A stretch of 64,000 bases of DNA from NCBI GenBank assembly GCA_002067795.1, contig MVQI01000060.1, forward strand, positions 1-64,000, given 5' to 3'. Positions within the stretch are counted from its first letter, which is position 1. Every line of letters begins with the position of its first letter. This document shows positions 1-64,000 of the stretch, one piece after another. The stretch comes from Methanosaeta sp. PtaB.Bin039. GTDB lineage: Archaea > Halobacteriota > Methanosarcinia > Methanotrichales > Methanotrichaceae. The notes beneath the pieces were generated by a model that was not told the DNA's origin, searched no databases, and saw only the letters and a list, made by a program, of their open reading frames with translations. Both the position numbers and the translations under genes were made by a program.

Positions 1-145
1 TCTGTCCTTTCGGGAGCTGCAAAGCGAGATGAAGCTAAGCCCCTCGCAGTTCACGAGAGTGGTAAATAGCCTGGACAAGGGGACTTTCGAGGTCAGGAGG
101 TGCCCCGGCGCGAAGAGAGGAGAGAAGATGGTGGTGCTGAAGTGA
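1..145 (+). CDS. C-terminal end of a probable winged-helix DNA-binding protein (partial)
   Basis: An open frame runs in from the left edge and ends at TGA 143-145. It encodes 47 residues with a helix-turn-helix look (FRELQSEMKLSPSQFTRVVN) followed by a basic wing-like segment. The GC content resembles the host and contrasts with the AT-rich sequence that begins just after the stop. Function beyond probable DNA binding cannot be assigned because the N-terminus is outside the window. Confidence 0.5.
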   Translation, partial: LSFRELQSEMKLSPSQFTRVVNSLDKGTFEVRRCPGAKRGEKMVVLK

Positions 146-362
146 ATGTGGAAATGTCAGTCAGTACTTAGAAATTTTGACTTTAAAGTAGATATTTTAA
201 AGCTAATAAGCTGAAAATATGTTTTTATTTAATTTTTTATTGGCTATTTACTAATAGATTAGATCTAAACTTTGAATTGAGTTTAAATATCAAATACTAA
301 ACCTTTTTACAATATCGATGATGTAAATTTCTTTCTAAAAATCGTATTTTTTAAAATAAGTC
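146..362. other. AT-rich intergenic sequence, no gene seen
   Basis: Strongly AT-rich sequence between the host-like gene end and the RiPP promoter. No open frame of credible length or start is visible on either strand. The abrupt composition change at about 150 marks the left boundary of the acquired segment. Confidence 0.6.
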
Positions 363-398
363 GTTTTTACATTTCATGTAAAAACTTAAATTTATATA
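363..398 (+). promoter_or_regulatory. Palindromic operator and TATA box of the RiPP locus
   Basis: A perfect inverted repeat (arms GTTTTTACAT 363-372 and ATGTAAAAAC 376-385, spacer TTC) lies five bases before a TATA box, TTTATATA at 391-398. This places the palindrome over the BRE position, where an activator or repressor could control TFB/TBP binding. Transcription would start near 420-424, about 40 bases before the precursor ATG. A near-identical module recurs at 11596-11632, which supports a real regulatory element. Confidence 0.7.
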
Positions 399-461
399 GG
401 AGTGTGATAATAGGATAGAGTGGCGGAGTAAATCCCGACCAAGGAATGGAGTTTGGTATAA

Positions 462-602
462 ATGGAAGAGTTTTCAAAAGCGAACCAAGACGGAGGAACA
501 CCTGAGGCATGCTACTGTAATTGGTGTAGCTGTTCAGGTGGCAACGCCCAGAGTGTCTTCTATGGGCAGGACTACCAAACCAATCCATCCAAATATTGGT
601 AA
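462..602 (+). CDS. Candidate RiPP precursor peptide, 46 residues, CxCxxCxC core
   Basis: This small gene has a Shine-Dalgarno-like GGAG at 448-451, ATG at 462 directly after an in-frame TAA, and a TAA stop at 600-602. The product has an acidic, Gly-containing N-terminus (residues 1-16, with GG at 11-12), then the cluster CYCNWCSC (Cys17, 19, 22, 24), SGGN, and an aromatic tail containing VFYGQDYQ and ending KYW. It lies between the locus promoter and two radical SAM/SPASM genes, an exporter and a protease, the standard place for a modified-peptide precursor. A hairpin spans its stop codon. Predicted modifications are thioether links at the cysteines and perhaps aromatic cross-links; both are inference. 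I recognise no named family. The leader/core boundary is unknown; cleavage after GG12 is one option. Confidence 0.75.
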   Translation: MEEFSKANQDGGTPEACYCNWCSCSGGNAQSVFYGQDYQTNPSKYW

Positions 603-610
603 GGTAGTCC
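569..610 (+). promoter_or_regulatory. Hairpin spanning the precursor stop codon
   Basis: Outer arms GGACTACC (569-576) and GGTAGTCC (603-610) and inner arms ACCAAT (579-584) and ATTGGT (595-600) pair perfectly around a symmetric AA/AA internal loop. That gives 14 base pairs over a 10-base loop, with the TAA stop inside the structure. It could protect the precursor mRNA 3' end, attenuate read-through, or slow release at the stop. Confidence 0.6.
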
Positions 611-619
611 AAGTAAAGA

Positions 620-654
620 CTGGAGCACCAAAACAACGAGTACAGGTGCTCCAG
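620..654 (+). promoter_or_regulatory. Second hairpin between precursor and maturase genes
   Basis: Perfect 10-bp arms CTGGAGCACC (620-629) and GGTGCTCCAG (645-654) enclose a 15-base loop. There is no U-tract, so this looks like a processing or attenuation element rather than a simple terminator. Such elements commonly keep a peptide precursor transcript in excess over its modifying enzymes. A TATA-like ATATAATAATATA follows at about 660-674 and could give an extra promoter. Confidence 0.6.
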
Positions 655-699
655 CACCTATATAATAATATATTAGGATAAATTAAAGATTGTGATAAT

Positions 700-2196
700 A
701 TGCTAGAATTTGAAACTTCAACAGGAAATTTGTATGCATGGGATGATGAAGTAGGCTTATTTATTCCATTTTCCCCAGCTATGAGATCCGTTTTAGACGT
801 GCTCTCAAATCATGATTCAGTCACTAAAGAGAAGGTCATGTGTTTATTAAAAGAAAATATTGAGAGAGAGGAAATCTCATTTTGCTACGATTGGATTCGA
901 AAGTGGAATAAAATAAAAACCCAAATTCAAAAGACTAAGAATATTCAAACGTTTACTGAATCGGATATTAGATATTCGGTGTTAAAATTTGGTCTATTGC
1001 GTCTAACATTATGCATCACAGAAGATTGCAATTTCATGTGTAAATATTGCGCCTATTCCGATTTCTACAAGTACACAAGGAGGCCTTCTGATAAATATAT
1101 GAAGTTTTCTATCGCAAAAAAGGCAATAGATTACTATTTCTCATTACTTGATGAGGGAAAGAGATACAATCCACTAAGAAGGCCAGCAATAGGATTTTAT
1201 GGGGGAGAACCCTTATTAAATTTTAAATTAATTAAAGATCTAGTAGATTACATAGAAAATGAATACAAGGATCATAAAACGATATACACGATTACCACAA
1301 ATGGCAGTTTACTAGATAAAGAAAAAGCGAATTGGCTTATGAAATTTAAGTTTATCATAGACGTTAGTCTGGACGGGCCTGAAGAGGAGCATGATAGACT
1401 TAGAGTCTATACTAATGGGAATGGAACCTTCAGAGACGTTATGAAAAATGTTAGTTCAATAATGATAGAAGGCTATCAAGAAATCGGATGCCTCCCAGTT
1501 TTCGATTGGAGAAGCAATCTATTCAAGCGGGAGGAATTCTTTAATAGACAAGACGTTCCGCGTGTACAAGGAGCGTTCCCAGTTGACGATGTAGAAGGAT
1601 GTTCCTATTATCAGCAATTTACAGAGGAGGAGTTTCTTGCATTTATGGAACAGTTCGAAAGAGCCAGAAATTTCTATTTCATGAATTTAGATCACCATAG
1701 ACATAGGAAAAAGACAACACTCTTTGATGACCTAATTGGTCAAGCTCCAAGAAGAGCTCTCTTTAGGAGCATTTCAATTTATCCACATCATCCGTTAATG
1801 CCATTTACAGGTGCATGTATACCAGGAAGGAAGATATTCGTAGATGTCAACGGATTTTACCATCTATGTGAGAAAGTGAATAGCGATTTTCCTATTGGCA
1901 ACGTAAATGAAGGATTAAATTTTAAGAAGATCTATAAACTAATAGTTAATTATAATAGTTGTATGGACAAATGTCCGGAATGTGGTGTCGCGCGAAGATG
2001 CAATTTTTGCTATAAGTCGTTCGCAACCGATAAGGATTTCCTACACTCTTCAACCGTGTGCAAAGAAGTTGAATCTAATATGAAAAGATCATTTATTGAA
2101 GCGTTTGAAATAGCTGAAAAGTTCCCAGAATTTATAGACGATTCTAATATTAAATATAATAATATTAGAAAATATTATAATTCGTATGGTGAATGA
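700..2196 (+). CDS. Radical SAM/SPASM peptide maturase with N-terminal PqqD-like domain
   Basis: A 498-residue enzyme expected to modify the adjacent precursor. Residues 1-90 resemble a PqqD-like peptide recognition element. The radical SAM cluster motif is Cys110, Cys114, Cys117, followed by GGEP (168-171) and SLDGP. The C-terminal SPASM/twitch region carries Cys373, 390, 421, 425, 428, 434, 437 and 454, enough for two auxiliary Fe-S clusters. From memory the core resembles the clostridial Cys-rich-peptide maturases (CcpM type); this needs a search. Enzymes of this architecture install Cys-to-alpha, beta or gamma-carbon thioethers or other C-C/C-X links. The stop overlaps the next start as ATGA (2193-2196), so translation is coupled. 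Confidence 0.88.
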   Translation: MLEFETSTGNLYAWDDEVGLFIPFSPAMRSVLDVLSNHDSVTKEKVMCLLKENIEREEISFCYDWIRKWNKIKTQIQKTKNIQTFTESDIRYSVLKFGLLRLTLCITEDCNFMCKYCAYSDFYKYTRRPSDKYMKFSIAKKAIDYYFSLLDEGKRYNPLRRPAIGFYGGEPLLNFKLIKDLVDYIENEYKDHKTIYTITTNGSLLDKEKANWLMKFKFIIDVSLDGPEEEHDRLRVYTNGNGTFRDVMKNVSSIMIEGYQEIGCLPVFDWRSNLFKREEFFNRQDVPRVQGAFPVDDVEGCSYYQQFTEEEFLAFMEQFERARNFYFMNLDHHRHRKKTTLFDDLIGQAPRRALFRSISIYPHHPLMPFTGACIPGRKIFVDVNGFYHLCEKVNSDFPIGNVNEGLNFKKIYKLIVNYNSCMDKCPECGVARRCNFCYKSFATDKDFLHSSTVCKEVESNMKRSFIEAFEIAEKFPEFIDDSNIKYNNIRKYYNSYGE

Positions 2197-3341
2197 AAAT
2201 GTATTTCAGACTAAATCCAGAGTGCTATTTAATAAGAGGGAAAAAATGCGGAGCGATTTATGATTTAATTGATGAAAAAATATATGCGCTAAATCAATAT
2301 GAGACAAGAATTGTGACATCTAGCGAAAATAATGACGTAGTAAATGAAGATAATACGTATCTTACCGAATTGGAAAAGCTTCGAATTGGGAGGTTTTACA
2401 AAAAGAAAATATATGTACAAAAATTGAGGGCGGGTTCGCCTATCAGAGAAATTCAAAGCGAGCCACCAGCATTCCATAGAGCCTTTCTTGAAATAAACAA
2501 TATATGTAATAGAAACTGCTGGTTCTGCGGGTATAATGGTGTAAAAAGAAGTCTAGGATGTATAGGATGCAATAGATGGAATGAAAACGGAGAATCATTA
2601 AGCTTAGAAAAGTGGAAAAGAATAATTAATGACCTAAGCGATTTGGATTGTAAGGATATTTTTATAATTGGCGGAGATTTGACATTGGTATGGGCTAAGA
2701 CAGTCAATATAGTAAATTATGCAAATAGCAAATTCAGGAATATTTATATCACACTTCATCACCAAAGCCTATCCTTAGATATAGCAAATTATTTAAATAA
2801 TAAAGCCAATTTAATCATACAAACTGATAATATTAATGTACCTCAATATAACCAATCGTCCGTAATTATGGTTATGAATCCCGACGATTGGACAGATTTC
2901 TACGACATGGAGAGTAAAGGAATAAAGATAGATTTTGTGATCGATGATGTCGAATCGCTATCAAATAATCTGCCAATAATTTCCAAAAAGAAAATATTAC
3001 CCGTGAATGTATACAAGTTTATAGATAATATAGAATATCACCCTTGTCTGGGACATACATTGGCCATCTGCCATAATGGCAACGTAATTCCTTGCCCTTT
3101 AATGAGAAGCCATAGATTTGGCAATGTGAGGAATGGAGAACTCTATCAAGTTTTCGAGAAAAATTGGAAAGAAATAGAGAAAATCTGGAAATTAAATTTA
3201 GATAAAATAGAGAAATGTAAATGTTGTGAGTTTAGGTATGCTTGTACTGATTGCAGAGCATTAGAAGAAAATTTAACAGGAAAATTAAGTGGCAAGAGGC
3301 TTTGCGGCTACAATCCAATAGAAGGAGAATGGCTAAAATGA
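2193..3341 (+). CDS. Second radical SAM/SPASM protein of the RiPP locus
   Basis: A 382-residue protein. Residues 1-45 form a second PqqD-like N-terminus; the 4Fe-4S motif is Cys105, Cys109, Cys112, and an extra CIGC pair (123-126) follows at once. The usual GGEP is replaced by IIGGDLT, an altered SAM-binding motif. A SPASM-like C-terminus contains PCLGH, AICHNGNVIPCP, CKCCEF and ACTDC. Two radical SAM enzymes for one small peptide suggest two chemically different modifications or a helper role. It starts inside the previous stop and ends in ATGA with the exporter gene. Substrate and chemistry are unknown. Confidence 0.82.
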   Translation: MKMYFRLNPECYLIRGKKCGAIYDLIDEKIYALNQYETRIVTSSENNDVVNEDNTYLTELEKLRIGRFYKKKIYVQKLRAGSPIREIQSEPPAFHRAFLEINNICNRNCWFCGYNGVKRSLGCIGCNRWNENGESLSLEKWKRIINDLSDLDCKDIFIIGGDLTLVWAKTVNIVNYANSKFRNIYITLHHQSLSLDIANYLNNKANLIIQTDNINVPQYNQSSVIMVMNPDDWTDFYDMESKGIKIDFVIDDVESLSNNLPIISKKKILPVNVYKFIDNIEYHPCLGHTLAICHNGNVIPCPLMRSHRFGNVRNGELYQVFEKNWKEIEKIWKLNLDKIEKCKCCEFRYACTDCRALEENLTGKLSGKRLCGYNPIEGEWLK

Positions 3342-5029
3342 AGGATAAATATAGGTATTTTATTACTAGATTTGTTAGACCATACGCCCCAACAATGATA
3401 TTTCTCATTATTTTGAGCTTTATGGGCACCATCTTTTCATTTATCACCCCATTGCTCGCCAAATCATTAGTAGATGACGTTTTTATTGACAGAAGGACAG
3501 AGATGTTTGGCTATATCCTCTTGGGAACTACAGGAACATACATCATTTCATCGATTTCAGCTTACATCTCAGGTTATAAAAAAGGGACCCTGGACCTAGT
3601 CATTTTCAATGATGTCGCTAAAGAAGTATTTAGCGCAATTCAACTTGCACCTATAGAGAAAATTCAAGATATGAAAGTAGGAGACCTACTGAGTCGCATT
3701 GTTGTTAATACACGATCTGCCATAAATATGTTTACTTATATCATTCCTGAATTTTCTATTAGCGTTATACGTATTATTGCACCCATTACAATAATGCTAT
3801 TTTTGAATGTACAACTTACATTAATTGTAGTGCTACCTGCAATGTTATTCATCTTACCGATTTCATTCTTTGGAAGACGATTGGAAAATACACAAAGAAT
3901 ATCATTGATAAAGACCGCATCGATATACTCATTTATCAAAGAAAATCTATCTATGATACTCTTAATAAAGGCGTTCTCGCTTGAGAAGTGGTCTCGGGAT
4001 AAGTTCGATAAAGAGATGAAAGGATACTTTGAAGCATCTATAGACTATACAAAAAACTCCTCTATGAACAGCTCTGTAAGTTCTTTGATGAACGGAATAC
4101 CCATGATTCTGCTTATCTTGTTTGGCGGAAACATGGTAATTCAGGGATCATTGACCATAGGCACATTTACAGCTTTCATAAGCTATGTCGGCCTCTTCTT
4201 TGGACCTCTATCACAACTTGCCTTCCTATGGTCCTTTTATAAAAGTTCTCTTCCAGCCTTCGACAGAATTAGCAACATATTAAGTCTGGAAAATGACGAG
4301 GGTGGCAAAGAAGAGCTAGAACTAAAAGATGGCACAGTAGAATTTAATGATGTGTGGTTTTCTTATGATAATAGGCGGATCCTCTGCGGTTTAAGTGCCA
4401 CCTTTGAAAAAGGCCTGAATTATATAGTGGGTGATAATGGCAGTGGAAAGTCCACAATCCTTAAATTAATTAGTTCCATTTATTCATTGGATAAGGGGCA
4501 GATCAAGATAGATGGGCAAGATATCTCAAAGATTAGGAAAGATAGTCTTAGGAAGAACATCTCGATTATTTTTTCGAATCCATATTTATTTGATGGCTCC
4601 ATCTACGAGAATATTCATATTGGCAATCTTACCGCGTCAGAAGAGAACATCATTCATGCTGCAAAGAAGGTCGGCGCACACGAATTCATAATTAATCTAC
4701 CCAATGGCTATCAAACTCAGGTTGGAGAGAGTGGCCTAAAACTATCAACCGGAGAGAAGCAGAAAATCGCCCTAGCAAGAGCGATCTTGAAGAACGCTCC
4801 AATATTACTGCTCGATGAGGTAACTAGGTCTATAGATATAGATTCTAGAAGATCAATAAATAAAATTATCAAAGGCTTTAAAAGCGAAAAAACGATTATT
4901 ATAATTACCCATAATGCAAATGAGATTGAACCTGACAGCAATATCATTTTCCTAGGCCAAGGAAACACACTAGATGATGATTTCTACATTTCGTTCGATA
5001 AAGAAATGTTAAAGGCGGTGCCTTCATGA
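3338..5029 (+). CDS. ABC exporter (fused membrane and ATPase domains) for the RiPP product
   Basis: I choose ATG 3338, giving 563 residues: it overlaps the upstream stop as ATGA and has AAGGAG at 3322-3327 with ideal spacing; in-frame starts at 3251 and 3329 are less likely. The N-terminal half is a six-helix type I exporter domain. The ATPase has Walker A GDNGSGKST, a non-standard signature LSTGE instead of LSGGQ, and Walker B LLLDEVT with the catalytic Glu. There is no N-terminal C39 peptidase, so leader removal must be done elsewhere, presumably by the following subtilase. Likely exports the modified peptide as a homodimer. Confidence 0.88.
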   Translation: MKDKYRYFITRFVRPYAPTMIFLIILSFMGTIFSFITPLLAKSLVDDVFIDRRTEMFGYILLGTTGTYIISSISAYISGYKKGTLDLVIFNDVAKEVFSAIQLAPIEKIQDMKVGDLLSRIVVNTRSAINMFTYIIPEFSISVIRIIAPITIMLFLNVQLTLIVVLPAMLFILPISFFGRRLENTQRISLIKTASIYSFIKENLSMILLIKAFSLEKWSRDKFDKEMKGYFEASIDYTKNSSMNSSVSSLMNGIPMILLILFGGNMVIQGSLTIGTFTAFISYVGLFFGPLSQLAFLWSFYKSSLPAFDRISNILSLENDEGGKEELELKDGTVEFNDVWFSYDNRRILCGLSATFEKGLNYIVGDNGSGKSTILKLISSIYSLDKGQIKIDGQDISKIRKDSLRKNISIIFSNPYLFDGSIYENIHIGNLTASEENIIHAAKKVGAHEFIINLPNGYQTQVGESGLKLSTGEKQKIALARAILKNAPILLLDEVTRSIDIDSRRSINKIIKGFKSEKTIIIITHNANEIEPDSNIIFLGQGNTLDDDFYISFDKEMLKAVPS

Positions 5030-8000
5030 GTACAGGAGAATATATTCTTATCATATCTCTAGTAGTAACGATAATAGTGTCACCCTCAAATGCGATAGGA
5101 GGAGGAAATCCTGCAATTTACAATATATATAAAGGGCTAGAAAATTTCGGAATCGAAGATGCTTGGGACATGGGCTACACCGGCAAGGGTGTGAAAATAG
5201 CTTTAATGGATAGCGGATTAGACTTTGCCACTCCGGACCTTATTGGTTCTCAAGCTCGAATTGAAAACGTCAGTTCTCCTTACTATGGCTGGCCTATCGT
5301 TATAGATCCAGATTCGTTATCCGCATTTCAGCAAGATACCCCTATCTACCGTTCACAGTATGCAAATACTAGCTCTCTGGATACAAAAGGCTATCATGTT
5401 ACTGGGACCAGCAAAAGCGGCATTTACCACATTGGAGATCATCCAGATGGGCACCTAGCTCAGTTTTACGGCTCGCCGGTGAAGGTCCTTTTAGTAGACG
5501 AGAAGACCTCTGGCGTATATGATACTGTATACGTAGATTTAAATAATAATTTCGATTTCAGAGATGATAAGCCCTGCAGAAAAGGGGATGAGATCTCCTA
5601 CTGGGACAGAGACAATGATGGCTATCCGGACGAATCTGGTGGTATGATTTACTTTATAGCTGATGGAAAGACACCACTTCCATTCTCTAAGATGCTCTAC
5701 GGAGAGAAAGCAAAGATACCGAAAAATGGAGAACTGGTTGCTTTTCATTTTGATGACTGGAATCACGGTACAATGTGTGCATCTATCATAGTTGCTCAGG
5801 GAAAACATGTGAAGGGAATTGCCTATGATGCCAGAATTGTACCAGTTCGATTATTTGGAGCAAATGATAAGCTCCTCTGTCTCCTTGCCTCGATTGGGTA
5901 TGATGGAATTCCAAATACGGGCGATGAAGCAGATATCATAAGCCGAAGTGGAGGCATTAGGAACGTGTTCAACAAAGGTGTCGATGAAGGTTCTGCATTC
6001 TTAGAATACCTAACCACCAGAGTCTCGCCCTCTACAACCCTAGTGTATGCGAATGGAAACGACGGATCTGGATACGGCACCTGCAATCCCCCATCTGGAG
6101 GACGCATAATTAATGTTGGTGGAACTTATGATATGTGGTGGAACGGCTCACGTCATAATGGAGATATAGCCTGTTTCTCCTCACGAGGTCCTAACGCCCT
6201 TGGACAGATCGAACCGGATGTGCTGGCTACCAGTGATCGTACACCAGAGGCGTTACCCCTATGGATAACCCATAATGGCAAGGCTTCATGGGATGGATTC
6301 GGCGGCGGCACCAGCGGTTCAACGCCACATGCAGCTGCGGTTATTGCGCTAATCTACCAGGCCTACAAAGATGCATATGGGAGATTCCCGACATCTGAGA
6401 AGGCCAGGGACATTCTCTTGTCCTCGGCCACAGATCTAGGTGAAGAAGTCTTCGCTCAAGGTTCCGGCATAATAAATGCCAAGAGAGCTGTTGAAATAGC
6501 ATCCGGAAAATATGGAATTTTAGTTGAACCTGCGTTGCTCATCACATCGCCTATTGAGGCAGGATCTATTGCGAGGTTTAATTTCACAATATCAGATTAT
6601 TCTGGAGAAGCGATAGATCTGAAGCCTCAAATATTAATAAAAGATATGAAGAAAGAAGTATCATTGAAACCAGAGGATAAGGGCATTTTTTTCACTATTC
6701 CCAAAGAATTGCTCGATTGCGATCTATTAAGAATCTCATCCTACTATGAAAGAGATGCCAAAAATACCAAGCTAGAGAAAGAAGAGGGATATGATCTCTA
6801 TCTGTATAACTGGAACGATACGAATAGAGATGAAAAAGCTCAAGACGAAGAATTGGAAGTAATAGCAGGCCCTTTCTTTGAGTGGGGCTATGGATTTACA
6901 TCTGAAGTAAGAATGCATAATCCTGCAAAACGAATGAATGATGGGATTAAAGCTGGTTTGAAAGCAAGAGGCGAAATCAAAAAGAAAGAGATACGAGTTG
7001 TAATTGAGACATATAAATGGATACCGTGGAACATCGAATTGGAACAAAATGGCAATCAGGTCTACGTTTCAATATCAACAACCAACGCAACAGGATTATA
7101 TCAGGGAAAGATATCTTTAGAAAGCAATGCTGGAATACAATGCATTCCAATATCCTTCTCTACGTATATAAATGACGAAATCAAAATAAAGACCACAAAA
7201 GAGATCTATGAAAACAATAAGATCTACGGAAGGTTTGAAGGAGACGGAGCAAGCGGCTGGGATTCGAGGATCTATCCGCTATATCATTACGGCCACGATT
7301 TAGCAACCATTGAGGTCTCTTGGGAGGATCCCAGTACAGATATAGATGTCTATCTCTATGGAGAGACTGTTTTTGACGCTTCAAATATTTGGAAATACTC
7401 AACTAAGCCTCCAATCGATCTTCCTAAATTGGGAGCCTTCAAAGAGAATGGACATAGTCTGAGACTATCTGGAAATGTCTTTGTTGTTCAAGGTGATATG
7501 GTTCGTGGTGGTCCTAGCTACAATGCGTTTTATACATCTACTGGTAAGCAGAAAGAGGTAATAATCGGCGAACTAACTGAGGGGCTGAATCTTATTCTCT
7601 TACGTCAAGTGGTCTCCAATGGAAATACGTATGGAGAAAATATAACTATAAGAATCTATGCCACGCCTTTTAGTCCGACAGACCGGAAAGCAACGGCTGG
7701 AGATATCGTGAATCTAAATCTAACAGGAGTAGACGGCATAATAGGCTTTTCCACTGGAGAAGAGATAAGAAACGAACATGGCGCAAAGACCTTCAAAGCA
7801 AAGAGCGGCGATGTGATATTGATCCATTCCAAAGAGGCCAGCTATTTCCCACGGATATATTTTGATTCAAATGAAAATGAGAAGATCGATTTTAATACTG
7901 ATGAGCTGATATTCGGAGAACAGAGGTATAATGATATCAATCAATCTTACACAGATATCATACCAATCGATAAAATGGGAACCTATTTCCTTTCTGGAAA

Positions 8001-8793
8001 TTGCGAATTCTATCATCTTAAGGATCGATATAAAACCAGCATCAATGAATCCATGACGATCAAAGCACCAGAGCAGTCCGGAACCTACCTTGGCATTGCT
8101 GAGAAGGACACAATCCCGATCCCAATCCCCGTCACGCTGCTGGTTGAGCCTGGAGATCCTGTGTCCATTGGTCTGAAGTTCGATAACATCACCGAGCGCA
8201 ACCAATCATTCCAGGTCGAGCTGGAGCTGCAGGACAGGTTCGGAAATCTGGTCGAGAAGGCTGCCGAGGCCACGATAGAATTCGGAGGCGTCTCTCAAAA
8301 GGTGAGGCTGGTCAATGGATTGGGCTTCATCAACCTGACAGCTCCCCCCAGTGATGGGATATACCAGATCGTGACGAAAAGCCGCTACGGCGTAACCGAA
8401 ACTGAGATCAAAATCGCCGAGATGGCGCCCCGGAAAACCGGGGACTTCAACATCAGTTCGGACATGGCAGCTCAGGTATCGGATGAGACACCACAGATGG
8501 CGACAAAGCAGCCAAAGGAGACGGCTGAGCTCCCCGAGAAGGTCCAATCGGTCTCGATCAAATCAACTGATGGCAACATCAGCTTGTCGTGGCCACAGTC
8601 GGAAGGCGCCGATCGGTATAATGTGTACAGGCTGAAGTACGGCAACTTCGAGAAGGCTGCAGAGGTAAACGTGACCGAATATGCAATGGCGTCAGAGTTC
8701 TGGAAGAGCTATACATTTCGGGTCTCAGCTGTAAGCAGCGAAGGAGACGAGGGAGAGCCAAGCGATCCGGTTGCCATTGTCGTGACGCCATGA
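5026..8793 (+). CDS. Secreted subtilisin-like protease, 1255 residues, with FnIII C-terminus
   Basis: The N-terminus has a hydrophobic signal segment (about 6-24). The S8 triad is intact: Asp62 (ALMDSGLD), His247 (NHGTM), Ser430 (GGTSGSTPH), with a candidate oxyanion Asn345 (ANGN). A long insert between Asp and His contains Asp-rich loops (DLNNNFDFRDD, WDRDNDGYPDE) that look Ca-binding. Beta-rich domains follow and residues about 1166-1255 form a fibronectin type III domain. It overlaps the exporter stop by ATGA, so it is part of the operon and is the best candidate to cleave the leader outside the membrane, or to confer immunity. Composition changes from AT-rich to host-like GC at about 8090, suggesting a mosaic gene. 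Confidence 0.85.
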   Translation: MSTGEYILIISLVVTIIVSPSNAIGGGNPAIYNIYKGLENFGIEDAWDMGYTGKGVKIALMDSGLDFATPDLIGSQARIENVSSPYYGWPIVIDPDSLSAFQQDTPIYRSQYANTSSLDTKGYHVTGTSKSGIYHIGDHPDGHLAQFYGSPVKVLLVDEKTSGVYDTVYVDLNNNFDFRDDKPCRKGDEISYWDRDNDGYPDESGGMIYFIADGKTPLPFSKMLYGEKAKIPKNGELVAFHFDDWNHGTMCASIIVAQGKHVKGIAYDARIVPVRLFGANDKLLCLLASIGYDGIPNTGDEADIISRSGGIRNVFNKGVDEGSAFLEYLTTRVSPSTTLVYANGNDGSGYGTCNPPSGGRIINVGGTYDMWWNGSRHNGDIACFSSRGPNALGQIEPDVLATSDRTPEALPLWITHNGKASWDGFGGGTSGSTPHAAAVIALIYQAYKDAYGRFPTSEKARDILLSSATDLGEEVFAQGSGIINAKRAVEIASGKYGILVEPALLITSPIEAGSIARFNFTISDYSGEAIDLKPQILIKDMKKEVSLKPEDKGIFFTIPKELLDCDLLRISSYYERDAKNTKLEKEEGYDLYLYNWNDTNRDEKAQDEELEVIAGPFFEWGYGFTSEVRMHNPAKRMNDGIKAGLKARGEIKKKEIRVVIETYKWIPWNIELEQNGNQVYVSISTTNATGLYQGKISLESNAGIQCIPISFSTYINDEIKIKTTKEIYENNKIYGRFEGDGASGWDSRIYPLYHYGHDLATIEVSWEDPSTDIDVYLYGETVFDASNIWKYSTKPPIDLPKLGAFKENGHSLRLSGNVFVVQGDMVRGGPSYNAFYTSTGKQKEVIIGELTEGLNLILLRQVVSNGNTYGENITIRIYATPFSPTDRKATAGDIVNLNLTGVDGIIGFSTGEEIRNEHGAKTFKAKSGDVILIHSKEASYFPRIYFDSNENEKIDFNTDELIFGEQRYNDINQSYTDIIPIDKMGTYFLSGNCEFYHLKDRYKTSINESMTIKAPEQSGTYLGIAEKDTIPIPIPVTLLVEPGDPVSIGLKFDNITERNQSFQVELELQDRFGNLVEKAAEATIEFGGVSQKVRLVNGLGFINLTAPPSDGIYQIVTKSRYGVTETEIKIAEMAPRKTGDFNISSDMAAQVSDETPQMATKQPKETAELPEKVQSVSIKSTDGNISLSWPQSEGADRYNVYRLKYGNFEKAAEVNVTEYAMASEFWKSYTFRVSAVSSEGDEGEPSDPVAIVVTP

Positions 8794-8859
8794 GGAATTG
8801 GGCGAGTGGCTGAGGACGGATGTGTCCATCGGCCCGGCCCTCAAAATCGTGATTCGACT
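8690..8859 (+). repeat. Duplicated segment, copy 1 (protease 3' end and flank)
   Basis: This stretch, covering the last part of the FnIII domain, the stop codon and about 65 bases downstream, recurs in degenerate form at 11720-11890. The last 40 bases (8820-8859) are identical to 11851-11890. It marks the right end of the unit that was duplicated. Confidence 0.7.
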
Positions 8860-8948
8860 ATGCAATCACAAGAAACAGTATTCTTCGACTGATTTCGTGC
8901 GCACATTGTGTATAAAGTCATTTGATCATATAGTTCATGCGACGTGTT

Positions 8949-9430
8949 TCAATCTCCTTTTTCCAGCGCAAGCAAAAGCAGATTCTCTATAGAGATCTTG
9001 GCTTCCTTTCGATCCATCCTCCAGTACATATTGATTGCGTCTCTATCATTGGGGATCTCCTTCAGCGTTTTTGCCAGGAATGGGTATTCGTGCAGCAGTT
9101 CCCTTAAATACCGAACATCGGTTTCTGTGCCTCCAGCATCGGGATCAAGGAGGGAAAGAAGATCGGCGCGATCCTTGCAAAGCTTAACCTTCTCCCGTTC
9201 CACGTCACTCGATGTTTCATTTTGGATTTTGGATTCGGAAAGACCGATCCCACGCTGCTTTAAGTTTGAAAACAATTCAGAAGTGTTCTTTCAGGAACGA
9301 TTACGGATATAGCCTGGGATTAGATCTCGTGCTTCTGTTCGGCCATCGAGCAACGAGAACATCGAAATATCTCTATCAGCTCTTCTCGAGATGCATCAAT
9401 AATAGTTCGTGGAATTCTATAAGCGTCCAT
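8949..9430 (-). pseudogene. Degraded gene after the AbiEi-like regulator, possibly a nucleotidyltransferase toxin remnant
   Basis: An ATG at 9430 overlaps the end of the regulator gene by 14 bases, the spacing expected of a two-gene operon, but its frame stops after 36 residues (9320). A second frame is open from 9290 to 8949 and encodes a helical C-terminus (VKLCKDRADLLSLLDPD, and a Leu-rich end). The two pieces are in different frames with stops between them. AbiEi genes are normally followed by an AbiEii nucleotidyltransferase; the fragment is compatible with such a C-terminus but lacks diagnostic motifs. It could instead be two unrelated short genes. Confidence 0.35.
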
Positions 9431-10433
9431 AGGTTTCAACCAGTTTTTGCGTGAGGTCGCGGCCTGCATATCCCATGCCGGCACAGTCAAGGAGGGCCTG
9501 GGAAGGTGAAACGAGCCAGACCCCATCTATGGAGAAGACCATGCGATCCTTGAACACATCGCGGTCTGGTGAGTATATTCGTACTGCAATCCCTCCATCG
9601 TTCTGCAGATCAAACATCCCAGCAAGTTCGGCATGGTCCTTCTTTTCAAGATATACGTACACAGTATCGTGCCTTGCGCTATAACCGGTGTAAATCTCTC
9701 CTGCTGAAAAACCTGTAAAGGCGCAGGGGATCTGCAGCTCGTCGCATACAGCTGAGATCTCCCTAGCCAAACCTATGGCGTCATAAGCAGCTATACGAAT
9801 CTCCTTTGTGAAGTTTCTCTCGAACGGACGCTCCCACGCAACGCCGTTAAGGAGTTTGTTGATATCGGTTATCTTGAGGTTGCCGCCATCGTCTGATGCT
9901 ATCCCTTTTGAGACAAGAGCCCGCACGGTTGCGTATGTCCAGCCATACGAGACCCCCGACTCAATTGAAAGACGCCTTATGGATGTGCCAGCCTTCATCT
10001 TGAGAAGGCATGAGATGACCTGCCAGGATTTGGGCGAGGTGAGTTTCACCGGAGCTGCTCCAGTCTTACCATGGGGCTCTTCCAGGCTCAATCTAGACGG
10101 CAGCTTGACGAACCGAATTCCGATATTCTTTGCGGCTTGTGCTGCTTCCGATGTTATCCGTATTCCTGCGATGACTAATTCGATATTGCTTGCGCCGGAG
10201 AGCTTGTCGCTTAGGAGGAGCTTTAGCAGTCCGAGATGCGAGAGCGCCTCAAGTTGCACGATGCGCCTGATATCGACTATATACGTCTTGATGCCGTCTT
10301 GTATTACCAGGTCAAACCGGATGGGATAATCTGCAAATGTGCTCTCAGGTCTTATCGCCGCGCCCTCGCTGATACCCAGTTCTATGCTGAGCAGCTTGAT
10401 CAGCTTGGAGTCGTTTCGTGAGATCGTGTTCAT
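9417..10433 (-). CDS. AbiEi-type antitoxin/transcriptional regulator
   Basis: The annotated start is ATG 10433, 338 residues; ATG 10448 is also in frame. A TATA box on the minus strand (10467-10460) would start transcription near 10438, so the mRNA would be almost leaderless for the 10433 start. The N-terminal part is nuclease-like or regulatory, the middle has a winged helix (about 125-200: IRRLSIESGVSYGWTYATVR), and the C-terminus WLVSPSQALLDCAGMGY matches proteins annotated as type IV AbiEi antitoxins. Repeated TATCAGT sites flank its promoter, so it probably represses itself. The downstream partner looks broken, leaving an orphan regulator. Confidence 0.6.
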   Translation of the reverse strand: MNTISRNDSKLIKLLSIELGISEGAAIRPESTFADYPIRFDLVIQDGIKTYIVDIRRIVQLEALSHLGLLKLLLSDKLSGASNIELVIAGIRITSEAAQAAKNIGIRFVKLPSRLSLEEPHGKTGAAPVKLTSPKSWQVISCLLKMKAGTSIRRLSIESGVSYGWTYATVRALVSKGIASDDGGNLKITDINKLLNGVAWERPFERNFTKEIRIAAYDAIGLAREISAVCDELQIPCAFTGFSAGEIYTGYSARHDTVYVYLEKKDHAELAGMFDLQNDGGIAVRIYSPDRDVFKDRMVFSIDGVWLVSPSQALLDCAGMGYAGRDLTQKLVETYGRL

Positions 10434-10450
10434 ATACCATATCATCATTT

Positions 10451-10525
10451 ACTGATAGCTATATAAAGTTATCAGTGATATACTATCCCGGTCTTTTATG
10501 ATAGGGGATAAAGGTATCAGTGATA
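10451..10525. promoter_or_regulatory. TATCAGT operator array around the regulator promoter
   Basis: TATCAGTGATA occurs at 10470-10480 and again exactly at 10515-10525; its inverse half ACTGATA lies at 10451-10457. The inverted halves sit on both sides of the TATA element TATATAAA (10460-10467). This geometry is typical of an autorepressor that blocks TBP/TFB and polymerase binding. Confidence 0.65.
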
Positions 10526-10608
10526 GATGATCGAATCGGCGACATGTCCAGGGGTATTCTCTTTTCCGTATCTGCCAAAAAGTTGGGGGGTCGTCCCCGA
10601 GTATTTGG

Positions 10609-11307
10609 TTACAGCTCTTTTGCCTTGGCAAAGGCCACCTCAGCCTCGGAGGTGCGTCCAAGTGTCTTCAATATCTCGGCTTCTGCATTCCATACGCCCG
10701 CATTTGTAGGGTCGATCTCGATAGACTTCTTATAGGCCAAAACAGCCTCGTCGTACTTGCCAAGATGCCCGGCAAGAAGCGTTCCTCTGGCCTCCCAGAT
10801 AAAGGCGTCCTTGGGGTTTTGGGCAGATGCCTCATCGAAAGTCTCCATCATCTCGTCATAATCGCCCCTCTCAGCGAGGAAGTTCGCCTTGTCGATCCAA
10901 AGGCTCACTTCAGCGGGATTCATTCGGATGGCCCAATCATATGCCGCCAGAGCTTCCTCGTCTCTTCCCAGAGCTGCCAGAGAGCGAGCCTTGCCTGATA
11001 TCGCCCCGGTCAACCGAGGATTATGCTCCAGTGCTTTGTTGAAAGATGCCAGGGCATTTTCATGCCGATCCAGAGAATATAGAGCATCTCCTCTTGCCTG
11101 CCAGGCCGCGGCGTTGGTTGGATCGATCTTTACGGCTTTATCGAAGGCCAAAAAGGCCTCTTCCAGCGACTTCTGGCCATCATTCAGCCAAAAGTCTGCT
11201 GTGTTCTCCTGGGCGAGCGCACCAGAACAGAGCAGGGCAATCCCGACCATGCATAGGGCAAGACTGCTCCTCGCCCGAAATCTGGAAGTGCGACTTCCAG
11301 ATAGCAT
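10609..11307 (-). CDS. Secreted TPR protein
   Basis: Starting at ATG 11307 (a TTG 30 bases upstream is less likely) the product is 232 residues: a basic N-terminus, a hydrophobic signal segment ending ALAQ near residue 33, then about five tetratricopeptide repeats (AFDKAVKIDPTNAAAWQARG, ALASFNKALEHNPRL, AYDWAIRMNPAEVSL and so on). TPR domains bind proteins; this one would act outside the membrane. It is transcribed alone, towards the regulator gene. No specific partner is evident. Confidence 0.75.
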   Translation of the reverse strand: MLSGSRTSRFRARSSLALCMVGIALLCSGALAQENTADFWLNDGQKSLEEAFLAFDKAVKIDPTNAAAWQARGDALYSLDRHENALASFNKALEHNPRLTGAISGKARSLAALGRDEEALAAYDWAIRMNPAEVSLWIDKANFLAERGDYDEMMETFDEASAQNPKDAFIWEARGTLLAGHLGKYDEAVLAYKKSIEIDPTNAGVWNAEAEILKTLGRTSEAEVAFAKAKEL

Positions 11308-11595
11308 GTCCCCCACTATCCAAAATATCTCTCTCAATTATGTTCACGTCCTTTTTCATTCTGTGCCTGTTTCGCGATGCCAATGGCATGCAAACATTAG
11401 ACAAACTTATTGATATAAGTAATTTTCTATATGATTATTTTATATTACAAAAAAGCTATATGACATATCAAAACATGGAATTTAAACAGTATCTCAGCCA
11501 CTTGCCCCAGCCTGCACACCACCCCAGCCCATATGTCAGACAACAAATTGAATTTATACAGAATTATGCCTTTAGGCAGACTATATAACGGTATC

Positions 11596-11632
11596 GTTTT
11601 TACATTTCACGTAAAAACTTAGATAATTATAT
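11596..11632 (+). promoter_or_regulatory. Second copy of the RiPP operator-TATA module
   Basis: GTTTTTACAT, spacer TTC, then ACGTAAAAAC (one mismatch to the perfect palindrome at 363-385), followed six bases later by the TATA-like AATTATAT (11625-11632). Spacing matches the first copy. No precursor gene follows; the sequence runs into the degenerate protease end. Confidence 0.6.
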
Positions 11633-11719
11633 GATAAGATACGACCTGCAAGTCCGGTTATCGGAAAGTCGAACCTCTGCGCGAAATGTCGTTGAAGTAC
11701 ATCAAAGGTAGGTGACACC

Positions 11720-11890
11720 TGGGAGTTCTCAAAAAGAGCTATACCTTCGGGATCTCGGCTATGAGCAGCGAAGTAGATGAGGGAGAGCCGAGCGTATCCG
11801 GTAGCGATAGTGGTAACGTCGTAACTGATGGTCATAGTCTCGAATGGCTGATGTGTCCATCGGCCCGGCCCTCAAAATCGTGATTCGACT
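11720..11890 (+). pseudogene. Remnant of the protease FnIII end, copy 2 of the duplicated segment
   Basis: Translates in one frame to KSYTFGISAMSSEVDEGEPS, clearly homologous to the end of the subtilase (KSYTFRVSAVSSEGDEGEPS), then loses the original stop through indels. The last 40 bases (11851-11890) are identical to 8820-8859. Joined to the promoter palindrome at 11596, it looks like a copy of the locus with its interior (about 8 kb) deleted. Confidence 0.65.
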
Positions 11891-12134
11891 TGAGAGGATG
11901 GATGTTAAAAGAACGCAGGGAAACGGATTCCTGAGACATAACTGCATCTCGTATCAGGCAGTTTCAGTCGTTTCACCATTATTCTCATTCAAATGAGCTC
12001 AACCTCCACATTCCTGGCGAAAACAATTTGTATTTAGTTGGGATATAATAACTAAAAGTGTTTGAGTAAGGCCTCAAGTCTGCAGGAAGATCTGCTGTTG
12101 AGCGTTGCGATTATCCGATAGAGTGTGACATTCG

Positions 12135-14003
12135 ATGATCCCGCTATATAAATTATCTCGTAATGATTTTATTCAAATCCCTGCGGACCAGATAGTCTCC
12201 CATGCCAGGGACGCCGCGCTACGCCTAAGTCCAAGCGAAATCATTGTACGCCGATGGCATCAAGGTGAAGCTTATCATTACCTGTATACGACCAAGGAAT
12301 TTCTTCTGGCACTTGAAGATAAACCTGCTGACGCAATCCTTGAAGATGAGGGAGTTTTAAATCTCCATGAGTCGGAGGCCACACCGGCAGTGGATGCTTA
12401 TCGAGATGCCGAAATATCCCCATTAAAATGCGTCATTATCGATAACGACAGCATAATAGGTTTCTATGATGCCCGGCTCCCCCCGGCCCGCCAGATCGCA
12501 CGATCGATGGGTGATGGGACCTCTAACAGCAGGGAAGGCCAAGACCTGATATCCCGATCGCTTTTGGCGAGCTTCCCAGAAAGGGTCTCGATAGGAAGCA
12601 TATCCTCACTCTTGATCAGGCTGGGCCGCCACCCGAAAAAGAAAGAAGCGCTGCAATTCGCTGTACCATTAGGCACCGAGCTGGATATCGTAGTGGAGGC
12701 ATTGCAGGGTTTTTTGCTTGAAGGTCCAAGTGAGGGCAAAATATCGGTCACAAGCGATGAAGAGACGCTTCCAATCCAATTCAAGCTCAGGGCAACTGAG
12801 ATTGGCCCGGGCCGAATTCGGGTCCTCGCCTTCAAATGCGGACAGCCACTTGGAGCCGTGATGCTGGCCCCCTCTATTCTGGCCGAAGGCCAGATATCCA
12901 ATCAAGCGGCACATAGCGAAAGCAGACCATTGGCTCCGATCCCTGCAGGTCATCCAGATTTGACATTATTTATCCAGGAAAGAAAATCGCCCGACGGTCT
13001 TGAGATTATGTTTCTTCTCAGCGCCCTTGATCCGGATCTTGGTCTCAACCTGAAATCATTTGGCCCGATAGAACTGAAGACAGATCCGCTTCAATACTTC
13101 GAGGAATTCTTTAAGGACATAGAAGGTATGAGCCTCAATGGGCCAGATGAAAGAGCGATAGCGACAAGAAAGCTGTCCCTCAGGGGCGTTGCCCTGTTCC
13201 AAAACTTGCTTCCAGAAGATCTACGCTTACAGATATGGAATCTGCAGGATCGCATTGGAACGGTGCAGATATTATCAGATGAGCCCTGGATCCCATGGGA
13301 ATTGCTCAAGCTTCAAGGCAGACAGGGAGAAAAGGTAGTTGAAGGCCGGTTCATGAGCGAAGCTTTCGCAATGACTCGCTGGTTCCCGGGAATCGGCAGG
13401 CAACCCAGGTTGAGCCTGAAGAACATCGCTCTGGTTGTACCTGGTGACTCCAAGCTGCCTAATGCACAAAAGGAGCGCAGCTATATCCTCTCGCTCGCAG
13501 ACGACCAAAGAAGAGTGGTTGAAGTTCCTTCCACGTACTTGGATGTAATAGAGACTCTCAGCCGAGGCGAGCATAATGTATGGCATTTCACCGGTCATGG
13601 ACGCTTTGATCCAAAAGATCCGAATCATTCAGCAATACGGCTGGAAAGAGGTCAGACGCTCTTGCCTATCGACATCAGCGGCGAAGTGAGCAACTGCAGG
13701 TTGGGCAGGCCTCTGGTCTTCCTCAATGCCTGCCAGACCGGCCGTGAAGCTCTCAGCCTGACCGGCATAGGCGGATGGGCGAAGAGCTTCATCGGGGCTG
13801 GCGCAGCTGGATTCATCGGCTCTCTCTGGTCAGTGGACGATGAAGTGGCATATAAGTTCGCCATGGCATTTTACGACAATCTGCTATCTGGAAAACCTAT
13901 AGGCGAGGCAGCAAAAGGCGCACGAGAATCTGTGAGGGAGTTGAACGATCCGACATGGCTTGCTTATACAATTTTTGCGGATCCGACGGCGATTGTAGCA
14001 TAA
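12135..14003 (+). CDS. CHAT-domain caspase-like protease
   Basis: A 622-residue protein. The C-terminal third is a CHAT domain with both catalytic residues, His488 (FTGHGRF) and Cys533 (LNACQTG), followed by GSLWSVDDEVA. The N-terminal 120 residues resemble a CBS-like or sensor module (HYLYTTKEFL), and residues about 130-260 form a beta-rich segment seen before CHAT in bacterial conflict systems. CHAT proteases act in regulated cell death and immunity, cleaving partner proteins after activation. Only 15 bases, containing AAGGAGG, separate it from the next gene, so the three genes form one operon. A TATA-like element lies at 12043-12050. Confidence 0.85.
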   Translation: MIPLYKLSRNDFIQIPADQIVSHARDAALRLSPSEIIVRRWHQGEAYHYLYTTKEFLLALEDKPADAILEDEGVLNLHESEATPAVDAYRDAEISPLKCVIIDNDSIIGFYDARLPPARQIARSMGDGTSNSREGQDLISRSLLASFPERVSIGSISSLLIRLGRHPKKKEALQFAVPLGTELDIVVEALQGFLLEGPSEGKISVTSDEETLPIQFKLRATEIGPGRIRVLAFKCGQPLGAVMLAPSILAEGQISNQAAHSESRPLAPIPAGHPDLTLFIQERKSPDGLEIMFLLSALDPDLGLNLKSFGPIELKTDPLQYFEEFFKDIEGMSLNGPDERAIATRKLSLRGVALFQNLLPEDLRLQIWNLQDRIGTVQILSDEPWIPWELLKLQGRQGEKVVEGRFMSEAFAMTRWFPGIGRQPRLSLKNIALVVPGDSKLPNAQKERSYILSLADDQRRVVEVPSTYLDVIETLSRGEHNVWHFTGHGRFDPKDPNHSAIRLERGQTLLPIDISGEVSNCRLGRPLVFLNACQTGREALSLTGIGGWAKSFIGAGAAGFIGSLWSVDDEVAYKFAMAFYDNLLSGKPIGEAAKGARESVRELNDPTWLAYTIFADPTAIVA

Positions 14004-14018
14004 GGAGGGACCTCAATT

Positions 14019-14768
14019 ATGTCATATCCCGAAAAGACTGTCGAGGCAGTAATGGCCTATGTGAATGCAACAACCTGGGAGCATAAGAAGAACATTGTAA
14101 GAGCCAATCGCGGGGAGTTGCTGACCGATACCGCGGACAGTGTATTGAACAAATTAATAGAGGATTATAGAGACGACGAGGAAGCTGCAAAAATTTTACA
14201 GATGTATCGTGATCTTCTCTCTGCTTGCCGCGAAGATGGAATCGACCTGGCATTTCACGGAGTCGTCCCACTGGACATCCCTATTAATGAAGTAATCGAT
14301 TACATTAACGCCAAAGAGTGGAGCGATGCCAAGCAAATGGTAATCGACAAACGAGATATCTTATTGACTGAAGAAGCCGACCAGGTCTTTTCGCTTCTGC
14401 TTCAAAGGCATCGAGACAATCCAGACCTGATCGATAAGATAAAGGAAAGTCGTGAGCTTCTGGCCCGCTGCCGGCGAGAGGGCATCGATGCGGCCTTTTC
14501 GGATCGCTGCATTGAGGTGCCGGAGAATGTGGCGAATGCTCTATGGGGATATATCAACGCTCCAACATGGAATGAGGCTGAGCAAATCATAAGGGCAAAT
14601 CAAGACATACTATTCACCGATGTGGCTCAAAACTTCTTTTCGATGCTGCTCAGGTTGGCGGAGACGAAAAATGATAGGGGAATGCTTTCTCTGATGCTTT
14701 CCCGTCGGGAAGCTCTCCTGCGCGCCAAAAAGAAGGGAATCGATGATGCCTTTAGGGATTATCGATGA
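14019..14768 (+). CDS. Three-repeat helical protein of the CHAT cassette
   Basis: 249 residues made of three copies of a unit of about 75 residues with the pattern YINA.TW..A..I...R.ILLT..A followed by a helix and RELLARCRREGIDAAF. The same unit forms the N-terminus of the next protein, so this gene looks like a free-standing adaptor or repeat array that pairs with the TPR-CHAT protein through like-like contacts (inference). No catalytic motif is visible. The stop overlaps the next start (ATGA, 14765-14768), giving translational coupling. Confidence 0.75.
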   Translation: MSYPEKTVEAVMAYVNATTWEHKKNIVRANRGELLTDTADSVLNKLIEDYRDDEEAAKILQMYRDLLSACREDGIDLAFHGVVPLDIPINEVIDYINAKEWSDAKQMVIDKRDILLTEEADQVFSLLLQRHRDNPDLIDKIKESRELLARCRREGIDAAFSDRCIEVPENVANALWGYINAPTWNEAEQIIRANQDILFTDVAQNFFSMLLRLAETKNDRGMLSLMLSRREALLRAKKKGIDDAFRDYR

Positions 14769-17700
14769 CAGAGAACTCGAAAACAGTCCATGATGCCGTA
14801 ACGTCGTTTATCAGGAGTGGTTCATGGGAGGACGCTGCGAGAATCGTTGAATCTCATGGATATGAATTGCTTACTGATGATGCTGATACGGTCATTGCCG
14901 ATGAGATAAGGATCGGGGAATACAAGCACGAATATGATGCAGTAAGCATGCTGCAACTTAAGAGGTGGTTCTTAATCCAGTGCCGCCGAGAAGGGCCAAA
15001 ATACGGACTTAAATCGATAACGGATTTGGGAAACCTGATGGAATTGGAGATATCTCTTGAAAAGCCAGATGAAATGTCATATAAGATAGAAATATGTCAC
15101 AAGATACTTGATCTGATTGATCGCGATATATTGACAAAGATCTGGGGCTGTATCCACGAGGTTCTGGGAGAAAGCTACGCAAAGAACAAGCATAATGACA
15201 TTGCTTCAAATCTTGAACATGCCATAGAGCATTATAATTTGGCCCTGGAAGCCATTACCTCGGAGATTTACCCAGACCTCTGGGCCACAACCCAGATGCA
15301 TTTGGGAATTGCCTATATACAAAGAATAGAAGGCCAGCGTGCAGATAATCTCGAAAATGCAATTGAGCATTTGAAGTTAGCACTGAGTATATTCAGCCGC
15401 GACGTTAATCCTGACGGTTGGTCTATGGTCCAATCCAATTTATCTACAGCCTATTTATACCGCATTTATGGCAATCGCAGCGATAATCTCGAGCGGGCAA
15501 TTAGACACAGTCAACTGGGACTGGAATTAACTGATGATGATGGGGATTCGTCGCTATGGTCTGATCTGCATTTGAATTTGGGCCTTGCATATTCATCAAG
15601 AATCAAGGGAGACAGAGCTGATAACCTGGAACAGGCCTTGGTGCATTATCATCTCACCAAGTATGATCCCCATAAAAGCCCAGAAAATTGGGCAAAATTG
15701 AAGAATAATTTGGCATTCGTCTTGATGGAAAGGGCAAGAGAAGGCCTGTCCGATAGCCTGGATCTCGCCATCGATCAGCTCAATTTGGCACTTCAGATGG
15801 AAAGCTTATCGTATTTCAAGGACATCTGGGCCAGTACTCATAATAATTTAGGAGGTGCACTCCTGCAAAAGGATAGCCTGGCTAACCCAGAAGAGGCCAT
15901 CAAGCATTTCGAGGCGGCTTCGACCGTATACACCCGCTCTAATAATGCCGAAAAATGGGCAATGGTTCAGAGCAATCTCGCTGCTGCATATATGAATTCC
16001 GCTGCCGCAGATCCTGAAACTAACGAAAAGGCAATTGAGCACTTTCAGAATGCACTCGATGTGTATACAAGAGAAGCTTTTCCATTGAGATGGGCCATGG
16101 TACATAATAACCTGGGTCGTCTCTATGCCCAGTGCAAAAATGATAATGCTAATGAAAATATGAATCGGTCTAAAGATCATTTTGAGCAAGCTCTAACAGT
16201 ATTCACCACCGATCAGCTGCCTTCCGAACGACTTAAAACCATTAATGAACTTGCTGCGCTCTATTTCAAGAATAGGATTTGGGATAAGGCACTAGAAGCG
16301 TATGATGAAGCCATCACAATCGGAGATGCTCTATTCGAGGCGGCTTATACAGAGAAAGGTCGGCAGATGGAGATACGAAAGACATCTGAGATCTACGCAA
16401 ATTCTGCCTACTGCTTATTGAAACTGGGAAATCGTGAAGAGGCCATCTTAAGATTGGAGAAGGGAAAAACTCGACAACTGGCAAATGCACTGGCGCTAAG
16501 CGACATTCATTTGGCCAATCTGTCTGAAGATCAAGAGATGCAAATACTCAGTTCTCGACGCAGAGTTCGTGAACTAGAAGCCGAAATGCGCGAATCGATC
16601 GACACGCCGAATCGCCGGCAAGACGCTGAACTTGGCAAAGCATTAAGAGAAGAGCTTGCTGATCTCAATTATCTCATTGAGCATTATCGAGGCAAAGATC
16701 CGAATTTCCTGCATGAAGGTCTCGAGCTGCCTGAGATCTTAGAGCTCATACCCGAAGGTGGTGCATTGGTGATGCCTTTTTCCACCCAACATGGCGGCGC
16801 AGCGTTTGTACTGCCATCGGGTATCGCATCCATTGCGCCAGATACTGTAATTATGATAGACAAATTTACCGATTCGTCATTGCAGGATATCCTTATAGGC
16901 AGCAATAAGCCAGGCTGGCTGAATTCCTATATCGCCTGGCAAAATAGGGGCGTACAGGAAGAGTTTGAAAGAGCCATGGATGAGCTGGCGGCTCATCTTT
17001 GGAGCGTCCTGATGAGTCCAATTTACGAGCGCCTTGAAGAGATTCATCTGAACAGAGGTGCCCCATTGATACTGGTGCCTTTAGGTGCGCTTGGCCTATT
17101 GCCATTGCATGCCGCTTGGTATCAGAAGGACGGAGAAAAGCGCACCATCCTCGACGACTATAGCGTCTCATATGCTCCAAGCGCGTATGTGCTGAAGATC
17201 AGCAGACAACGGATGCAGGATTCAAGGAGAAATGCACGCACTTTGTTGGATATAGTAAACCCTACTGCCGATCTGCCATTCGCGACCATAGAGGGAAAGG
17301 CCGTTGCCGATTTGTTTAAAGACGCGGATAAGCATTTGATTATTGAAAGCGAAGCAAATGCAGGGGCGGTTAAGGAACATGGACCCCATTACGCTTATCT
17401 TCACTTCTCTGGCCATGGGAGGTATAACTGGGACAAAGCCGAAAGATCGGCAATTATCTTGGCCGATGGAGTCGAACTGACCTTGGCCGAGATCATGTCA
17501 CCTGATTTCGACTTTAACATGACGCGGCTGGTGACCCTCTCCGCTTGCGAGACAGGATTCACCGAGTTCCTGGAGCTGCCTAATGAATATATCGGCTTGC
17601 CAGCGGGATTTCTGCAAGCTGGCGCCCCGGCTGTAGTGAGCAGCCTGTGGGCAGTCAACGACTTGTCCACTGCACTTCTAATGGAGCATTTCTACAATAA

Positions 17701-17947
17701 CCATCTTGATAATAATATGGACCTGGCTGCTGCTCTGAGGGATGCTCAGCTATGGTTGCGCGACCTGAAGGCGACGGATGTGGCAGAAATCTTATCTGGA
17801 TACTATGCAGAAGCAGACGAAACGAGTAAGGCTATTCTGCTACAGTATAGGAATTATTACTCCAGCCTGGCGAATCGAGATACTGCGAATCCAAAGCCCT
17901 TTGTCCACCCCTACTACTGGGCAGGATTTACATTAAATGGGACCTGA
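14765..17947 (+). CDS. TPR-CHAT protease
   Basis: 1060 residues. Residues 1-80 are a fourth copy of the helical repeat of the upstream protein (SGSWEDAARIVESHGYELLT). Residues about 110-600 hold many TPR-like repeats (LGIAYIQRIEGQRADNLENA-type units); a coiled segment follows, and the C-terminal CHAT domain has His884 (HFSGHGRY) and Cys928 (LSACETG) with SSLWAVND. TPR-CHAT proteins (as in the caspase-like Craspase of type III-E CRISPR) are proteases gated by TPR-mediated sensing. With a second CHAT enzyme in the same operon, a proteolytic cascade is plausible but inferred. Confidence 0.87.
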   Translation: MTENSKTVHDAVTSFIRSGSWEDAARIVESHGYELLTDDADTVIADEIRIGEYKHEYDAVSMLQLKRWFLIQCRREGPKYGLKSITDLGNLMELEISLEKPDEMSYKIEICHKILDLIDRDILTKIWGCIHEVLGESYAKNKHNDIASNLEHAIEHYNLALEAITSEIYPDLWATTQMHLGIAYIQRIEGQRADNLENAIEHLKLALSIFSRDVNPDGWSMVQSNLSTAYLYRIYGNRSDNLERAIRHSQLGLELTDDDGDSSLWSDLHLNLGLAYSSRIKGDRADNLEQALVHYHLTKYDPHKSPENWAKLKNNLAFVLMERAREGLSDSLDLAIDQLNLALQMESLSYFKDIWASTHNNLGGALLQKDSLANPEEAIKHFEAASTVYTRSNNAEKWAMVQSNLAAAYMNSAAADPETNEKAIEHFQNALDVYTREAFPLRWAMVHNNLGRLYAQCKNDNANENMNRSKDHFEQALTVFTTDQLPSERLKTINELAALYFKNRIWDKALEAYDEAITIGDALFEAAYTEKGRQMEIRKTSEIYANSAYCLLKLGNREEAILRLEKGKTRQLANALALSDIHLANLSEDQEMQILSSRRRVRELEAEMRESIDTPNRRQDAELGKALREELADLNYLIEHYRGKDPNFLHEGLELPEILELIPEGGALVMPFSTQHGGAAFVLPSGIASIAPDTVIMIDKFTDSSLQDILIGSNKPGWLNSYIAWQNRGVQEEFERAMDELAAHLWSVLMSPIYERLEEIHLNRGAPLILVPLGALGLLPLHAAWYQKDGEKRTILDDYSVSYAPSAYVLKISRQRMQDSRRNARTLLDIVNPTADLPFATIEGKAVADLFKDADKHLIIESEANAGAVKEHGPHYAYLHFSGHGRYNWDKAERSAIILADGVELTLAEIMSPDFDFNMTRLVTLSACETGFTEFLELPNEYIGLPAGFLQAGAPAVVSSLWAVNDLSTALLMEHFYNNHLDNNMDLAAALRDAQLWLRDLKATDVAEILSGYYAEADETSKAILLQYRNYYSSLANRDTANPKPFVHPYYWAGFTLNGT

Positions 17948-18098
17948 GCTGATGTATGTGAGCATTGGACGTACCCGGATTCATGAGTTCCTAAATCAGG
18001 ACCCCCTTTAAAGGCACATGCTCAACGTGAAATTATAGCCGCCATTATTGGACTGATTGGGGGCAGCTCTTCTGCTAATAGCTGCTGATCATGAGTCC

Positions 18099-18584
18099 TT
18101 AAACATTGGATTTAAGATAAAGCTTGATGACATTAGTGATCTCTGATCTGATTCCGCCTTTTGCCATGAGAGCGACCTCACCACGCTTATCTACAACAAA
18201 ATCCAGCTCGATCGAGGCTTCTTGCAGCCTGAAATTCGGCGGCTCATTTGAAGCCTGCTTAATTCCTTGATTGATTATCTCAATTGCCTGTACAAGGTTA
18301 TTTTCAAGATCTTCAGGAAAGTCCCGCTTTTTTATTTCAGGGACCATAGTGAGGGTTATTGTCTGGATGCCGTTTGCCATATACTTGCCACCAAATCCAA
18401 GATCGGTGTCGATGAAAGGGATTGCCAGCTTGAAGTGGCCGGAAGCATCCTTCTCGCTCAAAACCTTCAGCGTCAACTCCAGCTTATCTATATCGAAGTC
18501 GAATTCGCCTTTCATTTGGGCGGATCTAATTGCAGCTTTTACCCTGGATATCGCCTCAGCTATGCTCAGACTTTCAGGTTCCAT
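18099..18584 (-). CDS. Trypco2-like (trypsin-co-occurring domain 2) protein
   Basis: Start chosen at ATG 18584 (161 residues); the longer frame upstream looks non-coding. The N-terminal half, SIAEAISRVKAAIRSAQ then LELTLKVL and TITLTMVPEI, fits the Trypco2 pattern known from effector-associated conflict systems with trypsin, CHAT and other peptidases. The second half (AIEIINQGIKQA, IELDFVV) looks like a divergent second copy. It is convergent with the CHAT operon, and its proximity suggests it belongs to the same system, perhaps as a control or adaptor module. Assignment is by pattern only. Confidence 0.6.
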   Translation of the reverse strand: MEPESLSIAEAISRVKAAIRSAQMKGEFDFDIDKLELTLKVLSEKDASGHFKLAIPFIDTDLGFGGKYMANGIQTITLTMVPEIKKRDFPEDLENNLVQAIEIINQGIKQASNEPPNFRLQEASIELDFVVDKRGEVALMAKGGIRSEITNVIKLYLKSNV

Positions 18585-18858
18585 ATTTATTTTATTCTCA
18601 GTAGCCAAATTTAAGAGTAGCGGTAAACATCGTACTTGAAGAATGGAATAGCACAATCTCGACGTATCGCCAGAGTCTGGATAATCTCTCCAAACAACAC
18701 ATGCCTCAGCTCCGGTTATCGGAGTATTCATCTCTCGTGAAGCCTGCAGCTTTGGCTGGCGGCTTAATATCGATGACAATTTCCAACTTGAAGCTGCCAG
18801 ACCGAGCTTCAAACGCATCTCGTCTCTGAATTATCATCCGACCTGATCGTACCGCCCC

Positions 18859-19341
18859 CTACCGGCAGTAGCTCGATAGCTTCGAGCATTTGGTGATCAG
18901 TTCGAGCACCCTGGGATAATCCTCGGCCGGGAGCCTTATTGCGATCTTCAGTGAGACCGCAAACGGCAAGGACGACTCGATCCTGGGGATTTCTGGGTCG
19001 AGATAGGACTGTGGATCGAGCGGGTAGGCCTGATAGGTCCAGATAGGGTCCCCATTATGGCTGCATCCTGTCCCGAGCATCCTGGAGGTGAGCCATTCGT
19101 CCATCTCCGGGTCGTAAACCTTCCTGCTGTTGAGAGTGACCATCAGCAGGGTCAAGAACTCTTCGGCGTCGTCAGCAGTTGGAAACTCTATGCCCACAAA
19201 TCCGGACTCCGTATCTTCACAGGTGCCAATTGTGGCTATCCCCAGGTCGTCCAGAGCTCTCAGGAGCGGTGCCGGATCGGCATCAACGCATAAGGATTTA
19301 TCGGCAGGACAGGAGACTGAGATATGGGGATCGAGACTCAT
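18859..19341 (-). CDS. Conserved hypothetical protein
   Basis: 160 residues from ATG 19341, which has GAGGA just upstream; an in-frame ATG 21 bases earlier lacks a ribosome site. Features are an N-terminal cluster with several Cys (VSCPADKSLCVDADP) and GTCEDTESGFVGIEFPTAD, which suggest a small alpha/beta protein that handles a split N- and C-terminal half. I do not recognise the family. It is transcribed alone. Confidence 0.6.
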   Translation of the reverse strand: MSLDPHISVSCPADKSLCVDADPAPLLRALDDLGIATIGTCEDTESGFVGIEFPTADDAEEFLTLLMVTLNSRKVYDPEMDEWLTSRMLGTGCSHNGDPIWTYQAYPLDPQSYLDPEIPRIESSLPFAVSLKIAIRLPAEDYPRVLELITKCSKLSSYCR

Positions 19342-19919
19342 GAAATCCTCACGATTGTGCATCTTGATGGACAAATAATCCCGAATATACAGGCCATTTA
19401 CCCCATATTGCACTACATTGTATAAAGACCTTATCAGATAAATTACCAATAGGTAGAATTTTTACACGGTGATCTCTGAGACGATAAATCGGTTAGCTGC
19501 ATCGTATCACGAGATTTGAATCCTGCAAAGATCATTACTAGATGAAAATACTTAGAGGAGTTTAAGCAAAGATCGCCACGATATCAGAGGTCCACTTCCG
19601 CCACACTTCGAAATCTCCGACGGTTCAGAAGCCAAAGGGATCTCCCGGGCCGGTCAGGAGAGCCGTTTGCTCACGTCATATCCCTCACCCGCAGTCATGG
19701 AGAAAGCAAGAGCGGCCTTGCTGCCTCAATCACGTGGCCTGGCCGGCAGGTGTGCCTGCGAGCCGTCTGAGATTCTTCCGGGAGGAGGGAGGCTATCTTT
19801 TCCGAAGGCCTCACCAATATAGCGGCCCTGTAATTGGCCTGGACAGAGCGGCCGAGATCGCGGGGATCCACGATAGCGTAAATCAGCTTTTTGGTTCAGG
19901 CGCTGGAAGTCTCTTGAGG
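19342..19919. other. Intergenic region, no gene seen
   Basis: About 580 bases between the hypothetical gene and iscU. The open frames here are opposite-strand shadows with low coding character. Two AT-rich stretches at 19380-19460 probably contain the promoter of the 19341 gene (minus strand). Confidence 0.5.
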
Positions 19920-20363
19920 TCACTGCGCAGGGCAGGCATCGCCCTCGTGGCTCTCGTCCTTCGTGATATCTTCCTGCTTGAGCTTTCCGATCTTGACCCA
20001 GTAGCTCTTGATTGCCTCGTGGAGTGCGTCGGCCCCAAGGTTGGAGCAATGCATCTTCTGAGGAGGCAGCCCGCCCAGCTCATCTGCCACGTCCTTTCGG
20101 GAGATCTTCATGGCCTCGTCCAGCGACTTTCCCTTCGCCATCTCGGTGATCATGCTCGAAACAGCGATGGCCGATCCGCAGCCGAATGTCCTGAACTTTA
20201 TATCCTCGATCTTGTCGTCCAGGACCTTGATGAATATCTCCATGAGATCGCCGCAGACCGGGTTTCCGACCTTGCCGTAGCCGTCGGGGTTCTCAATCAC
20301 TCCTACGTTCCTGGGATTCATGAAGTGCTCCATGACCTTCTCGCTGTACCCTATCTGTTTCAT
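19920..20363 (-). CDS. iscU: Fe-S cluster scaffold protein IscU
   Basis: 147 residues from ATG 20363, preceded by CGGAG at good spacing; ATG 20381 is an alternative. It has the three scaffold cysteines Cys37 (PVCGD), Cys62 (FGCGSA) and Cys106 (MHCSNLG) and the ligand Asp39, so it should assemble 2Fe-2S/4Fe-4S clusters with the IscS encoded just upstream. A short acidic tail ends in a Cys (DACPAQ). It is the last gene of the tusA-dsrE-iscS-iscU run. Confidence 0.93.
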   Translation of the reverse strand: MKQIGYSEKVMEHFMNPRNVGVIENPDGYGKVGNPVCGDLMEIFIKVLDDKIEDIKFRTFGCGSAIAVSSMITEMAKGKSLDEAMKISRKDVADELGGLPPQKMHCSNLGADALHEAIKSYWVKIGKLKQEDITKDESHEGDACPAQ

Positions 20364-20422
20364 CGTAATAGTCTCCGTCATAATTTCGGTTTCTTTTCAA
20401 TAAGAGATATTATATTGATAGA

Positions 20423-21577
20423 TTATAATGGCGACAGCATCCTGAGCCTCTGCACCGTTTGATTTACAGCACCGACAATAGATGACACCTGGCTCGGGTC
20501 GTTGTCCCGCCCTAATGTCATCACCATCGAGCCGTGAGCCTCCTCGTGCTTGAGCCCAATCGCCAGCAGCACATGCGAGGGCTCCAGAGTTCGTGAGGAG
20601 CAGGCAGATCCGGTGGAGATTTGAATTCCGAACATCGCATCCATGGTCAGCAGGATGCTCTCCCCTTCTATCCTGCTGAACCGAAAGCTCGCGTGATGCG
20701 CAAGGCGCTTTGTGGGATGCCCGGTTAGATATGCCTCGTCGAGCTTTGAGATCTCCTCGATCAGCCGGTCCCTGATGTGCTTGAGCCTCTCGCTCTCGTT
20801 TGCCATCTCCAGCCTCGCCAGCCTGGCAGCTTCGCCCATCCCGGCAATGGCGAATAAGTTCTCAGTTCCCGGACGAAGCCCCCTCTCCTGACCACCGCCA
20901 ACCAGAGAAGGCTGGAGCTTGACCTTCGGGCTGACATACAAAGCCGCTGCTCCCTGAGGGCCGTACATGTCATTGGACGATATGGTCAAGAGGTCTATGC
21001 CGTCTTTTTGGACGTCGATAGGAACCCTCCCTTCAGCAGCCACTGCATCTGCATGGAGGAACATCCCTTTCTCTTGGACCATCTCGCTGATCTCCTGCAT
21101 TGGCTCAACGGTGCCGATCTCGTTATTTGCATACATTATGGATGTCAGAACCGTCTCTTTTGAGAGAAGGGACTCAAGGGCTGAAAGATCGACAACTCCC
21201 ATCCCGTCCACTGGGGCAAGCGTCAACTCGAAGCCACCCTTTTGCAGCTCTTTCATCGAGTTGAGAACGGAGATGTGCTCTATGCTGCTTGCCAGGATCT
21301 TCTTGCCCTTTGCAGCGTTTCTCAGAGCCGTCCCTTTAATTGCCAGGTTGTTTGCCTCTGTGGCGCTTGCCGTGAAGATTATGCTGCTGCTGTCTTCTGC
21401 GTTTATGAGATCTGCCACTTTTGCCCTGGCTTCCTCAACAGCTGTCTTGGCAGACAGGCCGACCGAATGAAGAGCTGAAGGATTGCCGAAATCTTCGACC
21501 AGGCACGTCTTGGCAAACTCCAGCACCCTGGGGTCCAGGGGCATGGCCGATTGATGGTCCAGGTATATTCCGCCCAT
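20423..21577 (-). CDS. iscS: Cysteine desulfurase-like IscS lacking the PLP lysine
   Basis: 384 residues from ATG 21577 (GGGTGG just upstream; a TTG 12 bases earlier is less likely). The fold and active Cys326 (STGSACSS) are those of NifS/IscS. The PLP Schiff-base lysine is missing: the usual S-x-H-K motif reads ISSNDMYGP, with Asp203 in the Lys position and Asn202 for His; the usual DAVQ is DAVA. Archaeoglobus fulgidus IscS also has Asp at this position and still forms a complex with IscU, where its cysteine can ligate a cluster. So this protein may be a scaffold partner or use external sulfide rather than act as a desulfurase. Operonic with iscU. Confidence 0.9.
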   Translation of the reverse strand: MGGIYLDHQSAMPLDPRVLEFAKTCLVEDFGNPSALHSVGLSAKTAVEEARAKVADLINAEDSSSIIFTASATEANNLAIKGTALRNAAKGKKILASSIEHISVLNSMKELQKGGFELTLAPVDGMGVVDLSALESLLSKETVLTSIMYANNEIGTVEPMQEISEMVQEKGMFLHADAVAAEGRVPIDVQKDGIDLLTISSNDMYGPQGAAALYVSPKVKLQPSLVGGGQERGLRPGTENLFAIAGMGEAARLARLEMANESERLKHIRDRLIEEISKLDEAYLTGHPTKRLAHHASFRFSRIEGESILLTMDAMFGIQISTGSACSSRTLEPSHVLLAIGLKHEEAHGSMVMTLGRDNDPSQVSSIVGAVNQTVQRLRMLSPL

Positions 21578-21599
21578 AATGCCACCCAAGCACCAGACC

Positions 21600-21959
21600 T
21601 CAGAATGTCATCACGGAATCGGCGTCGAGGGCCAGGTCGTTCAATGTGCCTGCCCCGGCGATGACTGCCTCTGGGATGAAATCGCCCCTCGGCATGCCGA
21701 AGAGCTGAGTGCTCTGCTCGCATATGTACATCTTGACCCCTGCACCGATAGCCTGGTCCATGACCTCTTTGAGGCTCGGAAAGCTTCCCATCTTCACCTT
21801 CTCAGCCTCGCCCTTCTTGAGAATCGTGATCCCCTTGATTATGAAGAATATCTCCGCCTCAACGCCCATGGCCCTGGCAGTCATTGCCAGGATGAAGGGT
21901 GCATACGTCCTCTCAGGCGTATCGACGCCGCTGGTCTGAACATAGAGTATCGTGCTCAT
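21600..21959 (-). CDS. DsrE-family sulfur-relay protein
   Basis: 119 residues from ATG 21959 (a TTG six bases earlier is also in frame). The sequence STILYVQTSGVDTPERTYAP and MYICEQSTQLFGMP follows the DsrE/F fold; the Cys in YICEQS is at the position used for persulfide carriage in related proteins. It lies 22 bases before iscS and after tusA, which supports a role in moving sulfane sulfur to or from the IscS/IscU pair. Confidence 0.8.
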   Translation of the reverse strand: MSTILYVQTSGVDTPERTYAPFILAMTARAMGVEAEIFFIIKGITILKKGEAEKVKMGSFPSLKEVMDQAIGAGVKMYICEQSTQLFGMPRGDFIPEAVIAGAGTLNDLALDADSVMTF

Positions 21960-21975
21960 CTCCAATTCACTTCCG

Positions 21976-22215
21976 TCACTTCTTCCTCGTTATCCAAAAG
22001 ACCATGACATTTCCGGATTTCTCAAATCTCAGGATCTGATGTCCGGCGCGCTTGGCCCACCTTGTGATGTCCTCCTCTGCGGCAGGATCATCGGCCTCGA
22101 CCTTCAGCACCTGGCCTACCTCGATCTTCTCTATCTCTTCTTTAGTCCTGGCGATGGGCATTGGGCAATACAGGCCCACGCAGTCCAGCTCAGCATCTGG
22201 CACGATGTCCGACAT
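21976..22215 (-). CDS. tusA: TusA-family sulfur carrier
   Basis: 79 residues from ATG 22215, which has AAAGGT upstream; the 17 residues encoded before it look untranslated. The family motif is LDCVGLYCPMPI, with two cysteines; the second is the persulfide-bearing one. Ends in a beta-rich FEKSGNVMVFWITRKK. First gene of the four-gene sulfur run; it likely hands sulfur to the DsrE-like protein. Confidence 0.88.
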   Translation of the reverse strand: MSDIVPDAELDCVGLYCPMPIARTKEEIEKIEVGQVLKVEADDPAAEEDITRWAKRAGHQILRFEKSGNVMVFWITRKK

Positions 22216-22520
22216 GAGAAACCGACCTTTGCTTATCGGATTGGTTTTCCGATCGATATTTTGCATTTGTCTTAAAGCCTGTAATCATATTGGAGAGGCC
22301 TGATCTGCCATTGGAGTTCTCGCCAGCCTCTTCGTCCTAATCATTGAGCTGCATGCTATATCAACTCTTTCGGGTGAAGATCCAAAAACCATATTGCTAA
22401 TCATAATAGTTATGTCGCATTCATTTGAAGAGTTGAGGATTCGGCCCAGTGATACGGAAATACTATTTTGCTATGGAAAGAGCTAAGAAGAATCAGCCGA
22501 AGTTGTAGCGAGGAGACTTT

Positions 22521-22658
22521 ATGCCGACGAGCAAGAAGCAATTAGAGAAGCTGAACAGGGCGAAGAAGGCCAAGGCTGAAGAGCTCACGAAGCTGGCAGC
22601 CACGGGCAGCGAATCCGCCAAGAAGAAGCTAAAGAAGCTTCAGAAAAAGATCAAGTGA
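22521..22658 (+). CDS. Small basic Lys/Ala-rich protein, 45 residues
   Basis: ATG 22521 follows GAGGAG at an ideal distance. The product is highly basic and helical, with a KKLKKLQKKIK end and a central TKLAATGSESAKKKL. It resembles small nucleic-acid-binding peptides, and a U-rich stretch follows (about 22672-22700). It sits alone between two minus-strand groups. Function is unknown; nucleic acid binding is inference from charge. Confidence 0.65.
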   Translation: MPTSKKQLEKLNRAKKAKAEELTKLAATGSESAKKKLKKLQKKIK

Positions 22659-22706
22659 GCAGCCCCGCCTTTCTAATTTATTTTTAGCTTTTAATGCAGC
22701 TTTAAG

Positions 22707-24008
22707 CTACTCGACCGATTGAACTGGCCCCTTTCCGTGGCATTTCTTATACTTAAGTCCGCTGCCGCACGGACAGGGATCGTTTCTGCCGGGCTTGAAG
22801 ATCACCCTGGAGATCTTGCCGCCTGCAGCGTAGCTCATGATATTGGCAGCAGCCCGGCCTCGGCGAAGCTCATGAGCCATGAACCGCATTGGCCCATCTA
22901 TGTGCCTGAAGAACTCCCTGTATCCGGCACATAGATAGTTGAGGCCGGATTCTCCGTCAGGCGTCCTGATGAAACGGTTCTTCGGGCATTCGCCGTTGCA
23001 TACGAACCTGACCTCACACGCCCGGCAATATTCGGGCAGCGTGTCGAGCTTATCGCGGCCGAACCTCTGCTGCTTGCCAGAGCAGGCTATCTGGGCCATG
23101 CTCTTGTCTCTGATATTGCCGAGAAGGTACTTTGGCTCGACGAAGTGATCGCATGAGTACACATCCCCGTTGTGCTCCATCGCCATGGCGGTTCCGCAGG
23201 TTGGCGAAAACGCGCAGATCCCGGACGGCACCCCTGACCAGGCGGCAAGAGATACGTCGAAGATCTGCACAAAGGTCTTCCCGACATCCCTTTGAACCCA
23301 TTCATCGAAGATGGAGATCAGGAAGCGGCCGTACTGGTCGGCCTTCACCGAACGATCTGTGACAACATCACCCTCCTGATAACCGGTATCGTTATCCCTC
23401 TCCACTATTGGTATGAACTGGATGAAGCTTGTCTTGACCTCGTCCCTGAGAAAGCGGTACACTTCGAGAGGATGATCCCCATTTGCAGCATGCACCGTTG
23501 TCAGTATGTTGAAATCGACCTTATGCTTCCGCAGCAGCCTCGCCGCCCTCATCACCCTGTCAAAGGTCGGTCTGCCGGTCTTGTCCACCCGGTAGGCATC
23601 GTGAAGACCTCTGGGCCCGTCCAGGCTCAGGCCTATCAGGAAGTTGTTCTTCCGGAAGAATTCGCACCATTCGTCGTCGAGAAGTGTGCCATTCGTCTGC
23701 ATGGTGTTCTGAATGGTCATCTTTTCGCGCCTGTACTTGCGCTGGTACTCTATCGACCTCTTAAAGAATTCCAGACCCATCAGGGTCGGCTCGCCGCCCT
23801 GCCAGGCAATGGTAGCCTGGGGGAGCTTCTGCGCCTCGATGTACTGGCGTATATAGGTCTCCAGGAGCTCATCCGACATTCTGAAGCTGCTCTTGGGATA
23901 CAGGTCCTTTTTGGACAAAAAGAAGCAATACTTGCACCCCAGGTTGCATGCTGCTCCGGTGGGTTTGGCGAGGAGATGAAATCCAGGAAGTACACACGTC
24001 CTGCTCAT
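22707..24008 (-). CDS. Anaerobic sulfatase-maturating radical SAM enzyme (anSME)
   Basis: 433 residues. The N-terminus has the radical SAM motif CNLGCKYC, then GGEPTL and SLDGPRGLHDAYR, and a SPASM region (CAFSPTCGTAM, YSCDHF, CRACEVRFVCNGECPKNRF) typical of anSME. The last 25 residues are a SEC-C zinc motif (NDPCPCGSGLKYKKCHG). The enzyme oxidises the active-site Cys of sulfatases to formylglycine. The divergently spaced gene upstream on the same strand (24240-25859) is a Cys-type sulfatase, the expected substrate. Confidence 0.92.
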   Translation of the reverse strand: MSRTCVLPGFHLLAKPTGAACNLGCKYCFFLSKKDLYPKSSFRMSDELLETYIRQYIEAQKLPQATIAWQGGEPTLMGLEFFKRSIEYQRKYRREKMTIQNTMQTNGTLLDDEWCEFFRKNNFLIGLSLDGPRGLHDAYRVDKTGRPTFDRVMRAARLLRKHKVDFNILTTVHAANGDHPLEVYRFLRDEVKTSFIQFIPIVERDNDTGYQEGDVVTDRSVKADQYGRFLISIFDEWVQRDVGKTFVQIFDVSLAAWSGVPSGICAFSPTCGTAMAMEHNGDVYSCDHFVEPKYLLGNIRDKSMAQIACSGKQQRFGRDKLDTLPEYCRACEVRFVCNGECPKNRFIRTPDGESGLNYLCAGYREFFRHIDGPMRFMAHELRRGRAAANIMSYAAGGKISRVIFKPGRNDPCPCGSGLKYKKCHGKGPVQSVE

Positions 24009-24239
24009 CGACTGTTATTATCCGACGGGGGTTGATTAATCTTCGCATCCATTGCGGCTTAGAATTTTAGAGCGACAAATCAACCGCAATTTCTCTTAGG
24101 ATTTGCCGACGCAAAATCACCACTTAGTGGGACTTGCCAATCACAAAAGACAGTCTTTAGCAGCGATCTGCGGGACCCTATCGTATGAAAGGACCGCATA
24201 TGGCTGAATAAAAAAAGAATTAGGGCACACTCGCCTATA

Positions 24240-25859
24240 TCACTGTGCACCTGTCGCAGTTGAATATGCCCTCGATGGTGTGTTCGGATACTGCTTCATG
24301 CTTGCTACGAGCTGTCGATATATCATTTGGGCAGCGTTGATGACGAAATCGTGCTCCCCTGCTATATTATGCCCCTCGCGTGGATCGATCTCTATATTAT
24401 AGACAGCCGGGATCTGGCCATAACTGCTCTCAGGTCCCTGGAATGAGTCGTATGCTTTGAAGTGTATCTTGAACTGATGCCAGCGCACTGCCGCAGGAAG
24501 CGTGTTGGCGGCACTCTCAATTCCGATATACCATACAAGCCATTCTCTGTCGGAGTTATTCTGAATCCCGAGCAGGAAATCCGATTGATCTATGCCGTCG
24601 ATAGGCCTATCAGAGGGGACCGTTCCGCCTCCCAGGGCTGAGAATGTGCTGAATAGATCCATGGTACACATGATCTCGTTGGACACTCGGCCAGCCTCGA
24701 TCTTGCCAGGCCACCAGAATATGCACGGAACACGCACACCGCCCTCATAAGCTGTGCCTATTCCGCCCCTAAACGGCGAGAATCCTGCATCAGGCCACTG
24801 ATCGAGTGTTGGCCCGTTGTCGCTTGTGAAGACAACGATCGTATTGTTCTCAATTCCCGTTTCTCGGAGAGCATCCAAGACCTCGCCCACATAAGAATCC
24901 ATCTCCATCAGGCCGTCGCCGTATGGACCCTTGCTGGACTTCCCTGCCCACTTCGGATTTTGAACGCTGGGGAAGTGTGTGCGTACGAACGGAAGGTATA
25001 TGAAGAACGGCTGGCTTGAGTCCGCCTGATCCTTGATGTATGCGATTGCCCTCTCAGAGCACTGTTCATCGACGATTGATAGGGATGACAAATTTAACGG
25101 CGCCACTACCGTCAGGTTCTCTCCCCTCTTTGCCTCCACAAGCCCGAGCGGCTCGTCCAGCTCCCAGTTTGGATCAAAGCCGATACGCTGTCTCTGGCTA
25201 TAGGAATTGAGGTGATACAATACCCCGAAGAATTCATCGAAGCCCATATTCTGAGGCTCGCTCTCGTTGATATCCCCAAGATGCCACTTGCCGAACATCG
25301 CCGTCCTGTAACCCGCATCTGACAGCACCTCTGCGAGCGTTGTCTCCTGGGGGGATAGCCCGGCCATAGCGCCTGGTTCCGTGGCCAATGTCATTCCCAC
25401 TCGGATGGGCAGCCTCCCGGTCATCATCGCCGCCCTGGTCGGAGTGCACTGCGTCTCTGAGTAAAAGGACGTCAGCTTAAGGCCATCTCTGGCCATCTGA
25501 TCCAATCCGGGCGTCGGCGCGCCCAGTACGTCGCCTCCACCATAGCAGCCAGCATCCATATAGCCCATATTGTCTGCCATCATGATTATTATGTTCGGCC
25601 GGGGAGCCGGCATGATGTCCTCATGGGCAACCTGTTGAAGGCTGGAATTCTTGGACAGGGGGTTCTTCCTGTTCGTTACAGCTTCAACTCCGGTACCTTC
25701 CGATGCTGACGCCTGATTGTCACCAGTTTGAGCTGTCGAATCGCTTACCTTGAGGTCCATGGGAATTGGCGACAATCCGGTATTGCCGGAATCGAGGCTA
25801 CCACTGGCAATTGATGTTAATAATATTGCTGCAATTGCCAAGATAATACCCTTATTCGT
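24240..25859 (-). CDS. Secreted Cys-type sulfatase
   Basis: About 540 residues. The metal and catalytic motifs are MMADNMGYMD and QCTPTRAAMMTGR, where the Cys is converted to formylglycine; the C-terminal half contains the usual TSDNGP. A signal segment (IILAIAAILLTSIAS) is present. The start is odd: AGGAGG at 25868-25873 is 8 bases before an ACG codon (25859-25857) that would give a normal basic signal peptide start (NKGIILA); the next conventional codon is TTG 25841. Either ACG is used or an ATG was mutated. Sulfatases are rare in methanogens and, with the maturase, suggest transfer. Confidence 0.88.
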   Translation of the reverse strand, partial: TNKGIILAIAAILLTSIASGSLDSGNTGLSPIPMDLKVSDSTAQTGDNQASASEGTGVEAVTNRKNPLSKNSSLQQVAHEDIMPAPRPNIIIMMADNMGYMDAGCYGGGDVLGAPTPGLDQMARDGLKLTSFYSETQCTPTRAAMMTGRLPIRVGMTLATEPGAMAGLSPQETTLAEVLSDAGYRTAMFGKWHLGDINESEPQNMGFDEFFGVLYHLNSYSQRQRIGFDPNWELDEPLGLVEAKRGENLTVVAPLNLSSLSIVDEQCSERAIAYIKDQADSSQPFFIYLPFVRTHFPSVQNPKWAGKSSKGPYGDGLMEMDSYVGEVLDALRETGIENNTIVVFTSDNGPTLDQWPDAGFSPFRGGIGTAYEGGVRVPCIFWWPGKIEAGRVSNEIMCTMDLFSTFSALGGGTVPSDRPIDGIDQSDFLLGIQNNSDREWLVWYIGIESAANTLPAAVRWHQFKIHFKAYDSFQGPESSYGQIPAVYNIEIDPREGHNIAGEHDFVINAAQMIYRQLVASMKQYPNTPSRAYSTATGAQ

Positions 25860-26014
25860 GTTTAATTCCTCCTGCCAAATAATGCATATCGATTCGATAT
25901 ATAGCTATACCCTCACAGCAGACGACTCATATCTGGGCCTGATTAACCTTGTGGCCCCGAAAAGACCTTTCCAATAACACACGATTCTCGACACGAATCT
26001 CAGCTTGATATCCG

Positions 26015-26572
26015 CTAAGAGGCCAATTCAAACAGCATGCTTCGGCTCAAGCGTATCCTCGGCTCGCTGACCGGCTCAAGCCCTGCTGATTTAGCAGCTT
26101 CAACCGTCCTCATGAATGAGGATGCAGACACATGGTATTTTGGCTCAACGATTAGCAGCCTGCCATTGGGTTTGAGCAAGGTTGTTACCTCTCTCAAGAA
26201 CCTCTCCGTATCCGGCACCTCATGGACCATGTAGAAAGCCAGTGCGAAATCGACCATTTCCGAGATGCCGATCGTCTCCGGCCTGCTCTTATGAGTGACT
26301 ATCCGAGATGAGAGACCCGCCCTTTCCGCCTTATCTCTCACAATTCGGAGCATCTCATCCTGGACGTCAGCCGCTATGACCCGTCCGCTCTCCCCCACGA
26401 GATTTGCGATGGCAATTGTGAATGTGCCTGGCCCGCATCCCACGTCGAGAACCGTCTGTCCGCGCTCTATGTAAGGGCTGAGGATCGATTCAGGATCATG
26501 AACAAGCCTGCGAATGGGATTGTCCAATATCGACGAAAGCCACCAGGGACATATGCCAAATAGATCGGCCAT
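26015..26572 (-). CDS. Class I SAM-dependent methyltransferase
   Basis: 185 residues from ATG 26572, preceded by AAGGAG. Motif I is LDVGCGPGTFTIAIA, followed by ADVQDEML (acidic loop), ALAFYMVHEV and LKPNGRLLIVEP. This is the UbiE/Methyltransf_11 type. The Trp/Cys-rich start FGICPWWLSSILDNPIR is common in archaeal homologues of unknown substrate. It is a single gene. Confidence 0.85.
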   Translation of the reverse strand: MADLFGICPWWLSSILDNPIRRLVHDPESILSPYIERGQTVLDVGCGPGTFTIAIANLVGESGRVIAADVQDEMLRIVRDKAERAGLSSRIVTHKSRPETIGISEMVDFALAFYMVHEVPDTERFLREVTTLLKPNGRLLIVEPKYHVSASSFMRTVEAAKSAGLEPVSEPRIRLSRSMLFELAS

Positions 26573-26757
26573 TCCATACTCCTTTCGCATGCTTGGTTGG
26601 CATCTGGATGATTTAGCTATTATGATGGATAATCGCTATCGAAACCACGACCCTGGGATCGATTGCCGGACTTCTGGCGCCATCTCCCATGACGAGATGA
26701 TTCGAAAAACTCCCAACTTTTTTCCAATTGGCTGCCATTAAAGAAAGCATTTTCGTT

Positions 26758-27804
26758 TCAGCACTCCTCGATGCCCAGCCCCTGGAAGAAGACCGGCCAG
26801 AATGGATCTTGATCGGGGATGGACAGCCGCGTTATGCTCCCGTCACGCCGCCTCATCGTTCGGACTTTCCTATCCTCAAGGACGCTCCCGATCACCGAGG
26901 CGCTGATTCCAGCTTCATTCATCCTCCTGAGTATCTCGGGCGCGTTTTTTGGAGGTGCAGATATCAGCAGAGATCCTTCGGATATGGCAGCCGCCGAATC
27001 TATCCCGAATGCCTGGCAGACCATCTCCACCTCCTCAGGATATACGAAACGCGACTCATCGATATCCATTCCAACATCGCTGGCTTTGGCCATCTCATAA
27101 AGACCGCCAAGCACTCCGCCCTCAGTCGCGTCGTGCATGGCATGCACCCCCACCTCTGAGGCCACTGCTGCATCCCTGACCACGGTCATCTGCCTGCACA
27201 GGGACTTAGCCTTCTTTACAGCAGCAGGCGGATACCTCAGCAACAGCTCGCTTTCCCTTACCATGGCGAGGATTCCGGCTGCCTCGATTGCCGGACCCTT
27301 TGTCAGTATCACGTCGTCTCCTGGCTCTGCCCCGGCAGGAGTGATATATTCGTCCCTATTGGCCACAGCGAACACCGTTATTCCCCCGATGGTAGGAGCA
27401 GCAAAGCCGGGATAGTAGCCGGTGTGCCCGCCGATTATGGCTATCCCCAGATCCCTGGCCTCCTTGTGAATGCTGTCGACGATGGCTCTGAAATCGCTGT
27501 CCTTTGTGTCCGGGGGCATCAGAAGCGTGTAGCACATGTACCTGGGCCGCACCCCCATCACAGCCACGTCGCTTGCCCCAATATGCACTGCACACCAGCC
27601 GAACATATCGTGGGAGAGGCCCGGGACCGATAGGATAGGGTCTTCTGCCACCACCAGGACCTGTCCTCCGCCGATGTCCACCACCGCAGCATCCACCCCC
27701 ATCTGGGGCTTTACAAGGACCGTCTCATCCTCGCTGCCAAGTCGGTTGAGCAGGAAGGATTCGAAGGTCTCCGGATCGATCTTTCCGATCTTAGGGTGCT
27801 GCAC
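26758..27804 (-). CDS. AIR synthase-related (HypE/ThiL-like) protein
   Basis: 348 residues, GTG start at 27804 inside the end of the ThiN gene (14-base overlap). It has GVDAAVVDIGGGQ, WCAVHIGASDVAVMG, GGHTGY and HDATEGGVLGGL, the ATP and metal binding motifs of the PurM/HypE/ThiL superfamily. HypE acts in [NiFe]-hydrogenase maturation and ThiL phosphorylates thiamine phosphate; coupling to thiN favours a thiamine role, but the sequence is closer to the HypE-like archaeal group of unknown function. Confidence 0.75.
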   Translation of the reverse strand: MQHPKIGKIDPETFESFLLNRLGSEDETVLVKPQMGVDAAVVDIGGGQVLVVAEDPILSVPGLSHDMFGWCAVHIGASDVAVMGVRPRYMCYTLLMPPDTKDSDFRAIVDSIHKEARDLGIAIIGGHTGYYPGFAAPTIGGITVFAVANRDEYITPAGAEPGDDVILTKGPAIEAAGILAMVRESELLLRYPPAAVKKAKSLCRQMTVVRDAAVASEVGVHAMHDATEGGVLGGLYEMAKASDVGMDIDESRFVYPEEVEMVCQAFGIDSAAAISEGSLLISAPPKNAPEILRRMNEAGISASVIGSVLEDRKVRTMRRRDGSITRLSIPDQDPFWPVFFQGLGIEEC

Positions 27805-28378
27805 GGTACAGCCTCGCTATCTCGCAGATCTGCCTGGCCACCTCGATCGGCTCTCTGCCGACCAGAACTGAGACAGGCTCCTTTCCAACCGCACCGGTCT
27901 CATAGAAGATCTTGGGTACCCGGCCGCCGGCAGCCTCGATCGCTGCCTTTACCTTCCATGGCATCGATGCGCCCTCAGCTGACTTCAGCTCATCCGGTTC
28001 GCCTGATCGGTCTATGCAGCTGAAGACCCACCCCTTAGACCGACAGTACCCCTCGAGCCATCCGGCCAGATGGGGATCGTTGGCGAAATCGATTCCTGCC
28101 CGAACCGATGGATCGGATTTTCCGATCTCGATTATCAGCCGTGCCATGTGGCTGGAGGCTCCAGGACGCACCTTGCCAGCCGCACTGGGCATCCCGCCTA
28201 CCACGGTGATGCGCCCATCTATGCCAAGCACATCCTCCCTGCTCACCGCCCCAGCCCTGCCATAGACCAGGTTTGTCCTGACCTCCGGAATTAAGGCAGC
28301 GAAATCCCTGCACCCTTCGATCATATCGATAGCAATTGCCATGCGGCCATGCATCTCTATCTCCTCGTCCAGCTTCAT
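27791..28378 (-). CDS. thiN: ThiN-type thiamine-phosphate synthase
   Basis: 195 residues. The whole length fits a stand-alone ThiN domain: IPEVRTNLVYG, DVLGIDGRITVVGG, GASSHMARLI, SIRAGIDF-like, FSCIDRSGEPDE, and GAVGKEPVSVLVGREP. ThiN joins HMP-PP and thiazole phosphate to thiamine phosphate and replaces ThiE in many archaea, often fused to ThiD; here it is free. Translation is coupled to the AIR-synthase-like gene. Confidence 0.88.
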   Translation of the reverse strand: MKLDEEIEMHGRMAIAIDMIEGCRDFAALIPEVRTNLVYGRAGAVSREDVLGIDGRITVVGGMPSAAGKVRPGASSHMARLIIEIGKSDPSVRAGIDFANDPHLAGWLEGYCRSKGWVFSCIDRSGEPDELKSAEGASMPWKVKAAIEAAGGRVPKIFYETGAVGKEPVSVLVGREPIEVARQICEIARLYRAAP

Positions 28379-28483
28379 CTCTCAGACACCTCCTCTCTAC
28401 CTGACTCTTTCATGCAATATAATTCCGATATGCCAGCTCGGATATTTCGGTTGGTACTGATGGGCAAATCCCTAGATCCATCC

Positions 28484-29443
28484 TTATTTCGGCATGTGCA
28501 TGCTCTGCTGCTGTATGAAACGATCCCAGTTCCAGGGCTCGTCCAGGACCTTGACCTCCACTGCCCCGACTCCTGGCAGCCCCTCCACCCGCCGCCTCAC
28601 CTGCTCGGTGAGGTGGTCCACGAGAGGGCAGGCCTGCGAGGTCAGGACCATGTCAACCTCCACCCTTTCGCCATCCACGATTATTTCCTTGATCAGACCC
28701 AGGTCCACGATATCGATTCCAACCTCCGGATCGAGAACGTCCTTCAGCGCTCCCCTGATCACCTCTTCTAGGGCGATGTCTGCCTTCAGCTTCTCGGATT
28801 TGGGCCTGGGCAGAGATCTCTCCAAAAGTCGGATCTTCTCCTCAAACCTGTTCTGACGGTCCAGCAACCTGCTGACCACTCGCAACATGGGATCTGGAAG
28901 CGCACCATAGTCCAGGTCTGTGCCGGCAGAAATGCATTCCGGCTCTGCTATCCGGCCAGGCACACCCACGACCGTGGCGCCGGCAGGAACCGGCCTGACC
29001 ACCACCGATCCAGCCCCTATCCTGGCTCCCTTTCCAACCGTTATCGGGCCAAGCACTATAGCCCCGCTGCCGATGACCACGCCATCCTCGATGGTCGGGT
29101 GCCGCTTCCTCTTCTCAAGGCTTGTTCCTCCCAAGACCGCACCCATATACATCAATACATCATCTCCCACCTCCGCCGTCTCCCCGATGACAACCCCCAT
29201 TCCGTGGTCTATGAAGAACCTGCGCCCGATCGTTGCTCCCGGATGGATCTCCACCCCTGTCAGAAACCGGCCAAGATGCGACGTTAAGCGTGCGAGGAAG
29301 AAGAGCCTGTGCCTCCAGAGGATGTGGGATATCCGGTGCATCCAGATAGCATGCAGGCCCGGATAACAGGTTACAACCTCGAGCAAGGACCTGGCAGCCG
29401 GGTCCTTGGCGAAGACCGTCTTGATGTCCTCTCGGATTCTCAT
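28484..29443 (-). CDS. cysE: Serine O-acetyltransferase fused to a MIP18/DUF59 domain
   Basis: 319 residues. Residues 1-175 are CysE: a helical start, hexapeptide repeats ([35 protein letters not shown]) and the [20 protein letters not shown] end. Residues about 225-319 are a MIP18/PaaD domain ([26 protein letters not shown]), a fold used in Fe-S cluster assembly and transfer. The Cys in QACPLVD is conserved in that family. The fusion links O-acetylserine supply with Fe-S assembly. It is 15 bases after cysK in the same operon. Confidence 0.92.
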
Positions 29444-29458
29444 GGCGCAACCACCAGC

Positions 29459-30385
29459 TCAGAGATCGAACAGCTCGGTGCTCAGATATCGCTCTCCGGT
29501 ATCGGGAAGCATAACCACGATGAGCTTGCCCTTGCTCTTTGGCCTGGCAGCCACCTGAAGAGCGGCCCAGGCTGCTGCTCCTGAGGAGATGCCTGCCAAG
29601 ATGCCCTCGTCCCTGGCCAGCTGGCGCGCGGTCTGGATAGCATCGTCATACTTAACCCTGATTATCTCGTCCAGAAGCTCAGGCCGAAGAACGTCAGGGA
29701 CAAACCCGGCGCCGAGACCCTGGATCCGGTGCGGCCCCGGCTGGCCTCCGGAAAGCACCGGAGAGTCCTCTGGCTCCACAGCCACCGCACGAAATCCGGG
29801 TTTCCTGGACCGGATGGCCTCCGAGATGCCGGTGATGGTCCCGCCGGTACCGACTCCTGCCACCACCATATCGACCTTGCCATCAGTGTCCTGCCATATC
29901 TCCTCAGCCGTGGTCCGTCGATGCGTCTGGGGATTGGCTGGATTTCGAAACTGCTGCGGGATATAGTAATATCGGGAATCGGCTGCGATCATCCGCTCAG
30001 CTTCATCGACTGCCCCCGCCATCCCAAGGCTTCCAGGCGTCAGAACCAGATTCGCCCCCAGGGCTCTCAGGAGCTTGCGACGCTCAATCGACATGGTCTC
30101 TGGCATGACCAGAGTCAAACGGCGGCCCCGTACGGCAGCCACGAAGGCCAGGGCAATGCCTGTATTGCCGCTGGTCGGCTCCAGAATAACGGTATCCTCC
30201 TTGATGCTGCCTGCCCTCTCTGCGGCGTCTATCATGGCAACACCGATACGGTCCTTCACGCTGCCCAGCGGATTGAAGGACTCTATCTTGGCGAGGACTG
30301 TCGCCTCCAGGCCGCAGGTCATCCGATTGAGCCTGACCAGAGGGGTATGGCCCACCGTCTCGGTAAGATCCCCATAGATCCTCAT
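29459..30385 (-). CDS. cysK: Cysteine synthase (O-acetylserine sulfhydrylase)
   Basis: 308 residues with the PLP lysine in [11 protein letters not shown], substrate loop TSGNTGIAL, phosphate cradle [10 protein letters not shown] and [10 protein letters not shown]. It makes cysteine from O-acetylserine and sulfide, using the product of the downstream cysE. Its promoter on the minus strand has a TATA (30492-30485) and a degenerate copy (30460-30473) of the operator used by the divergent SepCysS operon, so the two cysteine routes seem co-regulated. Confidence 0.95.
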
Positions 30386-30459
30386 AATTTGCCCATCTCC
30401 GCTCTGAGAGATATTACACGGTTCATCACAGATATGTCCATGCCACAGACGAACGCGTG

Positions 30460-30493
30460 TTCACAATCGTTAATAAGATCTCGATATATAAAT
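30460..30493 (-). promoter_or_regulatory. cysK promoter with degenerate operator
   Basis: On the minus strand, TTTATATA (30492-30485) is followed by an operator-like TTCACAATCGTTAA (plus-strand reading, 30460-30473), which matches 12 of 14 bases of the palindrome at 30726. It covers the expected transcription start near 30462. Confidence 0.5.
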
Positions 30494-30711
30494 GTTGGGA
30501 ACGGGGACATGCAGAGCAGCGGGAACCGCGAAAGATGTGGACCGTTTCACCAATGGGCATCCCGTACAGAGGGCCGGGCAGCATGCATTTCTTTTCAAGG
30601 GCCTGATAAGACTCGTCGATGAATGCACGTGCGTCTGGCCGCCAGTCGAGATCAAAGTCCCTTTTGAGTGCCCCTCAAATCCGCCTGGCGCTGTTTGCCT
30701 GCATGAATATC

Positions 30712-30739
30712 TTTATAAAAGGCTATTCACAATTGTGAA
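30712..30739 (+). promoter_or_regulatory. SepCysS operon promoter with TTCACAATTGTGAA operator
   Basis: TATA box TTTATAAA (30712-30719) and a perfect 14-bp palindrome TTCACAATTGTGAA (30726-30739) lying between the TATA box and the predicted start near 30742. This is the position of a repressor site in archaea. The same palindrome occurs at 36974-36987. The leader to the SepCysS start is about 140 bases. Confidence 0.7.
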
Positions 30740-30879
30740 CAAGACTGGCGCAAGCGGGCACCTCCCTGAAGCGAAGAGGTCCCCAGAAGTACAGTGCGGC
30801 CGGCGCGGCTGACCGGAGATTTGCTGGCCAAACAGCCATTGGACCCCAATCCGGCCGCCGATTTCGGAGGAAGCAAGAA

Positions 30880-32253
30880 GTGAGCAAGTCCAGAAGAGAT
30901 CTGCAGATCCATAAGACATACGAGGCACTATTTGCCCTCGAAGATCTCCGTGAGGTGTTCAGGCAGTCCCTGCCTACAGGCCTTGACAAGGAGCAGGAGA
31001 ATAGCATTTCTGAGACCCTGGCCCGGCTCAAGGGCATCATAGGAGACCTGGAGAGAGGAGAGGGCAGGCTGAACGAAAACAAGATCGGCCGGCTCGAACC
31101 CAGGACCAGGGAGGAGGAGTTCATCAACATCCATCCAATTCAGGCAGCTGGACGCCTGACCCCCGAGGCCCGCAAGGCCATGATATCTTATGGGGATGGC
31201 TACTCGGCATGCGACTTTTGCCGAAAGCCCTTCCGACTGGACAAGATCTCCAGGCCGCCGATCGAGGAGTTCCACCAGGAGCTGGCCAGGTTCGTGAATA
31301 TGGACGAGGCAAGGGTAGTTCCAGGCGCCCGCCGGGGCTTTCAGGCAGTGACCCAGTCAATACTGAAAAGCGGCGACAGCGTGATAGTCTCATCTCTGGC
31401 CCATTACACCGAATTCCTGGCAGTTGAGGTTGCAGGAGGGGTGGTGAAGGAGGTAGACCTTGATGAGAACAACCTGATCACAGCCGAGGCAACGGCTCAG
31501 AAGATAGAGGAGGTCAGGGAAGAGACAGGAACGCTTCCTGCGCTCGTGATGATAGACCACTTCGACTACCAGTTCGCCAATGAGCATGACGTTTACGAAA
31601 TCGCCAGGGTGGCCCATGAGTACGGTGTACCCATCCTCTATAACGGCGCTTATACCGTCGGGATAAAGCCGGTGGACGGCAAGAAGATCGGTGCGGACTT
31701 CATCGTCGGTTCCGGTCACAAGAGCATGGCCTCCGCAGCCCCGTCAGGCCTGCTTGCCACAACCGACGAATGGGCACCGATAGTCTTTAAGACCACCCAG
31801 ATGACCGGCGACCTGACAAAGAGACGGTTCGGGATCAAGGAGGTCCAGAACATGGGCTGCACCCTGATGGGAGCCACCCTGCTCTCCATGATGGCATCAT
31901 TTCCAAGGGTGAAGGAGAGGACCGGCCAGTGGGAAGAGGAGGTGCGAAAATCCAACTACCTGCTGGAGCAGTTCCTGCGAGTCGAAGGTTCGAGGGTCCA
32001 AAGCGAGTGGCCAAGGAAGCATACTCTCAGCAAGGTGGACACGTCCGACAGCTTCGACCTGGTTGCCAAGAAGCATAAGCGTCGAGGCTTCTTTTTCAGC
32101 GACGAGCTGAAGGAGCGCGGAATAGTCGGGGAATTCGCCGGAGCCACACGCACCTGGAAGCTGAATAGCTATGGCCTGACCTGGGATCAGATAAGGCATA
32201 CAGCAGAATCGTTTCTGGATATCGCCGCCAAATACGGACTGAATGTCGCCTGA
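30880..32253 (+). CDS. pscS: O-phosphoseryl-tRNA(Cys):Cys-tRNA synthase (SepCysS)
   Basis: 457 residues. It converts Sep-tRNA(Cys) to Cys-tRNA(Cys) and is the hallmark of tRNA-dependent cysteine synthesis in methanogens. PLP lysine is Lys281 (GSGHKSMAS); Cys111 and Cys114 (ACDFC) are in the region of the catalytic/Fe-S cysteines. The first 65 residues form an extra helical segment (YEALFALEDLREVF) that may correspond to the SepCysE/SepRS-binding module. GTG start after GGAAGCAAGAA. First gene of a three-gene cysteine/methionine operon. Confidence 0.93.
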   Translation: MSKSRRDLQIHKTYEALFALEDLREVFRQSLPTGLDKEQENSISETLARLKGIIGDLERGEGRLNENKIGRLEPRTREEEFINIHPIQAAGRLTPEARKAMISYGDGYSACDFCRKPFRLDKISRPPIEEFHQELARFVNMDEARVVPGARRGFQAVTQSILKSGDSVIVSSLAHYTEFLAVEVAGGVVKEVDLDENNLITAEATAQKIEEVREETGTLPALVMIDHFDYQFANEHDVYEIARVAHEYGVPILYNGAYTVGIKPVDGKKIGADFIVGSGHKSMASAAPSGLLATTDEWAPIVFKTTQMTGDLTKRRFGIKEVQNMGCTLMGATLLSMMASFPRVKERTGQWEEEVRKSNYLLEQFLRVEGSRVQSEWPRKHTLSKVDTSDSFDLVAKKHKRRGFFFSDELKERGIVGEFAGATRTWKLNSYGLTWDQIRHTAESFLDIAAKYGLNVA

Positions 32254-32268
32254 AAAGAGGTGATCTAA

Positions 32269-33573
32269 GTGAGCAACGAGAAGTGGGGCGAGGCAACGCT
32301 GGGCGTTCATGCCGGCCAGGAGGAGCCAGACGCCGCCACAGGGGCCAGGGCTGTGCCCATCTATCAGACCTCCTCCTATGTGTTCAAGAGCTCAGAGCAT
32401 GCCGCAAATCTCTTCGCCTTAAAGGAGATCGGCAACATCTATTCAAGGATGATGAACCCGACTAACGACGCTTTCGAGAAGCGCGTTGCCGCGCTTGAAG
32501 GCGGATCGGGTGCTCTGGCCGTCTCTTCTGGCATGTCTGCCATCTCTTTAGCCCTGCTGGCCATAACGCAGGTTGGAAACGAGATAGTCTCCTCAAAAAA
32601 CCTGTACGGCGGGACGTACGAGCTGTTCCATTATACCATGCCGAGACTTGGCCGCAGGGTGAGGTTCGTGGACCTTTCCAGGCCAGATGAGCTTGGCCAG
32701 GCGATAAGCGAGAAGACGCGGGCTGTCTATGCAGAGAGCATCGGCAATCCCAGGCTTGATGTGGTCGACTTTCAGTCAGTGGCCGATGCAGCTCACGAGT
32801 CGCAGATCCCGTTCGTGGTCGACAATACCGTGTCAATTGGCCTTGTCAGGCCGATAGACCACGGTGCGGACATCGTAGCATCATCTGCGACCAAGTTCAT
32901 CAACGGGCATGGCAACTCAATAGGCGGGATAATAATCGACTCGGGGAAGTTCGACTGGTCTGGAGGCAAGTTCCCGGAGTTCACCGAACCCGATCCCGGC
33001 TATCACGGCCTCAAGTACTGGGATGCATTCGGAGACATCCCTGGCATTGGGAATGCGGCATTCGTATTCAAGGTGAGACTGCAGCTTTTGCGCGATCTTG
33101 GGCCATGCCTGAGCCCGTTCAACGCATTCCTATTCCTGCAGGGTCTTGAGACGCTGGCCCTAAGAATGGAGAAGCATTGCCAAAACGCCCTGGCGGTGGC
33201 CGAGCACCTGGAGGACCATCCAGGCGTTGCCTGGGTCAACTATCCGGGACTTCGCAGCCATCCCAGCCACAGCCTTGCCCAGAGATACCTGAAAGGCAGG
33301 GGCGGCGCCATCCTGGGTTTCGGCATCAGAGGGGGTCTAAATGACGCAAAGAGGTTCATCGATTCGCTGGAGCTATTCTCACATCTGGCAAATATCGGCG
33401 ACTCGAAGAGCCTGGTCATACATCCGGCATCAACCACGCATCAGCAGCTCACATCGGAGGAGCAGGCGGCCGCCGGTGTGACTCCAGACTTCATCAGGCT
33501 ATCAATCGGGATAGAAGATGCAGACGACATCATAGCAGATCTGGATCAGGCGCTGAGAAGGGCGGTGCCATGA
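32269..33573 (+). CDS. metY: O-acetylhomoserine sulfhydrylase
   Basis: 434 residues, GTG start 32269 with GAGGTGAT upstream. Cys/Met metabolism PLP enzyme: PLP lysine in [32 protein letters not shown] near the start, and the MetY-type length and [10 protein letters not shown] end. It makes homocysteine from O-acetylhomoserine and sulfide. Its substrate is made by the next gene, whose start overlaps its stop (ATGA 33570-33573). Confidence 0.93.
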
Positions 33574-35051
33574 AGAGGGAATCGGCGGGGCTGGCAAATA
33601 CCCAATGCTTCCGCACGGAGGAATATGTGCTCCTCGAGCATGGGGACCGGCTGGGCGAGGTCGTTGTTGCCTACGAGACTTACGGCAAGCTCAACAGGGA
33701 CAGAAGCAATGCAGTCCTGGTCTGCCACGCCCTCTCCGGGGATGCCCATGCAGGTGGATGGCACAAGGGACAGGAGAAGCCGGGATGGTGGGACATCGTA
33801 ATAGGCCCGGGCAAGGCCCTGGATACGGATAGGCTCTTTGTCATCTGCTCGAATGTGCTTGGCGGTTGCAAGGGCACAACCGGCCCTTCATCTATCAAGC
33901 CTGGGACCGGAAAGCCATACGGCCTGGAGTTTCCAATTATCACCATCAAGGACATGGTGGATGTCCAAAGGAGGCTTGTGGATTCTCTGGGCATTCGCCA
34001 GCTCTTCGCGGTTGTTGGCGGCTCTTTCGGCGGCATGCAGGTGCTGCAGTGGACGGTCTCTTATCCGGATATGGTTCGCCTCGCAGTCCCAATCGCCACG
34101 AGCGCACGCTCTTCGCCCCAGCAGATAGCTTTCAACGAGGTGGGCCGCAGAGCCATAACATCCGACCTAGACTGGAACGGCGGAGATTATTATGGACGAA
34201 ATACGCCTGCTCGCGGCCTCTCACTGGCAAGGATGATCGGGCATATAACATACCTGAGCGACGAGTCGATGCATCAGAAGTTCGGCCGCAGACTTCAGGA
34301 CAAGGTGGAGTACGGCTTTGACCTATCCTCATCAGATTTCCAGGTGGAAAGCTACCTGCGTTACCATGGAGATGCCTTTGTCAAGAGGTTTGATGCAAAT
34401 TCGTACCTCTATATCACAAAAGCGATAGATTACTTCGACCTGACCAGAAAGGGAACGCTATCTCTTGCCGAGGCCTTCCGGGGAGTCAGCGCAAGGTTCC
34501 TGGTGATATCCATCAGCTCCGACTGGCTATATCCGTCCTACCAGTCAGAAGAGATCGTCGGAGCGCTGATCGCCAACGATATCGACGTCCGCCACTGCGA
34601 GATCGGCTCGAATTGGGGTCACGATGCATTTCTCCTGGAGTCCGGGCAGATGAACTACGCTATTGGCAACTTCCTGACACCTGCATCTGTAGGCGATGTG
34701 ATGGTAAAGGACGTGGTTACAATAAGCCTGGGAGCCGGGGTTGAGGATGCAGCCGGAATCATGATGAAGAGCGGTGTGACTCATCTGCCTGTGATAGCCG
34801 GCGACAAAGCGCTATCCGGAATCGTCACTGCATGGGATATATCCAAGGCTGTTGCCATGAAATACAGCAGGCTGGAGGAGATCATGACCCGAAATGTGGT
34901 AACTGCCAGGCAAGAAGACCCAATTGAGCGCGCTGCTGGGGATATGAACAGGCATAATATCTCTGCTCTGCCGGTAGTCGACGAGTCCGGCAAGGTCGTC
35001 GGCATGATAACCAGCGATGGTGTCAGCAGGCTTGTGGGAATGTGCAGATGA
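33570..35051 (+). CDS. metX: Homoserine O-acetyltransferase with C-terminal CBS pair
   Basis: 493 residues. Residues 1-365 are the MetX alpha/beta-hydrolase with Ser152 nucleophile (GGSFGGMQ), Asp (SSDWLYP) and His ([10 protein letters not shown]). Residues about 372-493 form two CBS motifs ([31 protein letters not shown]), which usually bind adenosyl ligands and could give feedback control by SAM or AMP/ATP. This fusion is seen in several methanogens. Last gene of the operon. Confidence 0.94.
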
Positions 35052-35157
35052 GTCTGCCCTCGGCAGGCCTGTCGTCAAAAATCCCCGCCCAAGGAGGTTG
35101 GGCGCTCATGAAAGGAGCTGGGAGGCGAAAAGGGATCTCCCGGCATTCCTCCCCGGA

Positions 35158-35412
35158 CTATTCCACGCTTAAGGCCTCGTTTGGGCAGGCCCTGACGCAT
35201 TTGCCGCAGCCTGTGCACTTCTCCTCATCCACGACTGCAACTTTATCCTCGCTTAAGGAGATGGCCCCAAAAGGACACCTCTCGATACAGGCCTCGCAGC
35301 CGGTGCACTTGTCGTCATCTACCACTGCGGGCATCAATTTGGCCACGGCGAAAGCAGTGCCCGCCAAAAGGCAGAGGACTGCAAAGGCCGCAAATAACCT
35401 CAGGTGCTTCAT
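35158..35412 (-). CDS. Exported 2x[4Fe-4S] ferredoxin
   Basis: 84 residues. A hydrophobic signal or anchor (LRLFAAFAVLCLLAGTAFA) is followed by two CxxCxxCxxxCP motifs (CTGCEACIERCP and CTGCGKCVRACP). An exported or membrane-tethered bacterial-type ferredoxin is unusual in an archaeon. The 5' half of the gene and its upstream region recur at 36180-36600. Confidence 0.88.
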   Translation of the reverse strand: MKHLRLFAAFAVLCLLAGTAFAVAKLMPAVVDDDKCTGCEACIERCPFGAISLSEDKVAVVDEEKCTGCGKCVRACPNEALSVE

Positions 35413-35690
35413 CTCATGAACTCCAATCAGTCTATTTTGATCAATCTATTTGATCGGTCTATCGCTCTTGAGGATCTTGGATCTGGCGATCTCTCGGGAG
35501 GTCTCTCCTGAAAACCATCTTTTTTTAGGAACGATAGATAAGGTGTAGGGCGAACGAACCGATGGATGACGGCATATCAGAGAGCAAGAAGCCGTCTATG
35601 AACGTTCATATCTCGATTTCTATCGACAAAAAGGTTCTAAAAATCATTCCCAGCCCTCTTCCAGAAGTTAATCGCACCACTTGCACAGGA
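35310..35690. repeat. Tandem duplication, left copy
   Basis: Ferredoxin 5' end plus upstream sequence. Aligns with 36230-36600 at an offset of 920 bases: both ferredoxin ATGs (35412 and 36332) and both downstream ATGs (35562 and 36482) keep this spacing. The 35562 reading frame begins MDDGISESKKP and then decays, as does the 36482 frame (MDDSMSESKKPAKNVHISIF); both look like remnants of a ribbon-helix-helix protein start. Confidence 0.75.
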
Positions 35691-35856
35691 GGGACGCCTG
35701 TTCGTTCCCAAATGGGCTCCAGCTGCGTCATTCTTCATCCAGATTAAGACGCGAGGATGGCAAGAAAGGATAATTAGGTGAACAATATTATTAAATATTA
35801 TGTATTTTGTGCGGATGCAAAGATTAGATATGATTGCATCCGCCGAAATCAATTGG

Positions 35857-36183
35857 CTACCGAATCAATAGCACCAGGTAATACGATAGGGCTCCGATCA
35901 GCAGAAGGGCCGAATTGACAATCCCATCATGATGATATCCCCATCTCTTGAGGGTGAACTTTGTGCTTATCAGGACATGAGCCAGGAATATCGGCATCAT
36001 GTAAATGTCCAGAGCCGTGTGCAGATACCTGGCCGAAGAAGCAGGAATCAATATGCGGTTTGTCCAGGCGTAGCCTGAGATCATGTAGGTCACCATGAAT
36101 ATCAGCATTAACCAGCCGCAGATCCTGTTTGCCTTCACGAGCATTCGATTTAGCTTCAAGATACTCCCCTGCCCTTCATTCAC
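35857..36183 (-). CDS. Small three-helix membrane protein, possible haem-b binding
   Basis: 108 residues, GTG start 36183. Three or more hydrophobic helices; helix 2 region RYLHTALDIYMMPIFLAHVL has two His 14 apart and is followed by KFTLKRWGYHHDG, resembling small cytochrome b-type subunits (DUF4405/succinate dehydrogenase-like). The start overlaps the stop of the truncated ferredoxin paralogue (GTGA). Pairing with an exported ferredoxin suggests membrane electron transfer, which is inferred. Confidence 0.65.
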   Translation of the reverse strand: MNEGQGSILKLNRMLVKANRICGWLMLIFMVTYMISGYAWTNRILIPASSARYLHTALDIYMMPIFLAHVLISTKFTLKRWGYHHDGIVNSALLLIGALSYYLVLLIR

Positions 36184-36332
36184 ACGTCCTTCTCAAACAC
36201 ATCTCGATACTGGCCAAACATCCGCGAAATCTCGTCATCTACCACTGCAGGCATCGATTTTGCCACGGCGAAAGCAGTGCACGCCAAAAGGCAGAGGACT
36301 GAGACAGCCGCAGACAATCCCAGGCGCTTCAT
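36180..36332 (-). CDS. Truncated paralogue of the exported ferredoxin (signal peptide only)
   Basis: 50 residues. The first 32 match the ferredoxin (signal segment then KSMPAVVDDE), but the frame then diverges (FGQYRDVFEKDV) and both cluster motifs are gone. Its TGA overlaps the GTG start of the membrane protein, so it may survive as a translational leader. Otherwise it is a pseudogene produced by the tandem duplication. Confidence 0.5.
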   Translation of the reverse strand: MKRLGLSAAVSVLCLLACTAFAVAKSMPAVVDDEISRMFGQYRDVFEKDV

Positions 36333-36680
36333 CTCACGAACTCCAGATTTCAATCTATTTTGACTATTCTATCGCCTTTGACGACCCCGGATCTGGCGAT
36401 CTCTCAGGAGGTCTCTCCCCGATCCATCTGAAAACCAGCTATTTTTCGGAACGATAGATAAGGAGTAGGGCGAACGAACCGATGGATGACAGCATGTCAG
36501 AGAGCAAGAAACCGGCTAAGAATGTTCATATCTCGATTTTCATGGACAAAAGGATTCTGAAAAATCATTTCAAGGTCTCTTCAGAGTTAATCGCACATGC
36601 ATGCACATGAGCGATGCCCGTTTTTTTATGAGCATTCGATTGAGCTTTCAATATACTCCCCTGCCCTTCATTCACAGGTC
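36230..36680. repeat. Tandem duplication, right copy (decayed)
   Basis: Contains the ferredoxin 5' end, its upstream region to 36600, and at 36629-36673 a copy of the start region of the membrane-protein gene (compare 36139-36183). The body of that gene is missing, about 430 bases deleted. Thus a unit of ferredoxin plus membrane protein was duplicated and the right copy collapsed. Confidence 0.7.
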
Positions 36681-36973
36681 AGTCTCATCTTGAGCCCTGC
36701 AAGAGCCTCTGCCGCCAAGCCGGCTGCATGAAGACTCAAAGCCCACGAGGGACCGCTATGCTGCCTGAAACGGCCGCCCACCGAGAGGGGAAAAATCAAG
36801 CACAATCCAATTCTCTGTGGAGCTGGCAATCCCCCATTCTGATGAACCTCATCCGTTATTGAGCCCATCGGGAAATCCGAAACCGGAAATCAGCAAGTAT
36901 TAGGTACATAATATAAAATAAGGCTTGCCCCCTGCAAAATCTTTAAATACGATGATAGTCGTAAACAGGTTCG

Positions 36974-36987
36974 TTCACAATTGTGAA
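36974..36987. promoter_or_regulatory. TTCACAATTGTGAA operator upstream of the ABC export operon
   Basis: Exact copy of the palindrome at 30726-30739. It lies just after the start point predicted from the TATA at 36942-36949, about 150 bases before the first gene of the operon. Confidence 0.65.
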
Positions 36988-37039
36988 TCCAGACGCTTAG
37001 AACGGTATGCTAAATGAGAGCTGCGGCGGACAAAACGCC

Positions 37040-37081
37040 CCCCAACCCCTGTATCGCACGATTGTCGGGGCGAGGTTGGGG
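37040..37081 (+). promoter_or_regulatory. Leader hairpin
   Basis: CCCCAACC (37040-37047) pairs with GGTTGGGG (37074-37081). It lies in the 5' leader of the operon, downstream of the operator, and may influence transcript stability or translation. No known riboswitch class is recognised. Confidence 0.4.
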
Positions 37082-37140
37082 CAGCCAGTAGTTCGTCGAT
37101 CATCGTTAGATGGGTTTTGATTAGTTCATGGTGATGAGAT

Positions 37141-37521
37141 ATGATGCTGAGATCTCGATCGAATATAGCAGCACTGTTATGCCTGTTGATACTGGTCATG
37201 CCTGCCGCACAGGCATCTGAAGAGCCGCCTGAGCTGATGGGCGAGACTGTGAAGATCAGCGAGATACTCGATAGTGTCAGCGATTTCCAGGGAAAGATGG
37301 TAGTAATAGAGGGAAAGATCGAGATCGAATGCCGTTCAGGCTGCTGGTTCATCCTGGGAGACGGCACAGCCAGCATATATGTGGACCTGCTTCCAAGCGG
37401 CCTGGTCATCCCCCAGAAGAGCAGATCTGATGCCAGGGTTTACGGACTTGTGACGACCAAGGACGGCGAGCCGATGATGATCGGCAAGATCGTTAGGATC
37501 GACGGGGAGATAATTCGATGA
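37141..37521 (+). CDS. Exported OB-fold protein
   Basis: 126 residues: a signal peptide (about 1-26, MPAAQA end), then an OB-like beta barrel (VSDFQGKMVVIEGKIEI, GCWFILGDGTASIYVDL). The two Cys in IECRSGCW could bind metal or form a disulfide. It is translationally coupled (ATGA 37518-37521) to a MacB-type permease, so it may be the extracytoplasmic partner of that transporter. Confidence 0.75.
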   Translation: MMLRSRSNIAALLCLLILVMPAAQASEEPPELMGETVKISEILDSVSDFQGKMVVIEGKIEIECRSGCWFILGDGTASIYVDLLPSGLVIPQKSRSDARVYGLVTTKDGEPMMIGKIVRIDGEIIR

Positions 37522-38705
37522 ACTTCCTGACCCTGGCGGCCAAGAATCTGCTTCGCCGACGGGGAAGAACCGTGCTGACCGTTCTTGGCGTGTCCATAGC
37601 CATCTCCGTGCTCTTCAGCTTGCTTGCGCTCAATTCCGGATACGAAAGGGAGCTCGACAAGGAGGTCAACAGCATGGGGGTGCATGTCCTGGCTGTGCCG
37701 AAGGGCTGCCCCTACGAGGCAGCCTCACTGATAATTCACGGTGGAGTCATACCCAAATACCTATCAGGAGGGGACGTTGAGTACGTGAGCCGCATAGATG
37801 GCGTCGAGCTGGCCACCCCAATCCTGATGCACCAGTTCATGAAGAAGGACGACAAGACAGGCATCTATACCCCCCATATAATCTATGGTATAGAAATCGA
37901 GGATATGCTCAGGCTCAAGCCCTGGTGGAAGGTGGAGGGCAGACTCTTCGCCGACAACGAGACCCGTGTCATGCTGGTCGGCAGGGATCTGGCGGATAAG
38001 GAGAACCTGAGTGTGGGACAGGTGCTGCCTGTAGGCCCGGACAAGGAGGATTTCGCAATCGTCGGCATACTTGATAGAACCGGCGACCAGGACGACCAGT
38101 TCCACTTCTTCCCGCTTGCCGAGGCACAGCGAGTCTTTCACAAAGAAGGCAAGATAACCACCATTGCCGTGAAGCTCAGAGACGTCACCCAGATCTCCGC
38201 AGTATCCGAGGAGATGGAGAAGGTCCCGGATATTCAGGTCGTGACCATGACCCAGGTGATGGGCACGATCATGAACCTCGCAGGCTCTGCCAGGTCACTT
38301 CTGCTGACGGTAATGGCTGTAGCGCTCATAATCAGCGCGTTTGGAATCATCAATACCCTGCTCATGTCGGTAAACGAGAGGACTCGCGAGTTCGGTATGA
38401 TGAAGGCGGTGGGAGCGTCGGGGACCGACATCGCCAGAATCGTCCTGGCTGAGACCGTCTTTATCACCATCGCCGGTGGCGCCGTCGGGATCATCTCGGC
38501 CATAATTGGCTCAAGCCTGATAGAGGGATTTGTCAAAGGGATGCTGCCCTACTCCCCGAGAGGGTCGCTGATATCCATCAGTCCGGAGCTGATAGGCTTT
38601 GCGCTGGCCTTCTCCGTCATACTTGGACTGGCCTGCGGAATTTATCCGGCGATCAAGTCGTCCCGGCTTACGCCCATGGAGGCTATCCGGGAGGGCCTGC
38701 AATGA
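37518..38705 (+). CDS. MacB/FtsX-type ABC permease
   Basis: 395 residues. An N-terminal helix (FLTLAAKNLLRRRGRTVLTV), a large extracytoplasmic MacB core domain (about 45-260), and three C-terminal helices with the FtsX pattern (NTLLMSVNERTREFGMMKAVGAS). This class performs mechanotransmission, acting on extracytoplasmic proteins or lipids or on antibiotics, rather than classic import. Overlaps the following ATPase gene by ATGA. Confidence 0.88.
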   Translation: MNFLTLAAKNLLRRRGRTVLTVLGVSIAISVLFSLLALNSGYERELDKEVNSMGVHVLAVPKGCPYEAASLIIHGGVIPKYLSGGDVEYVSRIDGVELATPILMHQFMKKDDKTGIYTPHIIYGIEIEDMLRLKPWWKVEGRLFADNETRVMLVGRDLADKENLSVGQVLPVGPDKEDFAIVGILDRTGDQDDQFHFFPLAEAQRVFHKEGKITTIAVKLRDVTQISAVSEEMEKVPDIQVVTMTQVMGTIMNLAGSARSLLLTVMAVALIISAFGIINTLLMSVNERTREFGMMKAVGASGTDIARIVLAETVFITIAGGAVGIISAIIGSSLIEGFVKGMLPYSPRGSLISISPELIGFALAFSVILGLACGIYPAIKSSRLTPMEAIREGLQ

Positions 38706-39430
38706 GCCGCATAATCGAGGCCAGAGGGCTAAACAAGGTCTACCGCAGGGGCAGCGAGGAGATCCATGCCTTGAATGATGTGGATTTCACGCTCGAAGAG
38801 GGGAAGTTCGTCTCCATCATCGGCCCCTCTGGCTCTGGAAAGACGGCGCTCTTGAACATGCTGGGCTGCCTGGATACGCCCTCGAGCGGCAGCCTGAAGC
38901 TGATCGGAACCGAGACGTCCGGGCTTGAGGAACGCGATCTGGTCAGGCTTCGCCGAGACAATATCGGTTTCGTCTTCCAGCAATTCTACCTGATGCCCAC
39001 ACTGACCGCCAGGGAGAACATAGAGCTGCCTCTCCTCTTCAGCAAGAAGAAGGGTCAGCGTGACCGCATCGACGGAGTCCTCGAGATGGTCGGCCTCAGC
39101 GACCGTGGTGACCACCTGCCCAGCCAGCTCTCGGGCGGCGAGATGCAGCGGGTGGCCATCGGCCGGGCCCTGATCAACGATCCCAGGATAATCCTGGCGG
39201 ATGAGCCGACCGGCAACCTGGACTCGTCCACATCCCAGCTGATATTCGAGCTGTTCCGGGGTCTGAACCGGCAGGGCATGACCCTTGTGGTCGTGACCCA
39301 CAACCTTGAGCTGGCCAGGCAGGCAAATGTCATGTACACGCTTCGGGACGGCAGAATCGCAGGATGTCGGGATCTGTCTGGCAGACAGGACACCCAGGAT
39401 TCAAGAGGGGCGGCTTCGAGAGCCGCCTGA
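38702..39430 (+). CDS. MacB/LolD-type ABC ATPase
   Basis: 242 residues with Walker A GPSGSGKTALLN, Q-loop FVFQQFYLMP, signature LSGGEMQR, Walker B ILADEPTGNLDSS and H-loop VVVTHN. Pairs with the preceding permease. The C-terminal 25 residues are extra and Ser/Arg-rich. Third gene of the operon behind the shared sulfur-type operator. Confidence 0.93.
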   Translation: MSRIIEARGLNKVYRRGSEEIHALNDVDFTLEEGKFVSIIGPSGSGKTALLNMLGCLDTPSSGSLKLIGTETSGLEERDLVRLRRDNIGFVFQQFYLMPTLTARENIELPLLFSKKKGQRDRIDGVLEMVGLSDRGDHLPSQLSGGEMQRVAIGRALINDPRIILADEPTGNLDSSTSQLIFELFRGLNRQGMTLVVVTHNLELARQANVMYTLRDGRIAGCRDLSGRQDTQDSRGAASRAA

Positions 39431-39469
39431 TTTTCTTGATTGCTGACAGTTATCTATGGAGATTGTGAT

Positions 39470-39802
39470 ATGTTTAGAGTTGCTGGATGGGAAGAGGCCG
39501 ATTCACTGGATGCCGAGACATTTATCGATGCCTTGAGGATAATTCACGAGCTTTGCTCAGCTGCACCGGAAAAGCGCGATGGATCCTCAGATCCGAAGAA
39601 GGTGTTTTACATAGAGGCGGTTGGTGAGACAGCCACAGCCCGACTATACTATCCTTACGCGTTCGAGTTCGCGGTCAAGGCTGGACTTATAAGATACGGC
39701 AAACTGAAGGAGGATGCAATCGAGCCGACTGTATCTGAATTGATCGCAGTATTCAGCAGGGCTGCCGTTCTTCAGCTCACCGCCGGAATGGGCTGCCACT
39801 AG
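39470..39802 (+). CDS. Hypothetical protein
   Basis: 110 residues from ATG 39470, with GGAG at 39458-39461; a TTG 30 bases earlier is in frame but lacks a ribosome site. Alpha/beta protein with Cys in HELCSAAPEK and a GMGCH C-terminus. It follows the ABC operon by 40 bases and may be co-transcribed. Family not recognised. Confidence 0.65.
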   Translation: MFRVAGWEEADSLDAETFIDALRIIHELCSAAPEKRDGSSDPKKVFYIEAVGETATARLYYPYAFEFAVKAGLIRYGKLKEDAIEPTVSELIAVFSRAAVLQLTAGMGCH

Positions 39803-40253
39803 AGAGGTTGGTGAGCATGTTCAAAGGTCGGGGACGGGCAACCCGTTCAAGACTCGGGAGCCATCTGAGATCGGGCCTGCCGGCTTTCTTGCCTCTTTTT
39901 GATTTAATTTTGATGCCGGATCGGAGACTAGCGGCGCCTCAATTGGATGGATAATTCAATGTGATAGGCTGACACAGACCGCATAGGCGAGCATGCCCGA
40001 GTGAAGAGCGCCTGCCGAAAGATGCCCTAACACTAATGGCAGGCATGGATGGGTGGTCTTCGCAAAGACGCTTTCTTTTAGCATTCGCCTCATGAGCCTC
40101 ACCTCGACGCGAGTGGCGGCAGGTGTACCCTGGTATGCACCAGCCTTTGCACCATCGATAACGTCGGGTATCCGGCATCCGGATCGCAGCCCAAATGGCA
40201 GCGCTTATCTCCGTGGGAAGAGAAGAAGTTGCCACAGACGAGGGTGAAGACGT
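39803..40253. other. Intergenic region, no gene seen
   Basis: About 450 bases. Open frames on both strands have poor coding character (short, Arg/Ser/Cys-rich). No clear promoter or repeat beyond a T-rich stretch at 39890-39915 that could end the upstream transcript. Confidence 0.45.
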
Positions 40254-41627
40254 ATGGCTGGCAGCTCGCCTGGAAACGGCACTAGGATTTTGGGAGTTCT
40301 GATAGCTGGCGTCTTCATGGCAGCCCTTGACGCTGCCATCGTCGGCCCTGCCCTGCCTGCCATCAGGGCGGATTTTCAGGTGGCAGACCGCGACGTTGTC
40401 TGGATCTACAACGTCTACATCCTCATGTACATGATAGGGACTCCGCTCATGGCTAAGCTGGACTCGATCCTTGGCAGACGGACGGTCTACATCGGAGACG
40501 TGCTGCTGTTCGCTGCCGGCTCCCTCATAATAGCGGCTTCTCCCTCATTTCTCGGCCTGCTTGCAGGCCGGGCGGTGCAGGGACTGGGAGCCGGGGGGAT
40601 CTTTCCGGTAGCCATCGCCACGGTAGCGGATTCCTTTCCGCCGGAGAGACGGGGCAAGGCTCTTGGGATGCTGGGCTCGGTCTTTGGCATAGCCTTCATC
40701 ATGGGCCCGGTGCTTGGCGGATTTCTGCTAACATTCTCCTGGAAGCTCCTGTTCCTGATCAACATCCCGGCAGGCGCAGCCGTGATCTACTACAGCCAAA
40801 AGCTCCTGCCGCCCCAGAGAGGACAGCGCAAACCAATGGACTGGGCAGGGCTCGTCGTGCTCAGCTCCATGGTAGTATGTCTGGCGATCTCGGTCAACCG
40901 CCTCGATACCAGGAACCTCGCAGGAAGCCTGCTCTCCCCACCGGTATCCATCCTGGTGATCGCATCGATGATGCTTCTGCCCATCTTCTTGCTGATGGAG
41001 AGGCGGGCCAACGATCCCATAATCAGGACATCAATGTTCGAGACCAGACAGATGGGTCTGGCAGGAGCCTTATCCCTTGGAGCGGGTCTGGTCCAGTCGG
41101 GAACCATATTCGTGCCCACACTTGCAGTGATTGGGCTGGGCCTTGACCAGCGGTCGGCAAGCCTGATGACCGTGCCGATGGTTGCCACCATGGTTGCCGG
41201 CTCCAACCTGGTAGGTGCGCTGCTGGACCGGCAGGGCTCCCGCCGTGTTATGATGTCGGGATGGCTCGTCCTGGCCATGGGCATGGCCCTGATAAGCATT
41301 CATGCCGACTCATTCTGGCCGTTCATGATCAGCACAACAGTCTGCGGAATCGGATTTTCGGGAGCCGTGGGCCCTTCCATCAGCTATGTTGTGCTTGGCT
41401 CTGCCCCGCCGGCGGAGCGAGCCTCAGCCCAGGGCGCAATCTCGCTTGTGGCAAGCGTCGGCATGATGGTAGGCGGCGCCCTATTCGGAGCCATTGTTGC
41501 ATCGAGGGGAGAGGGCCTTGCAGGTTACGAGGCTGCCTACCTCTCCATGAGCGGAATCGCCCTGTTGATGGTAGCCCTGACAGCTGGACTGAAAGGGAGG
41601 GCCGAGGAGAAGAGCACGATTCAGTAG
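40254..41627 (+). CDS. MFS multidrug efflux transporter (DHA2 type)
   Basis: 457 residues, 12-14 transmembrane helices. Motif A-like AKLDSILGRRTVYIGD, motif C GIAFIMGPVLGGFL and the N-terminal FMAALDAAIVGPALPAI mark the EmrB/QacA proton-antiport group. It is monocistronic. Substrate unknown. Confidence 0.87.
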   Translation: MAGSSPGNGTRILGVLIAGVFMAALDAAIVGPALPAIRADFQVADRDVVWIYNVYILMYMIGTPLMAKLDSILGRRTVYIGDVLLFAAGSLIIAASPSFLGLLAGRAVQGLGAGGIFPVAIATVADSFPPERRGKALGMLGSVFGIAFIMGPVLGGFLLTFSWKLLFLINIPAGAAVIYYSQKLLPPQRGQRKPMDWAGLVVLSSMVVCLAISVNRLDTRNLAGSLLSPPVSILVIASMMLLPIFLLMERRANDPIIRTSMFETRQMGLAGALSLGAGLVQSGTIFVPTLAVIGLGLDQRSASLMTVPMVATMVAGSNLVGALLDRQGSRRVMMSGWLVLAMGMALISIHADSFWPFMISTTVCGIGFSGAVGPSISYVVLGSAPPAERASAQGAISLVASVGMMVGGALFGAIVASRGEGLAGYEAAYLSMSGIALLMVALTAGLKGRAEEKSTIQ

Positions 41628-41890
41628 TCGGACATGCTCACAATAAGGTTGAGCCTCACATCAGGGTTGAGCGCGGCCTGTGCAGGATAGATATCGGATG
41701 CATCTGCTCAGATACGCTTCAAACCCGTGACCTCAAGGCATGAAAAAGGGCTTGCCGCTGCTCTGGATCGGTCCCGCACATTTCCAGGAGCTCGGCAGTC
41801 CCGGAAAAACTATGGAGGAGCGGCCCCTAAAAGGACCACGCCCTCCAAGAAAAGCAACTCGACGTGCCAGGCAAAGGATCGGGCAATGCT

Positions 41891-42187
41891 TTAGCCGAAT
41901 ATGGCGCCCATGCCTGCTTCGGCCGCCTCAGCCTCTTCCCGGAAGTAGCTGATGACCTTTTCTGCGCTCTCCCCTTCCAGGGGCTTTGCAGGTGACTCCT
42001 TCAGGAGCTTTCTGGCCTCTTCAACCAGGTCATCTCGGGCCTTGATGTAGATCAAGAAACCCTCCTTTTCATAGCCCACCATCTGGGCTTCCCGGACCAC
42101 CGGGCCGATCCTCTTGAAGAAGTCCTGATCAAGCAGCTTCTTCATGGCAGGATTGCCTGCCATATCGTAAAAGTATGCAACCTCCAT
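41891..42187 (-). CDS. Small conserved hypothetical protein
   Basis: 98 residues: MEVAYFYDMAGNPAMKK, then helical and Lys/Glu-rich (FLIYIKARDDLVEEARKLLK) with an Ala/Glu-rich end. Appears to be a methanogen-type small cytosolic protein of unknown function. ATG start with a GGAG-like sequence upstream. Confidence 0.65.
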   Translation of the reverse strand: MEVAYFYDMAGNPAMKKLLDQDFFKRIGPVVREAQMVGYEKEGFLIYIKARDDLVEEARKLLKESPAKPLEGESAEKVISYFREEAEAAEAGMGAIFG

Positions 42188-42265
42188 CTACAGCACTCCA
42201 AATGCGTGAATCTTAAGGCTTCCGGGGGACCTAAATGCCCCTCATGGCACAGATAGACTCAGGTA

Positions 42266-42457
42266 TCACAGGCTCTGCCTGGCCTTCTTCAACCTTTCGG
42301 TGCACTGCTCCATGAGAATGGCCGCTTCCTCAACGCCTTGGGCTGCCTCTGGGCTGATCTCCCGCAGCTGGCCCGCACGCTCCCGGAAGCTTCGCACATG
42401 GCTCTCATTATGCTCTATCCAGTGAGCCAGCAGATGATCTGCCTCGTGCCTATGCAT
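42266..42457 (-). CDS. Small His-rich helical protein
   Basis: 63 residues, His-rich at the start (MHRHEADHLLAHWIEHNESH), the rest helical. The His/Glu pattern could bind metal. Separate from the previous gene by about 80 bases on the same strand. Family not named. Confidence 0.65.
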   Translation of the reverse strand: MHRHEADHLLAHWIEHNESHVRSFRERAGQLREISPEAAQGVEEAAILMEQCTERLKKARQSL

Positions 42458-42675
42458 TTCCTATCACCATTGTCAATTTTATAAGATTGAATATAAGCTT
42501 TATGCACAACTTCTCCAAACGTATGCGCAGAGAAGCCATCAGACACAGATTGAGGATCTGATGGCCTGCCCCAAGCCCAGCCGTCTCGATCTCTGGGATT
42601 CTTCCGGCCAATACCACTGGCCGGCCCGGTCCCCATGAGCCTCACACCCGGGAAGGATACATCAAATGCACTTGC

Positions 42676-43638
42676 CTAATAGCCCCGGCGGATCATGTAA
42701 TCGGCCAGCTCCAAGAGCAGCGCTTTAGCCGGGGATTCGTCCAGCACATCCAGGGCATCCTTGCCCCTGGACACCAGCTCCTCAGACCTGCGCCTGGCAT
42801 AGTCTATGGACCCCGAGCGTCGCAAGGAGACTATAGCCTCCCGGATCTGCTCATCGCTTGCCTCACCACGCCCGAATATCTCAGGACACACGCCTTTGGA
42901 TAGGGCGTCTATCATTATAAGGGTCTTCTTGCCCTCAAGGATATCCCCGCCCACCCTCTTTCCCAGCACATTCTCCGATACCGTCATGTCCAGTACATCG
43001 TCATGGATCTGAAATCCCATGCCGGTAAGACGGCCGAACTCCTCGAGCCCATGGAGCTGCTCCTGGTCTGCTCCGCCAAGCATCCCGCCCATCCAGGCAG
43101 AGGCCCCGTAAAGGACGCCTGTCTTCTTCTCGATCATCTCCATGTACTGGCCCTCATCTACCTGCTCAGCCTTCTCGAAATCCAGATCCAGCCACTGACC
43201 TTCGCAGATAGCGGTACAGGTTTTGGCCAGCATCTCCATGCAGCCGAGCACCCTCTCATGATGAGCAGGCGTGGCTGCCAGGATCTGGAAGGCCTTTGAA
43301 TAGAGCGTATCCCCGGCCAAGATAGCCCCGGACTCCCCCCATATGACATGCACTGAAGGGCGGCCTCGCCTCAGCGAGGCGTTGTCCATTATATCATCAT
43401 GGATCAGGGTGAAGTTATGGACCAGCTCGATGGATACCGCCGCTGGCACCAGAGGCGTTGAGTCTGCTCCTACTGCTTCGGCAGCTATCAAGAGCAACGA
43501 AGGCCTAAGCCTCTTTCCTCCGGCGTCAACCAGATGCCTGGCCGCATCGTAAAGCCCCTCCGGCCTGACCACGGGAAGCAGCCGGCCGATAGCCTCCGAG
43601 ACCATGATCGCTCTCTTTCTCAGCTCCTCATCTGACAT
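42676..43638 (-). CDS. idsA: Bifunctional short-chain isoprenyl diphosphate synthase
   Basis: 320 residues. The two Asp-rich motifs are HDDIMDNASLRRG and HDDVLD, with the allylic site GKRLRPSLL near the N-terminus. It makes farnesyl/geranylgeranyl diphosphate for archaeal ether lipids. It is the last gene of the isoprenoid cluster, in the order mvk, ipk, fni, RNase J, idsA. Confidence 0.95.
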   Translation of the reverse strand: MSDEELRKRAIMVSEAIGRLLPVVRPEGLYDAARHLVDAGGKRLRPSLLLIAAEAVGADSTPLVPAAVSIELVHNFTLIHDDIMDNASLRRGRPSVHVIWGESGAILAGDTLYSKAFQILAATPAHHERVLGCMEMLAKTCTAICEGQWLDLDFEKAEQVDEGQYMEMIEKKTGVLYGASAWMGGMLGGADQEQLHGLEEFGRLTGMGFQIHDDVLDMTVSENVLGKRVGGDILEGKKTLIMIDALSKGVCPEIFGRGEASDEQIREAIVSLRRSGSIDYARRRSEELVSRGKDALDVLDESPAKALLLELADYMIRRGY

Positions 43639-43728
43639 CTTATGCCTCCCTCCATCTACTCAAGCTCATGCCCAAACGACCATTAATCCTTCTGCCTGAA
43701 CCCAGCCGTTCTCCTTTTAGGGCAGATC

Positions 43729-45069
43729 TCAATCCAGGATGAGCTCCTGACCGTTTCGGATCATATGGACCGAGTACCCCAGGTTGTACCCGGTCTCCTC
43801 AGCCATCATCAGATAGCTCCCATGCGTGCTCAGGGTGCCATGGCTTGGGATGACGTGCTGCGGGTTGATCATCCTCAGAAGCTCCCAGTGATCCTCCCGG
43901 CAGGCATGACCTGATACGTGGATGTTGTCGTATATGCGGGCGCCTTTCATCTTCAGCTTCGTCTCCACGATGTAGCGGTTGGATATGTTCAGGGGCTGGG
44001 GAATGATCCCTGCGCTGAATACGACCTTGTCTCCCGAGTCCACCTGGTACTCAGTCTCCCCGTTGGCCACCCGGCTTAAGATGGCCCCAGGCTCCCCCTG
44101 ATGACCGGTCATGATCGGCAGGTACTTGTCCTTGCCCTCCTGCATGATCCGCTTGAGCGCCTTGTCAACAGACTTGCGCCGACCATATACAGTCAGTCCA
44201 TCATCCCGATCGGCGTATCCGGTTCGGATGGCGGTACCCCAGTACTTCTCCATGCTCCGCCCGAGCAAGACCGGCTTGCGCCCCATCTTGCGAGCGGCCT
44301 CGATTATGGCCTTTATCCTTGCGATGTGGGAGGAGAAGGTGGTTACCAGCACTCCGGACCGGGACTCCTCGGTCCCCATCAGGACATCCCAGACAAGGTC
44401 CTTTGCTATCTGCTCAGACGGCGTCTTTCCGGATATTCCGGCGTTCGTTGTCTCGGTGATAAGGGCAAGCACCCCTTTGCGGCCGAGCTGCCGCAACCTC
44501 TGAAAGTCCGGAGGCTCTCCTAAGGTAGGGTTGCGATCGATCTTGAAGTCGTTCGCATAAAGGATCACCCCGAACTTGGTATGAATGGCTGCAAAGACGC
44601 AGTCCACGATGCTGTGCTGCACCCGCACGAACTCCAGCTCTATGTCGGGCGTCACCTGCATCTTCTCCCCGGCCTTCATGGAGATCACCTGGTTTCCTAC
44701 GTTGAAGATCCGCTCGGACTTGATCTCCTGGTTTATCAGATCTGCTGTGAAAGGAGTGGCAACTATGGGCGCTTTGTACCGGTGAGCCAGCTTCGATATG
44801 GCCCCAATATGGTCCAGATGACCATGGGTACAGGCTATGACACGGACCTGACCTGCCGAGTTCTCAATCACGCTGTCGTCGGGGATGGCCCCCATGGCGA
44901 TCAGCTCGGATGAATGCAGGGACTCCACATCGGTATCCTCGTGGATCTGCACCCGGTCAAGCCTGACCCCCATATCCATTACCACTACATCTTGGCCGAT
45001 GCGAATGGCGGTCATGTTACGTCCGATCTCGTCGTAACCGCCCACGGCCACAATTCCTACGTTACTCAT
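43729..45069 (-). CDS. Archaeal RNase J (beta-CASP metallo-beta-lactamase ribonuclease)
   Basis: 446 residues: MBL motif THGHLDHIG, then the beta-CASP domain (LVTTFSSHIARIKAII, MTGHQGEPGAIL) and HVSGHACREDH, SHGTL. A 5'-3' exoribonuclease involved in RNA turnover; the gene is a usual member of the mevalonate cluster in methanogens. It starts inside the fni stop (ATGA). Confidence 0.93.
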   Translation of the reverse strand: MSNVGIVAVGGYDEIGRNMTAIRIGQDVVVMDMGVRLDRVQIHEDTDVESLHSSELIAMGAIPDDSVIENSAGQVRVIACTHGHLDHIGAISKLAHRYKAPIVATPFTADLINQEIKSERIFNVGNQVISMKAGEKMQVTPDIELEFVRVQHSIVDCVFAAIHTKFGVILYANDFKIDRNPTLGEPPDFQRLRQLGRKGVLALITETTNAGISGKTPSEQIAKDLVWDVLMGTEESRSGVLVTTFSSHIARIKAIIEAARKMGRKPVLLGRSMEKYWGTAIRTGYADRDDGLTVYGRRKSVDKALKRIMQEGKDKYLPIMTGHQGEPGAILSRVANGETEYQVDSGDKVVFSAGIIPQPLNISNRYIVETKLKMKGARIYDNIHVSGHACREDHWELLRMINPQHVIPSHGTLSTHGSYLMMAEETGYNLGYSVHMIRNGQELILD

Positions 45070-46151
45070 CTAGACATCTCTCTGTTAGCATAATATTTGG
45101 TATCGATATTCCTAAGCTCCATCATCTCCCTTGTCCGGCCAAGGACCAGGACAGGAGATGATCGCAGCTGCTCGGGGTTGCGGCAGCCGGTAAGGAACAT
45201 GGCTATCCTAAAAGCCCGTTCAAACGACCTTATCACTTCCAGCACAGCCTGGCTTCCCCTGGTAGCTGGCTCCAGGAAAGGCAGCGCTGCTCCGGCCATC
45301 CTTGACCCAAGCGCCAGGCTCCTGGCCACGTCAAGACCGCTGCGCACGCCTCCAGAGGCCACCACATCAAGGCCAGCCGAAGCACACTCGACGATGGATA
45401 GAGGGGTAGGAATACCCCAGGACCAGAAGGCCTGGCCTATCTGCTGCGATGCCAGATCTCCCCTCTGAGCTGCCCTTCGGGCCTCCACTCCCGACCAGCT
45501 GGTTCCGCCAACCCCAGCCACGTCGGCAATCGAGATCCCTGCCGAGACCAGCATCCTTGCGTCCTCTCTGGAAATGCCTGCACCTGTCTCCTTGACGATG
45601 ACAGGCACATGAAGCGATCCGCAACCATGCAGGGCGTCTATCAATCCCTCGGCCCGCCTGGCGCCTTCCGGCTGCACAAGCTCCTGCAGGAAGTTCAGGT
45701 GTACGGCAACGGCATCTGCTCCGATCATCCCGGCCACCTCCTCCACAACTTCTGGACCCTCCTGCACCAGCTCGGCCCCACCGATATTGCCGATGACGGG
45801 TATGCTGGGAGCGATCTCCCTGACGAGCGAGAAGGTATCGACGACTTCGGGATGCTCCAGAGCCGCCCTCTGAGAGCCCACCCCAAGGGCTATCCTTGCC
45901 TCCTCTGCCGCCCTGGCCAGATTGACGTTTATATTCCTGGAGTCGGGATGGCCCCCGGTCATGGCGCAGATCATGAAAGGCATGGATAGGTCCTTTCCCA
46001 GGAAACGGCAGCGCGTATCGATATCCTCCATCTGCAGCTCGGGGATGGCCCTATGAACCATATGAAGATCATCAAAAGGCCGCCACTCGGACTCAACCTG
46101 TTGCTCCAGGCAGATCCGTATGTGATCCAGCTTGCGGCTGACCGTGCTCAT
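45066..46151 (-). CDS. fni: Type 2 isopentenyl-diphosphate isomerase
   Basis: 361 residues. FMN enzyme motifs MTGGHPDSRNIN, GVGSQRAALEH, VKETGAGIS and ASGGVRSGLDVARSLALG. Converts IPP to DMAPP. Overlaps ipk and RNase J genes by 4 bases on each side, so the three are coupled. Confidence 0.95.
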   Translation of the reverse strand: MSTVSRKLDHIRICLEQQVESEWRPFDDLHMVHRAIPELQMEDIDTRCRFLGKDLSMPFMICAMTGGHPDSRNINVNLARAAEEARIALGVGSQRAALEHPEVVDTFSLVREIAPSIPVIGNIGGAELVQEGPEVVEEVAGMIGADAVAVHLNFLQELVQPEGARRAEGLIDALHGCGSLHVPVIVKETGAGISREDARMLVSAGISIADVAGVGGTSWSGVEARRAAQRGDLASQQIGQAFWSWGIPTPLSIVECASAGLDVVASGGVRSGLDVARSLALGSRMAGAALPFLEPATRGSQAVLEVIRSFERAFRIAMFLTGCRNPEQLRSSPVLVLGRTREMMELRNIDTKYYANREMSR

Positions 46152-46891
46152 GCCCGGCCTCCCCTGATAAGCGTGCCCAAGCTCTCTCCATCAAGCACCC
46201 TGCGGATATTTCCCGGGACTGCTGCATTGAATATGCGGGAGTTTACTCCATTGTCGGCAAGATCCAATAGCTCCTTGATCTTTCCCCGCATGGAACCGGT
46301 CACGTCGGCCGACCTCTCCCACAGGTCAAGCCCCGAGAGGTCAGCCCTCTCCAGCACCGGTATGGTTTGGCCCTGGCAGAGCACACCATCCACATCGGTG
46401 CCCAGCGCCACCAACTCCGCACACATTGCGGATGCAAGATAGGTCACCAGCTGATCTCCGGAGACTATTCCCGCGCCACAGACCTGGTCCATGGCCACGT
46501 CCCCATGGAGCACCGGCAGAAATCCCCGGTCCACCATCTCTTGCAGGGGTTCTGTCATCATACGCACGATCCGGCCGTCCCGCATTACCAGGCAGCTCAA
46601 AGGGTGGACCGGCAGGGGCCTCGCTCCGGCCATGGTTAGGGCTTCGAGTATCTGCCTGTTGAGATCGGCCACCGACTGATGGGTGAAGAGCAATCCTTCG
46701 TGAGTGACCTTGCCCGGCAGGCCATAGCGCCTGGCTGGTGCATGGCCGAAGGACCCGGCTCCGTGAACCAATATCAGGCCTGGAAAGCCTTTTAGCTGGG
46801 ATGCCATCTGCCGTATCAGATCAGGCCTTGGAGAAGCGTACCCGCTCTTGTCTGTGAGAATGCTGCCGCCTACCTTCAGTATCTTGACCAT
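46148..46891 (-). CDS. ipk: Isopentenyl phosphate kinase
   Basis: 247 residues, amino acid kinase fold: KVGGSILTDK, HGAGSFGHAPARRYGL (with the His that recognises the phosphate), LHGDVAMD and GTDVDGVL. It phosphorylates isopentenyl phosphate in the archaeal mevalonate branch. Unlike its neighbours it is not tightly linked to the upstream gene: 316 bases separate it from the real end of mvk and it has its own TATA. Confidence 0.94.
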   Translation of the reverse strand: MVKILKVGGSILTDKSGYASPRPDLIRQMASQLKGFPGLILVHGAGSFGHAPARRYGLPGKVTHEGLLFTHQSVADLNRQILEALTMAGARPLPVHPLSCLVMRDGRIVRMMTEPLQEMVDRGFLPVLHGDVAMDQVCGAGIVSGDQLVTYLASAMCAELVALGTDVDGVLCQGQTIPVLERADLSGLDLWERSADVTGSMRGKIKELLDLADNGVNSRIFNAAVPGNIRRVLDGESLGTLIRGGRA

Positions 46892-47207
46892 GAAAATCGA
46901 GCTTCCTTGATTCTAAGAGCTGCTCCGCGTCGCGCCTCAGCCCAAGGCTGCCTGGACGTCTTCCTGTCTTTGCCATCTCATCATATAAATACTCCAGTTC
47001 ATGGTCGCAAATCCCGCCGACATGAAAACCAATTTTCGGCCTCATGCGGAGATCCGATGCCAAGGCTCCGGACTTCTCGATCCAGGGGCCACAACGTTCG
47101 GGGTCTCGCCGGCCATATGGCCGCGATCTGGCATGAGACACGCGACAGACGCACACATGCCATGTGAAGACGGCAGATGCAAGATGGAAGCCTATCAGGA
47201 CCGATCA
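46892..47207. other. Gap between mvk and ipk with a minus-strand promoter
   Basis: The minus-strand TATA-like TTTATATG at 46990-46983 would start an ipk transcript near 46960. Open frames crossing the gap on this strand (including the false extension of mvk) have no coding character that I trust. Confidence 0.5.
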
Positions 47208-48189
47208 CTATCTGATACCGGTCTCCACGATGAGGCCCTCGGCTCCGGTCTTTACCGGAAAGCCAGACCCCCTGGACTGGGCCAGTGCGATCAGAACGTC
47301 TCTCTGCCTGCCTGGCTCTGGAAGGGCTAGCACTCGTAATCCCTTCACCGGTTTTGATTCCCCCCAGTGCTCCACCCGCCCCCCTGGCAGCATAAATCAG
47401 CTCGGACAGCTCTCTCGTGCCCGCCCCGATGGACTCCAGCAGTCCCTGGTTCATGTTCATGAGAGTTCCAAGCTCCATCAGACTGCCGTCCCTGATGCAG
47501 GGGATGGCCCGGCGGGTGATCTCACCTACTGCCTGAAAGATCGGGCCGATAACCTCCGGATAGGCCGAGCGCAGTTCCTGCACCCTGGCCACCTCAGAGC
47601 GGGTGTCGTGAGGGCGAGATGTGCATCCCACCACCATCTCAATCGCCGGCAGCTCCAAAGGCGATGCACCGCCGCAGACCATCTGGTAGCCGCCAAACGC
47701 TGACAGCGCGGTATCCATCGGACTGCCCAAACCCTGCTGCACCATCTTCTCTATCCTATGAGCCTGTGCTGCCACCTGGTTGACTGAGAGATCCAGACCC
47801 ATATGGCTGCTGACCGCAGCCAGGGCAGCCACCACAATTGCCGCAGAGGAGCCAAGGCCAGAGGCCACTGGGATCTCTGATTCCACAATTACCCGTATAT
47901 CCCTCGCATCCAGCTCACGAACGACACCTGCGACGTATCGAGCTGCCCTGGCAGCCTCCTCGGAGCTGCCCAGCGAGATTACTTCCCCATTTGGGCCAAC
48001 GGAAAAGCCGGTCACGGTCAGTCCCATGTCCCTCAAGGCTATCTCCAGCCTGCCCGGCAGATCCTCCACAGTCACCCTGGCCCGCAGGCCTACGGCCGAT
48101 CCAATGGCAGGCGTACCGGAGACTACGGCATGCTCTCCAAAAAGGATTATCTTGCCAGGAGCAGAAGCCCTTGTCTTCACACAGGGCAC
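47208..48189 (-). CDS. mvk: Mevalonate kinase with apparent frameshift
   Basis: GHMP kinase: SAPGKIILFGEHAVVSG, SGLGSSAAIVVA (ATP loop) and MDTALSAFGGY. The sequence is normal to GGALGGIKTGEG, just at the third conserved motif (TGAGxGGC), then becomes nonsense in that frame to 46999. The expected C-terminus (GLRVLALPEP and then GSGFPVKTGAEGLIVETGIR) continues in another frame and stops at 47208. A one-base loss or two-base gain in the G-rich stretch at about 47340-47350 explains it. Since this enzyme is needed for lipids, a sequencing error or recoding is likelier than a dead gene. Follows MEMO-family gene by 6 bases. Confidence 0.85.
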
Positions 48190-48195
48190 CCCAAC

Positions 48196-48990
48196 CTAGA
48201 CGTATATGATGGCCCCGTAGCCCACCACCGATCTGCTATCACCGATCACGTCTCCGCTTGTGGAGTAACGCAGAAGCCGTCCGGTACGAGCTCCCATGAC
48301 GCGGGCGGCCACAATGGTCGCGGCGATGGGACCAAAGCCGCAGGCGGTCACGTCCTGGGAGTAGACAGCATCATAAAGGCCTGATACGTCCATACGCGTC
48401 GCTGACTCGAGAACCAGGCAGTCCTTCCTGCGGGCGGTCTCCTTGCTCTCGTAATGAGTAAGATCGCTGGAAGCAATGACGGTGCAGCTGCGCCCAAGAT
48501 CAAGCACCGCCCTGCCGACCGCCTGGCCTACCTCCTCGGCAGTCTCCTGATCCTGCAGGCCCATGGATATGGGAAGGATGCGAAAAGCGGAGAAGCTGCG
48601 CTGCAAGAAAGGCAGTTGCACCTCCAGAGAATGCTCCTGAAGGTGAGCGACCTCATCGTGGCCTATTATGGAACCCTCAAGCTCCGAGGCCAACTCCTGG
48701 TCCACCTCCACTGTGCCAAGAGGTGTGGACCAGCTCGCCCTGCTCATGGCTACCGGCAGCCCGATGCCATAATGGTTGGGTCCGATGAGGACGAACGTGT
48801 CTCGCCGGGGAAGGCGTGAGTAGACCTCAGCCGCCACTCGACCAGAATACATATAGCCGGCGTGGGGGACCACTGCCCCCAGCACAGGCTGCTCATCCCT
48901 GCCCAGATCTCCGAAAGCCTGCTGTAGCTCTCTTTTCAGCGCCTTTTCGCTCCCCGGATAGAACGTGCCGGCAGCGGCAGGAGACCTCAT
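48196..48990 (-). CDS. MEMO1-family protein
   Basis: 264 residues: AAGTFYPGS, VVPHAGYMYSG, GPNHYGIG, EHSLEVQLPFLQ and SSDLTHYE. A homologue of human MEMO1, related to non-haem iron dioxygenases; conserved in archaeal mevalonate clusters without a proven role. It overlaps or abuts mvk and follows rps2. Confidence 0.9.
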   Translation of the reverse strand: MRSPAAAGTFYPGSEKALKRELQQAFGDLGRDEQPVLGAVVPHAGYMYSGRVAAEVYSRLPRRDTFVLIGPNHYGIGLPVAMSRASWSTPLGTVEVDQELASELEGSIIGHDEVAHLQEHSLEVQLPFLQRSFSAFRILPISMGLQDQETAEEVGQAVGRAVLDLGRSCTVIASSDLTHYESKETARRKDCLVLESATRMDVSGLYDAVYSQDVTACGFGPIAATIVAARVMGARTGRLLRYSTSGDVIGDSRSVVGYGAIIYV

Positions 48991-49016
48991 CCTCTCAAGA
49001 ACTCCCTGCCCAGATC

Positions 49017-49637
49017 CTAGAACTCCATCTCGAAGTCGGAGACTGTGTACTTGAACCTGGCCTCGTCGCCACGCTCGCGGAGTACCTGCCTTGCCATTAG
49101 CCAGTAGATCAGGGTCAGCGCCTTTCGGCCCTTGTTGTTAGTGGGTATGACCAGGTCCACATTGGAGGTCATGTTGTTGGTATCACATAGCGCAACCACC
49201 GGGATGCCCACATCCACTGCCTCGTTCAGGGCCTGGCTGTCGCCGCTGGGATCGGTTGCCACCAGCACATCCGGCTCGATATAACCCGCGAAGTCCGGAT
49301 TTGTGAGGGTGTTTGGTATGAACCTTCCAACATTGGCCCGGGCTCCCACCGATTTGGCGAAGAGCGTGGCTGGCCTCTGGCCATACTGTCTGGCGGAGAC
49401 CACAAGGATCTTTGAAGGATCATAGTTGGCCAGGAACTTGCCGGCCAGACGTATGCGCTTATCAGTCGACTGGACGTCCAGGACGTAAAGCCCGTCGGTC
49501 CGGACCCTGTAAATGTAATTCATCATGTCACTGGTCTTCTGCTGAGTTCCTATGTGGACTCCCGCTGCCAGGTATTCATCGATGGGGATGAGGGTCTCAT
49601 ACTCTCCCTCTACTGCAATCACCTCATCATCTACCAA
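49017..49637 (-). CDS. rps2: Ribosomal protein S2 (uS2)
   Basis: 206 residues: [36 protein letters not shown], and [15 protein letters not shown]. Archaeal S2, 30S subunit. The neighbouring rpoK is 10 bases upstream; together with rpoN, S9, L13 and L18e it forms the conserved archaeal operon. Confidence 0.96.
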
Positions 49638-49647
49638 TTTGATTCAC

Positions 49648-49836
49648 CTACCTTGATGTTCTGCGGTCACGTTTAACGGTGATGGGTATGACTCCCAGCC
49701 TCATCTCCTCCAGAGCCACTTCCAGCGGGTCAATGGACTCGGTCTTGATGTACACCGGTGCACCCATAAAGATCTGCAAAGCCCGTGCTCCTACTATCCT
49801 GGCACGTTCATATCGAGTGTATTTCTCGGCTTTCAA
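49648..49836 (-). CDS. rpoK: RNA polymerase subunit K (Rpb6/omega homologue)
   Basis: 62 residues, [18 protein letters not shown] and [20 protein letters not shown], the conserved Rpb6/omega core that supports polymerase assembly. Located between tRNA-Pro and rps2. Confidence 0.95.
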
Positions 49837-49863
49837 ACAGCCACCTCAAAAGGAAGAGTAGGA

Positions 49864-49938
49864 TGGGGTTGCTGAGATTCGAACTCAGGTCACAGCGTCC
49901 CGAACGCTGTAGGATGGACCAGGCTACCCTACAACCCC
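49864..49938 (-). tRNA. tRNA-Pro (anticodon CGG)
   Basis: A cloverleaf on the minus strand: acceptor GGGGTTG/CAACCCC, anticodon stem CAGCG/CGCTG with loop TTCGGGA, T stem CTGAG/CTCAG with TTCGAAT, discriminator A, no encoded CCA. It lies between rpoN and rpoK, and is probably co-transcribed and excised from the operon mRNA. Confidence 0.93.
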
Positions 49939-49944
49939 CTTTCA

Positions 49945-50130
49945 CTACTGGTAACGCCTGAGCGTGTCCACGATCTCCACGTGGGACAGAAGCATGCGTC
50001 GGCAGCAGAACCTTTCCACGCCCAGCTCATCCAGCACCTTTCCAGGCGGCTCAGATTTGATGCGCTCCCGGTACTCCTCCCATACACCGGAGATCACCGT
50101 ACCGCAGGAGAAGCATCTTACTGGAATCAA
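49945..50130 (-). CDS. rpoN: RNA polymerase subunit N (Rpb10)
   Basis: 61 residues, MIPVRCFSCGTVISGVWEEY and ERFCCRRMLLSHVEIVD, with the zinc ligands CxxC...CC. Required for polymerase assembly. Sits directly after rps9 in the operon. Confidence 0.97.
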   Translation of the reverse strand: MIPVRCFSCGTVISGVWEEYRERIKSEPPGKVLDELGVERFCCRRMLLSHVEIVDTLRRYQ

Positions 50131-50136
50131 GCCGCC

Positions 50137-50535
50137 TCACCTGTAGGACTTCTGGTACTTTGCCCTGGCACCAAGTCCGCCAAACTTCTTCTTCTCCTTC
50201 TGTCGGTGGTCGCTCACCAGGAGGTTCCGGTCGTATTCCGAGTAGGCTTCCTTCAGGGCAGCATCCCCTGACCACTCGATTATCCCCCGGGCGATGGCAG
50301 TGCGGACGGCATCTGCCTGCCCCATCACTCCTCCGCCCTTAACCACCACATCGATATCTACCGAAGATATGGAACTGCCTGCCATCGTTATGGGCTCCTC
50401 TATCTTCAGCCTGGCCAGCCGTGGCTCCCAGATATCCAGAGGGACCTTGTTTACTCGAACCCGCCCCTTTCCCTCGGTCAGGGTGGCCCTGGCAATCGCC
50501 GTCTTCTTCTTGCCCGACGAGTTTATTACCTTCAT
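50137..50535 (-). CDS. rps9: Ribosomal protein S9 (uS9)
   Basis: 132 residues, [20 protein letters not shown] near the start and [13 protein letters not shown] at the end (the basic tail that reaches the P-site tRNA). Confidence 0.97.
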
Positions 50536-50546
50536 TACAAAACCCC

Positions 50547-50963
50547 CTAGAACTTCGAGCCCAGCCTCTTGCTCAGCTCCCCCAGCTCAATGTAAGTGGA
50601 GCTGTTGCCTTCCCTCAGCTTTGCCCCCTCCGGCTGCTCAAAGGACTCCTGGGAAAACTCTGCAGGGACGCCGACATAGACCCGCAGCCGGGACATGGCA
50701 TCCCGTCCCCTTTTGGTCTTATAAGGAAGCATTCCCCGAACCGTCCTCTTCATTATGCGGTCGGGACGCTTCGGAAAGTGAGGACCCTTCTCCCTGGAAC
50801 CCTTCTGCATTATGTCATTGTACTCACGAAATACCGTCTCTCTGCGGCCTGTTATGACTGCCTTCTCCACATTGACTATGTTGAGCTCTTCACCTTTCAG
50901 TAGCAGAGTGGCGGCCACGCTGGCCAGACGGCCCAGGACCAAACCGGACGCATCAAGGATCAT
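50547..50963 (-). CDS. rpl13: Ribosomal protein L13 (uL13)
   Basis: 138 residues: [40 protein letters not shown] and the downstream basic region, typical of archaeal uL13. Operonic with L18e upstream and S9 downstream. Confidence 0.96.
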
Positions 50964-50967
50964 AATG

Positions 50968-51330
50968 TTACCTCAGGATTCTAACTTTGGTGCCGCTCGG
51001 ATTCGTCTTCATCAGATCCTCGATCTTCAGGCACTTTCCGCCTGCCGATTCGATCTTGGCAACTGCCTGGCTGCTGAAGCTCAGAGCAGCGACGGTGACC
51101 TTGTGGTCCAGATCCCCAGTGCCGAGGACCTTTCCGATCACCAGGATGCTCTCGTCGGCATCGGTATGCCTGTTGATCTTGCTTAGGTTAATCGCGGCAT
51201 AACTTCGCCTGGGCTTTTCCAGGCGCTTGGCTAAGTCGCGCCAGATGGCTGCATCGGCCTCACGTGAGGCACCTTTGAGGTCGCCGATCAGACGGACCAG
51301 TCTCGGGTTGGTCTTCTTCAGAGTCTTCAT
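50968..51330 (-). CDS. rpl18e: Ribosomal protein L18e (eL18)
   Basis: 120 residues from ATG 51330 (another ATG 15 bases upstream is in frame). Core IWRDLAKRLEKPRRSYAAINLS and VIGKVLGTGDL are eL18. First gene of the operon. Unlike many relatives, rpoD is not found directly upstream. Confidence 0.95.
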   Translation of the reverse strand: MKTLKKTNPRLVRLIGDLKGASREADAAIWRDLAKRLEKPRRSYAAINLSKINRHTDADESILVIGKVLGTGDLDHKVTVAALSFSSQAVAKIESAGGKCLKIEDLMKTNPSGTKVRILR

Positions 51331-51345
51331 CACATTCCTCCGCAA

Positions 51346-51754
51346 AGTCTCAACGAGACCGACTCACGCGGGCACATAAACGGCCGCGTTCGAACAGTCA
51401 GTTCATACGCCAAGGACCAGCTGGCCCTATTGCGGAATGGTACTTCGAAGAGGCCACCTGTATATAAGGATTTTCACTCCAGCCGCAGCATAAGGCAGCA
51501 TCTGTCGGCTGGTAGGGGGGAGATGGACGAATGCTGCTTTTTAGCGGCTCAGCGACAGTCCAAAGTTTGATATCCGACTTATGAATATAAGATAAGATGT
51601 TATCTTGAGATCCCAGTCTCCGGAAGTATCATCCGGCCACTCGATGAGACACCACGAAATGACGGCTTTTCCATTCAGAGGAGGATACCAAAGAGGATGG
51701 ACTGGTAGCCTGCGTTTTCGAAATCCGGTCCCGTGATTTGGAGCCAAGACGGAT
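51346..51754. other. Divergent intergenic region with ribosomal operon promoter
   Basis: About 410 bases. The minus-strand TATA CTTATATA (51468-51461) should start the L18e operon near 51440. On the plus strand, AT-rich ATATAAGATAAG (51587-51598) may serve the permease at 51755. No gene is seen. Confidence 0.55.
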
Positions 51755-53032
51755 ATGATCGACATAGGCCTGCTTCCATGGATAGTCCTGGGATTTGTTC
51801 TCGGATCGATCAGCGGCCTGACACCAGGACTGCATGTGAACAACTTTGCCGCCCTTCTCCTGGGGGCATCACCAGCCCTGCTGGCAGCTGGAATCCAGCC
51901 ATTTCACCTGGCATCAGCGATCCTGGCAGCCGCCATCTCCCAGACATTCCTCGACGCCATCCCTGCCATATTCGTTGGAGCACCGGATGCTGAGACCGTT
52001 CTGGCCGTCCTTCCCGGCCACCGGCTCATGATGGATGGTAAGGGAATAGAAGCGGTAAGGCTCTCAGCGCTGGGATCCGCCGGAGCCGTGATGGTAGCTG
52101 CGCTCCTGATCCTGCCCCTGTCCATGATCTTCGGCAGGTATTACCAGGATCTGACCGGATGGATCGGGCCACTTCTTGTTCTGATCGCCACGGCGATGAT
52201 CTATACGGAAAATGGCCCGCATATCGAAGGGCCGGGCCTCATGGCAAACTTCCGCTACAAGGCAATGGCCGTGCTGATCTTTCTTACAAGCGGGGCTCTG
52301 GGCGCATTTTCCTTTTCCCGCGAGCACCTGCTCTATTCGCCTCTTGACCTTGCGCCGCAGCCGCTTCTGCCGCTCTTGAGCGGGCTGTTCGGCGCCTCCT
52401 TCCTGATACTGAGCATCTCGACCCATACCGAGATCCCTGAGCAGAGGGACCTGGGATTTGATCTTCCGGCACCTGCTCTGGCCCGTTCCATCTTCATGGG
52501 CGGGCTGGCCGGCTCGCTGGTGGCATGGATACCCGGGATCTCCCCGGCCGTGGCCACCCTCGTCACACGTCTGGGCACTGACCATGACAGCTCTGGACGG
52601 GAGTTCCTGGTATCCGTAGCCGGCGTGAACACTTCATGCACCATCTTCTCGCTTGTTGCCCTGCTGGTGATCGGGCGGCCAAGGAGTGGAGCCGCCGCCG
52701 CCATCGGTGAGCTGGTGGAGGTGAGCGAATTGATGGTATGGCAGATGGTAGTGATGGCGGCAGCAGTTGGTGCTTCTTCTTATCTGGTCACCATCAGGAC
52801 CGCCAGGCTTGCGGCCACCATCCTTCATCGCCTGAACTACCGACTGCTCTGCTCGGCAGTCTTGTCCGGCCTTATACTGATCTGCGCAGCCTTTACCGGG
52901 CCGTTTGGCCTGCTGATCTTCACACTCTCCACCCTCGTCGGGCTGGCAGCACCGATCTGCGGCGTGCGCAAAACCCACGCCATGGGAGTGCTTATGCTGC
53001 CTGTTATAGCGTACTACATGGGATGGACATGA
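51755..53032 (+). CDS. TctA-like (DUF112) membrane permease
   Basis: 425 residues, about 10-12 transmembrane helices. SGLTPGLHVNNFAALLLG near the start and its inverted-repeat partner AWIPGISPAVATLVTRLG belong to the TctA/COG1784 group of archaeal transporters. In bacteria TctA carries tricarboxylates; the archaeal substrate is unknown and no binding protein lies nearby. Confidence 0.85.
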   Translation: MIDIGLLPWIVLGFVLGSISGLTPGLHVNNFAALLLGASPALLAAGIQPFHLASAILAAAISQTFLDAIPAIFVGAPDAETVLAVLPGHRLMMDGKGIEAVRLSALGSAGAVMVAALLILPLSMIFGRYYQDLTGWIGPLLVLIATAMIYTENGPHIEGPGLMANFRYKAMAVLIFLTSGALGAFSFSREHLLYSPLDLAPQPLLPLLSGLFGASFLILSISTHTEIPEQRDLGFDLPAPALARSIFMGGLAGSLVAWIPGISPAVATLVTRLGTDHDSSGREFLVSVAGVNTSCTIFSLVALLVIGRPRSGAAAAIGELVEVSELMVWQMVVMAAAVGASSYLVTIRTARLAATILHRLNYRLLCSAVLSGLILICAAFTGPFGLLIFTLSTLVGLAAPICGVRKTHAMGVLMLPVIAYYMGWT

Positions 53033-53034
53033 CT

Positions 53035-53988
53035 TTACGGCACGGTCTGCTCTATCTGGTCCACTGAGACCGCATCAAGCCCTATCTGTCGGAGGTGATG
53101 GGCCAGCAAACGTGATCGGCTGCCCTCCGGATGGTAAGCTATGGCACCCTGTGGCTGCAGGTGGTCGAACATGCGCATAAGTCCCCTGAAGTCCAGGTGG
53201 TCGCTGAGCCGGATATTACGGTAGTTGAGGTCTGTTCGGCCGGTTAGAACGAACCTTTCACGAGGGCGCACCGAGGACAGATTGGAGAATGTGACCACGC
53301 TCGTACCTGGTGCATCCCGAAAGTCGACCAGCGGCCCGCATGAAGGAAGCAGGGCTTCGGTCAGAGCCAGGCTCTCCGGATCCATGCCGATCTCCCCGAA
53401 GTAGCCCATTCCACGGATCAGCGAGACGGCCCGCTGGGCCTTCCCAAATGCATACGCGCCAAATGCCGCACCGGAATTCAGAGCATCCCAAAACGAGTCC
53501 AGGTCGTCGTCAAAAACACAGCTGTTGTCCCACGGATCGCCGTAGTTGGCTTCGGAGACCAGGAGGTCGCAACGGGGGAGGTTGCGGTAGTCTTTGACGT
53601 CTCCGGTGACCAGGATACGGGTTCCCTGGGAGTTCTCCCAGAAGAAAGCGCATGATCCAATGGTATGCCGGGTAGGAATGGTCTGAACCTTCACCCCGCA
53701 TATGTCGATGGTATCTCCCACCTGGAAAGTTTGGCCGAGGTATGGCCGGCCGTGGCGGATCTCAAGTGCCGACGCCGTCTCTTTTGAGGCCATCGCCCGG
53801 GTTGAGAGCATCGCGGATTTGCCGTAATGATCGCTATGCGCATGAGTGATCAGATAAGCGTCCGGCTGGACTGCAGACTTTGGGAATCGGCTGGTATCCA
53901 CAGAGAAGAGATGATCGTCGAAGCGAAGGGAGAGGTGTGGTGCAAGGCCTCCCCGTCCGTTGATTCTGCGTACCGCCTCAACTCCCAG
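53035..53988 (-). CDS. MBL-fold exonuclease-like protein
   Basis: Metallo-beta-lactamase fold with ITHAHSDHYG, RHTIGSC, VTGDVKDYR and DHLDFRG, like the SNM1/CPSF-type nucleases. The usual start (GTG 53901) would remove the first beta strand: coding character extends upstream (GLAPHLSLRFDDHLFSVDTS) to a stop about 30 residues earlier, with no ATG, GTG or TTG in frame. A CTG at 53988 is the most likely start given its position after GGGGGGAGAGGAG. It is unusual for a start codon. Faces the permease gene tail-to-tail. Confidence 0.75.
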   Translation of the reverse strand: MGVEAVRRINGRGGLAPHLSLRFDDHLFSVDTSRFPKSAVQPDAYLITHAHSDHYGKSAMLSTRAMASKETASALEIRHGRPYLGQTFQVGDTIDICGVKVQTIPTRHTIGSCAFFWENSQGTRILVTGDVKDYRNLPRCDLLVSEANYGDPWDNSCVFDDDLDSFWDALNSGAAFGAYAFGKAQRAVSLIRGMGYFGEIGMDPESLALTEALLPSCGPLVDFRDAPGTSVVTFSNLSSVRPRERFVLTGRTDLNYRNIRLSDHLDFRGLMRMFDHLQPQGAIAYHPEGSRSRLLAHHLRQIGLDAVSVDQIEQTVP

Positions 53989-54096
53989 ATCAGAAAACGC
54001 TCCTCTCCCCCCTTAAAAGCACATTTACTCGGCCAAGAATAGAACCGGCTAAATCAAATGTTTCAGGATTGTCTTGCCGCGATAGATCCAAAGCGG

Positions 54097-54378
54097 TTAG
54101 CGAAGAGAATCTTCCAATGCCCTGATAAGCTCCTCTTTGGAGGTGACTCCCATCCAGCGGCGCAGCTCTTTTCCGTCTTTCTCCAGGACAAGAGTGGGTA
54201 CCACGAAGATATTGTACTTGGATGCAACATCACCCTCCTTGTCGACATCCACCTTCTTTATCTCCGCCCGACCCTCGTACTCAGCCTCCAGCTCAAGCAT
54301 TGTTGGGGTTTGCATCCTGCAAGGGCCGCACCATTCGGCGAAGAAGTCCATAAGAATTGGCTTTCCCAAGTGTATCAC
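54097..54378 (-). CDS. trx: Thioredoxin
   Basis: 93 residues, redox motif FAEWCGPCRM, cis-Pro NIFVVPTLVL. A small archaeal thioredoxin without signal peptide, cytosolic disulfide reductant. Confidence 0.95.
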   Translation of the reverse strand: MIHLGKPILMDFFAEWCGPCRMQTPTMLELEAEYEGRAEIKKVDVDKEGDVASKYNIFVVPTLVLEKDGKELRRWMGVTSKEELIRALEDSLR

Positions 54379-54470
54379 CTAACTCCAGATCGATGCATCA
54401 ACTTGCGCGGGCCAGAAGGCGGCCCTCTCCCGGATTAGAGATCAGGGAGGAACACCCCAATCGTTGTAGA

Positions 54471-55010
54471 TCATAGTATATCAAATTTGACCCCGATCTT
54501 GAAAATTCGACGGGTGGGCAGGACCATCTGCGGAAGGCCGGTACGATCTCGAATCTCCTCGAGTATCTCGACGATCCTCTCCTGGGGAGCGGATACGGTG
54601 AACCACAGGTTGTAACCGGTCTCGCTTGGCCGCAGATAGTTGTGGGAGATCTCATCATAGGAATTGACCACCTCGCTGGCGGCACTGGAATCCTCCGGCC
54701 TAACCTTAAGTGCTACCAGCACGCCTCGGCGACCCAGCCTCTGAAGGTCCAGGATTGGCCCAATCCTGCGGATAAGCCCCATATCCTTCAGGCGGCTCAC
54801 CCTTCTTAGCACCTCCTCCTCCTCCATGCCCAGCCGCTGTCCCAGCTCCTGGAAGGGACGCGAGACCAGGGGGAATGCATCCTGCACCTCAGCCAGTATC
54901 CGCAGGTCCTGCTCGTCAGGTCCAATATCTTCTAGACAGATCCTGGAAGCTGCATCATTGCCAAACGACCCTATTTCCGAACACCCCCCGTATCTGCGTT
55001 CTGCCGCCAT
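54471..55010 (-). CDS. Siroheme decarboxylase subunit (AhbA/AhbB type, Lrp-like)
   Basis: 179 residues with a 30-residue N-terminal extension, an Lrp/AsnC helix-turn-helix (RPFQELGQRLGMEEEEVLRR), and an effector-type ferredoxin fold domain with SHNYLRPSETGYNLWFTV. The latter matches Ahb subunits that decarboxylate siroheme to 12,18-didecarboxysiroheme. Only one of the two usual subunits is present here. The neighbouring radical SAM gene fits the same pathway. Confidence 0.8.
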   Translation of the reverse strand: MAAERRYGGCSEIGSFGNDAASRICLEDIGPDEQDLRILAEVQDAFPLVSRPFQELGQRLGMEEEEVLRRVSRLKDMGLIRRIGPILDLQRLGRRGVLVALKVRPEDSSAASEVVNSYDEISHNYLRPSETGYNLWFTVSAPQERIVEILEEIRDRTGLPQMVLPTRRIFKIGVKFDIL

Positions 55011-55076
55011 GGTATAGAAGGGGACTTTTGCAGAAATAGATTGCCCTGTCCTTATGGCGGAGGCCTGACAGCGATG

Positions 55077-56105
55077 TCATGGATCGGGAGCATTTTTTCG
55101 TGATAGAGCGGAAGGACCGTCCAGGGGAAGGGTGCAGGACGGGTCTTCACTCAGCCAGTCTCCGCTGTGAGAATATGCCCTTGCACGGCAGCCACCACAT
55201 GCTGTGCGGTAGCGGCATAGGCCGCATCTGCCTTTCAGATCCTTCTGTCGCAGATCCAGCAGCAGAGGAGAGGTATCCCAGATGCGTGAAAAGCTCTCAT
55301 TGCGGATATTGCCGGCGCTGACCTGCAGATAGCCGCATGGATACACCTCACCGGTTCTGGAGACGAAGACGAAGCTTCTTGCTGCGAGACAGCCTCCAGA
55401 CCTCCTCCTGGCAGCCTGCCCGGTCTGCGCTCCAGATTCCAGCAGGATGCGTGCGTACTGGGGAGCGCAGGTTGTCTGGACATCGATATCTCGCTGGCCG
55501 GACTGGCGCATGATCTCTTCTAAGAGGGCTTGCTGCTCCACTGAAGATAGCTGGTCCTCCGCCTGTCCTCGTCCGGTCGGCACCATGAAGAAGAAATGAA
55601 CTGCAACCGCCCCTTCAGCCTCTGCCATATCCAGCAGATCGCCTATCTCATCCTTGTTCGAGCGGGTGAGCGTCATATTGATCTGAAAATCTATCCGGTC
55701 CCGCAGCAGAGCTATGCCGGATCTGGCCATCTCGAAGCTGCCCTGTCCCCTTGATGCATCGTTAACCTGGGCAGATGCCCCGTCCAGGCTGACCGAGACG
55801 CGGCTGATGCCCGAGACCACGATCCTGTCAACCAGCTCCGGGGTTAAGCGGGTGCCGTTTGTGGCCAGGGATACCCTGATACCCTGCTCTGTGGCGTGCT
55901 GAGCCAGCTCGAAGATATCCCCTCTTTGAAGCGGCTCTCCACCGGAGAGTATCAGCATTGGGCGAAGTGGAGCTACCTGATCGATGAATGCATAAGCCTC
56001 CTCTGTGGAGAGCTCCCCTTCGGCAGGCACAACAGATGCAGAGGCCCGGCAGTAACGGCAGGCAAGGTTGCAGGCTGCCGTTACCTCCCATGCGATTAAG
56101 ATCAT
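55077..56105 (-). CDS. ahbD: Radical SAM haem-biosynthesis enzyme (AhbD/AhbC type)
   Basis: 342 residues. Radical SAM motif CNLACRYC within LIAWEVTAACNLACRYCRAS, GGEPLQRGD, then SLDGAS, and a SPASM-like C-terminus (CLAARSFVFV, YPCGYLQVSAG, CGLCRYRTACGGCRAR). AhbD converts Fe-coproporphyrin III to haem b; AhbC acts one step earlier. The AWEVT.ACNLAC start fits AhbD better. It overlaps asd by ATGA and precedes the siroheme decarboxylase gene. Confidence 0.75.
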   Translation of the reverse strand: MILIAWEVTAACNLACRYCRASASVVPAEGELSTEEAYAFIDQVAPLRPMLILSGGEPLQRGDIFELAQHATEQGIRVSLATNGTRLTPELVDRIVVSGISRVSVSLDGASAQVNDASRGQGSFEMARSGIALLRDRIDFQINMTLTRSNKDEIGDLLDMAEAEGAVAVHFFFMVPTGRGQAEDQLSSVEQQALLEEIMRQSGQRDIDVQTTCAPQYARILLESGAQTGQAARRRSGGCLAARSFVFVSRTGEVYPCGYLQVSAGNIRNESFSRIWDTSPLLLDLRQKDLKGRCGLCRYRTACGGCRARAYSHSGDWLSEDPSCTLPLDGPSALSRKNAPDP

Positions 56106-57133
56106 CCCAGGAAACCTTTCTTCACCAGCAGCTCGGCATTGAGTATGCTGGCCCCTGCCGCTCCGCGGATGGTGTTGTGGCCCATGCAGATATAGCGGAT
56201 CCCGGGGCGGATGCGCCCGACAGAGACCGACATGCCGTTGCCCCTGTTGCGATCAAGCCTGGGCTGCGGCCGGTCCGGCTCGTCCCTGACTATTATGGCC
56301 TTCTTGGGCGATGTGGGCAGGTCTGACAGGCCTGGATCGAAACTCAGGAAGGCGTCCCTCACCTCAGCAGGGGTCGGGTCGTCCCTCATCTTGATCCAGA
56401 CAGCCTCGGTATGGCCGTCCATGACCGGAACACGGTGGCAGCTTGCGCTTACATCGAAGTCGGCGTAGACGATCTTCTGCCCATCGAACGTTCCCATGAT
56501 CTTCTGTGCCTCGATCTCCACCTTCTCCTCCTCATTGGAGATGTATGGGATCACGTTGCCCAGGATGGCCATCGACGGCACCCCCTCATAGCCAGCACCA
56601 CTTACCGCCTGCATGGACGCTATATGGATGCCCTGGATGCCGAACTTCATAAGGGGCTTGAGGGTAAGGGCGAACATTATCGTCGTGCAGTTGGGATTGG
56701 TCGTTATATACCCGTCCCAACCGCGCCGCTCCTGCTGTAACTTGATGATCTCAAGATGCTCCGAGTTGCACTCCGGAATCAAAAGCGGCACATCATCGAC
56801 CATGCGGTTGGTGGCGGTATTGGAGGCCACGGCAAATCCAGCCTGCGCAAATTCCGCCTCCACCCTCTTGGCCTCGTCAGAAGGAAGTGCGGAGAAGACT
56901 ATGTCAGCCTCGACCTCTTTCGGGTCCACGTTGACCACGGTCATCTCTGCAAAGTCCTTGGGAAGCTCGCTCTCCAGACGCCACTTGGCTGCTTCGCTGT
57001 ACTTCTTGCCGGCTGACCTCTCCGAGGCTGCGATGCTGGTAAGCTCAAACCACGGGTGCTCCCTGAGCCCCTCTATGAACCTCTGTCCGACCGCGCCAGT
57101 AGCGCCCAGTACACCTGCTTTGATCTTGGCCAT
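56102..57133 (-). CDS. asd: Aspartate-semialdehyde dehydrogenase
   Basis: 343 residues from ATG 57133 (AAGGTGATC upstream); the 70 residues of open frame before it are 5' leader. [15 protein letters not shown] is the nucleotide-binding start; the catalytic Cys is in TNPNCTTIM. Makes aspartate semialdehyde for threonine, methionine and lysine. A TATA (57181-57173, minus) lies about 40 bases upstream. Confidence 0.95.
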
Positions 57134-57781
57134 CCGATGATCACCTTGAACAGGATTGCGATGTAGCGAGGTGTATATATGGTATGTGGTCTCGACAACC
57201 GCCGGCCGTACTCGGTGCCCACGGGACTCCCAAGACGCAAAAATTGATAAACGATTATTCTCTTGAGCATCGCCTTCCAGATGGGAAAGGACTCTTTTCC
57301 CGAAGCATAGACGGCCATTGGGCGTCACCATTATCCGCGACATCCGTCATGGCTGCATGTCCGGCCAGGGTCTCAAAAGCAATAGCAGCCGGAAGTAACT
57401 ATAGCAAGCGGCTGCCACCCTGTTTATAAACGTGTCTGGGTTCGGATGCCATCAAAAGAATTAAAGAAATTTTAAGTACATAATGTATAAATTTGCTAAA
57501 TACGCTAATCTTAAATAGATGTGCATGAGAAACAAATAACGAGCTCGGATATAATCCAAGGGAAATATCCGGGATTGAGGAGGGGATTTCGGAAAGGAAG
57601 GAGTATTTCTCCAAGTGAGATTAGCTTGGCTTTGCCTGATTGTCAGCACGTGGTCCTAGTGCATCAGCTTGTATCGGTCATTGAGACCGTGCCTCAGCCA
57701 TCGACCTGGCTTGCATTACGGCGAAGTCGAGGGAGTACGGTAAATCTTGATCTCGAAAATATCGTGTTGAAGGGTGCAATT
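57134..57781. other. Divergent intergenic region, long leader of the OFA transporter
   Basis: Holds the asd TATA (57173-57181, minus strand). For the plus strand, TATA-like sequences GTATAAATT (57484-57492) and GATATAAT (57548-57555) lie 220-300 bases before the transporter ATG, implying a long untranslated leader. The upstream in-frame codons (from 57521) look non-coding. Confidence 0.5.
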
Positions 57782-59056
57782 ATGGCTGAAAATGTATCTC
57801 AGGAACCGCCTGGCGGGCGGTGGATGATGGTTATTGTCGGCATGATAATCCAGCTTACTCTGGGTGCCATTTATGCGTACGGTGTGCTGAGAACTCCATT
57901 GCTTGACCACTTCAAATCATTAGGGCTCTCTCCCAGCGCCATGGATATGACCTGGCCGTTCATAGTCTTCCTGGCGGTGTTTGCTATAACAATGCCGCTT
58001 GCGGGGCCCTATATTCAGAAGATGGGTCCAAAGAAGGTTACCATGGTGGGCGGGGTGCTGTGCGGACTTGGCTGGCTGGCAGCCTCCTTTGCCTCATCGC
58101 CTACTATGCTCATACCCCTGTACGGCGTAATCGGAGGGCTTGGCGTGGGCATCGCCTATGGAGCACCGATCGCCACTTCTGCCCAGTGGTTCCCTGACAA
58201 GCGAGGCCTTGCCGTTGGTTTGACCGTCTTAGGCTTCGGGTTCTCCTCGGCTATCATAACATATACAAGCAAGTTCATGCTGGGCAGCGGCTGGGGGATA
58301 ATGGGAATCATGCAGACCTTTGGTATAGCCTTCATCATAATAACTGTGATTCTGTCCATGTATCTCAGGTTCCCTCAGGCCGGATATAAGCCGGCTGGCT
58401 GGGCGCCGCCTACACCTGCAGCAGGCGCTGCACAGAAGGTCGACTTCATGCGGAACGAGATGTCGAAGACGACGACCTTCTACGGTCTGTGGCTGTGTTA
58501 CACCATCGGAGCTCTTGCGGGGCTGACAGCAATCGGAATTGCCGGGCCGGTCGGAAAAGAGGTATTTGCAAACGCCGGTATGGGAGCGGCTGAAGCCACC
58601 GATCTGACGTTTACCCTGATCCTGCCATTTGCCCTGGCCAACGGTGTCGGAAGGCCGATCTTCGGCACCCTGACCGACAAGCTGAATCCGATGAGGACCG
58701 CGCTGGTGACGTATATCCTGATCCTTGTGGCATGCCTGCTGATGTACTCGAGCTATTCCTCGGTCACAGCATACGTCATCTGCTTCGTCCTGCTGTGGGG
58801 ATGTCTTGGCGGCTGGCTGGCAATAGCGCCTACCGCAACTGCAAGCTACTTCGGAATGAAGGACAACGCCAAGAACTACGGCCTGGTTTTCACGGCCTAC
58901 GGTGCCGGAGCCATCATCGGAGGCATCGTCTCAGCCCAGGCAAAGGACCTGCTCGGCGCCTATCAGCCGTTCTTCCTGATCGTGGCTGCCCTGGCGGTTC
59001 TGGGAATGGTGGTGGCCTTCATGCTCATGAAGCCGCCAGTAAGGAAGGCCGCTTAA
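57782..59056 (+). CDS. MFS transporter of the oxalate/formate antiporter (OFA) family
   Basis: 424 residues from ATG 57782 (AAGGGTG upstream). Twelve helices; family hallmarks GAIYAYGVLRTPLLDHF, GLGVGIAYGAPIATSAQWFPDKRGLAVG, and FGTLTDKLNPMRT. OFA proteins move small carboxylates; in an acetate-using methanogen acetate or formate is a reasonable but unproven substrate. Monocistronic with a strong terminator. Confidence 0.85.
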   Translation: MAENVSQEPPGGRWMMVIVGMIIQLTLGAIYAYGVLRTPLLDHFKSLGLSPSAMDMTWPFIVFLAVFAITMPLAGPYIQKMGPKKVTMVGGVLCGLGWLAASFASSPTMLIPLYGVIGGLGVGIAYGAPIATSAQWFPDKRGLAVGLTVLGFGFSSAIITYTSKFMLGSGWGIMGIMQTFGIAFIIITVILSMYLRFPQAGYKPAGWAPPTPAAGAAQKVDFMRNEMSKTTTFYGLWLCYTIGALAGLTAIGIAGPVGKEVFANAGMGAAEATDLTFTLILPFALANGVGRPIFGTLTDKLNPMRTALVTYILILVACLLMYSSYSSVTAYVICFVLLWGCLGGWLAIAPTATASYFGMKDNAKNYGLVFTAYGAGAIIGGIVSAQAKDLLGAYQPFFLIVAALAVLGMVVAFMLMKPPVRKAA

Positions 59057-59070
59057 GCCTTCTTTTTTTT
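59045..59070 (+). terminator. Hairpin and U-tract terminator
   Basis: AAGGC (59045-59049) can pair with GCCTT (59057-59061), followed by eight T (59063-59070). It overlaps the OFA stop codon. Confidence 0.6.
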
Positions 59071-59464
59071 AATTTTCTTCTTGAGAGTACATTTGAGCGA
59101 ACTATCAGAGGCCATCCGGCGAACTTAGGGCCTGGCTGAAGATCTCGGCCCTGTCTTTGCCTGTTCCAAGACCCTGCAATCCTTCAGGCCTTCGCGTATG
59201 GATAAGAATAGCCTCCTTGTCTGATCGTGAGATTTCGCCGCCTCAAGTCAATCGGATCTTCTGCAGAGATGTCCACGACCAGAAAGGACCAGGATGACCG
59301 GAAGATCTGGCGATCTCAGATGCGCTTGCTGACCAGCCGGCATATCCTAAACGCCGGTCACCAGGCCGGTCCCAAAACAGAGGGGATCTTCAAAAAACGA
59401 AAAAACGGCTACAAAGATCCCAAATCCCGGGATATGAATTGCAGACGATTAGCCACTCTTGGCG
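59071..59464. other. Intergenic region, no gene seen
   Basis: About 400 bases between the OFA gene and purF (convergent). Short open frames only; nothing recognised. Confidence 0.45.
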
Positions 59465-60874
59465 TCAGCAGGTGAACTCGGTTATCCTGCGCTGGGAGTT
59501 GCAGCACTCTTCGCCTGGGATCTCCACAGGGTACATCCCGCTCAGACATCCTGTGCACAGATGCTCGATCGGTATACCTATGGCCTTCACCAGCCCTTCC
59601 AGGCTCACATATCCCAGGGATGTGGCGTCTATAACCGCCTCCACACCTTCCACGGTCTTATGTGCAGCGATCAGCTCCTCCCGGCTGGCCATATCGATGC
59701 CCAGGTAACATGGGGCTATTATGGGAGGGCTGCCGATCCTGACATGAACCGTCTTGGCCCCCGCCCCTCGCACCATGTCGACTATGCGGCGGCTGGTGGT
59801 GCCACGCACGATGCTGTCGTCGACCAGGACGATCTTCTTGCCCTCGATGTTAGGACGGATCGTGTTCATCTTCAGCCGGACAGCCGTCTCCCGCATTGAC
59901 TGGTCCGGCATTATAAATGTCCGCCCAACGTAGCGGTTCTTCATCAGGCACTCACGATATCGAGTGCCTGATCGCTGATGGTATCCCACCGCCAGGGTGA
60001 TTCCAGAATCGGGAATTGGGGCAACTATATCTGCATCGGCCGGATGCTCCTCGGCCAGTATCGAGCCTATGTTCACCCTGATATCATAGACCAGACGGCC
60101 GTCCAGGATGCTGTCCGGCCTGGCGAAGTAGATGTACTCGAAGATGCAATGGGCGGGACGAGGCGCCCTGACCAGCCGCTCACAGGAGATGGCACCACTC
60201 TTGATCGTCACCATCTCGCCTGGCTGGACATCCCTGACCAGGCGGCCGTTTAGGGTATCCACAGCCACGCTCTCCGAGGCTACCATGTAGCCGTTCTCCA
60301 GCTTTCCTATGCACAGCGGTTTGATGCCCAGGGGGTCCCGGACACCTATAACCAGATCGCCGTACAGAAACACAAGGGAGTAAGAGCCAACAAGCCGGTG
60401 CATCACCGCACGAATGGCATCGGCCAGGTCGTACCTCTGAAGCTCCCGCACCAGGAGGTGAGCGATGACCTCGGTATCCGAGGTGGAGTGGAATATGTCC
60501 CCAGCGCCCTCCAGCTGCTTTTGCAGCTCCTGGGAGTTGACCAGGTTTCCGTTATGAGCGATGGCTATTGCACCATCCCGATACTTTACCAGAAGAGGCT
60601 GGCTGTTCTCCAGACAGGAGGAGCCAGTGGTGGGATATCGAACGTGCCCGATCCCAACAGGCCCGCGCAAGAGGTTGATCTGAGCGTCTCCGAATACCTC
60701 GGAGACGAGACCCATCCCCCGATGGACACGAACTCCCTTGCCGTCATGAACCGATATGCCTGCCGCTTCCTGCCCCCGGTGCTGCAGGGAGTGGAGGGCA
60801 TAATATATCGGCTTGGCCACGCTGGCCGAAAAATCCCGGAGGGAAATCCCCACCACGCCACAGGCATCGTGCAT
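59465..60874 (-). CDS. purF: Amidophosphoribosyltransferase
   Basis: 469 residues. Cys5 (HDACGVVGI) becomes the N-terminal nucleophile after removal of a short propeptide. Glutaminase domain motifs SLQHRGQEAAG and IAHNGNLVN; PRPP loop VLVDDSIVRGTT. Contains Cys-rich C-terminus (CTGCLSGMYP, EECCNS) typical of Fe-S type PurF. Catalyses the first step of purine synthesis. Confidence 0.96.
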   Translation of the reverse strand: MHDACGVVGISLRDFSASVAKPIYYALHSLQHRGQEAAGISVHDGKGVRVHRGMGLVSEVFGDAQINLLRGPVGIGHVRYPTTGSSCLENSQPLLVKYRDGAIAIAHNGNLVNSQELQKQLEGAGDIFHSTSDTEVIAHLLVRELQRYDLADAIRAVMHRLVGSYSLVFLYGDLVIGVRDPLGIKPLCIGKLENGYMVASESVAVDTLNGRLVRDVQPGEMVTIKSGAISCERLVRAPRPAHCIFEYIYFARPDSILDGRLVYDIRVNIGSILAEEHPADADIVAPIPDSGITLAVGYHQRSGTRYRECLMKNRYVGRTFIMPDQSMRETAVRLKMNTIRPNIEGKKIVLVDDSIVRGTTSRRIVDMVRGAGAKTVHVRIGSPPIIAPCYLGIDMASREELIAAHKTVEGVEAVIDATSLGYVSLEGLVKAIGIPIEHLCTGCLSGMYPVEIPGEECCNSQRRITEFTC

Positions 60875-60932
60875 TATTCAACCCAGGACCCAACTTGGGG
60901 GGTCGGAGGTCAACAGGCCGGGCATCGAGATC

Positions 60933-61103
60933 CTAGTAATCCGCCTTTTCCATCCACTTGTAGCTTCTCATCTTCCTGGTCTTTCCAAAGCCGCAGGAAA
61001 CGCATACCTTTCTCTTGAAGTTGAAGGACAGGCTGCCGCATCTGCGGCACCTGATGTGAACCTTCTTGTGACACTTTCCCATAGAAGGGGTACCCTTGCT
61101 CAT
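60933..61103 (-). CDS. rpl37e: Ribosomal protein L37e (eL37)
   Basis: 56 residues, [20 protein letters not shown], then RCG and CVSCGFG, two CxxC zinc pairs. Short enough to be missed. It is 10 bases downstream of the Sm-like gene, the usual archaeal pair. Confidence 0.95.
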
Positions 61104-61113
61104 CCCAAACACC

Positions 61114-61374
<261 letters not shown>

Positions 61375-61421
61375 TCAGTCTCACGTTGCATATTTAAAGC
61401 TATCGGGATAGGTGAGAGGCC

Positions 61422-61901
61422 ATGAAGATCAAATCCAGACACCACTTAAAGGGCAGCGAGGCCAAACGGATTTTTGCAAGCATAGAGCCATTGCTGGAGG
61501 ACGTGTCGACCTTGAGAGATGCCCATCTGGAGCGCGCGGTAAGCGACGAGGGCATGGACCTGATCTTCGTGAACGGCAAGCCATTTCTGATGGTATTGGA
61601 TTCCCAGCCGTTCTTCACCGTGCTGGGGGCGATGGAGCTTCGCCCAAAGAAGAGGCTTGTAGTGGTCGATTCGGGGGCGATCCGCTTCGTGGCAAATGGC
61701 GCCGACATCATGAATCCGGGGATAGTGACCGCAGATCCTGAGATAAAGGAGGGTGACCTGGTAGTGATAACTGAGGAGAAGCACGGCAAGCCCCTGGCGA
61801 TAGGCAGGGCGCTGATACCGGCCGACCAGATGAAGGGCGAAGGAAAAGCGGTTAAATCGCTGCACCACGTCGGCGATCAGATCTGGAAAGGGGTGGAATA
61901 A
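61422..61901 (+). CDS. PUA-domain RNA-binding protein (MCT-1-like)
   Basis: 159 residues: an N-terminal pre-PUA domain and a PUA domain (VVDSGAIRFVANGADIMNPGI, VVITEEKHGKPLAIG). Related archaeal proteins bind RNA and are linked to translation. TATA TATTTAAA (61391-61398) is about 25 bases before the start. Its stop overlaps the next ATG (TAATG). Confidence 0.9.
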   Translation: MKIKSRHHLKGSEAKRIFASIEPLLEDVSTLRDAHLERAVSDEGMDLIFVNGKPFLMVLDSQPFFTVLGAMELRPKKRLVVVDSGAIRFVANGADIMNPGIVTADPEIKEGDLVVITEEKHGKPLAIGRALIPADQMKGEGKAVKSLHHVGDQIWKGVE

Positions 61902-62809
61902 TGTACGAGGATATCGGAGCCCTGCTGGGCAACGGGTTTCAGACCTGGCGAAGGAATCTCAACCTGGCCATGCCTTTTTTGCTGAGCTCGCTTGCCTCGA
62001 TACTGCTGCTCATGCCACTGGTGGCCTTCTTTGTATGGAATCTGGACCCAAACATGGATCTGAAGGCTTTGTCTGAGCAGGAGGCTTTGAAGCGGCTGCC
62101 GGAGCTGGCCCCGATTCTTGCCATAGGCATGATCGGATTTGCCCTGGCAGTGACGTTTATCGGCTCTTACTTCTCGGCTGGAGCTGTCGGGATGGCCAAA
62201 GACGCCTGTGCTACCGGATGGGCGGAGATCTCCTCCCTCTGGAGATATGGGAGGAGATACGTGCTGCCCCTGTTTTTGGCCACAATCATCGGAGTCCTGC
62301 TGGAGCTGGCAGGAATAGCGATCATGGCCGGAGTGCTCTTCCTGGCGGTCGGAAACCAGGCACGGCCACTGATCGAGCAGCTGATGGCGCAGCCAGATCA
62401 GCTGGACCCCTCGATGATACCGGCTGACCTGGCACTCGCCATATTGGGAGGAATCCTGATAATCGCGCTCTTCCTTATGATCCTCTCCCTGATACTGGCC
62501 ATGGTGCCGATTGCCATGGTCGTGGAAGATCTGGGGGCAGTGGCCTCTATCACCGGCAGCGCACGGTTCTTCCGGCAGAACATATTCGATGTCTTCGTCA
62601 TCTGGCTGACAGTCTTCGCCCTGTCCATGGCCCTATCAGTGCCATCTCAGATCGCTCCGGATCTGGCTCCACTCTGGTCCATGCTGAGCACCGCCGCCAG
62701 CCTGCTGGTCCTCTCCCCACTGGCCACGGTTTGGTGGACCCGCCTGTTCATGAACCGAACCGGAAAGGAGCTATATCAGAGCGGCAGCATTCCCCTGGAT
62801 GAGATATGA
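61901..62809 (+). CDS. Polytopic membrane protein (DUF-type)
   Basis: 302 residues, about six hydrophobic segments (LLSSLASILLLMPLVAFFV, ILAIGMIGFALAVTFIGSYF and others), typical of archaeal proteins resembling glycerophosphoryl-diester-like or 'DUF4013' membrane proteins. No catalytic motif. Operonic with PUA gene and the next gene (ATGA 62806-62809). Confidence 0.75.
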   Translation: MYEDIGALLGNGFQTWRRNLNLAMPFLLSSLASILLLMPLVAFFVWNLDPNMDLKALSEQEALKRLPELAPILAIGMIGFALAVTFIGSYFSAGAVGMAKDACATGWAEISSLWRYGRRYVLPLFLATIIGVLLELAGIAIMAGVLFLAVGNQARPLIEQLMAQPDQLDPSMIPADLALAILGGILIIALFLMILSLILAMVPIAMVVEDLGAVASITGSARFFRQNIFDVFVIWLTVFALSMALSVPSQIAPDLAPLWSMLSTAASLLVLSPLATVWWTRLFMNRTGKELYQSGSIPLDEI

Positions 62810-63060
62810 GCGACTTTCTGCAGCGGTTTCGTGAGCTTGGGCTGATGGCCCAGGCCGTCTTTCTGGGATGCATATTCTTCACAATCTACGACGTCTCCCT
62901 CTACTTCGGCGGCGGGTTGGATCCCTGGGCTGCAGCCAATGAGGCGGCGATTGGGGCCGGCATTTTCGCTGCAGCCTACTACTTGACCTCTCTGCTTGCA
63001 CTCTTTTTGAAGAGGAGGAGGAGGGAGGCTGGTCAGGGCAAAGGAAAGAGGAAGATTTAA
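62806..63060 (+). CDS. Small membrane protein
   Basis: 84 residues, two hydrophobic segments (AQAVFLGCIFFTIYDVSLYF; AAIGAGIFAAAYYLTSLLALF) and a very basic C-terminus KRRRREAGQGKGKRKI. Positively charged tail would be cytoplasmic. Coupled to the preceding membrane protein; unknown function. Confidence 0.75.
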   Translation: MSDFLQRFRELGLMAQAVFLGCIFFTIYDVSLYFGGGLDPWAAANEAAIGAGIFAAAYYLTSLLALFLKRRRREAGQGKGKRKI

Positions 63061-63766
63061 AAAGCTCTTTTTTGGCGCCGTCCAAAAATCCAATGCGGGC
63101 TGAAAAAGCATGGACTGGGACTCCATTATGGATCCAAGGCTCCGCCTGGGCCGGTTTTCAGGGACTTGGCCCGGGCAGGCCGACCGTCTCGGCGATCGGT
63201 CTTTTGGACAGCCCGTCCGGGGACTCTTACCGAAAATGTCTTACCAGTTTATGGCTTTCCACAGCCAGTTGCTGATCAGAGTCCAGAACTTCACAAAACC
63301 GCTCCCCTTTGAAAGCTTCTCTCTGTCCTTATCGCTGTACCTCTTGTCCTCGGTCCAGGTCAACTTCTTCCCTCCCAGATTGGGATGAATTATCCGCCGA
63401 TATAACCATAACGGTCATTTTGCTCATCTAGATACCGGATCGATCCTGACCGGGGCAGTCGGCGCCAAAATCGACGTCGCCTGTAAAGCCCTCTATGGAC
63501 GAACCTGTGAAAAGGATCGGATGCTTGGCGGCGGTCATTCTTTCGAAATCTTATCCCGGCTTTTTAGGGACCTGGCCGGTCACCGCGTTCGCATGGCAGG
63601 AGCACACGACCGACCGCCGGAAAAATGGTCCTCTCCCATTGAGTGCCAGCGTTGCAGTTGAATATCCACCCTGTTGCCTTTATCGTATCACGATCCTGCA
63701 GATCTCCTGGGCGAGACGCATATGGGAAAGGATGATATACAAGTCTTATTCCATTGATATGAACTT
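63061..63766. other. Intergenic region, no gene seen
   Basis: About 700 bases. A T-run (63064-63073) after the small membrane protein may end that transcript. Open frames on both strands (63110-63388, 63495-63770) have no recognisable product. AT-rich GATATACAAG at 63734-63743 may belong to the promoter of the next gene. Confidence 0.45.
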
Positions 63767-64000
63767 ATGAAAGCGCCTGAGAGGATAACCATCGCTCTGG
63801 ACGAAGAGACCGCGCGGCTCTTCAAGAAGATGAAGGAGGAGATGGGAATCTCCCAGAGCGAGCTTATGCGCGAGTCCCTTAAGTTCTACGGCAAGCATCG
63901 CAGCCTCTTCGATTTTGTGGAGGACAAGAAGGTTTATACCCACGCAGAGATGCTGTCGGCCGGAGAGCACGTAATACTTGACATCGACCACTGGCTCTTA
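63767..64000 (+). CDS. Ribbon-helix-helix (CopG-like) regulator, truncated by window end
   Basis: 78 codons from ATG 63767 reach the right edge with no stop. The N-terminus MKAPERITIALDEETARLFK has the beta-strand/helix pattern of ribbon-helix-helix DNA-binding proteins, followed by KEEMGISQSELMRESL. The later part includes GEHVILDIDHWLL, common in an archaeal family of such regulators. Full function and target not visible. Confidence 0.75.
   Translation, partial: MKAPERITIALDEETARLFKKMKEEMGISQSELMRESLKFYGKHRSLFDFVEDKKVYTHAEMLSAGEHVILDIDHWLL

What the first reader, a model, noticed from the sequence alone, without database searches (positions are those of the whole stretch)
363..8793. Undescribed archaeal RiPP locus with a hidden Cys-cluster precursor
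A 46-codon gene (462-602) with a CYCNWCSC core sits directly before two radical SAM/SPASM maturases with PqqD-like N-termini, a peptidase-less ABC exporter and a secreted subtilase, all linked by ATGA overlaps. This is the layout of a modified-peptide pathway, in a methanogen, with no named precursor family that I recognise.
Basis: partly seen in the sequence, partly recalled or inferred. Interest (0 to 1): 0.95.

Follow-up and report, generated by a model that had tools for sequence, protein, structure and literature searches.

The report
Archaeal two-enzyme thioether peptide operon
A methane-producing archaeon carries a small operon that very probably makes, cross-links and exports a cysteine-bridged peptide (possibly an antimicrobial or signal), of a type characterised so far only in bacteria, and related copies scattered through other archaea show that the hidden peptide gene is real.

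Summary
A 46-aa Cys-cluster ORF (462-602) precedes two radical SAM/SPASM enzymes, an ABC exporter without a peptidase domain and a subtilase (700-8793). The peptide is a real gene: against its nearest relative pN is 0.13 and pS 0.81. Eleven other cassettes in Methanothrix-family, ANME-1-like, Methanomicrobiales and gut archaea pair the same two enzymes with a comparable small ORF: 10 of 12 cassettes have at least 4 Cys in 14 residues there, against 2 of 148 other upstream regions and 3 of 1,100 shuffles. No known precursor model matches. Among 72,556 plasmids, both enzymes independently pick the same best hit, the huazacin (thuricin Z)-family sactipeptide cluster of Ruminococcus albus. rSAM1 has an RRE-like N-terminus and a SPASM Cys pattern close to thuricin CD synthase TrnC; its best PDB match is CteB. 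Most likely the two enzymes jointly bridge the N-terminal Cys cluster to the Cys-free tail; ABC export and perhaps S8 cleavage follow. Chemistry and bioactivity are inferred. Beyond the finding: a palindromic promoter, a bulged-A 5'-UTR hairpin and a post-precursor hairpin recur, and a relic second cassette lies at 11.6-11.9 kb. Verdict: a new archaeal variant of the two-rSAM sactipeptide kind.

The parts
364..384 (+). Perfect 9+3+9 palindrome TTTTTACAT-TTC-ATGTAAAAA, putative operator
   Evidence: read from sequence; a degenerate second copy at 11594-11632; similar, less perfect inverted repeats upstream of the TATA box in L028 and L009
385..400 (+). BRE/TATA-like promoter CTTAAATTTATATAGG
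   Evidence: same motif in L009 and, with one change, in L028 ahead of their precursors; promoter role inferred
419..443 (+). 5'-UTR hairpin with invariant bulged A (CG-helix, loop, CG-A-CYA)
   Evidence: 7 loci; 90% of cells paired, 3 pairs with changes on both sides, sliding control much lower; model R1 hits
462..602 (+). Precursor peptide gene, 46 aa: short acidic leader (about 1-16) and core ACYCNWCSC-SGG...YW with four N-terminal Cys and a Cys-free tail
620..654 (+). Hairpin after the precursor, attenuator or terminator-like, z = -5.0
   Evidence: hairpins of unrelated sequence at the same place in L027, L028, L029, L009, L033, L039 (z -3.0 to -6.2)
700..2196 (+). rSAM1: radical SAM/SPASM peptide maturase with N-terminal RRE-like domain (residues 1-79); CNFMCKYC at 110; SPASM Cx11Gx4Cx34Cx2Cx5Cx2Cx16C at 373
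2193..3341 (+). rSAM2: second radical SAM/SPASM protein, GwsS-like N-terminus and SPASM but with intact CNRNCWFC (conserved start ATG 2199)
3338..5029 (+). ABC exporter, fused membrane and ATPase domains, no peptidase domain detected (alternative start 3329)
5026..8793 (+). Secreted S8 subtilase with long C-terminal region and fn3-like end; candidate leader or maturation protease
   Evidence: last gene of both own-genome cassettes
2..145 (+). C-terminal end (cut by contig start) of a coiled-coil/HTH-like protein found beside several cassettes; candidate regulator
   Evidence: 3 of 4 own-genome copies lie beside the two cassettes
11594..11890 (+). Relic of a second cassette: promoter copy (11594-11632) followed by the S8 3' end and its flank (11734-11890)

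Best explanation
The operon makes a thioether-bridged RiPP of the sactipeptide kind. (1) Shown by sequence: a small, selected, Cys-cluster peptide gene next to the same rSAM pair in many cassettes. (2) Inferred: the RRE of rSAM1 binds the short acidic leader (ME[EV]F...), and rSAM1, acting with rSAM2 as a pair in the manner of TrnC/TrnD, abstracts H from backbone C-alpha of residues in the Cys-free C-terminal tail and joins them to Cys17, 19, 22 and 24, giving up to four nested bridges (loss of 2 Da each). (3) Inferred: the bridged peptide leaves through the peptidase-less ABC exporter, and in Methanothrix-family cassettes the secreted subtilase cuts the leader or trims the product. (4) Inferred: expression is set by the palindromic operator and 5'-UTR hairpin, and the hairpin after the precursor lowers maturase expression relative to peptide. 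The product probably acts between cells (antimicrobial or signal).
For: Precursor: purifying selection; upstream Cys-cluster ORF in 10 of 12 cassettes versus 2 of 148 background regions and 3 of 1,100 shuffles, with candidates also in the other two cassettes. Maturases: rSAM1 scores highest with the Cys-rich-peptide maturase CcpM, RumMC sactipeptide and QhpD/PapB models; best PDB match CteB by profile (3.8e-32) and by fold over the whole length (5e-16); RRE-like N-terminus. Both rSAMs independently pick the R. albus huazacin-family cluster as best hit (79% and 97% coverage) among 72,556 plasmids, with the order precursors-rSAM1-rSAM2-ABC and conserved Cys motifs. rSAM1 SPASM Cx11Gx4Cx34Cx2Cx5Cx2Cx16C versus TrnC Cx11Gx4Cx36Cx2Cx5Cx2Cx14C (PMC12093266). 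Cys in the first half of the core and a Cys-free tail match nested-hairpin sactipeptides (thuricin Z Cys4-His38 to Cys16-Asp26; PMC8172795). Export and protease genes follow with 4-nt overlaps.
Against: No product, mass or activity is known. rSAM1 is far below the curated cut-off of every named maturase family (216 versus 500 bits for CcpM) and also scores with ranthipeptide and QhpD-type enzymes, so C-alpha versus C-beta attachment cannot be told from sequence. rSAM2 has a full SPASM where TrnD has a reduced one, and its N-terminal fold was not resolved. S8 is missing from non-Methanothrix cassettes, so it may not be the general leader protease. Core sequences outside the Cys cluster are not alignable across distant cassettes.
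Confidence: 0.75

Rival explanations
1. Ranthipeptide: the same operon, but thioethers go to C-beta or C-gamma of acceptors (as with PapB, CteB), or bridges are interleaved rather than nested.
For: PapB and SCIFF models also score (129 and 104 bits), and CteB, itself a maturase of SCIFF-type peptides, is the best structural match.
Against: The six-Cys spacing and Asp acceptors of the PapA/SCIFF type are absent; the Cys cluster plus Cys-free tail and the two-rSAM layout match sactipeptides better (PMC8172795).
Confidence: 0.18
2. The Cys cluster binds metal, or the rSAM chemistry is something else (epimerisation, C-C cyclophane, decarboxylation), with free Cys in the product.
For: Cys-dense motifs (CxCxxCxC) could bind metal; radical SAM/SPASM enzymes are chemically diverse.
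Against: The nearest enzymes by sequence and fold are thioether-forming and the nearest cluster is huazacin-type; no other modifying gene lies in the operon.
Confidence: 0.06
3. Protein-crosslinking system like QHNDH maturation (QhpD rSAM, QhpE subtilisin, QhpF ABC) acting on a small subunit of an enzyme.
For: The gene mix rSAM + S8 + ABC + small Cys protein looks similar; TIGR03906 scores 127.8 bits.
Against: Far below its 453-bit cut-off; no dehydrogenase subunits in the cassette, the small protein matches no Pfam subunit, there are two rSAMs, and S8 is optional.
Confidence: 0.01
4. 462-602 is a chance ORF and the true substrate lies elsewhere.
For: Short ORFs are common; in L009 the cluster has only three Cys, and in L030 the candidate is on the other strand.
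Against: Selection on the frame and recurrence in independent cassettes; shared ME[EV]F...AC layout and RNA hairpins bracketing it.
Confidence: 0.005

Closest known systems
Thuricin Z / huazacin family sactipeptides (NF037972); nearest cluster found: Ruminococcus albus 7 pRUMAL03
   Same: Precursor(s) followed by two different rSAM/SPASM genes and ABC export; both maturases homologous (rSAM1 31.7% over 79%, rSAM2 27.6% over 97%) with all Fe-S cysteines conserved
   Different: Precursor not in the HuaA model; denser Cys (CxCxxCxC versus wider spacing); archaeal host; secreted S8; operator and UTR hairpins; R. albus has two precursor copies and a CPBP protease
Thuricin CD (TrnC/TrnD)
   Same: Two rSAMs side by side; TrnC-type SPASM spacing and canonical RRE layout in rSAM1 (PMC12093266)
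CcpM, Cys-rich peptide radical SAM maturase (TIGR04068)
   Same: Best NCBIfam hit of rSAM1 (7e-64)
   Different: 216 bits against a 500-bit cut-off; precursor not matched by any model
Grasp-with-SPASM protein GwsS (TIGR04193)
   Same: rSAM2 resembles it, best in the C-terminal two thirds (95.9 bits)
   Different: Below the 175-bit cut-off; rSAM2 has CxxxCxxC, absent in the Elizabethkingia GwsS examined; no ATP-grasp gene in the cassette
Archaeal lanthipeptides of Haloarchaea
   Same: Archaeal RiPPs with proven products (PMC12144867), also thioether-bridged
   Different: Made by LanM lanthipeptide synthases, not radical SAM enzymes

Membership tests
RiPP biosynthetic cluster (general) | Selected small precursor gene next to a modifying enzyme, conserved as a pair | tested here: met
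RiPP biosynthetic cluster (general) | Modified peptide product | not testable with these tools
   needs mass spectrometry
Sactipeptide | rSAM/SPASM maturase with RRE and two auxiliary-cluster Cys motif | tested here: met
   (fold model pLDDT 77)
Sactipeptide | Cys donors in the N-terminal half of the core, acceptor tail without Cys | tested here: met
   window and most cassettes; L039 and L030 have one extra C-terminal Cys
Sactipeptide | Sulfur to alpha-carbon bonds | not testable with these tools
   chemistry not deducible from sequence
Huazacin family (NF037972) | Precursor matches the HuaA model | tested here: not met
   no hit for window, L028, L032, L033, L035, L036, L038, L039 precursors; positive control R. 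albus hits at 50 bits
Huazacin family (NF037972) | Two rSAM enzymes homologous to that family's pair | tested here: met
   against the R. albus cluster
Thuricin CD-like (TrnC/TrnD) | TrnC seven-Cys motif in the first rSAM | tested here: met
   against PMC12093266; spacing differs by 2 residues in two gaps
Thuricin CD-like (TrnC/TrnD) | TrnD-like reduced (three-Cys) SPASM in the second rSAM | tested here: not met
   rSAM2 has seven Cys in all 11 copies examined plus R. albus
Thuricin CD-like (TrnC/TrnD) | The two rSAMs form an obligate complex | not testable with these tools
   complex prediction not available
CcpM (TIGR04068) | Score above curated cut-off | tested here: not met
   216.4 versus 500 bits
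GwsS (TIGR04193) | Score above cut-off and ATP-grasp partner | tested here: not met
   95.9 versus 175 bits; no ATP-grasp gene in the cassette
QHNDH maturation (QhpD, TIGR03906) | Score above cut-off | tested here: not met
   127.8 versus 453 bits
Ranthipeptide (PapB/SCIFF) | Score above NF047865 or TIGR03974 cut-off | tested here: not met
   129.1 versus 340; 104 versus 425

The most novel reading that the evidence does not exclude
An archaeal sactipeptide class in which an RRE-bearing rSAM1 and a GwsS-like but catalytically complete rSAM2 work as an obligate pair on one CxCxxCxC precursor, under a 5'-UTR bulged-A hairpin that also governs other cassettes in the same archaea (PatG-domain units in G015), used for warfare or signalling among methanogens and methane oxidisers.
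Probability: 0.35. Interest if true: 0.78.

Novelty: new variant of a known kind. Interest (0 to 1): 0.62.

Why it matters
In the papers searched, the archaeal RiPPs with proven products are lanthipeptides of Haloarchaea, while archaeal sacti- and ranthipeptides are only predicted by genome mining (PMC12144867). This locus gives a concrete, compact and testable archaeal case with a short precursor, and shows the system spread patchily over methanogens and ANME-1-like methane oxidisers (full-length matches in 4 of 238 genomes of the class, 2 of 199 Methanomicrobiales). It also tests whether the two-enzyme logic proven for thuricin CD is general: rSAM2 is an intact-rSAM relative of a protein family whose member examined here lacks the radical SAM motif. 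If the product is antimicrobial it would bear on competition in methane-cycling communities.

Tried and rejected
Single-sequence search with rSAM1 in GTDB contigs found nothing, while the rSAM2 profile found nine loci; viral contigs gave none. Rfam found no match at the locus, so neither hairpin is a described RNA. The strict pattern for the 5' element missed the window's own copy; the covariance model replaced it. The rSAM2 structure model was too poor to use. Readthrough of TAG to explain broken rSAM1/rSAM2 in L038 was rejected: it does not open the frame, so frameshifts (error or decay) are more likely. QHNDH, CcpM, GwsS, SCIFF/PapB and HuaA membership were tested and failed. A weak FibroRumin hit of the L033 precursor (17.3 versus 45 bits) and a weak zinc-finger hit of the window precursor (16.6 versus 27 bits) were rejected. 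Laying out the whole genome was not available. R. albus rows in the trees have very long branches, so no claim on direction of transfer is made. An earlier count gave the background rate as 1/147; the recount is 2 of 148.
Full report
What is there. The window is the first 64 kb of contig C60 of a Methanothrix-family archaeon (the nearest relative with a cassette, G012, is the 38,215-base contig named Methanothrix sp. CSMAG_2495). At 462-602 lies a 46-aa ORF, MEEFSKANQDGGTPEACYCNWCSCSGGNAQSVFYGQDYQTNPSKYW. After 97 nt come rSAM1 (700-2196), rSAM2 (2193-3341), an ABC exporter (3338-5029) and an S8 subtilase (5026-8793), the last four joined by 4-nt ATGA overlaps. Pfam and NCBIfam give radical SAM for both enzymes, an ABC protein with no peptidase domain, and Peptidase_S8; the peptide matches no family above cut-off.

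Is the small ORF real? Against the nearest relative (L027, 78% identical peptide) the frame shows 24 of 36 nucleotide differences at third positions, pS 0.81 and pN 0.13, while the flanks are only 51-56% identical. Twelve independent cassettes with readable upstream DNA were collected: the window, own contig C53 (L009), G012 (L027), two in G015 (L028, L029), G027 (L030), and L032, L033, L035, L036, L038, L039 (L031 and L034 repeat L027 and L030). Ten have an ATG ORF of 38-70 codons with at least 4 Cys in 14 residues within 500 nt of rSAM1. Among 148 other upstream regions only two do: one lies inside an rSAM1 gene, the other is upstream of another radical SAM gene. Shuffled sequence gives 3 of 1,100. 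Of the two exceptions, L009 has the same ME[EV]F start but three Cys, and L030 has a divergent 45-aa candidate with a good ribosome site. The Methanothrix-family peptides share the layout MEVFxGE...ACxC..C.C.G.

What the enzymes are. rSAM1 scores best with CcpM, RumMC, QhpD and PapB models but far below each cut-off. A model built from eight archaeal homologues (pLDDT 77) begins with three strands and three helices, the RRE/PqqD layout. Its closest solved structure is the thioether synthase CteB by fold (E 5e-16, alignment over the whole chain) and by profile (E 3.8e-32). rSAM2 resembles GwsS of grasp-with-SPASM systems, but it has an intact CxxxCxxC that the Elizabethkingia GwsS examined lacks, and a full seven-Cys SPASM in every copy examined. 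Its own model was poor, so an RRE in rSAM2 is not claimed.

Nearest known system. Among 72,556 plasmid records the best hit for rSAM1 (31.7% over 79%, 6e-57) and for rSAM2 (27.6% over 97%, 4e-34) is the same 16-kb plasmid of Ruminococcus albus 7; for rSAM2 it is the only hit covering most of the query. There two huazacin-family precursors precede the two homologous rSAM genes and ABC genes. Huazacin/thuricin Z carries four nested Cys-to-alpha-carbon bridges, and ThzC and ThzD can each act alone (PMC8172795). [quoted passage not shown] The TrnC SPASM spacing is Cx11Gx4Cx36Cx2Cx5Cx2Cx14C; rSAM1 has Cx11Gx4Cx34Cx2Cx5Cx2Cx16C. rSAM2 differs from TrnD in having a full SPASM.

How it probably works. 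Shown: a selected Cys-cluster peptide next to the rSAM pair in cassette after cassette; exporter and protease in the operon. Inferred: rSAM1, with its RRE and together with rSAM2, joins Cys17, 19, 22 and 24 to residues of the Cys-free tail; the product is exported by the ABC protein and, in the Methanothrix family, trimmed by the subtilase. S8 is the last gene of both own-genome cassettes (one search lists all S8 matches of that genome) and follows the ABC gene in L027 and L028, but it is missing from the other archaea.

Regulation, not in the original finding. Upstream lies a perfect 9+3+9 palindrome (364-384) before a TATA-like box. The 5' UTR of seven cassettes carries a hairpin with an invariant bulged A (419-443 here): 90% of cells paired, three pairs with changes on both sides, and 56% or less when slid. 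A model of it finds, in 50 family genomes, its strongest matches only at cassettes, at three PatG-domain units in G015 and at a relic in G020 where the element is fused to the end of the exporter gene; matches below about 24 bits elsewhere are likely chance and were not followed. Just after the precursor, hairpins of unrelated sequence recur in seven cassettes (z -3.0 to -6.2), which suggests attenuation that keeps peptide above enzyme. A coiled-coil/HTH-like gene lies beside cassettes (3 of 4 own-genome copies) and is a candidate regulator.

Turnover. The window holds a second, gutted cassette at 11594-11890: a promoter copy followed by the 3' end of the subtilase and its flank (78% over 157 nt, E 2e-30). 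With the patchy distribution (4 of 238 genomes of the class by full-length match, 2 of 199 Methanomicrobiales) this fits an accessory, fast-lost trait.

Novelty and limits. Papers searched report predicted archaeal sacti- and ranthipeptide clusters in bulk (PMC12144867) but none describing this one; most subscription papers were not searchable. The kind of system is known; the archaeal two-rSAM version with this precursor family is not described in what could be searched. The bond type, the need for both enzymes, the protease role and the biological effect are untested.

Noticed in passing
L078 (G015:C1:2979000-2998000), genes at 7217-8128, 10708-11619, 14322-15233, minus strand: Three near-identical 303-aa proteins, each with the same bulged-A 5' hairpin and an ABC-protein tail upstream. 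The copy scanned (L028 1322-2233) has PatG_D/PatG_C domains, and all have a Cys-containing N-terminus; they lie between the peptide cassettes and may be another peptide system under the same control.
   Followed up: partly
window 11594-11890: Relic of a second cassette: promoter copy and subtilase 3' end with everything between deleted.
   Followed up: yes
L079 (G020:C29:30000-34660), about 4321-4558: 5' hairpin fused to the tail of the exporter gene, a relic of a lost cassette in another Methanothrix-family genus.
   Followed up: partly
L019 (G010:C10:42628 region), ORF before the rSAM gene: Another small Cys-cluster ORF (ending ...ARQAGCSQCEMGCTGCMGCSNTSKVSVAVVQTE) upstream of a different radical SAM gene in a family member: possible second archaeal RiPP family.
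   Followed up: no
L029, 6559-7809: A transposase-like gene sits where the exporter should follow rSAM2, so this G015 cassette is probably disrupted.
   Followed up: no
L038, 2155-4726: The horse-gut archaeon copy has frameshifts in both rSAM genes: sequencing error or decay.
   Followed up: partly
L039 and L032: Contigs binned as Nanosynbacter and as 'bacterium' carry cassettes nearly like archaeal ones (L039 shares its upstream ABC tail with Methanothrix-family loci; L032 is close to ANME-1 L037): probably mis-binned archaeal contigs.
   Followed up: no
L009, 286-318: A further copy of the cassette promoter sequence in own contig C53 ahead of an unrelated ORF, perhaps another relic or regulon member.
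   Followed up: no

Follow-up and report, generated by a model that had tools for sequence, protein, structure and literature searches.

The segment at 11594-11890 of the window (the whole 64,000-nucleotide stretch that we analysed, from contig C60 of 64,544 bases in the 82-contig, 2.45-Mb, 96% complete assembly of Methanosaeta sp. PtaB.Bin039) is probably the dead remainder of an old paralogous, protease-bearing RiPP locus that decayed and then underwent short-tract exchange. An old paralogous copy would have diverged for long while its protease was still under selection. The copy would then have lost its interior, leaving the palindrome about 115 bases from the last protease codons, and the remaining reading frame would have broken. 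A later short recombination tract, by gene conversion or crossover, may then have brought the 41-nt 3′ flank into full agreement with its counterpart in the intact locus.

The relic has three anchors whose similarity to the intact locus is far beyond chance. A palindrome with a TATA-like stretch (11594-11634, forward strand) is 90% identical over 39 nt to its counterpart at 361-401 on the same strand, and the palindrome itself (11596-11618) matches that at 363-385 in 22 of 23 bases. Only these two sites were found in the window at up to 3 mismatches, and none in 100 shuffles. The second anchor is a protease tail (11734-11824, forward strand), comprising the frameshifted last 30 codons with the stop codon. 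It is identical to the end of the intact protease gene (8704-8793) at 72 of 90 positions (80%) when one extra base of the relic is set aside. This inserted base breaks the reading frame, and with only about 30 codons remaining the coding capacity is disrupted. The third anchor is a flank of 41 nt, 8819-8859 in the intact copy and 11850-11890 in the relic, identical at all 41 positions. It had no chance match in 100 shuffles and lies in register with the final part of the protease tail (constant offset of 3031), and no other exact direct repeat in the window exceeds 26 nt. The 25 nt between the stop codon and the flank showed 10 identities, a marginal similarity (9 of 300 shuffles reach the score of this gap). 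No strand was assigned to either copy of the flank or to the linker between palindrome and tail (11635-11733).

The initial annotation had placed the palindrome within about 120 bases of the degenerate protease end, and the measured distance from palindrome end to tail start is indeed 115 bases. The 40 identical bases that it reported (8820-8859 and 11851-11890) are real and extend to 41. Its proposal that the order equals the intact locus without its interior holds for the three anchors, which are ordered on one strand, but no trace of an interior gene accompanies them. The relic thus combines collinear homology to an intact paralog with a disrupted frame, as expected of a pseudogene. Pseudogene relics of duplicated genes typically show a frameshift, truncation and collinear ends. 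The relic is ordinary in kind, sharing all three features, and only the identical flank is unusual.

The 18 changes among the 90 tail bases fall 4, 2 and 12 times at codon positions 1, 2 and 3, respectively. The tail is 80% identical to the gene on its own contig, 74-76% identical to three copies in the genome G015 (chromosome of 3,008,626 bases, which we take to be Methanosaeta concilii GP6 and write as GP6-like), and 71% identical to the protease gene of G012 (Methanothrix sp. CSMAG_2495). Because the tail is closest to the copy on C60 and is biased toward third-position changes, its divergence probably took place in this lineage and for the most part while the gene was functional. Given changes at 12 of 30 third positions, the chance that 41 neutral bases all stay the same is about 1 in 10^9 (0.6^41), so the flank requires either later exchange or selection. 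An 80% identical tail beside a 100% identical flank also does not easily fit one duplication plus one deletion.

We searched for the flank in a family comparison set of 50 genomes, own included, of which 33 are at least 90% complete. Its 35-nt core had two matches at up to 3 mismatches, both at the sites described here, and its 31-nt core had no exact match in viral or genome contigs, a set from which the own genome may be excluded. A widespread repeat was thereby rejected within the 50 family genomes. The flank is a sharp tract of identity that no relative among these genomes carries, and relatives therefore cannot separate exchange from selection. We favour later exchange, since other copies of this gene end bear marks of exchange, as described below.

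The locus at 361-8793 appears from its gene content to be a RiPP cluster. Downstream of the palindrome, all on the forward strand, lie an ORF for a predicted Cys-rich precursor peptide of 46 aa (462-602), rSAM1, a CcpM-like radical SAM peptide maturase scoring under the family cut-off (700-2196), rSAM2, a radical SAM/SPASM protein (2193-3341), an ABC exporter (3338-5029), and an S8 protease of 1255 aa (5026-8793). A peptide similar to the precursor is found before rSAM1 in G012. The best NCBIfam model for rSAM1 was the CcpM-type maturase (TIGR04068), and the Cys-rich small ORF beside it is a further likeness. However, rSAM1 scored 216.4 bits against a cut-off of 500 and is not a member, and here, unlike in the CcpM-type system, the genes behind it include a second radical SAM gene and an S8 protease. 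None of five small ORFs tested against NCBIfam matched a model. Upstream of the palindrome, the 3′ end of a wHTH regulator gene (1-145, forward strand) is cut by the contig start. It is identical at 144 of 145 positions to 51131-51275 of contig C53, and the identity ends at the stop codon; the near-identical wHTH ends contrast with the rSAM1 proteins behind them, which are 57% identical.

The same arrangement (wHTH, palindrome, precursor, rSAM1, rSAM2, ABC, protease) is present on C53 of the own genome, with a protease truncated at the contig boundary, and also in the GP6-like genome. A further protease of the own genome lies on C19, and this protease and the second locus on C53 support the paralogous origin of the relic. 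Relatives of rSAM1 were found in 4 of 60 genomes at E 1e-40 and relatives of the protease in 3 of 60 at E 1e-30, own included in both. We read the gene content of 9 of 79 further loci. One of them (L059, 20 kb) has rSAM1, rSAM2 and the ABC gene with no protease match. In another (L061) the contig stops 1.5 kb past the ABC gene, so the missing protease says little. Viral contigs contributed 16 loci with rSAM1 relatives, all of them distant (20-31% identity). Among the literature matches listed, titles and abstract starts contained no description of this locus.

The intact protease gene is itself a mosaic, with a switch near codon 1019. GC3 is 25-52% in 60-codon blocks over codons 1-1020 and jumps near codon 1019 to 62-70%; the C-terminal part (8080-8793) has a different history. 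We compared four user trees for six proteases. Over codons 40-1015, the tree joining the C60 protease with copy b of the GP6-like genome was rejected (AU p of 0.007). Over codons 1019-1190, it was the best tree, with p of 0.00011 or less for the three N-type trees and a FastTree support of 1.000; half of the columns in the C-terminal part are gaps in the intact copy, the others being longer there. Over the last 65 codons, the tree was rejected again (p of 0.023). The C53 protease is absent from the trees of the C-terminal part and tail, where its contig ends, and from the topology tests, and the relic tail is too short for trees. A figure of 29% for the C19 protease was left unused, as it arises only from a one-codon shift in the register of that gene's end.

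Stepwise identity was also observed between other copies. Copies b and d of the GP6-like genome are 92-97% identical over the last 84 codons compared to 37-60% in the six preceding 21-codon blocks. The C53 and C60 proteases are 85% identical over 8047-8166 compared to 53-73% in earlier 60-codon blocks, after which C53 ends. Identity steps together with conflicting trees mark this as a gene with recombination between paralogs, and protease 3′ ends have a mosaic history both in the intact gene and in a relative. The initial annotation had called the locus mobile or recombination-prone. The mosaic gene and the homogenised tails bear out recombination at the protease end, but mobility of the locus is conjectural: the sequence has a single 41-nt direct repeat, and no recombinase was found among those window proteins that were given to Pfam. 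A tRNA-based integration site was also rejected, the only tRNA found in the window being at 49864, as was an RNA gene (no Rfam match in 1-16000 at E 0.1).

We also considered whether the similarity of the tails reflects a generic FnIII domain, the case that the initial annotation had named as counting against its reading. The C-terminal 237 aa of the protease matched only this protease family at E 0.001 (3 of 50 family genomes, own included), in a search for which the relic is too short to be listed, and Pfam fn3 scored 21.4 bits in the intact protease, below its cut-off of 25. This explanation was thus ruled out within the 50 family genomes searched.

What the relic lacks is its interior. The protease tail was the only tblastn match below E 0.01 in 8794-12140, and traces of rSAM1, rSAM2 and the ABC gene were absent there (best E of 0.022). 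The linker did not outscore shuffles against the precursor region, nor dinucleotide shuffles when compared with the locus or with relatives of it; the latter was true also of the sequences upstream (11340-11595) and downstream (11891-12134). No wHTH relic was found upstream of 11594. Interior-gene traces, by which a collapsed whole RiPP locus would be recognised, are thus absent. As a candidate FnIII remnant, the linker showed a weak resemblance that was not significant in an anchored protein alignment (against shuffles, p of 0.10 for the best score and 0.13 for the summed score; 0.09 when other window DNA served as the control; 0.75 when the intact copy was taken by itself).

The order of the anchors favours loss of a whole locus over loss of a protease alone, and the former is the likelier case. 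The missing precursor, rSAM1, rSAM2, ABC and wHTH genes, the unmatched linker and a palindrome that is not specific to the RiPP locus count against it. The claim of the initial annotation that the locus was duplicated and partly lost is accordingly sustained for a second protease-family copy with ordered anchors. It is not sustained for the whole locus, as no interior trace was found and the palindrome also occurs without the locus.

The relic could instead derive from a stand-alone or tandem protease, or another secreted FnIII protein, with a palindrome promoter of its own, which we consider unlikely. The GP6-like genome does carry four protease copies, some of them adjacent, one without the C-terminal part and one without the N-terminal part, whereas G012 has a single copy. 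Furthermore, a palindrome precedes an LTD-like gene on C53 and has 22 nt exactly in common with the relic (TTTACATTTCACGTAAAAACTT). However, no protease in the loci that we read has a convincing palindrome directly upstream, and in the C60, C53 and GP6-like loci the palindrome stands before the precursor. In G012 no palindrome was found at up to 13 mismatches, and neither of two 15-mismatch matches lies upstream of the protease. In the GP6-like genome, one match with 14 mismatches falls on the opposite strand where protease copy a begins. The C19 stretch has none at up to 15 mismatches, and only about 480 bases of contig precede the protease there. The C19 protease therefore cannot be called stand-alone, and we lowered the probability of this alternative slightly for that reason. 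In the GP6-like array, two transposase-like ORFs were noticed by eye between the C-terminally and N-terminally incomplete protease copies.

It is less probable still that the relic joins independent parts, with a free-standing operator of a wHTH regulon lying by chance beside the scar of a former protease copy. The linker is unmatched, and palindromes exist without the locus. In a scan of the 50 genomes at up to 2 mismatches, 19 matches compared to 17 for a reversed control were at background, and we put weight only on the nine matches with 0-1 mismatch and on their positions, the control having no split by mismatch. Five of the nine lie just behind a wHTH gene (C60 at 363, one in G015, two in G001 and one in G043, Methanothrix sp. 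bin.308). The other four are not so placed: two are in G002, and the remaining two are the LTD site and the relic. In C60, C53, the GP6-like genome, G001 and G043, about 190-220 bases separate the wHTH stop codon from the palindrome. In G001 and G043 such sites occur in pairs just behind wHTH genes, with no RiPP-protein match in the 2.3-3.0 kb of sequence retrieved. In two loci of different genomes (L157, 729-1522; L159, 27-825), away from RiPP genes, a wHTH gene precedes a pair of palindromes in opposite orientation with a spacing of about 190 bases. The nine sites, five of them beside a wHTH gene, and the regular spacing suggest that the palindrome is a putative operator of this wHTH family. 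In the own 2.45-Mb genome, the palindrome had four forward matches at up to 3 mismatches (control pattern, two forward and one reverse). At this density, a chance site 115 bp upstream of the tail, in the same orientation and with an in-register flank, would be unlikely.

The C53 site (48283-48937) lies directly before the gene for the LTD-like protein (31.1 bits; the Pfam cut-off is 34.3), and wHTH1 follows about 2.4 kb downstream. Over 22 bases, the relic palindrome is one base nearer to this site than to that of the intact locus. The LTD-like gene is possibly a further member of the regulon.

A more active role for the gene end is also conceivable, albeit improbable: in this methanogen family, the protease 3′ end and flank would be a preferred exchange point at which an incoming RiPP locus is joined in its entirety to a resident tail, with the 41-mer as a crossover or functional site and the relic as a by-product. 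An assembly artefact of the metagenome bin is very improbable. The start of C60 and the end of C53 do each fall within sequence shared by the two contigs, but the relic has 18 differences among the 90 bases of the tail and one in the palindrome and so is not a duplicated read path, and a false join could not, by reasoning rather than from reads, create a second 41-mer.

Returning to the decayed paralogous locus, gene conversion between ancient paralogs is described for mtrA-1 and mtrA-2 of methanogens (PMC4632066). Those paralogs are likewise similar over one part of the gene and divergent over the rest. Here, by comparison, a protease tail beside a RiPP cluster and a decayed copy are involved, the tract is only 41 nt, and exchange is its putative cause. 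The relic fits other signs that the protease end of the cluster was repeatedly reshuffled between copies. Viewed beside the mosaic protease and the paralogous loci, it is a record of turnover in a radical-SAM peptide cluster of methanogenic archaea, and it draws attention to a testable pair of palindrome and wHTH regulator.

Some observations concern the surroundings and the records used. To the right of the relic (12135-17947) lie a CHAT-domain gene, an ORF without a Pfam match, and a large ORF that is TPR/CHAT-like by eye. No relative of the CHAT gene was found at E 1e-60 in the 49 other family genomes, which leaves no flanking synteny for an empty-site comparison. One locus in the GP6-like genome (L020, 12615-12627, at the end of the record G015:C1) ends in GGTACCGAGCTCG, within the array of tandem proteases. 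This sequence resembles a cloning-vector polylinker, and the 16 bases that precede it are found again where the same record begins. The spacer between locus and relic (8957-10531) contains, on the minus strand, a 343-aa gene next to an ORF of 108 aa, neither with a family match above cut-off. The 343-aa gene has relatives in 6 of the 49 other family genomes, which serve an empty-site comparison for the spacer only, and in five of these six a relative of the 108-aa ORF adjoins it. The pair is thus a conserved two-gene unit by sequence comparison, and is perhaps toxin-antitoxin-like.
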